Positions 1-64,000 of a stretch of 64,000 nt of DNA are shown here, piece by piece. A program made the position numbers and the translations under genes. The DNA is from Fragilaria crotonensis (Eukaryota; Bacillariophyta; Fragilariophyceae; Fragilariales; Fragilariaceae). Position 1 is the first letter of the stretch, and each line of letters starts with the position of its first letter. The stretch lies in the NCBI GenBank assembly GCA_022925895.1, contig JAKSYS010000256.1, positions 1 through 64,000 on the forward strand, written 5' to 3'. Below the pieces are notes generated by a model. That model worked only from the letters and a program-made list of their open reading frames with translations. It had not been told where the DNA came from and did not search any database.

Positions 1-700
1 GACCAAGCCCCACATGTCCCTACCGGCAGTCCGAAGTCCCAACTCCCAACTCCCAACACCCAACTCCCGCGATCAAGAACGTACGAACTCCTACTAGCCA
101 CCAGTCCCAAGTGCCCACATATATGCACATGTGCGACGCTCCGACACCCGACACCCAGCTCTCCCCAAGTAAATAAGTACGGTGATACGGTCGTACCGTA
201 CTAGCACGTCGCATTGGTCGATGGTGTGAGAACCGATGACGCGGATGCCCGTTGCTTTAAGCAGAGCGATTAGCGATAGGTTGGAAGCAGCTGAGAGTAT
301 CTTACTAATCTAAGGATTGCCTTTTGAAACCTTTTACCTTTGCTTTTACTAGAGTAAGTAATGATGCCGATGGCTATGCGGCAATATTCATTTAGTTTAT
401 CAGACCCATAGTAGTACACCAGTGAGAGCAACACTGGCGAAAGCGTGAGAGAGGCCATGGAGCATCGTTGCAGCGAATCCTTGTGTGTATGTAATCGGAT
501 ATTGTTGACAACGGTCAAAAGCGGGCTCCGACAAGCACGAAACAACGGTAATGATGCAAGAGGGTATCCTTTGCACTCATATATGGCGATGGCGTAGCGA
601 AGCCAAACAAGACTGATCACCTTGCCGGCTAAACAACAGCGACCTGTGAAGCCCCTCACATGGTGATACACATGGGAATCCACTAACGTGTATACGGCGT
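1..700. other. Left-edge region without a supported gene
   Basis: I see no gene with recognisable protein similarity here. A 137-codon open frame on the minus strand (270-683) has no domain I recognise and an irregular composition, so I do not call it. The stretch lies just upstream of a copia-like gag remnant and could hold its decayed leader, but I found no copy of the sequence that follows that gag (from about 2384), so no 5' LTR is shown. Confidence 0.4.
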
Positions 701-2400
701 TTGCATAATGCCAACATCAACAGAAATATGGCTGAAGTCATGATGATGAACCCAGACGCCGGAATCGGTGACCCGGGAGAGGACGAAGTTCAAGGAGGTA
801 TATCAGCTGTGCTCCAGCTGATTGGATTCGAAAATGATATCGAGAGAAACGAAATCATGGTAGCAGGGATCGGTCAGTTCGTAAAAACGTAAAACGTGAA
901 CTAATTATTGGGTTGACACCATGTACTGGCCGGTAGGCCACTACTGTGTACCCGTGATCGGTCAGTTCGAAGATTTTTGCTACCTGGTTGAAAAGGATAT
1001 CAGGACATGGCCGAGGATGAGTTTGGTAAGAGGACAATCGCCAATGGAAGAATTGGATTCGGACTCGGGCGCACAAAGAAGTTGATCGATGTAATGCACT
1101 GGATTCAAGACTGCTTCAGAGCAAGCGATGTGCCAAACCCTTTGAACTTCAAGGAAGCGGTACTCTACCAAGCGTTAAGTTTGGCGCAAGTCCGTAAATC
1201 GGATATCGATCTCGTTTCTACGAACTCGAAGGAAGCGGACCCTGGGAAATTCAAGGACGAACGTAAGTGGCCGGAATGGGAGAAGTCCTTTACGAATTTT
1301 CTCTCCGTTATCCCAGGTGTCAACGGAATACCACTCTCGTACGTGGTCCGTGAGGTTGAGGAACCAGCGGAAGAGGCCGAGTACACGGCATTCAACGAAA
1401 GGATGACGAGTCGGCCCCCCCTTGTTGGTCAGTACTTTGTGGCCGATGCTCGCAGAGTCCACAACTTGTTGATTGGATATCTTCAAGGTGAGAACATCGA
1501 GACATGTATTTGCAGTATTGCTGAGTACCAAGACGGACGCAAGAACATGATGGCGCTGCGGCGCCACTATGCAGGAGAAGGGAACTCTACAAGGCGCATT
1601 GCAGATCCAAAGAAGATTCAAAACACCCTGCATTACAAAACAGAGAGAGCGATACCCTTCAACAAATTCCTTGATTCATTACAGCGTATGTTCACCGTAT
1701 TTGAGGAAGAGAATGAGCCATTGACAGAGCGAGCCAAAGTGGACGAGCTGCTCACCAAAGTCCAACACATGGCACTGGGAGCAGCGGTTGCACAATTAAG
1801 GTACCAGTTGAACACTGTGGGAATTACATTTACCGTTGCTGCAAACCACCTGAACTCCGAAATATCACAGACCCCGGACTACCAAATGTCACGAAAGATC
1901 AGCTCTATCAACACCCCTGGTCGGGGAGGCCGCGGAGGCCGAAGTGGATCTGGCAGAAGCGGACGCGGCGGCGGTCGTGGTCGTAGCGGGAGAGGAGAAC
2001 GAGGAAGCAACAATGGAGCGACAGGATACTATTCGCCAGAAGAATGGCAAAAGTTATCCTACGATGAAAGAGATAAGATCCAAAAAGATCGCGACAAGAA
2101 AGGCGAACAGGGAGGGACAAAGCGGGCTACTATCTTGTCTATCTCAGAGCTGACGACCAAGCAGATAACGACTGCCATCATCAGCTTGCTTCAGAAAGCG
2201 GCAACCACGAGCGACAAAGAAAGCGAGCTTGTGAGAAGGCTCAAAGCGCGCAGGATAAGTTCAAATTTGATAGTGGATCCATGAACGACAAGGATTGGGG
2301 AGATGTGATCCGCTGGGTTCTCCCTCAGGTGAAGGTTGACTTCCTGTTAAAGGATTTGAAGAAGACATCAGAAGGTGGAGAATGTTAACTCTGTCATTAT
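701..2400 (+). mobile_element. Copia-like (CoDi-type) LTR retrotransposon fossil, gag part
   Basis: This is a remnant of a Ty1/copia-type LTR retrotransposon of the kind common in diatoms. The largest open piece (1007-2284, 425 codons) has the usual diatom copia gag layout: a conserved W-and-F rich N-terminal half (about 1260-1800), a region with ALRRHY and FEEENEPLTERAKV wording, then a Gly/Arg-rich RNA-binding-like segment (about residues 300-345) and a basic tail. A shorter upstream piece from about 727 looks like the start of the same gag. No protease, integrase or reverse transcriptase follows, so pol is missing here. A purine tract near 2370-2383 followed by TGTTAAC could mark the border of a 3' LTR, but no second LTR was found. 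The copy is broken, with a few breaks, and looks moderately old. Confidence 0.7.
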
Positions 2401-2898
2401 ATGTTAATTTTTTGTGAGATGTGATTCATATATTGTTATTAGACACGGCTATATGGTTAAAAGTAAATGCAATATTGCTCAATAGTTGATATAATAGTCA
2501 TTTGTTACGGTATATATTTGAAAGTAATATTATTGATTGTTACCTTAACAAAATATCAAATTTAAGCATTGTAAGTCATAACATGTTTGGTTATTATGCG
2601 TCACAGTCGAATAAAGTGGTTAAAATTACGACATATATATTCTGATCTGACCATCATGGTTTATGGAATGACCTACGCTTATCACGCACTTCTTGTTTCT
2701 ATTGAACGGTATGTGTCTTACATCCCACATTTTTGTTATTGGATTGGAGAAGGGGATTACGAACGAACCATTTCTGGCTTCATTGAAAATAATCATTGTA
2801 CACCAATCATTTCTCGCAAGTTTTGTTGATCACAATAAAACATTTGTGTTCTGTTCTCATCACTCTGCAAATTAACGCAATCATCAGCAGGGATCAGC

Positions 2899-5800
2899 AT
2901 GTCAATGTCAACTAATGCTTGTGCCGTTTGTGGAAAGAGTTTCAAGAGGCTTCAGTCCCACCTCGCTCAAAATTTGGCATGTAAATCATTCTACATGTCA
3001 CGTGTCAATGCAGCATCTGCAACAGTGGCACCCACCATCCCGAACGACAGCATTGCGAACACAACTAATGCGTCGCAAGGCGGAAATCGTTCCACTTTCC
3101 CGAATTCGAGGACTTCACTCCGTGGGAGCGGTGCATCTGTAAGAGGAGAGGCGGGGGATCCTCTGCATCACGTCAACGATTTGAACGCAGTTGACGATGA
3201 CAATTTTGTGATGTTTGAAGACAACGACGCTGGCAATCAGGATACCTTCAAAGAAACTGAAGAAGAGGACGAGGAAGGTCCTGATCTTGGTGTGTTGGAT
3301 TTGTGTTTGGAACTGTTCAAGCTGCGAGCGAATCCACTAGGTCTCGCGCAATTTTCCCAGGAGGAGAAGGTCCTAATTGAGTTATTGGATCTCCTTAGAA
3401 AGCTGCACTGTCCTCTCAAAGCATTTACCGTCATACTGAAGTGGGCTGCCAAATCAAACGCAAGTGGTCATGTGTTCCGCGAGGGTTTTCAACCAACTCG
3501 CAAGAAGGTCATCGCCAAGTTGTACGAAAGGTATAATATGAATGGACTGATCCCCAAGGAGAAGAAATTGTATCTCCCTTACACGCAGAGGATAGTGTCC
3601 ATGGTTTTTTTTATGCCCGCGAGGTGTTCGCGTCGCTTCTCTCATGTCCCACACTTAATCAGGACACAATTTTTTTTTTGATGAAGCAAAGGATCCGTTG
3701 TTTGTTGCACCACAAGCATCGTCCGATGTTGGTGACATACACACAGGTCGTTGTTACAGAAAGACGTACGATGCCCTGATAAAGGACCCCGGTGTTGACA
3801 TGCTCCTACCTTGTGTCATGGCGATGGACAAGACCCACATCGACATGGCCGGACGGCTCCAGATGGAGCCCATAACAGTCTCACACGGCCTTTTGAACCA
3901 CATTACGCGCCGCCTTCCAAGCGCCATGCGCATCCTTGGATACATCAATCACAGCACCCCCGCCAACCTCCCATCGGACGCCGAAATTGATCCCAAGTTC
4001 AATGCACCCGCAGACTTGCCAAAGGATGTGCACCGCGTCAACAACCCAATTCGGTGCCCTGATGAAAATGTCAGCTGGGCGACATTACTCCTCAACGAGA
4101 CACATGCAGATCCAGTTTATTCTCGAAGAGTCTGGTTTTTTCAGTTACAAAAGTACGGCTTCCGATGGAATCTGCAGTACAACGGAACAATGCACCCCGT
4201 CGTGTTCCACCCGTATGTCCCGTTCATCATTGGTGACACAGAGGGTCACGACCGCCTATGTGGGCACTACACCGCCCGATTTTCACAGATCAAACAACTT
4301 TGTCGCATCTGTGAGTGCCCTACATACTTGACTGGTTACTCGAAGTCTAAGTTTCCCACCGCCTTCCGAGAAAATGGACACCCTTGTACGCAAGGGTTTT
4401 ACCAACGAGCTCCAATTGCTGTCACAGACCTACCTTAACACCGGCTTTGCCAGGGTTCGTTTTGGTCTGCACAATCAGCGGGGCATTTTTGGTGCCTGTC
4501 CAGGTGAGATGCTGCACTTGATTTCTCTTGGTTGGTTCAAATACTGCCTGCAGGCTTTCTCCACCCAAGCCGGTCCCAAGTCCAACGCATTGAAGGAGTA
4601 CGATCAACTGTGTGCAAAATTGGGCCGCAAACTGTCAAGACAGAGTGACCGCGACGTCCCGCGAACCAACTTTCCCAAGGGATTCTCATCAGGAACCAAT
4701 CTGATGGGACACGAGATGGCGGGGTGCCTCTTGGTGAAGTTATTTGCGTTGCACACCACCTGCTTCCGCGCTATCTTTGATGTCGGGAAGAAGGAACCGA
4801 GACTTGGGGTTCCCGACCAAAGGCTTCGTTACGAAAACCATGTCACCGATTGGATTGACATCGTGACTGCTCTTCTAGTGTGGCATCAATGGATGAAGCA
4901 ACCATCCATTCCAAAGAAAATGGTGAAGCGTTCGCATGCGGCAGTTCAGTGGCTGATGCGTGTTGTTGCTGAAGTGGCACCTCGCCCAGGAGCAATGGGA
5001 AACAACACAATCAAGACACATTTGGTCCTGCATCTGTGCGAGGACATTCTTGACCACGGCGTCCCAGAGAATGTAAACAGTTCGTACGCGGAGTCAGCCC
5101 ACATTCCACTCGCAAAGGTAACATCACGGAACACCCAGAAACGAGCCGTTTCATTCACCAAGCAAGCTGCCCATCGCTATGTTGAGAATCTTGTTGTATC
5201 GCTTGCTTCCGCGGACATGGACACCGAAAAAGCGATGCCTGCAACAGAGCAGGTCAACCCGTTGCATTACTTGTTGACGGCAAGGGTGGCCGACACTTCA
5301 ACCTTTCATGGAAGACTGGTGATGAATTTTCAGCGTGCCGCTGGACTCACCCGTCTCCTGGTGACAACATGGAGACAGCCCACCTTTCAACCCGAGTGAT
5401 GGACTTCCTGAGTCAACACTGCTTGCCCAAGGTGCCACAGCACTCACTTCCATGCTTCACATTGTTTACCGACGGTAAGGGCAACAAGTACCGCGCTCAC
5501 CCCTGTTACGATGGCAAAGCCTGGAACGACAGCGCAATGATCAAGTGGGAAGGATACCCGCAATTACCCAGCATTCATCCACACCTTTGTTGATCTTCGC
5601 GGGCTTCCAAACGGAGAGCGCATTAACATCAAAGCAAATGGGCAGAAAAATTTGGAAGCCGGATTGTACGCTGTCGCCCATTCGTTTGATCCAGTTTCCG
5701 TTGGTGACCTCGACACTCCAAACACTCTCATAGGGCGCTACACCCCACATTTCCACTCACCCGATGAGAGACATCCCACCTTGTTCCTGGTGGACGTCAA

Positions 5801-6248
5801 GTCAATCTTATCTCCAGTACTCGGCATCGAAGACGTCCCCCCATTTGGAGTAGAGAAAGCGCCGAGGCGCAAGCGGTGTCACCTGTTTTTGATCCGTCGG
5901 AAGGCGGAGTGGCCCCAAGCGTGGGATTCTCTCATCAATAAGTGTCATCACGATTTGGAACACGACGTCGACGACGACACTTGGTTTGAAGAGGAGTACG
6001 AGAAAGAATTCGTCAGCCGCCTGCCAAGTGGCCGGGAGGTGCATAGGGTCAAGACCCCCGAAGAGTTTGGAGCCGAGGTTGCTGCAAAGAAGGCCGAAAA
6101 GGTCGCTGCCAAGAAGAAGAGGGAGGACACCGCCACAGAGAAAGCGGCGGCAAAGGCTGCGAAGGCTGTGAAGGCCACCGCCACACAACAGTCCATAGGG
6201 AATTTGAAACGCAGAAGGGAAGCTCCCACGAAGACAAACAAGGGGTAG
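2899..6248 (+). pseudogene. CMC/Plavaka-type transposase, decayed
   Basis: This would cut and paste the element. The start at 2899 opens on a C2H2-like finger (CAVCGKSFKRLQSH then a distal Cys), then an acidic stretch. The catalytic part begins near 3800 with VMAMDKTHIDMAGRLQMEP, followed by an RRLPSAMRILGYINHS block, a CRICECPT zinc-binding-like motif near 4300 and a GEMLHLISLGWFKYCL block near 4500; these are hallmarks of Plavaka-like transposases. The tail (5420-6248) gives an FTDGKGNKYRAHP block, a GRYTPHFHSP block and a basic coiled tail. The reading is spread over all three plus frames: frame 1 from 2899, frame 2 to 4438, frame 3 to 5399, then further switches near 5380, 5570 and 5700. 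At least two early shifts fall in T homopolymers (3604-3611 and 3670-3679). Some breaks could be introns or sequencing errors, but the number points to decay. Confidence 0.75.
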
Positions 6249-6488
6249 GCAGTCCTTTGGGTGCCATCAATGATAGTACCAGTAGAAGGAGTAGTTTCAG
6301 TATTCAAATCGAACATGTTGTTTATTTTTTTTGTTTCCTCGGTATTGTGTACCTTCCACCAACCTCCAGGTCAGTTGGCCGCACCCGCCAGCCACCAAAA
6401 GCCACACTCCCACCAGCTGTACGTGTTTCCTTGTCCACGCAAGCATCTGTGCAGCGGGGTGCCCGATCGCCCACAGCCGGCACCCAAT

Positions 6489-9074
6489 TTAGAGAACGGA
6501 ATCGCCACTTGTTGCCACCATCATCGGTGGCATCTTCATTCTGCCAGTCGGCATGGGATGGAGAATCACGACCAAGATCTCCTTTCTTCCGTTTGTCGGA
6601 ACAGCATGGCCACTCGCCACAAGCAGCTCCCTTCCAACAAACCAGCGGCACGACGGAGGGGAGCTCAACTGTCGGCTCGACAGATGCGAACTCAACAGCA
6701 GGACAACCTGCGACCACGGCATCCCTGGATTCAATCCGAGGCCCCCACGGGGTCTTCTCCTCCTCCTGTTTGGCCGCTTCTTGCGATCCACCACCGCTTT
6801 AACAGGAGAGGGCTTTTGGGGACAGAAACAGTCGGCACACGCGGCGCGCCCCGCCTCCACAATTTTTTCCTTCGCTGCCGTGAAAGTTCCATAAAGATAA
6901 TTTCGGAAGGGAGACTCCCTCTTCCTGGCAACAAACCCACGTTCCATCCCGTCTGGACAGGAAACTGACGTGCAGTGCCGGATCACCCTGCCATCCCAGC
7001 TGATGGCCACGCCGTGGCCAAGTTTCACCGCCATGCCACTGAACTTGGTTTTCGTGCCCGGTCGCAGGCCACACACACTGGGGATAACAAAATACCAGTT
7101 CTTCCCAAGGCCCAGCACCTCCTCTGTCCACACACTATAGCCCTGCGAGGCATCGTTCACGTCGTAGTGCAAGGAATTGCCCAGGTTTATGCTCATATCG
7201 ACGGTGTATCCGACCCGTTGTCTACGCTCCAACGCCTCCATTTTCCTCCGAAGTTTCTCGCGAAGGCAATCGCCATCGTCTCTTTCGTCGTCGTCATCAT
7301 CATCATCATCATCATCATCATAATTCTCGTTGTCGCAATCCGACCCACCCCCGCACGACCCCCCAATTGGAAGGGCAACGCCATCCATCGGTGGCACCGG
7401 ACTCAGTCCAGAGTTCTCCTCGGTGTCCCTTATCACGGAGTATACCACAGGGAAACAGCGACTCCCAAGGGTTGCCAAGTCAACCACGAGACCCCGGAGG
7501 ACACTATCCAAAACACATCCATTGGCTGCGTAAGGAATTTTGCCATGAACAGCAAGGCCTGTTGGGGACTCTTTTTTCTCGATTCTGGTGCCCAGTGCAA
7601 ACATTGAACCGACATCGGACGACTTAGCCCTGGCAGTGCCCTTCGCCCCCGACACTCGGATCTCACGACACCACGATGTCAACCGCTCCAGCAACTCAAG
7701 GTGGTCATCGCATGCACTGATCTTCGTTACGTTCCGGATGGCAACAACAGACTCACGGTTTGGAATTCCATCGACGCGAACGTGAACATCAACAAAGTGA
7801 GTTTCATCCGGATCAATGATCCAGCAAGACTCCGGCAGATTGTAGTGGTGGCTGCCGTCAACGTAATGCCGGCAATCAAACTTCGCACTACTAGAATTTT
7901 TGAGTTTGTTGCGGAATTCATGAGCGCGGTAGTCAGCAGGGACAGTCCGCAGGTCAACACCAGCAATGAAATCCGGTGGTAACGCAGGTAATTCAGCATC
8001 ACTATTGTGTACGGCCCTGTACACCACCCGATTCTGTAGGGAACTGGGTAGGTACCCCGTGGAGATCCTCCATACAGAAACGCGGCGGTTGTCGCCTAGA
8101 CCGTGATCAAAATAGAACCGCCTCACAAAGCTGTCACCGCCAAAGGCATACAACGGGAAGTTGTGTTCTGTTCCCTCCACCTCTGCAAGCGGAGCCAGCT
8201 CATATCGTATGCTCTCAGCGTGCCCGGCACGCCAGCATCCCCAATGTGACGGTCACGGTGACAATAGAACACCCCACACTGAGGTAGGAACAGAATTGCA
8301 GCCCGGTAGAAATGATCCATCCCAGGGCCAATGTCTTCCGGTTTGCGTGACAGGGCATGACGAACTGCATCGCAGTCACACAACGGCCGCCACCACCACT
8401 CCTCCCCCCTTTTCACCGCCAGTCAAAACGGCCGGTGAAGGAGCCCGATTGAGTATCACGTCCATCACGTAGAACTCGTTGAGGAACTCCGACTGGAGTC
8501 CGGACTCTGGGAACATGTCGGCAGCCGAACGCAATTGAAACGGCTTGCATCTAAAAGCCTTTGCAATGACGCTCACGGGAGTAAAACACAAGAATTCGCG
8601 GCACTCCCTATCACCACCCTTGATTGCCTTCACGAATCTCCGCCTGAATGCACTCCTCTCCTCCGGAACAACGGCCATGGACAACAGCGACATAATGCGC
8701 TGATGAGTTGGGCGATTCTGCCTCTCGTCGCGCCCAGTAGGAAGGAATTTCCCACCGTCCGCCCCAACACTCGCTCCTGGAACACGTGGCGAGTTCCCCA
8801 GGTTCCTGACACACGCCATAGTTGGGGAAGTCTTATTCCCGGTCTCCGCAGCCTTCTTCTTTGCAAACTTCCTCTTCTTTGGGAGCTTCTTTGTCTTTGC
8901 CAACCCCACTCCCACCACCTTCCTCTCCACCGCAACCGTCACCCGGTTCTCCACAACAACCTCCTCGCCGACGCAACCAACGTCGCGTCGATTTGGCGAC
9001 ATCGGGCTCTCTACTGCTTCCTGGCAGGTAGTGAGCCGCACAATGCCAGTTCCGTGTCCTTTTTGACGAAGCAA
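6489..9074 (-). pseudogene. Transposon accessory protein, putative 2OG-Fe(II) dioxygenase-like (copy 1)
   Basis: The function is unproven. The N-terminal piece (9074-8376) is basic (KKLPKKRKFAKKK, possible nuclear signal). A middle piece (8416-8123) holds YRAAILFLP and GVFYCHRDRH blocks. The long C-terminal piece (8180-6489, 563 codons) carries an acidic tract coded by an ATC microsatellite at 7288-7322, then SINLGNSLHYDVNDASQG, VWTEE, NWYFVIPS, GHGVAISWDGRVIRHCTS and YGTFTAAK. H338 and D340 (about 7169-7161) with H402 (about 6977) match the H-x-D...H iron triad of 2-oxoglutarate dioxygenases; K437 or a nearby Arg could bind 2OG. Every one of these blocks recurs in the copy at 29.1-32.3 kb. 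The three pieces overlap in different frames, so the gene has two frame changes or undetected introns. It is convergent with the Plavaka transposase. The dioxygenase reading is inference from motifs; conservation between the copies is seen directly. Confidence 0.55.
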
Positions 9075-9753
9075 TCAACACGCTTCCTGGCGCGGACTGT
9101 CTATTCGTCTCAAAGGAAGCAAGAACGATCCGACGGCGACGTTATGTTGCAAAACACAATCAATGAACGAAGTACTTCATAGAAGTACTCTGACACCAGA
9201 TTGTGATTTTTGGTGTCAGTGCGCGCAGAAAACAGGCAAAACAAGATACACTACGTGCTATGCAAAAAAAGGCAACTTCATACATGGGAACTCCTACCAA
9301 GACCTTTAAATGAGGTGCATTTACTTAGAGTAATTGCAAGAGTACAGCCATATATACATGCTTTTCATATACAGATTTAATTCGTAGCAATGTAAATAAT
9401 GCATGTGTGTATATGTAAAATGAAATGACATGCACATTGCATAAATATTTCGTGCTTAAGCAAATTCAATAGTCAGAAAAAAACAAAATGCTTATTTACA
9501 TGTATGTATGATTTATTATTTTCCCATGACTGGACTTCATACTGCTACATGGACATCGTACTGCAGCGTACGTATCAACAGTAGTCAAATTTTTATGATC
9601 CGTGTCTCAAACTGTCATAAGATTCATAATCCACCTATGTATTCAACGCGACACACATATTCAAAGATATGTTAATAAATATATTTGTATACACCGTACT
9701 AATAAACATATATACACAAACTACTAGTAGTACCACTGCTGCGTACGACATTT
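9075..9753. other. Intergenic, AT-rich, no gene; hairpin at 9190-9219
   Basis: No coding region is supported. CTGACACCA (9190-9198) and TGGTGTCAG (9211-9219) form a perfect 9-bp stem with a 12-nt loop, about 115 bp upstream of the accessory gene's first codon; it may be a subterminal structure of the transposon. The rest is AT-rich with homopolymer runs. Confidence 0.5.
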
Positions 9754-9831
9754 CACACTGCACACTGCACACTGCACACTGCACACTGCACACTGCACAC
9801 TGCACACTGCACACTGCACACTGCACACTGC
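9754..9831. repeat. Heptamer microsatellite (CACACTG)n
   Basis: About 11 head-to-tail copies of the 7-bp unit CACACTG, nearly perfect. It lies about 280 bp upstream of the GT92 gene and beside a GTAC-rich island at 9848-9885. Confidence 0.95.
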
Positions 9832-10111
9832 ACCCTCCACAATGTTACCAGGTACAAGTACCAGGTACTCGAGTACGACGTACACTTGCATGCATACCGC
9901 GAATCGCGAATTGCGACAGGTAAAAAAAGGTGCGTTTGTCGTGATTTTTGATCTGACTGATATTTAACCTCGAGCACTTCAGAGGTCAGAGGAGTTCATT
10001 CTTTCCCCGATCATCGAAATGCATCGTACAGTTCAGAACATTCACCCACCAGCAGTGTTATCTTCATCCACCAGCAACCATTAATTTCGACTTTGTTGCT
10101 CATGCGTCACA

Positions 10112-12569
10112 ATGTCTAGTCTAACTCATCGACGAACTTCTGCAGAGGCGTTACGCAGACGCGGGAAAAGGTTTTCAGAAGCTACGTTGTTAAGAATGCT
10201 TTTCGTAATGCTGGGAGTGATATTTGTTCTGTACGCCACTTTGATGGTTGCCATTGCAAGATACACCCATTTGTATCCTCCTTCCCTTAAGGCCCATTCT
10301 CTTGATTTGCCCCTAGGGAATGGATCTCCTCATCAGCAGAGGCGCGATCTGAGGCCTGCCCTACACCCAATTCTGGTTGTTGAAGTCAGATCACAGACTG
10401 AAACGCGAAAACCGACTCCGATCGCGTTACGACCATCCATAGAGTGGAAAGATAAGATTTTGAAAGCGTACCTCGAGCCTGTGGATCAGAGTTCTTGGGA
10501 TGTCAAGCCATTGCCTGTTAGGACAACGACATCAACTAAATTGAAGGTCGTCGAATACCCTCAACTATCCTCGTGCTCGAGATTGCCGGAGCAGTGGCCG
10601 GTGGACGATTATCCAGAAGAGGATCCCTTCTTGCCTTGGATTCACGATGTTTTCCCCACTTATGACGGCAAGTTCATTCAGTTCGTAGCGCAAAACCGAA
10701 GACGATGTGACACTGGGATGAGCTATGTTGATCGAGCCAAGGTCAAACATCGACTACCTCACCTTGCCTTGTTTCAGCATGTTCCAGTCAAACGCATTGA
10801 CGGGGGTCGCTATCGTTTATCGAGTCACGACGAAGCAGATGCAGACGGAATGGAAACCCGTTTCATTTGTCGATTCAAACCGAGTATGGACGAAACGCTC
10901 TCCGTGCATAACTTTAATTATGATTACGTGTCATACAGAAAGAGTCACAAGCAAACCTTCACGGAGCTGGGGAAATGGGATGTCAAATCGCTCCATACTT
11001 CCCAACTACTCTTTCGGTGCCCCGTACCCGATTACTTACAACAACAAGTTCGGGATGGCACGTCTGTGATCGACGATTTTGCCACCCTCTTTGTTGACCT
11101 TATTCCGATAAGAACTCCACCGCGCTTCGAACCGCCAGATTCGTTCCTCCCTCCACGGTATGAAAAATTTACCAACAAGACCGCTGAGTTCAAGCCAGAG
11201 GAACACTGGGGTAGTGCACATGTTCTTCCAGAGATCGATGACAGCGGACGCTGGGAAAACGTTCCAATTTGTAAACCTTCGTTGATGACTTATGAACCTG
11301 AAGCAGATTTGAAAACGAGGGTGGAACAAAAGAAGCCTTATAAGCTTGTTTCGTGTCTTTGGGCATCTGCTGGTTATGCCACGCGAGGGGATCGCTTCTC
11401 TATCAGCGACGGACAGCGACGCCTCAGAGAGTGGCTGCACTACGTCTTCTTGGTGGGCTTTGATCACGTCTATGTTTACGACAATAGCGGCGCCCAATCA
11501 AACATGACGTCATTAAAGCCTATTATTGATGAATTTCCGGGCAAGGTATCGAGAATAGTATGGCCTTCCAAAGTGTGCAATGTAAGTATTTTATTCCTTC
11601 GTGTTCCCCTGTCCACGAAGACCCCATACCAACACCACGACACTCAGAACAACAGAAACTTCGCTGACAGCCCTGGTGAACGATCGTCCCAATATGCAGC
11701 CGAGTCATCTTGTCGTCTGAGGTTCGGGGATCACACGGATTGGATTGGCCAGTTCGACATAGACGAGTATTTGTCGCCACAAGGCGACTTCGATTCTTTA
11801 CCTCCACTTCTCGACAAGCTGGACCAAGAGGGGAAGAAAATCGTCTCCTTCGGGTCTTGGAGAGCGTGGCCAAGGAAGAATCTTATTGAGTAAGTGTTTC
11901 CCCCTAGCTTTTGCTGGACTTTGCCTGCTGCACTCACACATTCTCTCGAAAAGGAAACCTGTCAGAATTAATAATAGATCGCTTTGTGCGTCCACGTTGC
12001 CTTGCTTTAACGTCGAAATCCCCGCCCAGAGAACAATTCTTCAGGCTTACAATTGCGATCGGCAGCGGGGCCAGAAAAAGGAGAAAATGCCCGCTGAAAA
12101 GCAGCTCTATCGACCAGACTACGTCAAACTCCACTTTGTTCACTACTCAACAGTGACGCTCCTTACGTTAATGAACCGAGAGGAGACCGAACGTTTTGGT
12201 CGGCCATGGAGAAGGCATCTTGCAGCAGATCCGCTCTCGCGATTTGGAAACGAAGTCACCGAAGCTACCATGCTTCATGCGAAAGCCATCGCGACACAAG
12301 ACACTGCGGGCTGGTTGACGGCTTGCAGGTTGGGATCTAGTCAGATGTGTCGTATCGGCAACCCTTACCCCGAAGGCGCCGAAGAAGCTGGGATAACTGC
12401 TGATAGCGGCAACTGGACCTACAACTGGTGAGTGGATAGTGTTTGGTTGTACGATCTTTGCCCGCCGATCAACTAATGGTGGTTTTCTCCAAGCTATGTG
12501 AACGAGAAAATCGAAAATTTCTTCGTGCCTCAGCTCGAAAAGTCCATGAATCTTTCGATGGGAAGGTAG
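10112..12569 (+). CDS. GT92-family (DUF23) glycosyltransferase, type II membrane protein
   Basis: A predicted Golgi/ER glycosyltransferase of family GT92, whose members transfer sugar to glycans or glycoconjugates; the acceptor is unknown. Four exons: 10112-11581, 11648-11889, 11954-12427 and 12494-12569. All three introns are GT-AG (66, 64 and 66 nt), and the joined frame of 753 codons runs cleanly to TAG. The first intron is a multiple of three and has no stop, so a naive frame reads through it. A basic N-terminus and one hydrophobic segment (about residues 27-49) suggest a type II signal anchor. The catalytic domain has VGFDHVYVYDNSG (448-460) and WIGQFDIDEYLSP (522-534), the usual GT92 metal and donor-binding block. 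The C-terminal exon ends PQLEKSMNLSMGR. The start is the first ATG after a stop-rich leader. Gene structure and family are well supported; the substrate is not. Confidence 0.85.
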
Positions 12570-13281
12570 AGGTTAAGGTTCAATTGCAATTATCGAATTT
12601 TGAATGGTGACCTTTTTGGAAATGAAGCCATGGCTTGTTGAGGCACATTACGCAGCTTTTGAAAGGAACAAGTTTCAACATTTGTAGTGTCGACTTTCAA
12701 GAGTATTGGAATGTGTCGGCGATGTCTAGTACAAGTTGCCTCTGTACACTGACAGGAAAAGAAAGCTCGTCCACTCTATCATTTCGATTTTCAACGAGTG
12801 GCATGTCTGGGGTCACATGGCGTCTGTAACCTAAGAGGCTGAGAAACTTGTCAGCTCACAACGAATAAGCGTATGCACCAACCACTTAGACCAGGAGTTG
12901 TGCATGACTCATTACGCATGATGCCCGCCTTGCAACAAACGGTACACACCTCAAACTCAAAGCATTGCGATCGGACACCAGAAGTATCGTTCAAATCGCA
13001 GAAACCACATCTCCACGTCGGGTGCCGTAATCGAAATTTGGTCCAGCAGCCGACCAGAGGTGTGGTCATTGAATTGCCCAGAAATCGTATGTTGAAGTCG
13101 TATCGGTAGCGCCTACACTGCGACCCCCTCACAAGAATTCCAAGTGTTCCGGAGGTAAGCCCTGATAGTCCCAGAACGAGAGGTCCTCGATGTCGACGCA
13201 GCTTTGAACTATTTCAAAAAGTCAGACACTCAAATTGTAAACGAAACGATAAGGCGGTGCCTCTATTCAGCCTTTGTCCCT
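12570..13281. other. Convergent intergenic region with a possible Cys-rich coding remnant
   Basis: This lies between the 3' ends of the GT92 gene and the WW-domain gene. A minus-strand open frame (13132-12851) has the cysteine spacing C-x2-C-x11-C-x5-C-x2-C-C. The block from 12718 down to 12672 in another minus frame reads TSPTHSNTLESRHYKC and stops. The spacing resembles the SPRING/DUF2054 Golgi protein family, but no full gene model with introns could be built. It could equally be 3' untranslated sequence. Confidence 0.25.
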
Positions 13282-14190
13282 TCATACAGAAGGCTTGACC
13301 CAGGTCGTCGTCCCATCGACATGGAAGTAGTAAACATTGCCTGAAGCAGAGTCGGTAGCTGATTTCCAACCCTCAGGTAGTTGACCAGCCGGTGGGTCCC
13401 ATTGTTGTTGGCCAGTTGATCGGTTGAAGTAATATGTTTTTCCCGTGGACGGATCCAATGCTGTCTCCCAACTATTTGGAATGGTTGTCAAGCCAGCTGG
13501 AGGTTGTTTCAGCGCCTCGTTCCGTCGACGAATCGCATTGACTACTTGCTCGAGGGGGTTGTGAGGATCATCCACCACTGCTGCAGGCGAATCATGCTTG
13601 CGTTTCTTTTTGTTCTTCAATCCGGATTTCGCATCTTGTGTTGATTCTCCATCCTGAGCTCCTGTGCTGGACAGTTCTGATGACGGTTCTGACGATGGTT
13701 CCGGAGAGTCTCCGATGCCATTCAGTTTTTTGATGCTATCGGTTCCGTCCCAGTAATAACCGGTTCCTCTGTCCCTAGTTGTGAAGACGTAGTCAAATCT
13801 CCATCCACAAAATGTTGTTGACGACTGGAAGTATGGCTTGCTTTCTGGTCGTATTCTCTTCTCAATTTGCTTTCGACGCTTTTTCTCCGCTGCCTCCTCA
13901 GCATCGTGCTTCCGCTTGAATGTTGTGTAGCCAGATCCTAAAGCAGCCTCTCCACCTTCCAAACGAATTTTCCTTTCGTGAGACCTTTCGTCTTCCAGGG
14001 TCGCCCACCCAGTTCCCAACCTATCAGCTCTCTTCACCTGCAACGCCGGTGCTACCGATTCCCTTTGGAGTTCTTTTGTTCCTTTTCGAAACTCTTGCCA
14101 TGATGCAGCACCATCACTTCCCAACACAGGTTTGGCAACTATGTCATCTACAGCTGAGAAGGCATCGTACGCGGACCTGGGAGTTGCCAT
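13282..14190 (-). CDS. Protein with two C-terminal WW domains, likely RNA-processing factor
   Basis: A 302-residue protein. I chose ATG at 14190 (MATPRSAYDAFSAVDD) rather than the farther upstream one at 14469, because the intervening 93 codons read as low-quality hydrophobic and GTAC-rich promoter sequence. The N-terminal half is charged, with a long K/R/E stretch (about 95-120) that may form a helix. The middle has GYYWDGTDSIKKL, then an S/E-rich linker and a basic KNKKKRKHD cluster (a likely nuclear signal). Two WW domains end the protein: about 236-267 (NSWETALDPSTGKTYYFNR) and about 271-300 (EGWKSATDSASGNVYYFH). WW pairs of this kind bind proline-rich partners and are frequent in splicing proteins such as PQBP1 and WBP4/FBP21. 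That role is inferred; the domains are plain. Single exon. The next gene upstream is on the same strand. Confidence 0.8.
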   Translation of the reverse strand: MATPRSAYDAFSAVDDIVAKPVLGSDGAASWQEFRKGTKELQRESVAPALQVKRADRLGTGWATLEDERSHERKIRLEGGEAALGSGYTTFKRKHDAEEAAEKKRRKQIEKRIRPESKPYFQSSTTFCGWRFDYVFTTRDRGTGYYWDGTDSIKKLNGIGDSPEPSSEPSSELSSTGAQDGESTQDAKSGLKNKKKRKHDSPAAVVDDPHNPLEQVVNAIRRRNEALKQPPAGLTTIPNSWETALDPSTGKTYYFNRSTGQQQWDPPAGQLPEGWKSATDSASGNVYYFHVDGTTTWVKPSV

Positions 14191-14765
14191 TTCGCGAATT
14201 AGTCTGCGAGTGCGAGTTAGTGACCGCCCTACCGTATTGTGAGATAATCCGAGTGTATATTTATGAAGAATCCAGAAACTCCGAATACGTTCTCCATCAC
14301 CATCACACTCACTCCAGTTGTTAATGGAGGTGGAGCACACACAGGTACACAGCACACCAAAAAGGCGAAGGAACACAGTAAAGGAAAGAGCCGAGTTAAT
14401 AAAAAGTACTACGTACCAGGTACTTGTAGTACTGTATAATGCACCGGTAGAATGCAAAAATGTGATCATAGTCTATAGGAACTCCGATTAGCGTTTTTCG
14501 AGAGTCAAATCTGCATGATATATGACATACACTCCAAACTCCAAGCTCCAAGGCCTACCGGTGCTTGTACCTGGGCTCTGGGCTGGTAATATGTAGTACT
14601 TGTATCATGCCGCCGACAAGAAGAGACTCTACTCTTATGTTATCATGCTCCAGTACATGCTATGCTTAGAAGCTCGAGTAACAGAAAACAGAACAATAGA
14701 CCAGGCTTCATAAGAAAATCATGCTCCAAGGACAACGCGTTCTCATTGTAGACAACGACTGACAC
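14191..14765. promoter_or_regulatory. GTAC-rich promoter region of the WW-domain gene
   Basis: No gene is seen. The stretch 14398-14440 is packed with GTAC and AGTACT words (AAAGTACTACGTACCAGG and following), and TATGACATA occurs at about 14519-14527. Both motif types recur beside most host genes in this window. Their regulatory role is inferred from recurrence only. Confidence 0.4.
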
Positions 14766-15982
14766 CTACTGCTCGACCTCGCTGGCCTTTGCTCCCTGCA
14801 ATTGTGGGCAAGTCATTCGTAAGAGATCGAATATGAACAATGCAACCTGGAGAATGCTCTGCCAATACTCTAGCGTGGTAAAGAACTCGCCGGATCGTTG
14901 GGTCAATATCTCGATCGGTGAAACACAGCCACGCGTTGCGATGGCTGATTAAGGCTGGAACTTACCGATACGTGCTTGAAAATGAAGAGTTTTTCAAATC
15001 CCTTCCCACCAGGTTGACTGAGAACATCTTTTACATCAATTAAAGCCCAATTGCCGCCTTCCAGAAAGTCGAAAAGTGCATCGTTAGCGGTCGCTCCACC
15101 CCGACCTTCGCCAACATAGACCACCGTGTCGTTTTCTGGTCCCAGCTCGACATAGGATTTAATGGTCTCGAGAGCGAGATTTCCCGGCGGTGGATAAACT
15201 AGCATCAATACACGACCACGGCATGACCACTGGCGCAGGACGGATGCAATGTTTGAACATGGCAGCACCTTAGAGAAGAAAAAATCATTCGCAGGCTGAG
15301 TTCGCTTGTGATAAATCGTCGTAGAAAGTGGGAGCTCAGTCATGTCATCGTACGCCAGAACAAAGTCAAAGGCCTTTGATCTGCCCTCACCAACCCTTGC
15401 ATACCTCTCAGTTAAAGCTCTGGCCCATTGACCATGCCCCGCTCCAATCTCCACAATGCCTCTTGAGTCAGCTAGATCAACCAAAGCATCGAGGACATCA
15501 TCGGTCCAGCCAGCGCATCCATACCTCGCCATGAAATCCTCTCGCATTTGTGCTGTGACACCTTGACCAAAGGCTATTTCGGTAATCTTAACAAATATTT
15601 GCCGTATTCTTTCAGGATCGCCACTGCCATGGGCTTTTTGAACGTCCAATTGCAGCATTCTGAGTTTCTCTTCATCATGTTGACGCTGTCGAATACCTTG
15701 CCTTAGTTTACCATCGTTGAACGCCGGATCGCCAGGTGTTATCATCCTCGGAAGTGGAAGCGACACAAGATGGAGGCGGGATAGAGACCTGTCCATCCAC
15801 GACGGCGATGGAATGAGGCGCTCAGCGATACGACGATTGGTTGTTTGTTGCGCCGATGCCTCACAGGTTGAGACTACCCTTCGGGGTCCGCTAGCATTCA
15901 CTCTTTGGTCTATATATTCGTGCAAGAGGACTGCTATTGGCAGTAAACATGGCGCACTTTTCCAGACATCCCTGATACTCAT
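14766..15982 (-). CDS. Class I SAM-dependent methyltransferase-like protein
   Basis: Probably a methyltransferase of the Rossmann fold; the substrate is unknown. Two exons: 15982-14966 and 14795-14766, joined over a 170-nt GT-AG intron. The splice gives FIFKHVSGAKASEVEQ and TAG, 348 residues. Without it, the frame runs a further 20 codons to a stop at 14903, which remains possible. Motif I is IVEIGAGHGQWARAL (176-190), and an acidic FVLAYDDM follows at the expected second strand. A later LMLVYPPPGN block suits the motif IV region, though with Pro-Pro-Pro where many enzymes have D/N-P-P. The hydrophobic N-terminus (PCLLPIAVLLHEYI) could be a targeting segment. The region upstream of the start is GTAC-rich (16080-16240). 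Confidence 0.7.
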
Positions 15983-16499
15983 ACTACGATTGCGCCAAGT
16001 TTGTTTGCCCTCATGTCGAATGTCGCATCAAGCAAGAACGAAGGAGCCCTATGTTCACATATATGCTACATGCTATAAAGTATATAGTACAAGTACTTGT
16101 ACTGGAGTAGTAGTACAAGTTACGCAAGTGCCCGCATTGAGTTTCGACGCTGACCCGATGACGCAAATTTGAGTATGACATATGCATACGAGGTACTCTA
16201 GTACCAGGTATACGTACGTAGTCGAGGAGGGAGGAGGTACAGAAACGAATATAACGGTTGTTGTTGTACCGTTACCTCATTTTAATTATTAGGGTTCGGG
16301 TCAACCGACGCGACCCGTATGCATACCAGGCACGCCCCAGTAGCTACTGTACGTGTCTACAGTACGACACTGACTACTGCCTAGTGTGTCTACATACGGT
16401 ACAGCTCTACCGTGTGCGGTCGAATCCAGCGTACAAGGTAGGTACCGGCGTAAGGAACATCACAAGGTGGAATTTGGCGACATTAAAAAATTGAATTCA
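15983..16499. promoter_or_regulatory. GTAC-rich upstream region of the methyltransferase gene
   Basis: No gene is seen. At 16080-16125 and 16195-16220 the sequence is dominated by GTAC/AGTAC words (TAGTACAAGTACTTGTACTG), and TATGACATATGCATAC lies near 16173-16188. A GGTCGAATCC word at 16415 resembles a tRNA B box, but no cloverleaf fits around it. Confidence 0.4.
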
Positions 16500-17780
16500 A
16501 AATATTTGGGTTAATGGGGACTATTCACCAAATTCATCATATGAAGCATAGGAAAGGTCAATGATCATTGCGGCAGTGTTATTGGATGAAGGTTGGAAAG
16601 TAGTAGTATCAGCAGATGATTCCTTGTTGTAGTCATATTGATTCTTGTTCGTGCCATCAGTAGTTAAGGCCTTCTCCTTGTGTGTTGACATCATTTCATT
16701 GTTACTGCTGGGGTTGGAAGAGGCCTTCTTCATTTCTGGGATGGGAATTATAATCATTGTTGGTAGCTTGGTTTGGTGGGCAACTGGCTGGCTTGTTTTT
16801 CATTTGAAAGAAAATGTGCTTGCAGGTGGGAGGGCAGATTGGACATTCTTTAAAAGCAGCAATAATCTCATCAATACTGTCATTGACAGGGCAGGAGTTG
16901 GTGGCCAGGGACTCAGGAGTATGCACGGCATGCTTCTTGGGCTTCTTACTAGCAGGTTTTTGATTGGTATTGTCCTCATCATGATCCAATAAAATGCAAA
17001 TACATTTGGGGGGCAGGTGTTTTGTGCCAGGCAAATGGTACATGCTGGCACCAATAGTAGTTCTAGGGAACTGAAAGTTGGTTTTGCCTATGTCACTTGT
17101 GGTGGTAATTGCAATGGTGAGGCAGAGGTATGAAAAACCTTCTTGTTCTTCTTAGAACAAGAGGAAGGGGAGGAGGGGCAGGAGCAACAGAAGTACTGGA
17201 GGAGAAGATATGGCCAATTTCTTGAAGGACTTTTTCCGAGAAGGTTCTTTTCCTTGGGCTGACTACAATTCATTCCTGCTTGACCTTATTCAGTCATAAT
17301 TTTTCTGAACTCATTTACTAGGTCATTGAGTACAGGCAAGTTAGCCATCATGCAATCTCGGCAGAAACTCGGGAGAGGGAGCGTGTTAGGTGGTCTGTCA
17401 GTAGCTACGGACTGATAGGCAACAGGGTTATGTTCTGAGTTCTCAAGATCTGCCTTGTGTAGATCCTATCTACCATAAACAGTTGACAAGTATATGATGG
17501 AAGCAGGACAGACTTTAGTCTTTATATGAACTTGTTGTAGTAGTCATTGGTAGTGCAAAATTTCCTTGGTGGTAAATTTGAAAAATGTCGGTATCCCTCC
17601 TATACAAAATAGTATGTATGAAATGTCACCTCCCTAGATTCAGGGTAATTCAGGTCTTAATCCTAAATCCAAAAAGAATATCTTATTGCCATTTCAAGTA
17701 AACTAAATATCCCGCCTCCCTTTAAAAGCTGTGTAATTGGTCTATATGCGATCCAAATCTCTAGAAAACTGAAGCGGTAG
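16500..17780. other. Probable transposon-derived DNA with unidentified minus-strand frames
   Basis: Three overlapping minus-strand open frames (17273-17088, 17043-16702 and 16757-16521) read Cys/Pro-rich and Ser/Thr/Asn-rich proteins. The middle one contains PPKCICILLDHDEDN and a K-rich patch. I do not recognise the family. They adjoin the decayed piggyBac-type transposase and may belong to the same element or to a neighbour. From 17280 to 17780 nothing coding is seen. Confidence 0.3.
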
Positions 17781-19645
17781 TTGTCGAGATATGATATTTT
17801 GAATATATTCAGAGTTGCTCGTGGTTACTTGTCGTTGGTTTTTGTGATGGCAAAAAAGAAACGGCTACGCAATGGCATCGGAGCCTTGGTGGCCGCCTAC
17901 ATGAAGTTTCTTCACCCAAGAGAAGGGGTGTGTGCTAAGTACCCCAGCAATTCCAACAATTGCGATGTGTTAAATGGGCTGTTCGTACCAAGAAGAAAAC
18001 GGTAAATAAGCGACAGCAGCAGTTATGTGTCGGAATGCGACACGTCGATTGTGACGATGGTCTGTTGCTTCATGCTGTCTTCCGCTATTGTAGGGTTCAT
18101 TATACTTGAGGACCCGCGGCATATCAGGCAGCTAGAACGATCCTGAAGCTGAGGTGGACGTGGCTGCTGAAGTTTAGGAGGAGGGTTCAATTGAAGTTCC
18201 AACAGTTTTGAATGCTGAAGATGCGTCAAAGTTTCGCGCGCAGGGTTTGTTTGTTGGTGTCGATGACGATGACAAAATTGCCCCAGAAAACATCCCACAG
18301 GCCGCAGACAACATTGAAGACTGTGAATTGGGGTGAGATGACTCTAGATGAAAGGAGGAAAGTTGGTGTCAGAGATGTGAAACCTTCACTAGTGAATGCC
18401 AAAGCAACGTTGCACACTATTCTCGGGTATTTCCTTGTCCATTTCTTGCCGGCAAGCTTCATCAAGTCGATTCTCGTACCAGCTACTAATGCTTCCCTTT
18501 CCGAACCTTTTGACATGGGAAGAGTTCTTGCGTTTTCTCTGCTTAATCTTTGTGATGGCAATGACGCAAGGCATTGCAAGGAGTGAGTTTTGGGCGAACG
18601 GCTTGCCAGATGTGTTTTGTGGTGCGCCCTTTTGTTTGCACTCTTTCATGTCCAGACGCTGCTTTGAGCTGATCCTCAAACATTTCAAGTTCACTCTTGA
18701 TGCTCCCTTCAAGCATCCAGTCCACACTGTCAATCATTTAATCAATGCATTCAAAACTCACACGGGCATGCTTCAGTGCTGCTGGGTGGGTGAACTGTCT
18801 TGACGAGAGCATGTCTGTTTGGACAAACCAATGGGCATGCCCAGGATGGATGTTTGTTCCAAGAAAACCCCACCCAATGGAGAATGAGTATCATTTGATG
18901 TGCTGTGGATTGAGTGGCGTGATGTACTTGATAGAGTTGGTTGAAGGAACGACAGACCTCGACAGCTTCCACAAAAAGAATGTTCGGAGCACGAACGAAC
19001 AATTGGCCTCTTGATGCACTTGACCGAATTGATTCACCACTCTGGCTAAGTAGTCATCATGGACAGCCAGTGCTGGCTTCTGTGCATTGAAGGCTTTAAC
19101 AAAGCTTGTGAGTGTTGGTGTGATTAAAAAGAGAAGGTACTCCTGGTCAAAGTACATGAAGGGTGATGTCATTGGATGATCACAACAACTTGAGAAATTC
19201 TCCGATCTCCTTGGAAGAAGAGTCACTCAGCACAAAGGATTGGAATGTCAGGGTTTTTACTTTCATCCTAGCGCTTGTCGAGGTCAATACGAGGTTGGCT
19301 ATGGCATACTTCACGCAGTCCACGACCGTGCCACAGCTGGAATTTCGTCGGCAACTTGGAAAGGAAGCAACTCATAGATTACTCCTATAAGGCAGCTGGA
19401 GTTGACCGGCACTAGAGGAAGAGGTCTGCAGCATCAATGGCATCGGATTGTGGTGTGCAAACGGCGCCACATTTTGCTGGAAATTGGAATGGAGAAGATT
19501 GGGAAGTATTTTTGATTTGGTACCCACAACATGTTTGCAGGACTCTACATTGCAATCATCTGATTGCAAATGCATGATCCTCGGTCGTTGGATGTGCCCA
19601 AAATGCATTGGTATACACATTGCATCAAAGAGTAATGAAAAATGA
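17781..19645 (+). pseudogene. piggyBac-type transposase, decayed
   Basis: The pieces follow piggyBac-type (DDE_Tnp_1_7) order. 17781-18005 is a leader with YMKFLHPREG. 18212-18586 has the N-terminal block NWGEMTLDERRKVGVRDVKP and SFIKSILVPATN. 18396-18803 has LTWEEFLRFLCLIF, FMSRRCFELILKHFKF and the approach to the second catalytic block. 18745-19014 reads CLDESMSVWTNQWACPGWMF and LMCCGLSGVMYLIELVEG, the catalytic-Asp region of this family. 19070-19170 reads VVIMDSQ and VGVIKKRRYSWSKYMKGD. 19163-19390 has FILALVEVNTRLAMAYF, and 19448-19645 is the Cys-rich tail ending RWMCPKCIGIHI. Frames change at least four times and stops intervene, so it cannot be functional. Limits are those of recognisable similarity; terminal repeats were not located. 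Confidence 0.7.
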
Positions 19646-20373
19646 GTTCGCAATGTAATTCAGTAAGACTAAGAATTTAAATGTGTTTCCCAACACTGCA
19701 TCAACAATATCTCTTCCACCATGACAGCCTTGATACCACTTCCAACTACATTATTGTAGAACAGTTCATGATCAAGGTATGTCTTGCGGCGGCTTGAGCA
19801 TAAGATTATTTTTGATGAAGATATGATGCATATGGCAACCCCTGAATTCAGCGCTCCGGTTGATTTTTTACCCGATATACGACAGTATCTCATACTGGCA
19901 AATAGGTCATAAAAAGTACTCCGAGTAGTGTTATAAGAACCGAGTTGTTGTGCATATGCATACTAGGTGCATGGGTGCATGGGTGTTTTAGCAACACTTC
20001 TATGTATGTGTTTTACTGTACTGTGTATTACTACTACTCAGTCCCTGTTACCGTGACGGTACAACTACCGGTAGTACGTTGAGGACGCAAGACGCAAGAC
20101 GCAAGATTCAAGATCGCAAATCAAAACCACAATCACATGTCACAACTACTCGTACGTCGTACTACTCTAGAGCAGAGCTACCGGTAGACCTAAAACCTTC
20201 TAATTGTATGTCATACCAGTATATGTTAGTGTGTACTGGTACCTCTACAATTCAGCTATGCATGGTATCATAATCCGAGCAGTACTTGTACCATAGACTT
20301 GAGGGCATTCAAATCAACACCGCACGCTTCACCGAGGCTGTGATCATTACCACAGTGCGCTACAAGGAGAATC
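19646..20373. promoter_or_regulatory. Intergenic upstream of the ADCK-type kinase
   Basis: No gene is supported. From about 20020 to 20300 the sequence is rich in GTAC, CTACTACTC and ACCGGTAG words typical of host-gene flanks here, with a short direct repeat GACGCAA (20083-20102). The left part (19650-19900) is probably the edge of the piggyBac-type element. Confidence 0.4.
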
Positions 20374-22630
20374 ATGACGGGAAGACAAACGACAGTGTTA
20401 TGCGTGGTGTGTTGGCTGATGTGCGTCGTTCGTTGCCGTGCATTGCCACCGGAGGTCGTTGGCACTTCTATCAGTTGTAACTCTGTCGTCGCTGAATATG
20501 ACGGCAACAAAGAGAAGCGAGGATTGGAAGAAGCTAAAGTTTCACATGTTCGACACATCCTCATCGCACGGCTCCATTCGGTGCTCTCAGGTGCGCGTGC
20601 CCGGGACTTCGGAAAATGGGCATCGAAACAAGGCGATCTCAAGGTCGTTTCCATGCATGGTGTCGACGAAGAGGAACTAGATTCAAACTTTGGTGACCAT
20701 TTAGAAGTTGTTCCTTCGTCAAACGGCTTGTTTCCCGATGATGCCATCAATCTGGCATTAGTACCCATCCCGGAGTTGCCAAGCCAGTACCAGGGGATGC
20801 CATTTCATCTCGAGGAGGGTGGCATTTCCGTTATCAACCTCATCTTTAGATCTATTCGACTTGGATTCAACTTCGCTCCTGTAGCTTCCACAGCAATGAT
20901 AGCTCTAGTCTCGCCATATTTCCGTGAAAAGGTATGGTTTTCGTGGGTTGCATCGTGTTTGGCTGCCAGTGGGCCGGCCTTTATCAAATGGGGTGAGTCT
21001 ATTTTCCCGTTTTGGTTGTGGTCGAAATTTATGTCGGGTTATGCTCACCACGCTAGTTCAGGCCAATGGGCATCAACCAGGTCGGACATGTTTCCTGAGT
21101 CGCTATGCGCAGCACTGTCACAGTTAACCAATGATGCACCAACTCACTCGTGGAAACACACAAAGAAAGTCATGGAGTCAAGCCTTGGGCTACCTCCCGA
21201 CTCTCTCCTAAAAGTGTTCGACTCGTTTGACCAGAAGCCACTAGCATCTGGTTCTATCGCGCAGGTCCACAAGGCTTGTCTCAACGGAACGTCGGTTGTC
21301 GCGAAAGTGAGGCATCCGAACGTGGCCAAGCTCATTGCCATGGATTTTAGGCTGATGCGTATTGCGGCTGGCATAGCTGATATCCTGCCAGCGTTGTCAT
21401 GGCTGCACATACGTGAGACTGTGGAACAGTTCAGTCACACGATGGCAGCTCAAGCGCACTTGAATGTTGAAGGTCATCATCTCGAAGTCCTCAACTTTAA
21501 CTTCAGGAACTGGCCTCACGTCCGATTCCCGAGACCTTTCTACGCAACCTCAGCCGTTATCATTGAAACCTTCGAAGCTGGTAAAATTGTTACTGCAATT
21601 CTTGACGCATATGAAACTCTCGCGTCTCAGGCAGCTCGGAATCAAGGCACCTTAACAGTGGAGGAAATTGTTGACGATAAAGCCTCCGAGGAATCATATC
21701 CCCAATCACATCAAGTCGTACCCATGGACGTCGCCAAATTTATTGTGTCCACGGGATTATCGCTTTATCTGAAGATGCTATTGATTGGTAAGTGGCAAGG
21801 TCGTTTTATTGCATGGATGCCGACTTCCTTGCTTTGGCGACTCATGATTTCATTCTGGAACCTTGATATGGAAAGACCGACAAATGCACGCTGATCTTCA
21901 TGCTGGCAACATTATGCTAGATTTGACAAACGAGGTCAACGAGCCAAGATTGTCATCGACAGAAGCATTGCCCACCGCGTCGTCGCCAGGTGGCCATCGC
22001 CGTCTTGCGATCACCCTAGTTGACGCCGGAATGGTTGCGCAGTTGTCAGAGGATGAAAGCACCAATTTCATTGGCTTACTCTGTTGCCTTGGGGATGGTA
22101 ATGGACGGGTTGCTGCTCAATGCGCATTACGATTTTCTAAGGAGTCACAGCTCACCGAAGAGGAGCAATTGGCCTTTGCGGACGATATGGATGAGTTGTT
22201 CAAACTAACGTGTCGCGGATATGGGACGAATGTCAGCGCAGGTGAAGTCTTAAGAGGCGTTTTGGGCTTGATTCGAAAGCACAAAGTCCGGATCGACGCT
22301 AACTACGCAACGCTTGTTGTAAACTGCCTATGCATTGAAGGCCTCGCACAACGTGTTTGCCCTGCCTACAATCTCGTGGATGCCGCTAAGCCTCTTCTAC
22401 AAGCCTACCAAGGTCTGTGCTACAACAAGGATGGTGCCCTAGTCGCAAATCCTTCCTCGGTAAGTTAGCTCCCTGTCAATGCCTCTTGTTTCCCAATATT
22501 CTCACAAGGTTTGCAGCTTCAAAAGGGTCTGGTCCGCTTGTCAATGCCGCTAGCGTACCTACAGAAGAGCTTGCACGATAATGCCTTCTTCAATCGCCAG
22601 GTGAAGAAGAACAAACTCGCAATAGCTTGA
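20374..22630 (+). CDS. ABC1/UbiB (ADCK-type) atypical kinase
   Basis: A member of the ABC1/UbiB/COQ8 family, atypical kinases or ATPases that support quinone and lipid metabolism in mitochondria or plastids; this copy is closest in wording to ADCK2. Four exons: 20374-20992, 21062-21787, 21876-22459 and 22517-22630, giving 680 residues. The first intron (69 nt, in frame, no stop) is revealed because removing it restores AFIKWGQWASTRSDMFP, the family KxGQ-like block. The second joins KMLLI to DRQMHADLHAGNIMLD, the third gives NPSSLQKGLVRLSMP. The Ala-rich nucleotide loop appears as PLASGSIAQVHKA, followed by VVAKVRHPN; the catalytic loop is HADLHAGN, and the metal site reads LVDAGM in place of DFG. 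The N-terminus (MTGRQTTVLCVVCWLMCVV) is hydrophobic and may be a targeting signal. The first ATG is used; no better downstream start is obvious. Confidence 0.85.
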
Positions 22631-23083
22631 GTTAGAGGAACTCGTAAGATTCGCATCTGTGTCCGAGCTGCAAGTACTTCGATTCCAAGACACCTGACCT
22701 AAGGATACCTGCTGCTTTTGGTGTAAACTCGAACCGTTCACCAACCAAAATCCTGCCGCTTACGTTGATATGGACCAGCGTAACAGCATGCTAGATAACA
22801 AGTTGACACCGTTGCATCCTACCACTACATTTGAAGTAGAAGCGCGCCGGAACTTCTGACTTTCCTCGTCGTGGCATCCTGCTGGGGCACCCGTACGAAG
22901 CAATCCCCATTATCGCCTTCATGAAGAAGCCCTTGCTGATTGAATCTGTGGCAACCTTTCCCTCTGATACCACTGTGATGTTATCGTGTAGCAGGTCGCC
23001 GTGTGCGCCTTGCTTCGTTTGCAACGCTACGGTGAAGGGCTGAAAAGAATCGGGTTTTGATTTGATGCCGATTATGTGTCAAT
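22631..23083. other. Convergent intergenic region with one small minus-strand frame
   Basis: The ABC1 kinase (+) and TPR gene (-) end here. A 77-codon minus frame (23024-22791, MQTKQGAHGDLLHDN...) has acceptable composition and a splice-like TTTTCAG ahead of it. It could be an alternative last exon of the TPR gene (joined from CAG|GTATCA near 23115), but the unspliced TPR end fits the family better. I treat it as probable 3' untranslated sequence. Confidence 0.35.
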
Positions 23084-25115
23084 CTAGCTACAGCATCGCG
23101 TTGAAACGACGCAACAGGCGCATGATACCTGGACGTCGAAGTCTGCCCACTCGCTCCTACGTTGAACCTCAAAAACATCGACCAATTCTTGGATTTCCGT
23201 CGCACGCATTTCCCTGTCTTCTCCTTCCAGAAGCCCACTGCCTACTTGTCTTCGGAGACATTGAATCAAACCAACTAGAGCAAACGGATTTTTTGGGTGA
23301 AATCGTAGGTCTGTCCGGAATACGTCAGCTGCTTCCGCCAGGTGATTGCGCTCCAAGAGGAGGCCACCAAGTGCGTGGCGAATAGGTTGCATCTTTCCCC
23401 ATGGCTCGTCATAATTCAATCCATCCTGCAATTCAACGGCCTTCCTTAACATTCTGAATGCGTCGTCGTATCTTCCTTCGTGATAGGCAATCTCTCCACG
23501 CAACATTGGAGCATCAACATCAAGCAAGTTTTTCACAACGTTGTTATGAAGAATACGGTTTTCTGCAATAGGATTCTTGCGCATGGAATCATACTGATCG
23601 GCGCATTTCTTTGCCTTGTCAATGTCACCCATATTAGCGTATGCAAGGCCTCGAGAAAATGCAATAGTCGCAGTGCGAAAGAACATGATATCTTTATTCC
23701 TCGGCAATTCCACTTCGAGGATGTCCTTCCATCGACCAAAGCGTACCATGACGTGCAATTCCAGGGCAGAATAAGATTCCAGATAAGCCCCCAGATTCGG
23801 ATTCTCAGTGAATAAATCCTCTGTCAAATGCTTTCCCAGTTCTGCCGCAATCTCCATGGCCTTTGCCTCCATGCCACCCAGGATGGCACCGTAAGCTGCG
23901 AAATGATAATTGTGTACAATATAACCAAAATAGAACGAGTTTACTCCAGCAGTATCAGGGGAGCTCTTCATAGTGAACATATCAGCGGCGATTGCTCGGC
24001 AATTGAAGCGAACGCAGGATTCGTAATCGCCAACCAAGACGTCAATGTGAGTCGGCATGTGAATGAGATGACCTGCCATTTTGAAGCTTCAAACATTGTT
24101 AGAAGGTGTGATGTAAATAAGGCAAAGACTCTGTTACGTACTTGTAACGCAATGGTCCGAAATATGCCAATGCCTTGTCAGGATCAGGTGACATCTCCAT
24201 AAGGTGGACGTACAAATGGCACAACCCTACATGATCGTGATGCTTTTCAAGTGATAGCTCTAGAACATCCCTCGTTTCAACAACGTCGTTTGAGAGTGGT
24301 CTTCCAGTAGGATACTCGTACAGCCTCCATGCATTCAAGACCATCAAAGATTCAGCGAAGAAATACGCTACTTCAGGGTCATGGGGATGTCGAGAGTGCA
24401 ATTTCCGCATCGCATCAGCATAAGGACGACCAACGAGGTCATCTGCCAAGGCAGAATCCACTCCAGGGTTGCAAGTGAGTACTCTAATTGCAGATATGAG
24501 TGATGTCTCCACATCACTAACAAGCGTTGGAGCATTCTCATTGGTACTTGAGTCGAGCGGGCCATCTGATGGCGCACCAGAGTCAATCGCACGCTGCTTC
24601 TTTCCCTTCTCTTTCTTTCCTCGTTTTCCTCCTTTGCGGTGCATCCTTCTGATCTCTTCGACCGTTTCAACTGCGATTCTAGAATGACGATCGGCGAGCT
24701 GCTGGCTTGGAAAAACGCACATGTGGTCCGTTGAATTGATTTCGTCGGGATGATGAGTAGACTCATAGTATGCATCTCCTTTGAAGTTATAGTTGGGACT
24801 GTGACACAGAGCCAGCAGAGCGTGGGCCAACGCACATCGCGGAGCGAAATGCAGGGCGGCGAGGAAACACTTGGATGCAAGCTCGTGCTGATATGAGAGC
24901 ATATGTCTCAATCCCATGTTAAAATATGCACGCCCGTGATTTCCCTCATCGTTGCTATCAAGATTGCTTACTTGATCTCGACAATACGATCCCAGGTCTG
25001 GAACATACTCACCAGTGAGGTCCGGAAATTGAGTTCCATCATGGCCATCTCGGTATTGCTTCTTTGTGGTATCGGGTCCGTTGTATTGCCATCGGGGAGG
25101 ACAGTCAAAAGCCAT
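23084..25115 (-). CDS. TPR-domain protein
   Basis: A 658-residue tetratricopeptide-repeat protein, probably a scaffold; the partner is unknown. Two exons: 25115-24142 and 24086-23084. The 55-nt intron (GTACGT...GAAG) restores GPLRYNFKMAGHLIHMPTHID, and the GHLIHMPTHI block is the most conserved stretch of this TPR family, found in bacteria, fungi and algae. Helical repeats are visible at about residues 60-110 (AYFNMGLRHMLSYQHELASK) and through the C-terminal half (RGLAYANMGDIDKAKK, RGEIAYHEGRYDDAFRMLRKA). A charged K/G-rich loop (KGGKRGKKEKGKK) sits near 160. The end, DFDVQVSCACC, matches the Cys-rich tail of relatives and supports the chosen stop. The start (MAFDCPPRWQYNGPD) is the only sensible ATG. 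TATATGTCATG lies just upstream near 25119. Confidence 0.8.
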
Positions 25116-27560
25116 TTCCTATATGTCATGTGTCGCATGTGTCATGCACAACTACGTTACATGTCAGATGTCGGCGGAGTAGTTGTACTTGGTGATCGTT
25201 GCCACCCTATATGCGTACACCCTATCGGACCACTGCGATTAGATCGTAGACTCAATACTCACTATTCACTCTATGCGTCTATGCATAACCTGGACAGGGA
25301 TGCTGTTCATCATACACAGTGTACGACAGGCTGACAGGCTATCGCAGGATCAGGGCTCTCGCAGGGCTCTCAGCACTCAGGCTTCGTTTTTCATGGCACA
25401 ATGGCACGGAGTGGTTTTTGTTTCGTTCAAAGTCCATCCAAATACACCCAAAAACCACTTTCTAGACATGTTTGAGAGTTTGAGGTGGTTTTTCCATTTC
25501 GAGCTCGCAAGTGGTTTCTGCGGACAGACCTCGTACGCTGTAAGGTACGGAGGCTTCGAAGATATCTTCCCAACGAGGAGGGAGCCTCGAATTTGTCCTA
25601 CCGGCGAGGACAAAAACCTTTGAAAAGTAAAAATATGATCTTATCCGATGTGAGTTGTTGAAACGTCGATCACAAGGGGGTGGGCTATTAATAGCAAAGG
25701 AGTGAGGAGGTGGGTCAGAACTCGGAACCATGCATCAGGCAGTGTCCTGAACGGTTGCGCGCAGAGCGCTTCACCGGGGTGCGAGTCAAAGGGTCAAAAT
25801 TCTGCGGCGTGCGTCATGCTCTTTATGTCCTTGTCAGAAAGCCCAGTGGTCATGTTGGTCATCTTAAGGTGTATCTGTGCCAGGTTGTTTTTGTACTACT
25901 ACTTGTAGTTGCTGGTGGCTTCCTTGCTTCCCGGCATCGTGTTCTCCAATGGCTGCGGATCACAGCAGAAAAGGCTGAAAGCTCCAGGTTGGTCTGACAT
26001 GTACAAACAATGCTGTCCTCCGGATCACTGAGCAGAATCCTATCGGGATTCTGGCATCCCTTCCTTCCTTTTTTCAGAGGAACAAGTGCTGAAAATGTGG
26101 TTATGAGGAATGATGCCGTCCGGATCACTGTGCGGAATCCCATCAGGATTCTGGCATACCTTCCTTTCTTTTTCCCAGGGGAATTGCTGAATGTGGTTCT
26201 GTACATAGGCCATGTTGTTGTGGAGTACCAGGATTTCTGCAAAGAACTCCACTGGCTTTCGGTCGTTGTGTCACCCTGCTGTCCCTGAAACAAAAAGAAT
26301 CTGCACGCACCTTCATTGAGATGGGAAAAGACTCAAACCCAGTCCTGGACTGCAGCGGGGTCGCTGCTGCTCAGCGCATGCTCAAAAGGCTGCTCCTGGC
26401 TGCCTAATCACAATGTCATCGCTTTGTCCGCTTGCCGGCATTCCTGGGTTGACTGCCAGCCAGGACATTAATGTGGGTGGCTTTTCCCCAGTGGCTGATT
26501 GTCTGCTCATCCGTCGTAGACCGATTGTGATCATCACACTCAATACTTTGTCCTTTCCAGGTTGATTGCAATGCTCGGGATCCACCACTGCTGAGGTATG
26601 TACTAAGCAGCAACCCTCTGCTCGTCCGAGGTTATCTTCTTTTAGGGTGATAAGACAGAGGAGCTCCAGTGGATCCGTCACAAATGATTCCATTAGAGAC
26701 AGGGGATAGCCATGAAAGATGGCACAGGAACCATGGCCATCATGGAAAATCTGACCACCACTAACGTCCCCATCATCAATCCGTCTTAGGTCACTTTGAC
26801 TGATCTGGGCACAGGTCGACCCCGTTGTCATTTTCATCCTCGCTGGCTGGCGTCCTTGCCTTGCTCATGGGCAACTGTCCTTAACTAGGCTTGATGTTGA
26901 GGATCTTACAATCATCAGTTCGGCCGTCGAGTGCAATACATCCTGTGTAGAATTCCATGTGAGCATTTTCGACCAATCATAGGGCATCCTGATCAGGCTT
27001 TCATTGTCATTGAGAACTTGCATGGTGTTGAGGGTCATGGCAGTTGCTATGCTTCTACCTTGTTGTTGAAATTAGCTTGAGTAGAGGGTTTTGTTTTGTT
27101 GGTCATCCAACTTATGAAGTGGCTCTTGTTGTGTGCTGGGCTGTCCAAGTGGTGTTGCTGTGTTGACGCATCTGTGCTCCTTGTCTGTCTGTTTCTTGTC
27201 TGCTTTTGTTAGTCTGAGTCTCACATCTGTCTGACCACGCCTAATCTTCAGACAGCATGCAAAGCATACACTAATAGTGCTAGACACTTATACAGTGTGC
27301 AAAGCCCCAAATCATTAAGATGTACTTAGCAGAACGCAAAATGTGTTATGATGCATTAATGCAATCATAAGCAACTAAGCTGCCGACCATCGATACTACC
27401 TACTCCAATTCTGACTCACTACTACCACTAGCAACAGCAGAAATTGAAGATGACCCTTCTGATGACAAATCTGACAATGTTGACAACAAGGAAGATAATG
27501 CAAATGACTAGCAAGGATTCCTGAGTTGCAGCTGTTTTCACTTTAGTAGCTACTACTTGT
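25116..27560. other. Long stretch without a supported gene; old repeat DNA
   Basis: No protein family is recognisable on either strand. 26012-26102 and 26117-26197 are two imperfect tandem copies of a roughly 100-bp unit starting near TCCGGATCACTG and containing GGATTCTGGCAT. A 151-codon minus-strand frame (26837-26382) and a 116-codon plus frame (25273-25623) are open but lack any domain I know. The base composition and lack of GTAC islands resemble the transposon-rich stretch that follows. Confidence 0.45.
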
Positions 27561-27569
27561 ACTTAAATT

Positions 27570-28190
27570 GAATCAATGTGATGTCGTCTCTCTTGCTTTT
27601 GTTGTTGTCCTCACTCTTTGCTGAGAACAAAGCTTCTGTTTTGAATCATAAGATCTGGAAGGTGTTGGAATGAAACCTATGGTTGCCCGCAAATGTTGTG
27701 TTGTGGTGAAGAACTTGTCATTACATAAACAAGACCCTTGGCAATCATCTACCATTCGCATTGGCACTTGAATGGATGCTTAGTAGTAAAAGCTTCTTTG
27801 TTGACCCCTACATCAAGTGGTTGGCTGGCAAGGACCTGTGCAGTAACTGGGATGTGCTTGTTGTCAACACCTAATTCCTGCACAGCTTTGACAAGAACGG
27901 AAACCATCATATAACATTGGTGAGCATTTTGTGTTGTCATTGTATACTAGGGTTTCAGAATTTTGTGAACTTGTTCACTAGCGTCACTGTCTCAACCATC
28001 CAAGCATTTTCTTGTTGATATGCAACTCCACCTCAAATCACCATGATTTGGATGATACAACAAAAATTTTGCTGAGCAATCCTTTTGCTCACCAGCTTTT
28101 CCTATGAATTCAATCGGAAGAGTGAGTGCATTACCTGATGCTGGGACAGTCATAGGAAATGTGGCTCCTTTTGCATCATTCATTGATTTT
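27570..28190 (-). pseudogene. DDE_1-type (pogo/Tc5-like) transposase remnant
   Basis: Minus-strand pieces give, in order from 28183, TVPASGNALTLPIEFIGKAG (like the beta-strand block after the first catalytic Asp in DDE_1 transposases), a short WSCISTRKCLDG piece, then from 27940 VQELGVDNKHIPVTAQVLAS followed by QPLDVGVNKEAF, which matches the well-known Q-P-L/M-D-V-G-x-N-K block, and finally DDCQGSCLCNDKFF. Stops separate the pieces. No terminal repeats were seen. The assignment rests on two short motifs. Confidence 0.45.
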
Positions 28191-28950
28191 CAGAAGTGTT
28201 TTACTCAGGACATACATGAACAGGAAAGGAACCTGACCAAAAGCATCGCAACATGGTTGTACAACTTTGGGGCAGGTGAATTTGGGAGTACACTGGGATT
28301 TGTCCTGTGTCTACAGTTTGTGTTGCGTTCTATTCGCACTATTGTTCTACATATGTACAACTACTGGGTATGTCATCCTAATGCACCTTCTTCTCTTTGC
28401 TTGTTGACTACTTTGTTGTCTCTTTGAAAAATTCCGATTAAATGTCATTCAAGTGACGTTTTTGTGACATCATAGGAATCTTGCAAATCAGAATAATTGA
28501 TTAGACAAGAAGTAAACATGTGTATCCTGATTGGCGTTAACTGAAAATCCGTTGGAATTTTTTTTTGAAGTCATGCAAAATTGGATCTAGTGACTTCTTG
28601 TCAATCACTATAACATTTGTATGAAAATGTACGTGCCAGTATGTTCGAAATCTTGTGCGCACCCGTAGACATTGTACTAGTTTACACGGGTGTCGGCCCA
28701 CATCCTACAACACACTTCATCAGACGATGAGAACTAGTTGCTTTTGATCGTCGTTTTGCGTCCTATTTCCTATTGTTTCGTTCATCAACGGTGTTATTAT
28801 TATTATCATTTAATCCTTTCCTATTGTCCAAAACTTATTCCTGTAACTGTGTTGAATCAAATTGATTGTGAACAGTGAACACTGATTCGGTTGTCAAGGG
28901 TCGTCGACGTTGGGGTTGCTTTTTGTTTACACACAAAGTAGAGCACATCA
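28191..28950. other. No gene seen; left flank of the second composite element
   Basis: AT-rich sequence with poly-T and TTATTATTATTATC runs near 28795-28810. Nothing coding is supported. The right end adjoins the 110-120 bp tandem repeats. Confidence 0.4.
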
Positions 28951-29219
28951 ACTCGGACATTGCCATCCAGCCCGCAGCATACCCGAGTTGCTACGCTACG
29001 CTACGTGAGTCGTCAGGAAGTGTTTGAGACACGCTCCTCCTTATCACTTTACTCGCACACGTACGGAACAACTCGGACGTTGCCATCCAGCAAACCCGAG
29101 TCGCTACGCTACGCTACGTGAGTCGGAAAGTGTTTGAGACATGCTCCTCTTTCTCATTTTGCTCGCACACGTATGGAACAACTTGGACGTTGCCATCCAA
29201 CAAACCTGGGTTTGGAAGT
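28951..29219. repeat. Tandem repeats of 110-120 bp, 2.3 copies
   Basis: Copies start at 28951, 29071 and 29181 with ACTCGGACATTGCCATCCAG or a close variant. Each full copy also carries CGCTACGCTACGTGAGTCG, AAGTGTTTGAGACA and CTCGCACACGTA. The third copy runs into the accessory gene (copy 2), so the array is its upstream or subterminal region. Confidence 0.85.
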
Positions 29220-32200
29220 GTTTTGGTTGTTCCTCTTTCTCAGGAGGTGAGCAGCAAGAGCGAGTGATGTCTCCTGGTTTTGATGCTCTTAGGCGGGGGC
29301 ATGCTGCCGTGGGGTCTGATGATCCTTACCCTGATTGTAATCCCACTCCTCAGAAACATGTTCCTGGTCCTTTTGATGATGATGATTCTGATTTTGTTCC
29401 TGGTCCTTTTGATGATGATGATTCTGATTTTGTTCCTGGTCCTTTTGTTACCAAGTTCCCTGCTGCGAAGTGTTGTCCTTCTTCTCCTGGCAGGAACGTA
29501 ACACCTGCCAACTCACCTTCCAAATATTCTGCCCACCATGTGCCTTCTTCTTATCATGGTGGGAAGGTGACCCCTGCCAAGTTGCCTTCCACGATAATGG
29601 TGAATTATTTTTCTCCTGGTGTGAAGCGTTCTGCCTTCTCCTGGTGCTGGTGTGAGTACGTTCCTTGCCAAGTACCCTTCCAAGATGATGGCAAAGGTTC
29701 TTCTCTTAGTGCTGGTGTGAAGGCAATCCCCGCCAAGTCGGCTTCGAAGACAACAGGGAAGCGTTCTCTCCTGTTGCTGGTTCTGAAGCCTTGCCTCGTC
29801 CACCTAAATTGGAGGGCAATCTTTGCAAAACACAATCCGGTGTCGGAAAAAGGCAGGTGTACGCCATTGGGGCATCAAATGCAGCACCATTTGCGTACAT
29901 TTCCCGGAGATCTGTCTTGACAGATCATTGTGGGGATGGGCTGTCCGCGTTCTGATGATCCGCCCAAACCTCGCACAACACCTCAATTGGGTGGGGAGTG
30001 TGGTCTTGATGTTGGTGATTCACAGCCAACCTCTATTGGTCCGGTAGAGATGAGTAGAAACATTCAGAAGAGAATGAGGCGTCAGCAGCGCAACCTGGCT
30101 CGTCTCACTGGCAATATTCTCCCGCTTTGTGACCATCCTTCATGATACCGTGTGACTCACTGTGCAGTTGGCAGTTTGATTGCGAAGTGTCTGCCGCAAC
30201 ATTGTGTTCCGCAGTTCCTCAAAAGTTTTCAGACATCCACGGATGACTTCAAAAAGGAGACCAAGTGTGACATTCTTTGCCACGGATAATGATGTCACTG
30301 CGGATACTCCACAAGATCCTTTTAGAAGCGTGGTTGGGACAGTGGATGCTGATATGGTTGTTAAGACACCTGTGCGGATCATCACCTCTGCAATTCACGA
30401 TGTTTTTGGGGAGGAATATGTGTCTATCAGGGCATGCACGAGCGTTGCTGCTGTCGTCAAATCTCAAAAGTGGTGTTCGTATGCTGATCTTGAGTTTGTG
30501 TTGCTTGACTGCATTCTGGCATGGAAACGCAGCTCTCATCAAGCTCACAAGGTGAAAAGGAAGTGTTCGAGGAAAGTTATTTACACTCCTGTGAAGATGT
30601 TGAGCTGCAAGTGTCAGACTGATTCTGGTACTTCCGGTGATATTGACGCTGATGAGGATGAGTGCTACAGGGCAGTCATCCTGATACTCCCGGATGCTGG
30701 TTTGTACTACTGCCATCGCATGCGGCGGCAGGAATCGGCAGGGAAGGTTCACACCCAAATCCCGATGGATATTAACTGGCTTCCTCTCCTTTGCAATCAA
30801 GAGGTGGGGACATTCCGCAATTGGTTTGGAAGCGGCTCGTACATTTTGAGGATGAGTGTGGATTCTCGACCTATGGCCTTCAAGCTCAGCATTCGGCGGT
30901 CGGAATACAATTTTCTACCTACACAACATCGAATGAAACATCTCGAGGACAAGACCCTACCTCATCAGGTGTTTCAATGCTATCAGTGCACTGATGAGGA
31001 TGGACCATGCCTACCACCTGATGTCATTGATGGAAAGGATTCTGAGCTGTCTAAAGAAGAACAACGTATTTTGTACTGAAAGAGGTATCAAGAATCTCCT
31101 CCAGCAAAACGTGGTTGCTGTCATTACTTTCATGGTATGCTGTACAAGAAGGTTGACCCAAAAGTGACCTGGGTGATGATCCTATGGATGGGTCACCGGA
31201 AGTGGATCTTCATATTACAGACCATATTGGCCCGCATAGTAGGAGGGGAAGGCTGGGCTACATTGTGTCTCTGTTTTGAAGATTTGTTACCTCCCACATG
31301 TGGTGGGTAAAGAGCAGAGCACTCCCCTTCTTTGGGATATTCACAAACAGTGCATTCAGGTGAAATGTGGAAAAAGGGTGGGGCACGTGTGGGGAAAGGT
31401 GATTATGGTAAAATGTACCCAATTGGGCATCATGCTAAAGGCTTTGAAATGAAACAATATGCTGCACCATCGCATCCCTCCGACATTCCAAAGTTACAGA
31501 AAGCGGTGACAGCGGCTTACAAACTTGCGTCTGTGACTGTACCTGCTGTTGTTCAAGTGATTCAGGACCTCAAAGATGATGCTGCAGTTCCAAGACTGGC
31601 TGGTATGCATGGTGAGAAAGGTGAAGTGAAGAGGATTGAAGGGAGGAGGGTGCTGGAGCACCGCTTTTGTTTTTTGAGCCACACGATGGATTTGAGCATC
31701 AACCTGGCTAATCATCACATTTTGACGTTAACGACGCTTCTCAGGGATTCAGTGTGTGGACGGAGGATTTTCCGAATAGTAACAAGACCTGGTACTTTGT
31801 TTTACCCAATTTGCGCGGTCAATTTCCTGATTCTGACAGAGAGTATCAGGGTGTGGCAATCAAACTTGCTCATGGTGTACTCATAAGTTGGGACGGCCGA
31901 GTTGTCAGGCATTGTACATCAGTCCGTGACAAGCCGAATCGGGATGTGTGTGGAACATTTTTTGCTGCTAAGACAAGGGTTGTTCGACAGGGAATGCACA
32001 AAGCGCACCAGGATAGGGTCAGGGCAAGGCTGCCAGCTTGGCTGCTGGAAGACAACAAAGAAATGGCACACGAGGATGTGGCAGTTTGTGAAAATGAGTC
32101 TGCTGAAGTGTTGGATACTCCACCTGATGTATCAGTTGATGGCAATGCAGAGGTTAGTGTTAGCAGTGCCCTCAAAATTTCTGAGGATGAGGATGCGGAT

Positions 32201-32290
32201 GCTGATGACATGGGATATCAATCTCAAGCGAGACTAAACATCTTATGGGAAATGACCCCTATGAAGGTGTTTGCTTATCTGAACCTGTAG
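29141..32290 (+). pseudogene. Transposon accessory protein, putative 2OG-Fe(II) dioxygenase-like (copy 2)
   Basis: Diverged homologue of the minus-strand gene at 6489-9074. The N-terminal part (29141-29920) has two 36-bp repeats coding VPGPFDDDDSDF and degenerate Pro/Lys-rich repeats. A basic block follows (SRNIQKRMRRQQRNLARL, about 30052). The main piece (30180-31079) has DECYRAVILILPDAGLYYCH, which aligns with FYRAAILFLPQCGVFYCH of copy 1. 31332-31886 has MYPIGHHAKGFEMKQYAAP. The core lies at 31700-31975: SSHFDVNDASQGFSVWTED, TWYFVLPNL, LAHGVLISWDGRVVRHCTS and CGTFFAAK. The putative iron ligands are His 31718-31720, Asp 31724-31726 and His 31910-31912. Frame changes fall near 29930, 30150, 31080 and 31710, so it is decayed. 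It converges on a MULE transposase ending about 135 bp away. Confidence 0.6.
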
Positions 32291-32424
32291 CTACGGAAAA
32301 ATGGATCTGCCCCTAGCTAGCAGTCATTTGGAAGGAGAGTAATGGTGGTACATCTGTTTAACAAATAGTCTTTTGCTTGTTATCAATCTACATGTGCCGT
32401 GTACCATGACTTCGGTGTCTTTTG

Positions 32425-35300
32425 TTAGACTTGACACCACATGAGCCCACATGGTTGTCCAGATGACGACCCTTTGGACCTCTCTAATAACTTCCCCTTT
32501 TCACTGGCAATTGCATTTGATAGCATGTCCGTGTAATGTGATAAGCTATCAACAGAACAGTTTCCTTTGAGGATGGATGTAAGCTCCTTCAGAAGGGGGA
32601 AGAGAGCGTTATATGGAGAATTGTTCATCATCACATCATTGGAGTCGGCGTTAACTGCAGGGAAGACTAACAGACAATCATCAGTACTGTATGTATTGGT
32701 TTCTTGTTGCATGTTGCAAGGACCAAAGTCAAGACTCTTATTGTTGTCATTAATGTATGACATCAGGAAGGGATCATTGTCACATGATGATCCCTGTTTG
32801 CACCCACAAAAATGCAAGCTCTTCATTGCTGAGTTAATGGTTTGAATGTCATAGTTTTGACATGTTTCTCTGGCAGGTTTGACAACAAGGGAGGGATCAA
32901 CAACTTACTGTCGTACAACAGGTTTGATGACAAGGGAGTGATCAACAACTTGCTGTACAATGGGTGGAAGGTCAATGCCATTTGGAATGGAATGTCTGCA
33001 TATGTCATTGAAAAGCAACTTCTGGTAGAGGGAAGAAGCAAATAACTTTGCACTTGTGGTCAGAGGAGAACGCATACCTGGCAAACTCATTCCACCAAGT
33101 AGCAGAAACATCGTGGTGAGTGATACCCGCATAGCCTTTCATGAAGTGACACCAGTACATGCATTTGGTGACGGAATGGAATACCAACACGCTCAAAATG
33201 CCATCACAGGCACGAGCACAAAAGAATTTGGTCATCCGTGAGTGAGACCTTTCTCACCCTGGAGAAATGGGGTATAAGGCCAGGCGGATGCCAATTCTCC
33301 CTATACTTCAAGGCAACATGCCAGGATGTATCTCCAACCCTTTGACAAACATAGTTATTTTGCATCTTCCATTTTGCAGTGACAAGACCCTCACCCTTAT
33401 GTGTTAACTTCTGTGCAGTTGGATGTTCTGACCAGAGGGCGTTTGTCAAAATTACCTTCGCGGACTGGATTGAATTAGCATTTGCCTTTATCGGAGCATT
33501 TTGGTTCAGGATTGAAGCAGATTGATCCAAAGAATGCTGAGGTAGAATGAAGGCAGCTGCTGACTTCACGCCATTGTGTGTCCCCTTATGTGCCGAGTTC
33601 TTAGTGTAGGTGTCAAAGTGACAAATATGGCATTCTTGCTTATGAAAACAATACTAAAAAGCCTCATGTGGCTCTACATGTTCACGGATAAGTCCCAATT
33701 TGATTAGCAACAGCCTCACTGGCAACACAAAGGAAATCAGAGTGGCGCAGGTAAGCACATAGATGCGCCTTTGAAATCTTGTACTCTTCGCTCCTCAGTT
33801 TCACAATGTGGAGACATCCAGCAGCTGTAAATCCAGGCATGTATCTGATGGAAGTTTAGGCAGCAAATGCAGCTTGATTTGGCAAGGACACCGATCGGGT
33901 ACCAGGACAATGGTTCCTCCAACCACGGTCAACAATCCACCCACATTGCTCACGACAGAAATTAGGTCAATGTTTTGTAATGGCTATATCCAACAGTGAT
34001 GTTTTGCATGCGTCACCATCAGTGATTATGATGTTCACTCTGCAATTGTACTAATCCTTGCCCAACAATGCAGGCATCAAAGTTTGGATTATCCAGCGGA
34101 ATACCCATGCCCCTTCTTTGGGGAAAAAAGCACAAATGAAAGAGAACATGTGACCATTTGAATCACAACCAGTTACAGATAGAAATGGGCAAGATTCAAT
34201 ATTTGTATCTGCAGTACAATCAATGTGCAGAACGTCACTGAACATTCTGAACAATTGCTGTTCAGGTGGTGTTGTCCGTGCACACCCCATCATTCAATCC
34301 TGTTTGTTGTCCACTAAAAGAGACTCCCTGTGTTGTTTGGCAAACAACTGCATGTCACCGACCTCAGTGTCAAGAAATGTGAGCACTTGCAGTGGAGAAG
34401 TAAATGTTGGACAGATTCCATCCTCATTGCCAGTGACAACATGATGGTGCTCATTGAGCACCACGTCATCAACACCTCTCGGACCACCAATGAACAAGCA
34501 ATTCTGGTGTGCATATCACCTTTATCATGACATTGACATCTTTGACTGACGTAATGGAACAAAACACAAGGGTCAAATTTCTTTTCCCTGAAAGACTTAA
34601 GAAGCTTTGTCCACTGAACTCTCACCAGGTTCCAATTGATGTACATGATCATGTTCAGGATTGCTTGTTGTGTTTTGAAAACCAGCATTTAAGTAGCCTA
34701 CTTGACTTTGAGGAATGACATTACCTCTTCGACTGAAATGAACATTTCTGCCAACACCATCATTTGCTTTGGCAGTACCAACAGAAACCATGACATCCTT
34801 CTCCTCAGGACAAATCAGATGCGTGGGGAGAGCACACTCACCCCAAATCAACTTTGGGTGGTAACAATGCTTAGCATTGCCTCTACTCCCAAGAAGATAG
34901 AATCCAAATTGGTCCACCTTTACAACAAAACGGAAGGGGCATCAACAGGTAAGATCCAGTGTTTGCTTTGTCCGAGTCTTCTGAGGCATCTTCATGCCGA
35001 CCTGACCTCTAGAATTCTTGCAATCAGAATGGATGGTTTCACACCGATAGTGTTGCTTACTGGGACTGTGCTCATGCTGTTTTGTACCCTGATATCTTTT
35101 GAATCCTTGACCACAAGCTATCCAACGGGTATCACAGTGGCTGCCATTGCTGATTAGGTTTAACCCAGCCTCTTCCATGCCTGCACGCTTGAGGTCATTC
35201 AAGAGCTCTTTCCAGCCTTTGTCTCCATGACTGAATGCTCTTTCCAGCCTTTGTCTCCATGACTGAATGATGGAGAGTCTGAATGATTGTACCTCGCACG
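32425..35300 (-). pseudogene. MULE (Mutator-like) transposase, decayed
   Basis: The best piece (34293-34051) reads FSDVLHIDCTADTN, then LSVTGCDSNGHMFSFICAFF and EGAWVFRWIIQTLMPALLG, the first-Asp half of the MULE DDE domain. Downstream on the minus strand at about 34020 is IIITDGDA and at about 33955-33920 CGWIVDRGWR, matching the R-C-x-W-H-I-V-D-R-G-W block before the later catalytic residues. An N-terminal Cys/His region (35202-34942) and a C-terminal piece with PYNALFPLLKELTSILKGN (32826-32425) complete the usual order. Several stops and frame changes occur. Long terminal repeats typical of MULEs were not identified. It faces the accessory gene copy 2 tail to tail, so the two may form one element. 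Confidence 0.65.
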
Positions 35301-35683
35301 GAAGTAAAGCATATAGTTGCGGTAAATTGGGTTCACGTCATCGAGAAGAATGACACAAAGACTCTCTGCATTGTTACAGGTTGGCTGTTGTACTTTGAAA
35401 AGGAAGAGCAGTGGTCCAATCATTCATTCGCAACAATGATGCTGAATCCAAAGCATCTTGCAAATGCCTTGTCACCTTTGCAGAGCTAAGGGCTTCCAAA
35501 GATGGTTCCATGGTGGTGCAAACAACAAAGCAAGTTTATATATGAGTAGTACAAACAAATTGAAACAAACGACTTTGGTAGCATTGAAAAAGCCGCCGGC
35601 CGATGTCTTTCATTTCAAATTTGAAAGATCAGAGGGATGGCCGGCGACACCAATGCGTTGACTGAAAGTGAAAAAGTATTTCT

Positions 35684-36262
35684 TTGAGGTTCCTCTTGTA
35701 CATGGGCCAACCCAGCACATCCTTCCCTTCTGGTCACTATGGTGTATTTGGTTTGAATGTGCAGGCAGTAGTATGTGATATCCAATGTTGTTTCATGTTC
35801 TTTGGGGTGGTCGCACCTGGAAAATGTGGTAATCAAGTTGCATTTGAGCGTTCTCTGCTATTTGAGTACATCAACGAGCTTCCTGATGGTTACTACGCAA
35901 TGGTTATGCTGCTATTTGAGTACATCAAGGAGCTTCCTGATGGTTACTTCATCAATGGTTATGCTGCCTATTCAGTCGGGGAGAAGATGTTGACCCCATT
36001 CACAGGTGCTGGTCATAGAAGTGATCTGTCTAAAGATGCATACAATTTGTTTCTCAGTCAGCTGCAAATTCGTATTGAGATGTCATTCGGTCCACTTACT
36101 AACGAGTGGCGAATCTTACAGGCACCCCTGCAAACATCACTTCAACTGTCAAGTGAGATATTGATTTCTTCTGGGCGGCTGCATGAAACACCGACTCCCT
36201 TCTTGCAAGTATTGAACCCAAACCTCGCTCGCAAGTTGGATGGGGATACACTCCCACAGTGA
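35684..36262 (+). pseudogene. PIF/Harbinger transposase fragment
   Basis: An open frame of 192 codons covers the middle of a DDE_Tnp_4 transposase: SGHYGVFGLNVQAVVCD, FMFFGVVAPGKCGNQVAFE, an INGYAAYSVGEKMLTPFTG block (the second Asp position), then LSQLQIRIEMSFGPLTNEWR and ILQAPL, where the catalytic Glu lies in RIEMSFG. The N-terminal part with the first Asp and the partner Myb-like gene are absent. A 54-bp tandem duplication (unit starts 35856 and 35910) repeats LLFEYIxELPDGY in frame. The frame is otherwise intact, which suggests recent truncation. Confidence 0.8.
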
Positions 36263-36488
36263 AAAAAACAAGAGCATGCCTGCTACAAGCATAATTCGTG
36301 ATAATGCTATTACGTAAAGAAGTAGCACAGCAAGGCATGAGGTGTCAACCTGGAAGGTCCGGCCCATGCACGTTCCAGCCGTACCGTTAGGGGCAGTTGA
36401 GTTTGCGCGCCAGCCTTGCTCCGATTTGCATGATGCAAGAATTTTAGCAATCGTAATGATCCATCCGAGCCGGCAAGGTTGCTGCATC
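36263..36488. other. Left flank of the GTAAGCAAATTT array
   Basis: Non-coding. Includes a GC-rich block TTTGCGCGCCAGCC near 36400, echoed as TTTTGCGCCAGCC near 36850 on the other side of the array. Confidence 0.4.
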
Positions 36489-36811
36489 GTAAGCAAATTT
36501 TTCTTGACAGTAAGCAAAATCAGTAAGCAAATTATGCCGGTAAGCAAATTTTGTAAGCAAATTTTTTCGGTAAGCAAATTTGATTTTCGTAGCAAATTCT
36601 TCTTTGCTGTAAGTAAATTTTATTTAGGTGTTTGAAAATTGGTATGTTTTTACGTAGAAAAGACAGTCCCCGTAAGCAAATTTAATCTCCCAGTAAGCAA
36701 ATTTTGTAAGCAAATTTCTGCTTACAATAGATTTGCTTATGGTAAGCAAATTCCGTCAGCAATTTCATTCCGTAAGCAATTTTTTTTCGCTGTAAGCAAA
36801 TTTTCTTACAG
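36489..36811. repeat. Degenerate array of the motif GTAAGCAAATTT
   Basis: About a dozen copies of GTAAGCAA(A)TTT, with spacing from 13 to more than 60 bp, at 36489, 36510, 36523, 36540, 36553, 36570, 36672, 36693, 36706, 36742, 36772 and 36792, plus variants and one or two inverted copies (GCTTAC at 36720). Spacers are A/T-rich and unrelated. GC-rich blocks lie on both sides. No coding sense. Confidence 0.85.
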
Positions 36812-37607
36812 ACGTCAGCCGTGTCACCACCACGCCGGCACATCCAATTTTGCGCCAGCCAGACATAGATCGGAACTTGTTTCCCTCCCGGCGGGCGCGC
36901 ATACTTCCTTTATTCAGGACTTCGCCCGTATTGCCGGACCTTCCTGGCAATCTTGAAAGGAATCAATACGAGCTGCACGAAGTGGGCTCAATGTAGAACA
37001 CAAAAAGCTTTAGCAAATAACTACCGGTACTACATATTGCTGCTCAATTATCATCACCCACACTGCCTACTTATCTCCACAAGCTCTAATCAATGTTGCT
37101 ACCATACATAAGAACTGTGAGAGACCTCTGCTTTTTAGGCATTTTCTTGACTTGTTGACACACAGACTCTTTCTCTGATTCTCAATCCACATCCGAATCG
37201 AAAGCTTTCAACTCGCTCTCAACTCACTCTTCTTCATGATGAGCAATTCTGCAAAGCCTTTAACTCCACAGTCAATGCCAATCGCTGATCTCTTTCATCT
37301 TTATTCTCCCGCTGTTGAGCAGCCTCAGTTTGGAACTTGCCGAGAGAGTGCAAATGGGACTGCAGAAGGCGCATTTTGATTGCATCTCGCCCAGTCGGAG
37401 TACCAGTACGACCGGTACTGGTGCTCGCTGTTTTATAACACAAAGTACTCTGATGATTTCTTTGGGAAGAACCAGTTCGAGGCGGGGGTGGGGACACGAT
37501 CGTGACGACCTCATCACTGCTCAGCTGATACTACCGTAGGAAATAGATGTTGAATTTGCGTCGTCATCGTCTTGCCGTTGCTTTTTGTTCTCGTTTGCCA
37601 TACTCAA
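36812..37607. other. No gene seen
   Basis: Non-coding on both strands as far as can be seen. It contains CTACCGGTACTAC near 37021 and CCAGTACGACCGGTACTGGTG near 37400, an isolated example of the host-type GTAC words. Confidence 0.35.
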
Positions 37608-38016
37608 GCGGAATACGTCACCACTCAACTGTGGCACAGCTAAGAATGATAAATGCGGAATTCCCTCTTCATCACGAAATGTCTCGCTGATCCTTTTTTA
37701 TCACGAACTGTCTCGCAGATCCTTTTTTATCACAAACTGTCTCGCAGCATCATGTAGTCGTCAGCTTCCTGTTCTCATTGGCAATACTCGATTTCAAAGC
37801 GGAATACGTCACCACTCAACTGTGGCACAGCTAAGAATGATAAATGCGGAATTTCCACTTCATCACGAATTGTCTCGCTGATCCTTTTTTTTCACGAACT
37901 GTCTCGCAGATCCCTTTTTATCACGAACTGTCTCGCAGATCCCTTTTTATCACGAACTGTCTCGCAGCATCATGCAACCTTCGGCTTCCTGTTCTCATTT
38001 GCAATACTCGATTTCA
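37608..38016. repeat. Tandem duplication of about 191 bp with internal 27-29 bp subrepeats
   Basis: Copies begin GCGGAATACGTCACCACTC at 37608 and 37799. Each contains TGTGGCACAGCTAAGAATG and then two to four subrepeats of TCACGAACTGTCTCGCAGAT with a T-run, ending in GCTTCCTGTTCTCAT and AATACTCGATTTCAAA. The second copy has one more subrepeat. Open frames here are produced by the repeats. Confidence 0.9.
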
Positions 38017-39920
38017 AAATACAAGCTCATTTTTATCCTCAGATGTGAATTTCTGGCATTTCTCTGAACTGTCAGTTCTGTCAGTCCATGCAATCCGGAA
38101 GATTATCGAAACACATCAAGTCAACACCGCAAACACATCTTGAGATGCTCATGAGATGTCAACCAGTATTTCGAGGCCCACTGCCGTTGATTTTGCCCAA
38201 TTGTTAGCATCGGGCCATTTCGATGTACCGGTGCATTTCAGGGAACGAAGTACTCCGAAAAAAGTAAAACGATGCATTTCCCGGTCGGCACATCACATCT
38301 CATGAGACTTATCTACGTCGGTGGTTTTCGTATGGTAAGTTCACTAGTAGAGAACCACATGAAATCTAAATAACCCCTATTACAACATCAAATTACTACA
38401 ATTATAATGTCCTTGTAGTTTTGCGTATGCTGCAGACAATCAATAAATGTTTCATATTCCAACCTTGTTTGTTGCATACGCATACGATGAGAAGTATGAT
38501 CCTACTCCAGATCATGATCGATAAAAACGCAATTAATTTCAAGCAGCTTCAGAAAACCGAACGTAAACTCGCTTCCGACAAGAAAACATACCCTGTCATC
38601 AAAACTGTCATTGTCTTACGCAGCTGCGAAATGATCAATTCTCTCATCTATAATTTCCTTCAAATGCCCCATTGAATGGTGTTATCTCACCTTATTTATC
38701 CGATTTCAGTCTCCCATGGAGTATTGACAATCAATCCTTGCTTCCAATGCCAAGGATGCGATGTTTGATCCTACTAGTCGAGGCATGAGGCAAAACGAAG
38801 CCATGGATTAAAGCATCCAAGATAACATAACATTTAATCGGTTCAGAAAAGAAACAAATCTCTGTCACTCTGGCATCATCATAGATTTAATTTTCACGTG
38901 CCCGCCCAATGATGAAAAATCTTATATAATAGCACATCATGGTTGAAGATATAACAGCTGCACCCAAGCACTCACTAGAGCCAAATTCTATAAGTAAAAA
39001 TGAATTGGAGTATTCCATGACACTCTTCTCTTTGATTAGTGCTCTGGTCCTAAAAAATTGACGCTTGGTATACACCATTCCCTGAGATAGAATCTTAAAA
39101 TGACATTTGAAGAGGCAAATTATCCCATGACAGCGCATTTTGTCATTTGGGAAGAAGACGCTACAGCCGTACGCTCTCGCGTGTACTTATCTAAGTATCC
39201 AGCGTCAACTGAAAAATTGAAATACGAAATTATTCTTTCCTATGAGAAAAGTAGGGACGAAGACGAATGATTGAGATTCAGGGTTTACAATCTGAAGTCA
39301 TTTTGCACACATTTTCTGTAAACGTATGGACGAAAAAGTATAAGCACGTCATATGTTCGCCGCAAATTAATTGAAGGAGCTAGACGGTTGGCTTCTTGTG
39401 TTCATCTTGCGGAATTAAATCTGTTTACAAAAGAGGCAGCGGCGTTTCAGATGGTCGACTCTCCAGATTCACCAATCCAATACGACAGAATTTCTTCCTA
39501 TTCTGCGATTTAACGTATTAACTCTTACACTTTTCGAATGCACTGGCATTTGTGGTGAAAATGGACCCATAATTTCTATTGTTTTCCAATGAGAGAAGGG
39601 AAGAAATTGTTCATGAGAATGTCACACTTTCCATCATCACGTTTTTTAGAAAGATGTACATCCTTTCGATTCCAAATGCTTTATATTTCGGCAATTCCAA
39701 TATCATTTTATTCTCCTATCTATGTATTTGCGAGGAAGGAATGTATTTTTTAATGAGAATGTCACGCTTCTAAGAAGTATGAGCATCCTTACGAATACGA
39801 TGCGCTTGATATTTTGGGAATTCCAATCTCATATCGTCCCAATGGATGGTAGGTGATTAAATATGCGAACTGACTGCATTAGGATTGAAGAGCTAGTCAC
39901 TTGTTTTCGTACGCTGCCAC
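38017..39920. other. No gene seen, AT-rich
   Basis: About 1.9 kb of AT-rich sequence. The longest frames (84 codons at 38421, 83 codons minus at 39138) lack similarity to anything I know and have biased composition. GAATGTCAC recurs at 39617 and 39759 with flanking similarity, suggesting another weak duplication of about 140 bp. Confidence 0.4.
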
Positions 39921-40360
39921 ATATTTGTAGGTTGTGGCATGAGAACCTGCAATCAAATGCCGAATGTGCGCCTTTTTCTAGGTAAACCAACGGATCGATT
40001 TGATGACGAGTAGCATTTTTTGCACCTGTGATTGCCACTCATTTACTTTGGACAATAGTAGTTTCCAGTGCATGGCCCATCTCTCAAGTACAGATCACGA
40101 TGGTGCTATTTGAAGCGCTGGGCTTGTCAGGTGTTTTTGAACTCTCTACATAGTTGCAGGTTGTGACATGAGAACCTGAAATCAAATGCCGCATGCGCGC
40201 CTTTTTCTAGGTGCACGAACGGATCAATATGTTGACGTGTCGCATTTTAGCACCTGTGATTGCCACTCGTTTACTATGGACAATAGTAGTTTCCAGAGCA
40301 TTGGTCCATCTCTCGAGTACAGATCACGACGGTGCTTTTTGAAGCGCTGGTCGTTGCCAA
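39921..40360. repeat. Tandem duplication with a period of about 228 bp
   Basis: Copies start near 39928 and 40157 with AGGTTGTGxCATGAGAACCTG. Both carry GCGCGCC or GTGCGCC with TTTTTCTAGGT, GCACCTGTGATTGCCACTC, GACAATAGTAGTTTCCAG and CAGATCACGAxGGTGCT. Identity looks near 85-90 percent by eye. Confidence 0.85.
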
Positions 40361-40420
40361 TCTTTTTCTCTAGTCTATTTCCTAACCTAAACATAAGGGT
40401 GGGCTATCTCAAACCTACGT

Positions 40421-40960
40421 GGATCAAATTCGAGGATTGAAAGGAGGCGTCGTAGTGGTTTCGAATTGAATTGGGGGGAATCCCAAAATCCACCCATTTC
40501 TGGAGTAGATGTCACGGATGTTGCTGATCAAATTCGAGGATGGAAAGGAGGTGTCGTAGTGGTTTCGGATTGAATTGGGGGAATAGAATCCCAAAATCCA
40601 CCCATTTCTGGAGTTGATGTCACTATGTTGCTTTTGAAGCACTGGGCACTGGTCGTTGCTACTCCTTTTTCTCAAGTAGTAACCACAAACAAGACAAAAT
40701 GGCACTGTCGTTGCTACTCCTTTTTCTCTAGTTACTTCAAACAAGACAAAATGAGTGGTAGATCTCACGATGTTGCTTTTGATGCTTTTGAAGCACTGGT
40801 CGTCGCTACTCTTTTTCTCTCGACTCTTCCCTTACCACAACACAAAATGAGTGGTTCCATGGATTAAAGTCAAGGATCGAAAGGACAGTCGTAGTGGCAT
40901 CGCATTGAATTGGGGGAAATCGAATCCCACAATGGCATACCTTCGCGGCATTGCATTGAA
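40421..40960. repeat. Higher-order repeat field, 104-bp unit plus variants
   Basis: GATCAAATTCGAGG starts copies at 40422 and 40526, each with GTCGTAGTGGTTTCG, GAATTGGGGG and CAAAATCCACCCATTTCTGG. A third, more diverged copy is at 40868-40935. Between them a separate unit (GATGTTGCTTTTGA, GAAGCACTGG, TCGTTGCTACTCC, AAGACAAAATG) recurs near 40625, 40710 and 40770. No coding sense. Confidence 0.8.
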
Positions 40961-41012
40961 ATTTAAGTACGATCCTGTTCCCAGTCAATGCATGGCGAGA
41001 CTGAGCATCGTA

Positions 41013-41340
41013 ACCGAGAGTATCATTACAGCTAATTGATTTAGCACCATGATTTATGATGTAGTTATGGATGATCGCATGCGTGCTGTAGTCTCGTCAA
41101 TGGACCTGGCTCCAACGCCGCTTGTTTGAGGAGGCTGTGACTCTTACGCATTTCTGAGACCACACCTCGCAATTGAACCGAGAGTATCATTACAGCTAAT
41201 TGATTTAGCACCATGATTTATGATGTAGTTATGGATGATCGCATGCGTGCTGCAGTCTCGTCAATTGGACCTGGCTCCAACGCCGCTTGTTTGAGGAGGC
41301 TGTGCCTCTTACGCATTTCTGAGACCACACCTCGCAATTC
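41013..41340. repeat. 164-bp tandem duplication covering the sulfatase 3' end
   Basis: Copies start ACCGAGAGTATCATTACAGC at 41013 and 41177 and differ at only about three positions, one a single-base indel. The second copy contains the last about 120 nt of the sulfatase gene including its stop at 41218-41220; the first is an orphan copy downstream of the stop. Confidence 0.9.
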
Positions 41341-43043
41341 AGTGGAGTTGATCAGATCCTGCAGCTCCAAAGGATCCGCATCGAGATCAAACAGCTGCTC
41401 CATATTGTAGTCGGGCCAAGTCATGAATTTGTACTTCTTGCGTACCAAAGCTGTTGACGCCGGTATTACGCTGGTCTCGAGGTGGACTGGATGCTCATAA
41501 AAGAACTCATCTCGCCAATTGGGTTCTGACTTCAAATACAAATCCGAAATGTCACGACCCTGCATTACGCTTGGCTGCTTCACACCTGCTGCTCCAAGAA
41601 TGGTAGATGCGAGGTCAATATTCAGTGTGAAATCATCATTGATAGTGCCGATCTTGTCCTTTGGAATTCTTGGGTCCTTGATAATCAATGGAACGCGGAT
41701 ACTTTCCTGGTGGGGAAACCATTTGCCTGCAAGTTGGTGTTCGGAATGATACAAGCCGTTGTCTGTTGAGAAGATTATCATCGTGTTTTCAACCAAATTC
41801 TGCGCTTCCAATTCCTTGTAAATAACTTCCGATGTTTTGTCGATTTCCGAGATCAGCCTGAAATAGTTCTTCATCATGCGCTGGTGTTTTCCGGTGTGTC
41901 AAAGCGAATCCTCCAACGGCGCCTTCCCTCATTGATGTCCCCGAAGAACCACGGCAATTTGTTCCAAGCGTCTGGCGTAGCGCTGATAGGCACCGCTACA
42001 GTTTCGTTCTCGTACAATGACATACTCTCCTCTTGCGGGAAATACTGTTCATCAGTACCGTCGACAGAATGGGGTGCGAAAAAGCAAACTTCGAGCAAAA
42101 ATGGTTTGTCTGTTGGGCGATTTCGTAAAAACTCCAGAGCGCCCTTTTCATCTTTCTTCGTTGAATGTATGCGCACGCCATTCTCGACGTACCAATGTTC
42201 CCCGTAATATTCCTCCATGTGGTGAAAGGTGTTCCTGACCAAGTCTTCGACAGGAAAATGCCATTTCCCAACGTGCCCGAGGTGGTATCCTTTTTCTTTG
42301 AGGAGTTGCGGCCATGCATCGTTCCAGCCGGAGTACCATAGCGGTTTGTGCGGATAGTCACTTTTGTGTCGTGAGATGTACAATCCAGTATACAAGGTAG
42401 CCCTGCTGATCCAACAAACGGAGGTAGTGACACAGTTGTGGACAAACTTGACTCCCTGCTCTGCAAGCCAATCGAAGAATGGCGTTCTAACAATCGACGC
42501 ATTGGCAGATCCGATCGAATCGTGTCTCCAGTCATCTCCATAGAGGATAAGAATGTTGAGCGGTTTTTGTTCACTGCCCGATTCGCTGTCCTTCCCTTCG
42601 CTATTCTCGTCGCCCCTCTCGGATGCTGCAAGGGGCAATGGGGTTTCTAGCTTTTCTCCTGAATCGTTTTCAGTCTTACCCTCCTTCACCGCCAGTTCTT
42701 TGGGCTCATCTGCGGTGCTAGAGTTGGTTTCTTGAGGAACTTGTTGAACTTCAGCTGGGTCGTTCGGGCTGTCGATCTTTAAGGCTCCCTTCTCAATTGG
42801 AAGTGGTTCCTCCACGATAACAGAGGCAATGCGTGTCGTTGGCGGGAGTTCTGGAATAGGACCTGAATTTCCTGAAAGGTGGTCGGGTATTTCAAATGAC
42901 TTCGTCAGTTGGCCACCTTGTATCACCTCGGTTACGACGGAAATCACCATAGCAGCAGCAATGACACTTGCAAGCAAAGGAAACCGGAACGGTCTAGTCC
43001 TGCTGCCGGTGGCCATAGGGGAGCTTTCCATCTCTGCTGACAT
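41218..43043 (-). CDS. Sulfatase-family protein, membrane-anchored, with one frame break
   Basis: An alkaline-phosphatase-fold sulfatase that would cleave sulfate esters, probably on secreted or wall polysaccharides. Start chosen at 43043 (MSAEMESSPMATGSRT), giving a short cytosolic tail and one membrane segment (FPLLASVIAAAMVISVV), then an acidic linker. The catalytic domain opens LNILILYGDDWRHDSIGS (metal Asp pair), followed by TTSVCWISRATLYTG. This is the formylglycine site; the consensus Pro/Ala after C-x is Ile here. Then come HLGHVGKWHF and, in the second frame, MIIFSTDNGLYHSEHQLAGKW. The frame ends at 41874 (RFDTPENTSA) while the continuation QRMMKNYFRLISEID starts in the next frame, so one nucleotide is lost or gained near 41885-41895. 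Everything else is intact: a recent pseudogene, allele-specific lesion or base-call error. Upstream lies the CRE-bearing inverted repeat. Confidence 0.75.
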
Positions 43044-43538
43044 CGCACCAACGATACAGTTGGAAGTTGAGTGCACTCCGCAACCTGATCCCCTGATGTG
43101 CGGATCCCCTCTGGTACTCGTAGGTAGTAGAGCGTACATGTATGATAAAATCAAAAACAAGAATGGATTTCAGAATCGTGGTACACATATGGTATGTACC
43201 GTACCAGGTACATGTACTGGATATTACCAACGCACACGTAGTTCAGAGCAGCCTAGGAATTGTAGTCGAAGTCCAAAGTACAACGGTACGAGTACCGGTA
43301 CCGTGAGTGACCTGCGCTCGCGCGTCTGAGATGTCCAATGTCCACCAACCGGATCCGATTAGAATGCAAGGAAATGACGTCAAGCCGTACAAGTACCAAT
43401 CAGCATGCTCTCCCAATGTTACTGTCTTACTGGAGTACTGTATCACCGTACTGAGTACGTAGTACGTGGAAGGGTTAGTACTGTGACGTCATCCTTGACG
43501 TCATTTCCTTGCATTCTAATCGAAACAGCGAGTGAGTT
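43044..43538. promoter_or_regulatory. Sulfatase upstream region with GTAC islands and CRE sites
   Basis: GTAC words cluster at 43190-43215 (ATGTACCGTACCAGGTACAT) and 43285-43305. TGACGTCA, the palindromic CRE/bZIP site, occurs at 43375-43382, 43484-43491 and 43496-43503. In diatoms, CREB/ATF-like bZIP factors acting on CRE-type elements mediate CO2/cAMP responses in carbonic anhydrase promoters. A role for this gene is inference. Confidence 0.5.
43356..43522. repeat. Perfect 29-bp inverted repeat (foldback, 167 bp)
   Basis: Left arm 43356-43384 (CGATTAGAATGCAAGGAAAT and 9 more bases) is the exact reverse complement of 43494-43522, with 109 bp between. No matching direct repeat was found immediately outside the arms, so transposition is not shown. 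Each arm holds one TGACGTCA. Confidence 0.95.
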
Positions 43539-43919
43539 TTATGGGGTGGGATGTGCGAGAACAAAGGACGACTGAACGGACAAGCGGACAACAAGAACAA
43601 AAACTGGAGCCGCACGTTGATTGGATTGGAATCCAACCAAGACGATGGCACCGGGCCAACCTAGAAAGTTAAAATTGGCCATCCAGCCATACTCAATGAT
43701 GACTTCCCAATCACCAAGACGTGGGTCACGATTTTCAAAGGTCTCGACCAATGGGACGACTCGTCGGCTCGCTTTGCATCCTTTGCATCCTTGCATACCC
43801 CCCGTGACCTCACCACGATGCACAGTTTCCAACATCTCTGTTCCCCGAAGATTGACCACCTTGTTGCACTTTGTGACAGCGGAGTATGGGTTGTCCACAA
43901 CGTTCATGTCGACACGCAA
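43539..43919 (-). CDS. Hypothetical protein, 126 codons
   Basis: An open frame with balanced composition: it reads MRVDMNVVDNPYSAVTKC, then GGMQGCKGCKASRRVVPLVE, NRDPRLGDWEVIIEYGWM and WPGAIVLVGF. I do not recognise the family. The plus strand is also open over much of the same stretch, which weakens the case. It lies between the sulfatase promoter and a truncated transposon and could be a transposon fragment. Confidence 0.3.
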   Translation of the reverse strand: MRVDMNVVDNPYSAVTKCNKVVNLRGTEMLETVHRGEVTGGMQGCKGCKASRRVVPLVETFENRDPRLGDWEVIIEYGWMANFNFLGWPGAIVLVGFQSNQRAAPVFVLVVRLSVQSSFVLAHPTP

Positions 43920-44049
43920 TCGACCTCGACGCTGATGGGGGCAACCTCTGGGCCATCATCATGGGAACGGGTGGCACAGCTGCAACAATGGTTAAAGAAC
44001 GGACTGGCATGTATGCCTGCCAGACCAGCACACATCAGAAGGTTGGTTT

Positions 44050-45085
44050 TTGAATCACTAACAGTGTATCTTAACTATTTGATAAGAAATAGTAACCATG
44101 TGTGAGTTGAAGTCACATATATGTTATCATTTTTAATATGTATTTAGTAGTCATTTGTTACTGTGACATTACTCAGAGTCATATATTGTTCCAATATATA
44201 TTAATATCATTCCAATGTGTATGGCAGAGTAACATCTATGCATATAACCTTCCTTAAGAGCTGCAAATGTAACAATGTAACTCTAAACATACTATTGGCT
44301 ATACACAGAATACATCTGGTTAGAGTAGTATCGCATGTGACACTTCAAAATGGTTTGTTCTGAATAGACAAGGTTTTCATATGCCAGCGCATATGTATTG
44401 ATTGCATCAATCAAGAGAAAAACCTTTGTTTTCCCAACATGACCTTTATGTTGTTATGACCATCCATTTTTTGGTAATGGTTGGCAAAACTTTCACACTT
44501 TTGGTTTTGGCGGAGACAAGCATTTTATGAACCAGCAACAACTTCTTGTCTTGTTCATAATATATGTTCATGCTGGGACACAATTGTGATCAAACTCTGC
44601 ACCCTCTCTCTCATTCAACAAGAATGGTAACCCCTGATTACTATTGTACGGTTTGCAAAAAGAGTTTCAAGAGACTTTTGCACCAGCTTAATCCGAGTTT
44701 GGCACGTAAATCTCATTACATGCTGGCAAGTGACAAAGCAGCAGCAACAGTGCCCTCAATTGTATCAAACATTGGCCACGTGAACACCGGTAATTTGTTG
44801 CAAGGTGCTACTTCTTGCGAATTCTGTCCAAAATTGAGTTCTTCTTTGTCAGATGAATTGCTTCCAGCATTGGAGGGTGGGGAATTGTTGGAAAGGCCGA
44901 TGATCATGAGTTGCATGTCAAAGATTTCAACAAAGTCGACGACTACATTATGTTTGACAATGACAGTATTCCCGAAGGCAATGCTGACAATCAAGACATT
45001 TCAGAAACTGAATCAGAGGAAGGTCCGGATCTCAACGTTTTGGATTTGTACTTGAAACTGTTCAACCTTTTCAACTGATATCTTT
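44050..45085 (+). mobile_element. 5' fragment of a CMC/Plavaka element
   Basis: The coding part (44564-45085) repeats the N-terminus of the transposase at 2899: YYCTVCKKSFKRLLHQLNPS matches CAVCGKSFKRLQSHLAQN, followed by the same Ala/Ser/Thr-rich run. In the next frame FNKVDDYIMFDNDS and EEGPDLNVLDLYLKLF match VDDDNFVMFEDND and EEGPDLGVLDLCLELF. It stops there, and no catalytic domain follows. About 500 bp of AT-rich sequence ahead of it shares words with 2400-2890 (AGTCATTTGTTAC, TCATATATTGTT), so the common 5' end of the family probably lies within these stretches. Confidence 0.7.
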
Positions 45086-45365
45086 GCGGCGATGAACTCA
45101 GATCCAAAGGAAAAAGATTCAACTACTACCGGAACCGGATACCAAATACCACGGTTATTTTAGCGCTCCAATAACTGCGTTTGTTGCGATGAGCGTGTCC
45201 GGTCACCCAAGGTCAAGGCCTTACGGTTACTACGTACTGCTGTCAACTGGTATACCAAACCGCATACCGGATGGTTTGGTTATTAACCATACCAGAATTG
45301 GCGGTAGTTACTTTCAGGTGGGTTTTTTCAATGACCGCACTATATGTAGGCCAATATATGTACGA
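45086..45365. other. Non-coding flank of the MITE
   Basis: Contains CGGTTATTTTAGC and ACCAAACCGCATACCGG words that recur in altered form at 46170-46390. The MITE may have inserted into this older repeat. Confidence 0.35.
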
Positions 45366-45368
45366 TGA

Positions 45369-46066
45369 GAGCATCCCCACCGGCGGCGCTAAAAAAAATC
45401 GGACATATCGATTTGGCGCCTTCAAAAACCTATTCTTGGACATTCCTGCGTGTCTTTCTCGCACCGGTTGGAGTCGTTTTTGACACGTGTCATGATGGAA
45501 TAGCGCCGCGCACCATTTCCTTGTACTGGTATCCTCCCGCCCAACGAATTTTTGTATGGCGATGTTGTCGTCGTTTGACGTCAACGTCACAACGCTCTTC
45601 CAACGTTATGTGAGTCTTCCAACGAGATCAACGTCATCGTCCGTATCACATTTCGAATTCAATATGACAGTATCTGTGTTTTCGTCGTCGTGCCATTGGA
45701 TGTCATCGTTTTGTTCTTTTTATTTTTTGTCTGATGCCGATGCGACATTGAAATTACGTCAGTCACGGTCAAATCATGTGTGCCCGTGATCGAATATCCA
45801 TCGCAGAAACACTCGAATCCTATTGGTCGACGTGCGTTTCCACCGGGTCGAATAGGTCAAATGGAGCGGCGCTAGAATGTAGCGCCGGAGCTAAATTTGA
45901 TGACCAGATGCTCAATTCTGGCTCCGGCGCTAGAATTTAGCGCCGCTTGGGTGCCAGATCTGATGATTTAGGCCCAACCGGTGCTGGCGTTTTTCGACCT
46001 CCTCGGACATTTCAGAATGTCCTCGTCGGAGAAACATCATGTTTAGCGCCGCCGGTGGGGATGCTC
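45369..46066. mobile_element. PIF/Harbinger (Tourist-like) MITE, 698 bp
   Basis: The 25-bp termini (GAGCATCCCCACCGGCGGCG and 5 more bases at 45369-45393) are perfect inverted copies of 46042-46066. The 3-bp TGA repeats directly outside both ends (45366-45368 and 46067-46069). The GAGCATCxCCA-type terminus and a 3-bp target duplication match the PIF/Harbinger group. No transposase is encoded. An inner imperfect 26-bp inverted repeat (45866-45891 and 45921-45946), sharing the GGCGCTA word with the ends, forms a second nested hairpin. Confidence 0.8.
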
Positions 46067-46669
46067 TGAGATGATGAGTGACTGTAGAATTGAGATGCGT
46101 ATACATTTTGTACGTACGCTCTACGTTGCAGTGCACTGTATATGATACAGTATTTTGCTTTCAATGTCAGCGGTATATAACCGAAAAATCACGGTTATCA
46201 AAGACCAATACCGAAACCCAAAACTGGCCAGGAATAATAACTGAAATCCGACCTCAGCGTTTTCAGAAAACCAGATAACCAACCGATGACGTACTGTGAT
46301 ACCAGGTCACTAACCATAGGTTTCAAATACCAAAAACGAAGGGGTGCGGTTGGTATTTCCCGATCCCTGGGACATCCGGAAAACCGGGTGGTCGAGGACG
46401 TGGAGGACATAATTATGGAGCAATGCAATCAAATGACCGAAATATTAGAACTAGAAAAGAGCTAAAAAAATGCATCATTTGGATTTTGGATGGAAGATAG
46501 AACAGACACGCTGACAAAGAACGTTATAGACGTATACAAACACGTACAGTATTCGAAATCAATCGATGGAAAACGGTTATTTAAAATAGGAATCATTACC
46601 ATGTAGGCTGGCGCGCGAAGAGCTAGGCAGGCGCGTATCTGTTGATTCATCGGTCGGCCGGCGCGCAAG
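46067..46669. other. Non-coding, repeat-derived
   Basis: No gene is seen. Runs such as CGGTTAT, ACCAAAAACG and GGTATTTCC echo the left flank of the MITE. GC blocks GGCTGGCGCGCG and GGTCGGCCGGCGCGC (46610-46670) border the array that follows. Confidence 0.35.
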
Positions 46670-47035
46670 GGCAAAAAGTTCAATAAAAATCCCGGTTCAT
46701 TATTTTGGTTCATTAAGAATCCCGGTTCATTGTTCCGGTTCATTAAGTATCCCGGTTCATTTTTCCGGTTCATCAAGAATCCGATTCATTTTTTCGGTCA
46801 TTTAGAATACGGTTATCTTCTTTGGTTAATTAAGAATCCCGATTCACTTCTTCTTTGGTCATAAGGAGTCCCGGTTCAATAACTGTATTCGTAAGAAATC
46901 AGGTTCATTAAACCGTGTTCATTAAAAATCTGGTTCATCAAAATCGGTTCATTAAAAATCTGGTTCATCATTATCGGTTCATCGGAAATCTGGTTCATCG
47001 AAATTGGTTCAATGGAAATCGTGTTCAGAGCGATG
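46670..47035. repeat. Degenerate array of the motif GGTTCATTAAGAATCCC
   Basis: About 17-20 GGTTCAT words in variable context: the left half reads CCCGGTTCATT and GGTTCATTAAGAATCCC, the right half AATCTGGTTCATCA and TCGGTTCATTAAA. Spacing drifts from 15 to 40 bp. It is bordered by GC-rich blocks at 46650-46670 and 47050-47070 (GCGGCCGGCCGGCGC), the same design as the array at 36489-36811. Open frames here are repeat artefacts. Confidence 0.85.
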
Positions 47036-47406
47036 TCCATACATCCAAACTTGAGCTTGCGGCCGGCCGGCGCAGAGGGAATATTGGCGCCTTCCATCTT
47101 ATTCTGGCGTTACATGATCGTTAGAAATATCCACAAATCCCGTTAACGACATTATTTTTTTGTTCAGGTGTCTGTGCCTAAGATATATTTTGGGACAAAA
47201 CAATTCGTAGGAGCTCTGCCTTGCAGTACAGTACTTCTGTACGGGTTCCGCCATGCTCCCAACAAGAATCACTCGTATCCCCAAAAACTTGAAATGTTTG
47301 GGTTAACCCGGAATTCCGGATGTCCCTGCTATATACGAAGTACTGTGTACTGTACTCGTTGTTTTAGTAGATACCCATACGGAAATCTGAAAACATTGTA
47401 CTCACC
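47036..47406. promoter_or_regulatory. Upstream region of the WD40 gene
   Basis: Holds the GC block, then from about 47225 GTAC-rich words (CAGTACAGTACTTCTGTACG, GAAGTACTGTGTACTGTACTC) ending about 45 bp before the ATG. Confidence 0.45.
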
Positions 47407-48519
47407 ATGAGTGGCTACCGCAATCTACATCGGGAGCGAATCCTGGATGACGAGACTCCTATTTGGCAAGCTCAGGCAACATTGCTTTCTCAGTCGGCCG
47501 ATGAATGGACCACGTTCGTCTCGACAGCAGACGGAGTTGTAAGGATATTCCGGGCTCGTGAAAAGGAAGCATCAGACGATCTCGACGCTTCTGCACTTTC
47601 CACGATGTGCACGCACGCTCTCCTGGGGACTCATCAAGTATTTCCTCCTGAATCTCAAATGAATATCGGGTGCAGTCAATGTCAAGTGGTGCGGAACTAC
47701 GTTGGTGATGATAACATGGCTGGTGATGTTGTGGTGGTTGCTTTGGACTTCATTGGAACTATTCGCGTGTGGACTTTTCCGGACGATGACTTGAGCCTGG
47801 AGGTGTCAGACAATCCAAAACAAGTGCGATCGGTGCAAGAATTTCTGATAGAGGAAGCGACTGGGACACTTATGGCAGTCTGCCCCCCGAATCTCTCCGG
47901 AAACGGCGACTTGATGGTTGCCGTGGCGTGCCTAGACGGATCAGTTGCCACGTTGGCACTCGGCGTCGCGACCCCAAAGGCGAAAAAGGACCCCTCTATG
48001 GCCGGATCCAGCCTTAATCGCATAGGAACAGGATCAACACCATTGAGTTTGTGCTGGCACCCTTCTGAGCTTACCATTGCGGTGGGCCGTTCAGATGGCA
48101 TGGTTGAAATAATGCAATCAACGCGAAAAGGTCATCACCGTTTGACACATCATTCTGAGCCTGTTCGAGCAATCGAATACACACCTGATGGATCGTTGCT
48201 AGTCACTGGTAGTGATAGTGGATATCTTGCAGTGTGGGACGTTGCCGGAGCGCAAAAAACATTGGTCCACCATGTGGTAAATGCTCACTCAAGTTGGATC
48301 CTTGGCATCAAGGCCTTGGCTGATAGTCGTCGCTTTGTAACATCCGGAGCGGATGGAAAGATTCACGTCTGGCAATTGGATACGTTGTATGCCCCGACTC
48401 ATACGTTCCACACTGATCAATGTAATTGGACGATCGCCCTCACCCAGCACAAGGAACCGCAACGGCTTGTCACTGGGAGTGACAAGGGTTGGATTCAAGT
48501 CTTCTCACTAGATGGATGA
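47407..48519 (+). CDS. SKI8/WDR61-like WD40-repeat protein
   Basis: A 370-residue, single-exon beta-propeller protein. Repeats are visible as FVSTADGVVRIFRA (about 38-51), VALDFIGTIRVWTF (about 111-124), VACLDGSVATLAL, VGRSDGMVEIMQS, TGSDSGYLAVWDV, VTSGADGKIHVWQL and LVTGSDKGWIQVFSL, seven in all. The last three, with HVVNAHSSWILGIKAL, are closest to SKI8/WDR61/REC14, which is a subunit of the cytoplasmic SKI RNA-decay complex and in many eukaryotes of the nuclear PAF1 transcription complex. The assignment to that subfamily is inference from wording; the propeller is plain. The stop at 48517-48519 is about 40 bp from the convergent end of the next gene. Confidence 0.8.
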   Translation: MSGYRNLHRERILDDETPIWQAQATLLSQSADEWTTFVSTADGVVRIFRAREKEASDDLDASALSTMCTHALLGTHQVFPPESQMNIGCSQCQVVRNYVGDDNMAGDVVVVALDFIGTIRVWTFPDDDLSLEVSDNPKQVRSVQEFLIEEATGTLMAVCPPNLSGNGDLMVAVACLDGSVATLALGVATPKAKKDPSMAGSSLNRIGTGSTPLSLCWHPSELTIAVGRSDGMVEIMQSTRKGHHRLTHHSEPVRAIEYTPDGSLLVTGSDSGYLAVWDVAGAQKTLVHHVVNAHSSWILGIKALADSRRFVTSGADGKIHVWQLDTLYAPTHTFHTDQCNWTIALTQHKEPQRLVTGSDKGWIQVFSLDG

Positions 48520-48560
48520 ATTACACTTCGTCTATTGACTTTACTCATGCTTGAGCGTAG

Positions 48561-50099
48561 TTAGCCTGCCATTTCTACTGGTGCTGGAACGAGTGGGAAT
48601 CGTTTACCTTTTCCAGGTAGTCCAATCTCAAGCCTTGGTTTTGCCGGTTCCGGAGCTGATTTGACCACGACAGGACTGGCAGGCTCAGGAATCGGTGTTA
48701 TTCCGTCCTCTTCAAACTTTTGCGCAGTCTTGCTTCGTTTATGTTTGTTCTGTCGAGCGCGGCGAACCACTTTCCGAAGATAGGTGCCATCGATGGGCGT
48801 AACAAGATCCTTGGGGAACACGGCAAGAATTTTGTCGAATTTATTCATGCGCTCGTGGTGAAGTTGGAACTTCTTCGTTGCAGTCGGGTCTACTTCCCTT
48901 CAAGCAGCTTCGGCATGGCACCAATCATCATAGATATGAGAGAAGTCGTCCAACAAATCTTGCGCTTCTCGAGACCATTTGTTATTATCGACGTCCGGAT
49001 TCGCTTTGGTGGGAACTGGAACACTCACAACAAACTTGCTTCCTGGAGTTCCATTCTTGGGCACCTTCACTCGAAGCTTCTGCCCTGGAACATGGGGATT
49101 TGCGAAGGTGATGTCGTCACCGGGACTTTTCCCCTCGGGCACAACAATAGAAACCTTTTCACTCTTCTTCTTTCTTGGTAGCTCTTTATCCGTCATTCTC
49201 TTTATTGCAGCACATGTATCCTCGAATGTCTTGTCGGATCTTTGTTTGAGGATGGCAGCACGTTTTTTCAATACATCAATTTGCTCTTGCATGACACGAG
49301 TAATTTTCACCTCAGGTTTCTTTGTGGCGGTTTCTCCAGGAGACTTTATTCCAGCATTTTTTGCTGATGCTTTGGCTGGAATGCCCTTTGAGTCCTTGGC
49401 ATCTGCAGGAGCCTTCTTCACCGCTGGTTTACTAGTTTTCGAGGCCGCTGTCGCATGGCTCTCCACAGAAGTGGGACGCTTCCTCTTTGTTGTCTTCTTA
49501 CTAGCTTTCTCGTCCTCCTCAAGCGGATCATAGTCCATCAATTCATTATCCTCCACCTCAAGGGCGCCAACGTTCACGAAGAAAGCATTGTCATCGTGCT
49601 CCAACTCAAGTTTGGTGTGGGTAGCCTGAGAAAGGACTTGTTCGGCGACATCACGCTTTAGAAGCGAATCGTCAAGAAAGCTAGATTCTGAGTCATAGAC
49701 GGAACGCTTCTCGTCTTCGTCATCATCTTCAACATCGTCTTCATCTAGAAGCATAACACCCCTAACATATTTGGCTTCAAGGTAATCAACAATATTGCCG
49801 TACTGATTGCGCTGTGGGGCTCGAGAATTGGTTCGTTCTTTTTTCTTCGGGTCTACGATGGACTCGCTTCCCTTGTCCTTATTCTCTTCCTCGTCTTCAC
49901 TGTCCAGCACTTCCTTTTCCTCCTGGAGCTCTTCCTTTTTCAGCGCAGGAAAATGATCATATAGCGCTTGGATTCGTTTCGCGCGGGTTCTCTTGATTGC
50001 TATTCCCAGATCAGCAGTAACATCCATTGGGATATTCACAACAATTGAATCCTGGAACAACTTTCGCATCTGGCTTGATGACTTCGCCATGTTACTCAA
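48561..50099 (-). CDS. Ubinuclein/HPC2-like protein with in-frame TGA
   Basis: Probably the ubinuclein/HPC2 subunit of the HIRA histone H3.3 chaperone. An HRD-like motif lies at about residues 132-185: SVYDSESSFLDDS, then NAFFVNVGALEVEDN, as in the D-S-F-I-D-(D/N)...F-F-V-N-x-G-x-L-E signature. A Lys/Ala-rich linker follows, then a repeat-like VPEGKSPGDDITFANP / VPKNGTPGSKFVV section and a helical end. The first frame closes with TGA at 48902-48900 after 399 codons. In the same frame, coding quality continues (REVDPTATKKFQLHHERMNK...) for 112 codons to 48561. Either the protein ends at 48900 or TGA is bypassed, edited by a splice I cannot see, or a base error. MSNMAK and MAK (50090) are alternative starts. 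Divergent from the DUF4460 gene. Confidence 0.7.
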
Positions 50100-50487
50100 A
50101 CATACGAATCAGATAGATTATATCGACGTGTTATGGGCTCTGCGGTGCCTGAGAACTGAGAACGCATATGCCAGTACCAGTACCACCACAAAAGCATCGG
50201 AATCTTGCGCATTCCTTGGTATTACACATCTACTGGAGTACTTGTACTGTACCTGGTATGGTCGTTGGTGCCACCATGCAACCTCTGTTGAAAGAGACTC
50301 GCGACTCGCGACCGCACAAAAACACAGTACACAGCGCACAGTACTTGGTAGCTGGTACTATAGTATCTACCGCTAGAGCAATACTGCCATACATATGACA
50401 TACACAATACTACATGCATATAGCATATACGCCATATACGCATATAGGCGAACACAAGCACATCCATAGTACATAGGCGGTCCTTAG
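50100..50487. promoter_or_regulatory. Bidirectional promoter region, GTAC-rich
   Basis: The 388 bp between divergent starts (50099 minus, 50488 plus) holds a dense GTAC cluster (50170-50250 and 50335-50365: GGAGTACTTGTACTGTACC, GTACTTGGTAGCTGGTAC) and CATATGACATACAC at 50393-50406. No gene is seen. Confidence 0.5.
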
Positions 50488-51711
50488 ATGCTCTCCGCAT
50501 TTGTCACCAGTGGCCCCAACAAGCCGACCATGATGAGTATCAATCTGCTGCTGAAAAATGGTGGCTCGATTCCTCGGAGAGTAAAACGTTCCTCACCGGC
50601 AGGGCTTGTGCTGGAGAGAAGAGGGTTATCAACAGAGACTTCCAAGCGAGTGTCTTCTTCGTTGAAGAACATGATGAAGCCATTCTTCCTGAAATGCCAT
50701 CCTGACGTCCAAACTTCTCACACCTCGAAGCAGGTCAACATGGAGGCTCTGCAAACACTGAATGGATTCATGGATTCCTTAGATGCAACTTGCGATGGAA
50801 AAGTAGTAGACTGGCCAAGCACCCTTCCTATAGAATTCCTTCTCATGACCGAGGAAGTTAACGCCCGGAAGAAGAAGAGTGTGGAAACCATTACCCGCAG
50901 AAAGGTTGAAATAGTGGTACCGCCTGTATCAATTCGAGATAAGATTGTTCAATCTTCGGGACCTGAGCGCCAGAAATTCATTCAGAAGCTCCAAACCTCG
51001 GTTCAGCAAGAGTTTGCCAAAATCCTCCATCTCGCTGGTTTGCCTTTGCCTCAGGGTATCAAGGCCCAACGACAAGAAGAAGATTTTTGGGAGAATGTCA
51101 TCGATAAAGAGGTTCTTGGCAGAAGAGACTCTGGATTGGGCCAACGCTTTGCGACCGACGAAAGGCCAAAGACCAAGTATGAGGAATCGAGAGATCGCTT
51201 CATTAGATCTTTTGATCAAAAGAAGTTCAACAAGATGTATAACGAGGCAATGCAAGATCTCGAAGCGCACCTTGTCACTAATGGTCTCATCCAGAATAAC
51301 GTCAAATTGAAGTTAGATCTGGTCAACAATGTTATTGCGAAGGTGCGCATTGACAAAGATGCTGACGTTGGAACTCTTGATCAGCTAATCACCCTTCGAC
51401 GACTATCTCTCATCCTTGAGGACAACTTTGAAAATCTTCATATGGAAGAGTTTGGACGTATGTGGGAGGATTTAACATTTATTTTGTGCAAACCCCGAGC
51501 ATTCGGAACGTCTGATTCGGCCTTGAACAAGCGAAGAAAACGAGGCCAAGAGAGCGGCTTTCAATTTACCTATGGGGCCGACGAGCGAGTTACGATTCAT
51601 ATTCCAATCGACTTTCGAGATGAAGAACTCCTGGCTGAGCTTAATCGCAATTTGTGGGATTGGTTCAGTATCATTGACGTTGGCGCGGAAGATTGTTTTA
51701 GGTACTCCTAA
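50488..51711 (+). CDS. DUF4460/TCAIM-like protein, probably mitochondrial
   Basis: A 407-residue single-exon protein. The N-terminus (about 1-55) is rich in Ser, Arg and Lys with few acids, as for a mitochondrial presequence. It is followed by a J-domain-like DUF4460 segment: MMKPFFLKCHPDV (62-74) and VNMEALQTLNGFMDSL (about 83-98), where HPD matches the J-domain signature. The family includes animal TCAIM. The remainder is helical and charged with no catalytic motif (FIRSFDQKKFNKMYNEAM, FRDEELLAELNRNLWDW). Function is unknown in protists. The start is the first ATG; a second in-frame ATG pair (MMS) is 14 codons in. Its stop lies 34 bp from the stop of the convergent P4H gene. Confidence 0.7.
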   Translation: MLSAFVTSGPNKPTMMSINLLLKNGGSIPRRVKRSSPAGLVLERRGLSTETSKRVSSSLKNMMKPFFLKCHPDVQTSHTSKQVNMEALQTLNGFMDSLDATCDGKVVDWPSTLPIEFLLMTEEVNARKKKSVETITRRKVEIVVPPVSIRDKIVQSSGPERQKFIQKLQTSVQQEFAKILHLAGLPLPQGIKAQRQEEDFWENVIDKEVLGRRDSGLGQRFATDERPKTKYEESRDRFIRSFDQKKFNKMYNEAMQDLEAHLVTNGLIQNNVKLKLDLVNNVIAKVRIDKDADVGTLDQLITLRRLSLILEDNFENLHMEEFGRMWEDLTFILCKPRAFGTSDSALNKRRKRGQESGFQFTYGADERVTIHIPIDFRDEELLAELNRNLWDWFSIIDVGAEDCFRYS

Positions 51712-51745
51712 TATTCTATCGGGACATATTTGAAGCATCGCCACG

Positions 51746-52903
51746 TCACGACTGGCTGTCGCTGGTGGCGTACCCCAACATATTTGCTACTCTCTCGATG
51801 GCACCCATCGCAGCACCGTGCGAATTGCCAGGAGGCGTCACAGGTGTGTAGTTGTTTTGATGAATCCACATCTGGCATATCCACTTGGTGTCCAGGGCGA
51901 CTTCACCCTTGTGCAGAGTTCTGTCATCGGGTCTTCCGTCTGCAAATGCCGGAAAGAAAAGGAGTGCAGATCCCATGCGAGGAGTAACCTTCAGCCGGGT
52001 TCCTCCCTCTCCCTTCAAATCGCGGAATATTGTCCCACCTCCTTTCTCAACGTTGTTGAGATAGACTAACAGCGTTGCCACGCGCTGACCACCGTTCTCT
52101 AGCAAACTCCTAGGAATTTCGTCGTAGTGCCAAGAAAACTCCTCCCCTAGGCGATACCTCACGACCTGGGGCTCTTCCATTCGTTGAAGAGGGATACCGA
52201 GCACGTGGCGCGCCTTAGCAATAAGGGTCGGCACCTGAGCATAGTGACAGAACCAACTCGTTGACGTCCGTACCGAGGTTGCTAGGGTTGACAGAGTGGC
52301 GGAATTCACTTGCACAGTCTCCCTGCTGTCATTCTTTCCTTCGAGTGTTGAACCAGTGACATCTTTGATTTCCTGACATTCAAGGTCTGACAGGAAATGT
52401 TCTATAGCAAGAACAGGTGGGCTTGTGTGTAGCAAACGCAGTTTCATTGCTTGCCTACCAGGCAGAGGATCTTTTTCGATTCCCTGAGCGTCAAACCTGT
52501 GCAAATTCAAATTCATGTGGTTTTTCAAGCTGTCGTAGATCAATTGCAGTGATTCCTTGTCCGGGTTGGTAGGGGCTGATATAAGCTCTGTTCCAGGGGG
52601 CATGAGGGGGAACATATCATCTTGTGTAGGAACGGGGAGTCCCCACTTGTCAAGTTGTGGGATGCCATCAATTATAGCATTTGTTTCGTCATTTTTTTCT
52701 ACAGTCGTCGAAGGCTGTAGCACGACCTCAAATTCAGACAAGCCCTTCCGCTTGGGCCTCTCTCGACCACCTTTCCTCTTTGCCGGCACAGATTTGGGAC
52801 CAAATCCTGCAGCAAATGCCGCGATGTGTGGAGAAGATGCAGCTCCTCTAGGAGTTATGCATAGAAAGAAGTAGATCGCTGCACCAATACGAAGGTTTGC
52901 CAT
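51746..52903 (-). CDS. Prolyl 4-hydroxylase-type 2OG-Fe(II) dioxygenase
   Basis: A P4Hc-type enzyme that would hydroxylate proline (or a related residue) using Fe(II), 2-oxoglutarate, O2 and ascorbate. Start taken at 52903 (MANLRIGAAIYFFLC), 385 residues, because this gives a signal peptide; the farther ATG at 53005 only adds promoter-like sequence. After the hydrophobic segment comes SSPHIAAFAAGFGP, where AAFA could serve as a diatom plastid motif, though secretion is equally possible. The catalytic core has WHYDEIP (His 259, Asp 261), GGGTIFRDL, RMGSALLFFPAF, RTLHKGEVALDTKWICQMW (His 331, Lys 340), so all iron and 2OG ligands are present. Single exon. The substrate is unknown. Confidence 0.85.
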   Translation of the reverse strand: MANLRIGAAIYFFLCITPRGAASSPHIAAFAAGFGPKSVPAKRKGGRERPKRKGLSEFEVVLQPSTTVEKNDETNAIIDGIPQLDKWGLPVPTQDDMFPLMPPGTELISAPTNPDKESLQLIYDSLKNHMNLNLHRFDAQGIEKDPLPGRQAMKLRLLHTSPPVLAIEHFLSDLECQEIKDVTGSTLEGKNDSRETVQVNSATLSTLATSVRTSTSWFCHYAQVPTLIAKARHVLGIPLQRMEEPQVVRYRLGEEFSWHYDEIPRSLLENGGQRVATLLVYLNNVEKGGGTIFRDLKGEGGTRLKVTPRMGSALLFFPAFADGRPDDRTLHKGEVALDTKWICQMWIHQNNYTPVTPPGNSHGAAMGAIERVANMLGYATSDSQS

Positions 52904-57720
<4,817 letters not shown>

Positions 57721-59493
57721 ATGAACAATGATAGACATGAGGGTAAGTGCACAAAACATTTCAGTGCATTGGAAATGGATTGTTGTTTGCCTTCACTCAC
57801 GCCAATCCACATTAACAGCTCGCCTGAAAAGTTTCAAAAACGGAATCGATCAGGAGGAAGGACGACGCCGTCGTGAGGAGACTCACTTAAACATTCGCAA
57901 ACAGAAAAAGAATGAACAGCTTTCGAAGCGTCGCTTCGAAACTCGCAACGACTCCTCTGAAATTGAACCCGCCGTGAATGCAGAAGGAATCAAGAAGACA
58001 CCGACAGTTGCAGACCTCCCAGGTCTCATTGCTACAATTCGATCTACCACCGGGCCAGCAGAGCCATTGGTTGATGCTACTCGCAGTATTCGCAAAATGC
58101 TATCAGTCACTTGCAATCCGCCTGTTAAGGAGGTCGTTGACGCTGGAGCCCTTCCTTACCTCGTGGAGCTATTAATGAGAACAGATAGTCACTCGCTTCA
58201 GTTTGAAGCAGCATGGGCCCTCACAAATGTGGCATCTACCAACTTCACTTCATCGGTGGCGGATCAGGAACATGCAATCAAATATTTGATCAATCTCTTG
58301 CGATCCCCAAGTGCAGAGGTCCGCGAGCAATCGGCATGGTGCCTGGGAAACATAGCAGGTGACGGACCCGCCTATCGTGACATTTTGTTGGAACTGGGAG
58401 CTTTGGAGCCACTGTAAGTCGCCAAACTGGAAATGCATATTCGCATCACAATGAGTCTCACGTTTTCTTCAAAAGTCTTCTCAATGTCCAACAGCCAGAT
58501 AATGATTCGCTCCTGGGCAATGTGACGTGGACGATTTCCAACTTGTGTCGTGGAAAGCCCCAGCCTAACCTGGCTGCAGTCTACGCTGCCATCCCAGCGT
58601 TGAATTATTTGGTTTGCAACTCAACATCTGATGATATCGTGACCGACGCATTGTGGGCTCTTTCGTACATCTCTGATGGCGAAGATGCACGAATCGACGC
58701 AATTATATGTGCCGACCCAGGTATTACGAGAAAGCTTGTTCAGCTCGTGGACAGTGGTAAGGCGCAGGTCATCGCCCCGGCGTTGAGAGTTCTTGGAAAC
58801 TTCGTCTCTGGTAACGAGGAGCAGACGCAAGCTGTCATTGACGCCGGCGTGCTCAGCGTTGCTTTGAACATTATTACTGGTCAGAAGAAGAATCTTCGAA
58901 AGGAAATGTGTTGGCTTCTGTCCAACATAGCGGCAGGAACGCAGAAACAAATCACAACGCTTACTACTACGAAGCACCTCGCGGAGCAGCTTGTCATGCT
59001 GTCAGTCCAAGCAGAATGGGAGACCAGAAAGGAAGCGATCTGGGCTGTCTCCAACATCTTCACCGGAGGAAGTGATCACTGTGTATCCCTTCTTGTGAAT
59101 CAAAAGGGAATCGATGCCATGGTTGCTGCACTTGACGACACTCGTGAGCAACGAATGACCCTCGTTGCACTTGATGCCATCGACAATATTTTAACTGTCG
59201 GGGAAAGAAACGGCTATCGCTACTCGATCCTACTCGACGAGTGTGGAGGCCTCGAAAAATTAGAAGCCCTTCAACAGCATAGCGACAACGCGGTGTACGA
59301 GAAAGCCCTCGAAATTATTGATCGATATTTCGGAGAAGAAGAAGCGGAAGATGAAAATCTCGCTCCAACGTACAATGGTGATAACTTCGTTTTCGGTGTC
59401 TCCTCTCCGCCTCCGGCAAAAATTCTTTTCGATAGCCCTGACAACACCCCATCAACCTTCGGCTCAGTGAACAACTTTAACTTCGGTCGATGA
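57721..59493 (+). CDS. Importin subunit alpha (karyopherin alpha)
   Basis: The adaptor that binds nuclear localisation signals and, through its IBB domain, importin beta. Three exons: 57721-57742, 57819-58413 and 58476-59493, with 76- and 62-nt introns, 544 residues. The 22-nt first exon gives MNNDRHE and joins to ARLKSFKNGIDQEEGRRRREE, a complete IBB domain (about 1-65); without it the domain lacks its start. ARM repeats follow, with the NLS-groove W/N pairs visible in LQFEAAWALTNVAS, REQSAWCLGNIAGD, LLGNVTWTISNLCRGK, VTDALWALSYISDG, LRKEMCWLLSNIAAG and TRKEAIWAVSNIFTGG. The acidic tail (FGEEEAEDENLAP) is followed by an unusual end with FVFGVSSPP and STFGSVNNFNFGR, which resembles nucleoporin FG motifs. 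Confidence 0.93.
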
Positions 59494-60156
59494 AAGCTGC
59501 GTACAACAACAATATCGCGTCGTTTGAACGTTGATTGGTTGCAGGTAGCGCAGTTGAGAGTGGAGAATGTGGATGAAAGCGTGAAGGCGGAACTGTGATG
59601 GACACACTTACTCAATAATCGAACTAGACATTATCCAGAACGAAACCTTCCATTATTTCACGTAACGCCCGCATTCACACCCCATCAACCAATATAGTTC
59701 TTGCATCGACTATGGCATTCGCGGGCAAGCAGTCATATCAACACGACGTATTCTATGACGAGGACGCGCCTACTCCACAGAATGGTCTTGCGTGGTGATG
59801 ACTGCAGGTCAGGTGGGCTTGAGTGGCATGGTGTTCGATTCGAGGCATTCCAGTCACTCAACCTGCAGCCAAGGCCTTGTTCTAGACGAAACAAAAACAT
59901 AAGTGTAGCACTGCATTATCTTAAAGCCATCACCGCGTATGAAGCAAGCAGTCGGTCGCGTAGACGCACCATGATATCGGTCAAAATATCAGCATTCATA
60001 GCACGCTCAAATCATTTTCTTCTACCGCAGGGAGGGATAGCGAATTATGTTTGTACTTCGAGGATACCCCTATGGGACCGAACAGTGGTTTGTTCGGTGA
60101 CCGCATTCGCGATCTCGAGCCTCACTGACTTTCCACTGAAGAGACTGTCTCACGCA
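59494..60156. other. Convergent intergenic region; two tiny abutting frames
   Basis: No known gene. A 28-codon frame (59712-59798, MAFAGKQSYQHDVFYDEDAP...) ends in TGATG, the ATG of which opens a 34-codon frame (59798-59902). Both have normal codon composition. A longer plus frame (59701-60201) has no similarity I recognise. Downstream is the 3' end of the ABC1 kinase on the other strand. Confidence 0.3.
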
Positions 60157-63100
60157 CTAGGAAGGATCATCGCTCAACATACCAGCGCTGCGCGATGCTA
60201 GACCAGAAATGCCTTTCGCCGCAGCGTTGACGAAATCGTCGCCTTGCCTGTCTCGCTCAAGTTCACCGAGTGTCGATTCAATATTTCGGCTCGCTGTTTT
60301 CAGAAGGGTCGCGGCGAACTGAGAATCAACATGTTAGCTACTCGAGTGATGCATGGATTGAGTCGACAATTTCACTCACCTTAGAGCCGAGACGCCCAAG
60401 TAAAGGGGCGTATTTAGGAGCATTCTCGCGAAATTCCTTAGCGAGATATGCAGCTTGTTCTGGGGTGATCTGGCTGAATGATTCAAGACCCGCAGCATCA
60501 TTTATGGGTATACCTCCGTCTGGGCCACCGGAGCCGGGAAACGGGATCATGGATGGTGGGATGAAGGAAGAAATCTTGACGACAAGACCAAGAGCTTTTT
60601 CTTCCTCCAAAGTCTTCCTTACGAACGGTTTTATGCCATCTTCCAAAGGCAGCTTAGGAAGCACGGAGCCGATACCAAAAGGAAGCGCATCCCTGAACCT
60701 TTGCGGTACATCTATCAGAGTGTCCTTCAGGGTATCTTTAACCTGCGCCGACGCTGCCAATACGCTCTCTTCTACTAATAGGTTTTGCACAAAGTTCCCC
60801 CCTGGCGCCAACAAGATGTCCGCGGAATCTTTGACGAGAGTAACTGCGGCCTCGGCAGCAGAGGTGTTGCGTTCCTTGCTTCGAACTGTTTCTCGGTTCG
60901 CACCATGTGAAAGCAATATGCCTGCAGACTCATCTTCGTCGGCACCTTGCTCCTCAACAAATTTGGTCGTGGTAGTGTATTTAACGAATCCATCAGCAAG
61001 ATCTGCTAACCGTTTGGGTTCCATGTACTCTTCGGCGCCATACAAAAGATTGCGAAGCGCATCTCGCGCCTGTGGTGAATCATCCGCAAGTAATCGTTTT
61101 GCAACGTAGGGAAAACAACTCTTGATGATGCTGAAGTTTTCATCCGCTTGAAGGCTCACGCCCTCCAGGGTGAGGAACGCACGGGAAGTGTACACAAACC
61201 ATTCTGGGATTCGAAAAGCATCACGATTTCGTTTTTGAAGCTCTTCTACTTCCATGGTTATTCCACTGACCGCGCTCTCTCGCTTCCTCGTTTCTTCTAT
61301 CCGTTGCTTCATATCAGCTCGCATCTGAACTCGCAGCTCGTCGTCTGGCAAGTTTGGGTACTTTTCCCGGAACTCGCTAAAGATTCGATTTCTGACCTTA
61401 TCTGCACCGCCGCCTTCACCAGCTTGCTTGAGCATATAGGTCAAAGGCTCCAAAAACCCCGAGGCTCGGACGGTGTCTAGACGGTCGGCCTTGAGGAATC
61501 CTAGTTTGACCAAATCCTCCGGTATTTTAGAGTAGTCTTCCCCAGTCAAGTGTGCGACGAACTCCAGAAGGGAGTATTGCAGGCTAGGATCCGTATCAAG
61601 AGTCATCCCAAAGTCTATGATCGCGGGATGGTTGAGGCACAAGTGAAAAAGTTGGCATGGTTGACGCTTTTGCCGCATAACAACATCCGCTTACCTAGGA
61701 TGCATAGTCTACCATCATCAGTTCGAAGGATGTTTCCGCTGTGGTCGGAATGGCACATCGTGTTAGATCAATCACAACGACAGACCGTACTCGGCATGCT
61801 ATGCAATACTTACGGATGGGGGTCGCAATGGAGTCGGCGCCTGTAGCATGCATTGAAGTGTTAGAATTGAAGGGCGTTTGAGTCAAGGCATCCACAATAC
61901 AGGAAGACCTACGTTTCCAAAAGCATGACCAAGTAAGCATTTAATGCCACACTGCAAAGGCGAGGAACATCATCTGCCGTGCTCTGATCCAGACGTACTC
62001 CTTTTACCCACTCTGTCACCAAAATGCGTTCCGTTGAAAAGTCCTCCACCACGATGGGTGCCATAACGGCATTCAACTTGCGACTTTGCATGTCAACATT
62101 GAACTGCATTGTACTTTTAGCCTCTTCTCGATAATCAAGCTCAGCGATGAATCCTCGACCCCATTCATTGGCGAGTGATTGGAAATCCGTCGCACTTTTG
62201 GTGAGCTTTTGATAGACGGGTGCAAATTCACGAACCAAGTACAGATCGAGAGCAATTTCAGCCAAGGCGTTTGGTCGCTGGCATTTGACTGCGACTTCCT
62301 TGTCGCCCACAAATCCCCGATACACTTGTCCGATCGATGCCGACGCGACTGGTCCCTTGTCGAAAGAAACGTCCTTTATCTGCGCAAACCGCTGGGGTCC
62401 TAGTTCTTTCAACAGCAACGCCTTGGCGGCATCTCCTGAGAAAGGAGGGACACGATCTTGTAGTGTAGCGAGCGCAGTGGCGAATTCTTGAGGGATCAAA
62501 TCGCCTCGCACGGAGAGCGCCTGACCAACTTTGATGGCAGTGGGCCCAAGTTTATTTACCAAGTCGAGCAGTTGTAGAGCTCGCTTCGAGCGCATGTTCT
62601 CTTCATCTTTGAAAATGTACTTGTCAATTAGTAACGTGTCGATGAGGTATCGACTTGAAAGTCTGAGCACTTGCAAGGCACGCTGTAGGACTAATATCGG
62701 ATGTTTGGAGTAATAAACCTTGGCTTGGAGCGGATCATACTCTCCTCTTGGATACGGTTCGTATCCGACTCTAAAATCTTGATCTGGAAATGAAATAACA
62801 TACAGCGTGGTTATGAGGGTGACGAATGTGGGAAGAAGAACAAGGCTCGCTTCGGCCCATGGCGGTAGTGCTAGAAAAGCGGCTGTAATCGAAGACAACA
62901 CTTGCTCCACTTGGGTAATTCCTGGACCAGGAGCCAATAACTTGGTCCATTGAATCTCCGCCACTTGCTTTGCAATCTTTCCTAGTTCGATCTCTTGGGT
63001 TGATTTGGTGACAAGATTTGATAACACTGCCCATTCATCATCAAGTGATATTGTGGCTTGTAGTAATGACGGCTTGCGTCGATGGTGTCTTCGTTCCTTG

Positions 63101-63240
63101 ACTGCATGCAATTCATGCAAATTGCTGGATCCTAACGGTGTCAAAGAAATTGACTCCGACAACTTCGGGAGGACAAAGCCCTTGACATTCACTTGGCTAA
63201 ACAACGTGACTGCAAGAAGCCGAACAACGAGAAGGCTCAT
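60157..63240 (-). CDS. Plastid-type ABC1 (UbiB/ABC1K) kinase with long C-terminal extension
   Basis: An atypical kinase of the ABC1K group, which in plastids regulates prenylquinone metabolism and plastoglobules. Five exons: 63240-61913, 61840-61814 (27 nt), 61738-61695 (44 nt), 61614-60380 and 60318-60157, 931 residues. The signal peptide MSLLVVRLLAVTLFSQVNVKG is followed by Phe (FVLP), the diatom plastid-import pattern. Family motifs: KVGQ (237-240), VASASIGQVY (298-307), VAVKCQRPN, LHCDPHPGNIL (about 446-456) and LDFGMTLD (466-473). The two micro-exons code the catalytic loop; only this splicing restores it. About 450 residues follow the kinase core, helical, ending FAATLLKTASRNIESTLGEL and SDDPS from the last exon. 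Two hydrophobic stretches (112-124, 132-150) may be membrane-associated. Divergent to the partial gene at 63858. Confidence 0.9.
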
Positions 63241-63857
63241 AATACAAATATCAGGATTCGTTGAGGAGCGCGGCGTCTTGAATCAAATGAGATCTTTGGA
63301 AGCGTCGCATACACTTAAATTGAATCTACTACTCTCGTTTAGTCTATGAAGTTGAGAGTTGACGGGGTGAGGTGGTGTTGGATATGAAGAAGGCGACCAA
63401 AGGCCAATGAGAATAATTGCGCGACAACATTCAGAGACGGTTGTACTGGCTGTAGGTTGTACTGGTATGAGTAACGGTAGTATGACATAGAGTTTCCCCA
63501 GTTATTATATATTCATGTATACAGATATATATGTATATCTTCTATTACACATAGAATGTCGAAGACTGGTGGCTGCGCGAACACGAAACACTCACAGAAA
63601 AAATGACCACGTACGAAACACTATTGAACATGACATATGACAGCTATGACGCTATGACACTACAAACTCGCCTCATCCAAGGGGTTCGCACGTCGGATGC
63701 AGGATGCAGTCAGCAAGGCATCAAGTCAGCGCTCACATCGTGTCACAGGTCCCAGCACAGTCGCGACGAGCCAGCATCAGAGAACCACGCTGTGACTCTG
63801 TACTCAATGGGCATTAGAGGCGCAACAGTGCAACACTCACGAATCACACAGTGGAAC
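63241..63857. promoter_or_regulatory. Bidirectional promoter region
   Basis: Between divergent plastid-related genes. GGTTGTACTGG repeats at 63438-63462, an AT-rich TATATATTCATGTATACAGATATATATG stretch lies at 63505-63533, and GACATATGACAGC at 63631. GTAC words are present but sparser than at other promoters. No gene is seen. Confidence 0.4.
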
Positions 63858-64000
63858 ATGATTGTGATGTTGTTCAAGGTTGCGACAATTGTCGCCATCC
63901 TCGCTTCCGATGCTTCTGCGTTCTCGGTCCATCATGCAACAGGAACAGCTGGTGCGACTGCTAAGTCGAGCTCCTGCAGATCTACTTCTGGAGCAACATC
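63858..64000 (+). CDS. N-terminus of a plastid-targeted protein (partial, runs off the edge)
   Basis: ATG at 63858 opens a frame without stops to the window end (47 codons). It begins MIVMLFKVATIVAILASDAS and continues AFSVHHATGTAGATAKSSS: a signal peptide with predicted cleavage at ASA|F, then a Ser/Thr/Ala-rich, acid-free transit-like segment. This is the bipartite presequence that carries nuclear-encoded proteins through the four membranes of a diatom plastid, Phe at +1 being required. The mature protein lies beyond the window, so its function is unknown. No in-frame upstream ATG competes. Confidence 0.75.
   Translation, partial: MIVMLFKVATIVAILASDASAFSVHHATGTAGATAKSSSCRSTSGAT

Follow-up and report, generated by a model that had tools for sequence, protein, structure and literature searches.

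This work indicated that a Plavaka-type transposable element of the diatom Fragilaria crotonensis carries, beside its transposase, an accessory gene whose product is probably a TET/JBP-like iron oxygenase, which would modify 5-methylcytosine (5mC) so that the element escapes silencing. The gene lies in the window, i.e., the whole stretch of 64,000 nucleotides analysed here (Table 1). Mechanistically, such an enzyme would flip methylcytosine out of duplex DNA, hold Fe(II) by means of H338, D340 and H402, read the base through D343 and R184 and modify its 5-methyl group; the modified element DNA would then no longer be read as silenced by the host.

Table 1. Features of the window; residue numbers refer to P0001, and row counts to the domain alignments described in the text.
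Feature	Position	Strand	Basis or remark
Plavaka-type element copy	2366..9753		Left complete; right truncated at (CACACTG)n array
Left terminal inverted repeat CATCAGAAGGTG	2366..2377	+	12 bp
Plavaka-like transposase	2899..5399	+	Three ORFs: 2899-3681, 3698-4438, 4374-5399
Stretch of ~230 bp	6405..6633		Present in the copies of the window and C649; missing from C773, C110, C620
Accessory TET-like gene	6489..9074	-	Three ORFs: 9074-8376, 8416-8123, 8180-6489; gap columns against C649
Predicted TET-like catalytic fold	6816..8054	-	P0001 residues 43-455 in structural matches; fold comparison of AlphaFold2 model
Conserved C-terminal core with HxD...H, residues 322-450	6831..7217	-	111-row domain alignment
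H338, putative first metal ligand	7167..7169	-	214/215 rows
D340, putative carboxylate metal ligand	7161..7163	-	206/215 rows
H402, putative distal metal ligand	6975..6977	-	208/208 rows
D343 (ligand Asp +3), place of N4-of-5mC reader	7152..7154	-	D 208/215
W351 (H+13), place of CMD1 Trp358, CcTet Leu339, TET2 Val	7128..7130	-	
N427, place of TET 2OG-carboxylate Arg by spacing	6900..6902	-	
K437, conserved Lys beyond last core strand	6870..6872	-	201/206
R184, loop before strand 190-204, candidate base-stacking Arg (CMD1 Arg244)	7629..7631	-	
Second, diverged relict of accessory family, other subfamily	31332..32290	+	Frame broken at motif

The limits of the carrier element are common to the sister copies C649, C773, C110, C620, C98 and C546. 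The left one falls at window position 2366 and the right one beyond the window copy, and the both-ended sister copies C110 and C773 measure 9,564 and 9,585 bp, respectively. The left end CATCA was found in five of five copies (window, C649, C773, C110 and C620) and the right end TGATG in four of five (C649, C546, C773 and C110, not C98). The partner of the left terminal repeat, CACCTTCTGATG, is lost in the window copy and present in C649, C546, C773 and C110; because the right end is missing, the repeat was absent from an inverted-repeat scan of the window and was revealed by comparison of the sister copies. Both copies with two flanks show 2-bp duplications, TT in C649 and AT in C773, each of which would match by chance in 1 case in 16. 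The transposase reads rightward and the accessory gene leftward, and the right end is occupied by a third gene. The segment 3698-4435 of the window transposase matched PF18759 (E 4.7e-4) below the curated cut-off, and the sister copies C649, C773, C110 and C98 matched it above this cut-off. The PF18759 matches, the CATCA..TGATG ends and the 2-bp duplications thus uphold the Plavaka-type carrier proposed in the first-pass annotation. Indeed, the parts of PMC12730594 drawn on here describe PlavakaB, the Plavaka lineage of the TET+ families, with termini CATCA..TGATG and duplications of 2 or 3 bp; they place Plavaka with EnSpm and not with KDZ, the fungal transposons that the annotation named as carriers of TET/JBP dioxygenases.

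Transposase and accessory gene co-occur in copies as diverged as 65-75% (C393, C21, C30, C341 and C108). A Plavaka profile match lay at most 10 kb from 20 of the 59 core-spanning accessory copies and within 10 kb of 23 of the 69 accessory loci (drawn from 88 of 126 pieces); conversely, 23 of 80 Plavaka matches were near an accessory locus and most had none within this 88-piece subset, it being noted that the Pfam Plavaka model misses broken transposases, that of the window included. The third gene is lost from the window copy, and its first 322 codons gave no Pfam match; its product in C98 (L010:9033 onward) is basic, rich in low-complexity sequence and about 350-450 aa long. A Lys/Ala-rich ORF of 198 aa (5652-6248, plus strand) with no Pfam match separates the transposase from the accessory gene and is perhaps the C-terminus of the former. 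The element, truncated on the right, directly abuts an array of (CACACTG) x 12.6 (9754-9841), which is followed, at 10112-11893 (plus strand), by an ORF matching glycosyltransferase family 92 (E 1.8e-11), which is perhaps a host gene.

The window copy of the accessory gene is itself broken. Its ORF at 8180-6489 (563 aa, GTG start; product P0001) nevertheless holds, on the minus strand, all four motif blocks listed in the first-pass annotation, and it terminates within the ~230-bp stretch. C98 has about 5.2 kb (about 22,750-28,000) where the window has its 230 bp, which indicates that this spot was struck more than once. The His-x-Asp motif with a distal His 62-64 residues later was confirmed as well, the spacing from H338 to H402 being 64. 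As for the Lys or Arg said to follow, a conserved Lys is indeed present (K437), but it is found 35 residues past H402, beyond a segment of variable length and away from the position of the 2OG anchor in TETs, contrary to the role proposed for it. The second copy, reported at 31700-31975, is real and has the blocks (SSHFDVNDASQGFSVWTED..WYFVLPN..HGVLISWDGRVVRHCTS..CGTFFAAK on the plus strand, reading from 31,712), but it belongs to another subfamily and has its reading frame interrupted at the motif: a stop codon at 31,709-31,711 immediately precedes the motif in the same frame, and the upstream MDLSINLAN is in another frame. This copy shares 44% identity with copy 1 across 95 aa and 66% with P0136, of the other subfamily, across 82 aa, which together with the frame break makes it a distant, broken paralogue of copy 1. 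Fragments of a MULE transposase (34051-34293, minus strand; PF10551, E 2e-6) and of a DDE_Tnp_4 transposase (35684-36262, plus strand; PF13359, E 1.3e-9) lie near it.

The accessory family is large and conserved. In the F. crotonensis genome (62.1 Mb, 881 contigs), 126 matching pieces were found, and three protein searches returned 118, 191 and 138 relatives, the best 120 of each of the last two being listed; among the matches listed, every relative with an organism name was from F. crotonensis. The search for viral or prokaryotic relatives gave 21 pattern matches in viral contigs and 26 in genome contigs, none of which was confirmed. In a domain alignment of 111 rows (of 119, eight being dropped for odd length), H338 was kept in 110 of 110, D340 in 105 of 110 and H402 in 110 of 111. 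A larger alignment retained 216 of 226 proteins, the window protein among them, and the three positions were near-invariant there (Table 1) instead of varying freely among homologues; D340 was replaced by N in seven rows, by G in one and by K in one, and the copies with ligand substitutions include some that are probably dead. When conservation was weighted by 70% clusters (38.7 effective sequences, 127 columns), H402, H338 and D340 ranked 1st, 10th and 17th. The constraint on His/Asp/His that the annotation had suspected is therefore beyond chance. Intact copies are under purifying selection, with a median dN/dS of 0.15 (44 usable pairs of 91, among 14 genomic copies with a continuous domain). 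The set excluded fetched copies whose domain was partial, interrupted in frame or nearly identical to another, and is thereby biased toward intact copies; C773, C620 and C21 have a frame break inside the domain. A second subfamily (P0107, P0131, P0154, P0176 and others) includes proteins as long as 1,838 aa.

The link to TET was seen by predicted fold and not by the sequence methods applied (Pfam, PDB sequences and hhalign). When an AlphaFold2 model of P0001 and a model of a second family member, both predictions, were compared with known structures by VIA-align, TET2, CMD1, NgTET1 and CcTet came out on top. TET-type entries took ranks 1-16 in both comparisons, above the other listed DSBH proteins, with Z scores, for the first predicted model, of 19.6 (TET2), 16.7 (CcTet) and 16.4 (NgTET1), and the 16 TET-type entries aligned over 224-296 residues, as against 172-213 for the listed AlkB-type entries. 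These two predicted models speak for the DSBH fold and the TET/JBP family guessed in the annotation. By contrast, a Pfam scan of the window ORFs up to E 5 gave no Tet_JBP match, the PF12851 Tet_JBP profile had 0 matches in the whole F. crotonensis genome, and Pfam returned no credible domain for the 11 family members scanned (P0001, P0009, P0071, P0105, P0111, P0225 and the long second-subfamily members P0131, P0140, P0154, P0160 and P0176). Searches of PDB sequences with the domain and with alignments A1 and A3 gave nothing or chance-level matches, and hhalign of the family profile (A3) against TET2 showed no signal (probability 0.5%). The diatom family would thus belong to the superfamily of PF12851 by fold, while having no match to its profile.

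The active-site pocket is where the family departs from the 2OG-dependent 5mC oxidases TET2, NgTET1 and CcTet, with which it shares the triad and the high Z scores; residue equivalences with these enzymes and CMD1 were set by spacing and published numbering, not by superposition. In the published sections cited (PMC7854593, PMC11040006, PMC4787775), an Arg stands six residues before the base-contacting aromatic in TET2 (R1896/Y1902), NgTET1 (R289/F295), CMD1 (R410/F416), CcTet (R385/F391) and T7H (R286/F292). Candidates for the stacking aromatic in the diatom family are F433, the conserved aromatic of the last core strand (F in 198 of 207 rows), and Y/F430, their equivalence being by spacing only. 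Position 427, six before F433, is N in 134, G in 28, K in 12, C in 12, S in 8 and H in 4 of 207 rows (Asn in 78% after cluster weighting), so that the 2OG-carboxylate Arg is missing at this position, as placed by spacing; were Y430 the aromatic, the anchor place would be 424, which is variable (R 16, K 10 of 102). The Arg/His found at aromatic+2 in 2OG-dependent TETs is missing too, position 435, its place by spacing, being A in 163, S in 15, G in 15 and C in 8 of 206 rows. At H+13 (351), W was found in 204 and F in 10 of 216 rows. In the excerpts cited from PMC7854593 and PMC11040006, the corresponding Trp358 of CMD1, 13 past the first His, occupies the place of 2OG and Arg410 points away; CcTet has Leu339 and TET2 a Val there. 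The canonical 2-oxoglutarate site expected in the annotation is thus not supported, with mostly Asn at 427 and, at H+13, the Trp of vitamin-C-using CMD1. As far as sequence can tell, a normal 2OG pocket is doubtful in this family, and at the key position the pocket appears to resemble CMD1 more than TET. Two residues further (H+15), E353 (7124-7122, minus strand) is kept in 213 of 216 rows, and its side chain should be on the same side as that of W351.

Position 343 is D in 208, N in 6 and V in 1 of 215 rows, and the readers of base N4 at ligand +3 are, in the cited passages, Asn1387 in TET2, Asp234 in NgTET1 and Asp350 in CMD1, CcTet with Gly331 being the exception; the diatom family has here the Asp of NgTET1 and CMD1, at the place of the TET2 Asn. 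R184 is near-invariant in alignment A1, and its equivalent, R232 of P0107, is unchanged throughout 18 divergent rows; R184 may be a stacking Arg like CMD1 Arg244, if the equivalence drawn between them is right.

Two readings keep the TET fold and the methylcytosine substrate and differ in the co-substrate. It is possible, on a tentative reading, that the enzyme is of the CMD1 kind, using ascorbate or another non-2OG co-substrate and yielding a hypermodified base rather than 5hmC. CMD1, a vitamin-C-dependent 5gmC enzyme of Chlamydomonas reinhardtii (PMC7854593, in the part cited), indeed shares with the diatom family the Trp at H+13 and the Asp at ligand +3, and the likeness of S330, F364 and T404 to CMD1 may stem from the fold alone. 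By contrast, TET2 too has a Thr at distal H+2; the essential Arg418 of CMD1, which reads base O2, is without counterpart (A435 is there by spacing); CMD1 retains an Arg at position 427, though pointing away, where the family has none; Ser335, Val342 and Ile356 of CMD1 meet Asp328, Asn335 and Ser349 by spacing; and its His249 meets Asp189 at best. The diatom gene, unlike that of CMD1, is also transposon-borne and present in many copies. It seems rather unlikely that diatom transposons carry a CMD1-like enzyme that writes hypermodified methylcytosine on their own DNA by means of ascorbate or another non-2OG co-substrate. The other reading, also tentative, is a 2OG-dependent TET which would hold 2OG by another basic residue (position 386, R398, R401 or K437). 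Positions 386 (104/111), 398 (107/111), 401 (110/111) and 437 (107/108) are nearly always basic, and 2OG-binding residues are described as subfamily-specific in the portion cited of PMC7854593; however, the Arg common to TET2, NgTET1, CMD1, CcTet and T7H gives way mostly to Asn in the diatom proteins, and W351 would leave 2OG little room, like Trp358 in CMD1.

Readings outside a TET-type enzyme fare much worse. A nucleic-acid demethylase with the DSBH fold, related to AlkB/FTO and having RNA or alkylated DNA instead of 5mC as its substrate, is very improbable, as the 16 TET-type entries outrank the listed AlkB-type ones in both models with longer alignments and D343 occupies the position that reads the base in TET/CMD1. 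It is equally hard to credit that the transposon retains a DSBH protein devoid of catalysis to bind DNA or assemble the transposase, for few alignment columns are as conserved as those of the metal ligands, even though the N-terminal half is predicted to be as well ordered as the core and could be a non-enzymatic part.

For a TET/JBP-like enzyme modifying 5mC, the reading preferred here, methylated DNA would be the target. Methylated CpG yields an excess of CpG transitions. Single-copy transitions in six element copies affected 49 of 748 CpG positions vs. 39 of the 2591 C/G positions outside CpG (odds ratio 4.6, p 7e-12); transversions in the same copies were also somewhat commoner at CpG (16/748 vs. 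29/2591, p 0.046). The observed/expected ratio of CpG was 0.90-1.06 in the six copies, vs. 0.85 for the window as a whole; with so little depletion of CpG, the decay would be slight or recent. The genome has 13 C5-methyltransferase profile matches, bacterial contamination being possible among them. In Phaeodactylum, the part of PMC9998398 cited reports that loss of DNMT5a is accompanied by depletion of methylation and by overexpression of young transposons. Together, CpG transitions, methyltransferase matches and the Phaeodactylum case make it plausible that an element-borne methylcytosine enzyme has a target.

TET passengers on transposons have been reported from fungi (PMC12730594, in the sections cited). 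With the fungal TET+ PlavakaB elements and their PE-type TET described there, the diatom element has in common the Plavaka transposase, the CATCA..TGATG ends, the 2-bp duplications and an accessory dioxygenase of (here predicted) TET fold barely seen by sequence methods; it differs in its diatom host, an HxD instead of the PE-type HxE, dozens of copies, a convergent accessory gene and a third gene. Among the matches listed in the open-licence literature, there was no report of TET-like proteins of diatom transposons. The present finding is an addition to TET-carrying transposons, with a diatom host, a TET-like family invisible to Pfam and a pocket that appears to lean to CMD1. As Pfam misses the family, TET-like genes may be undercounted in algae. 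Since DNMT5a loss is accompanied by overexpressed young transposons in Phaeodactylum, in the cited part of PMC9998398, a methylcytosine enzyme carried by the element would directly counter such control; if true, this would be so in a major algal group, with dozens of copies in one genome. The altered pocket renders the co-substrate question testable in vitro. Hypermodified DNA serves as armour in phages. If the CMD1-like reading were true, the TET-type pocket would have left 2OG outside green algae too, and such armour would exist in a eukaryotic mobile element.
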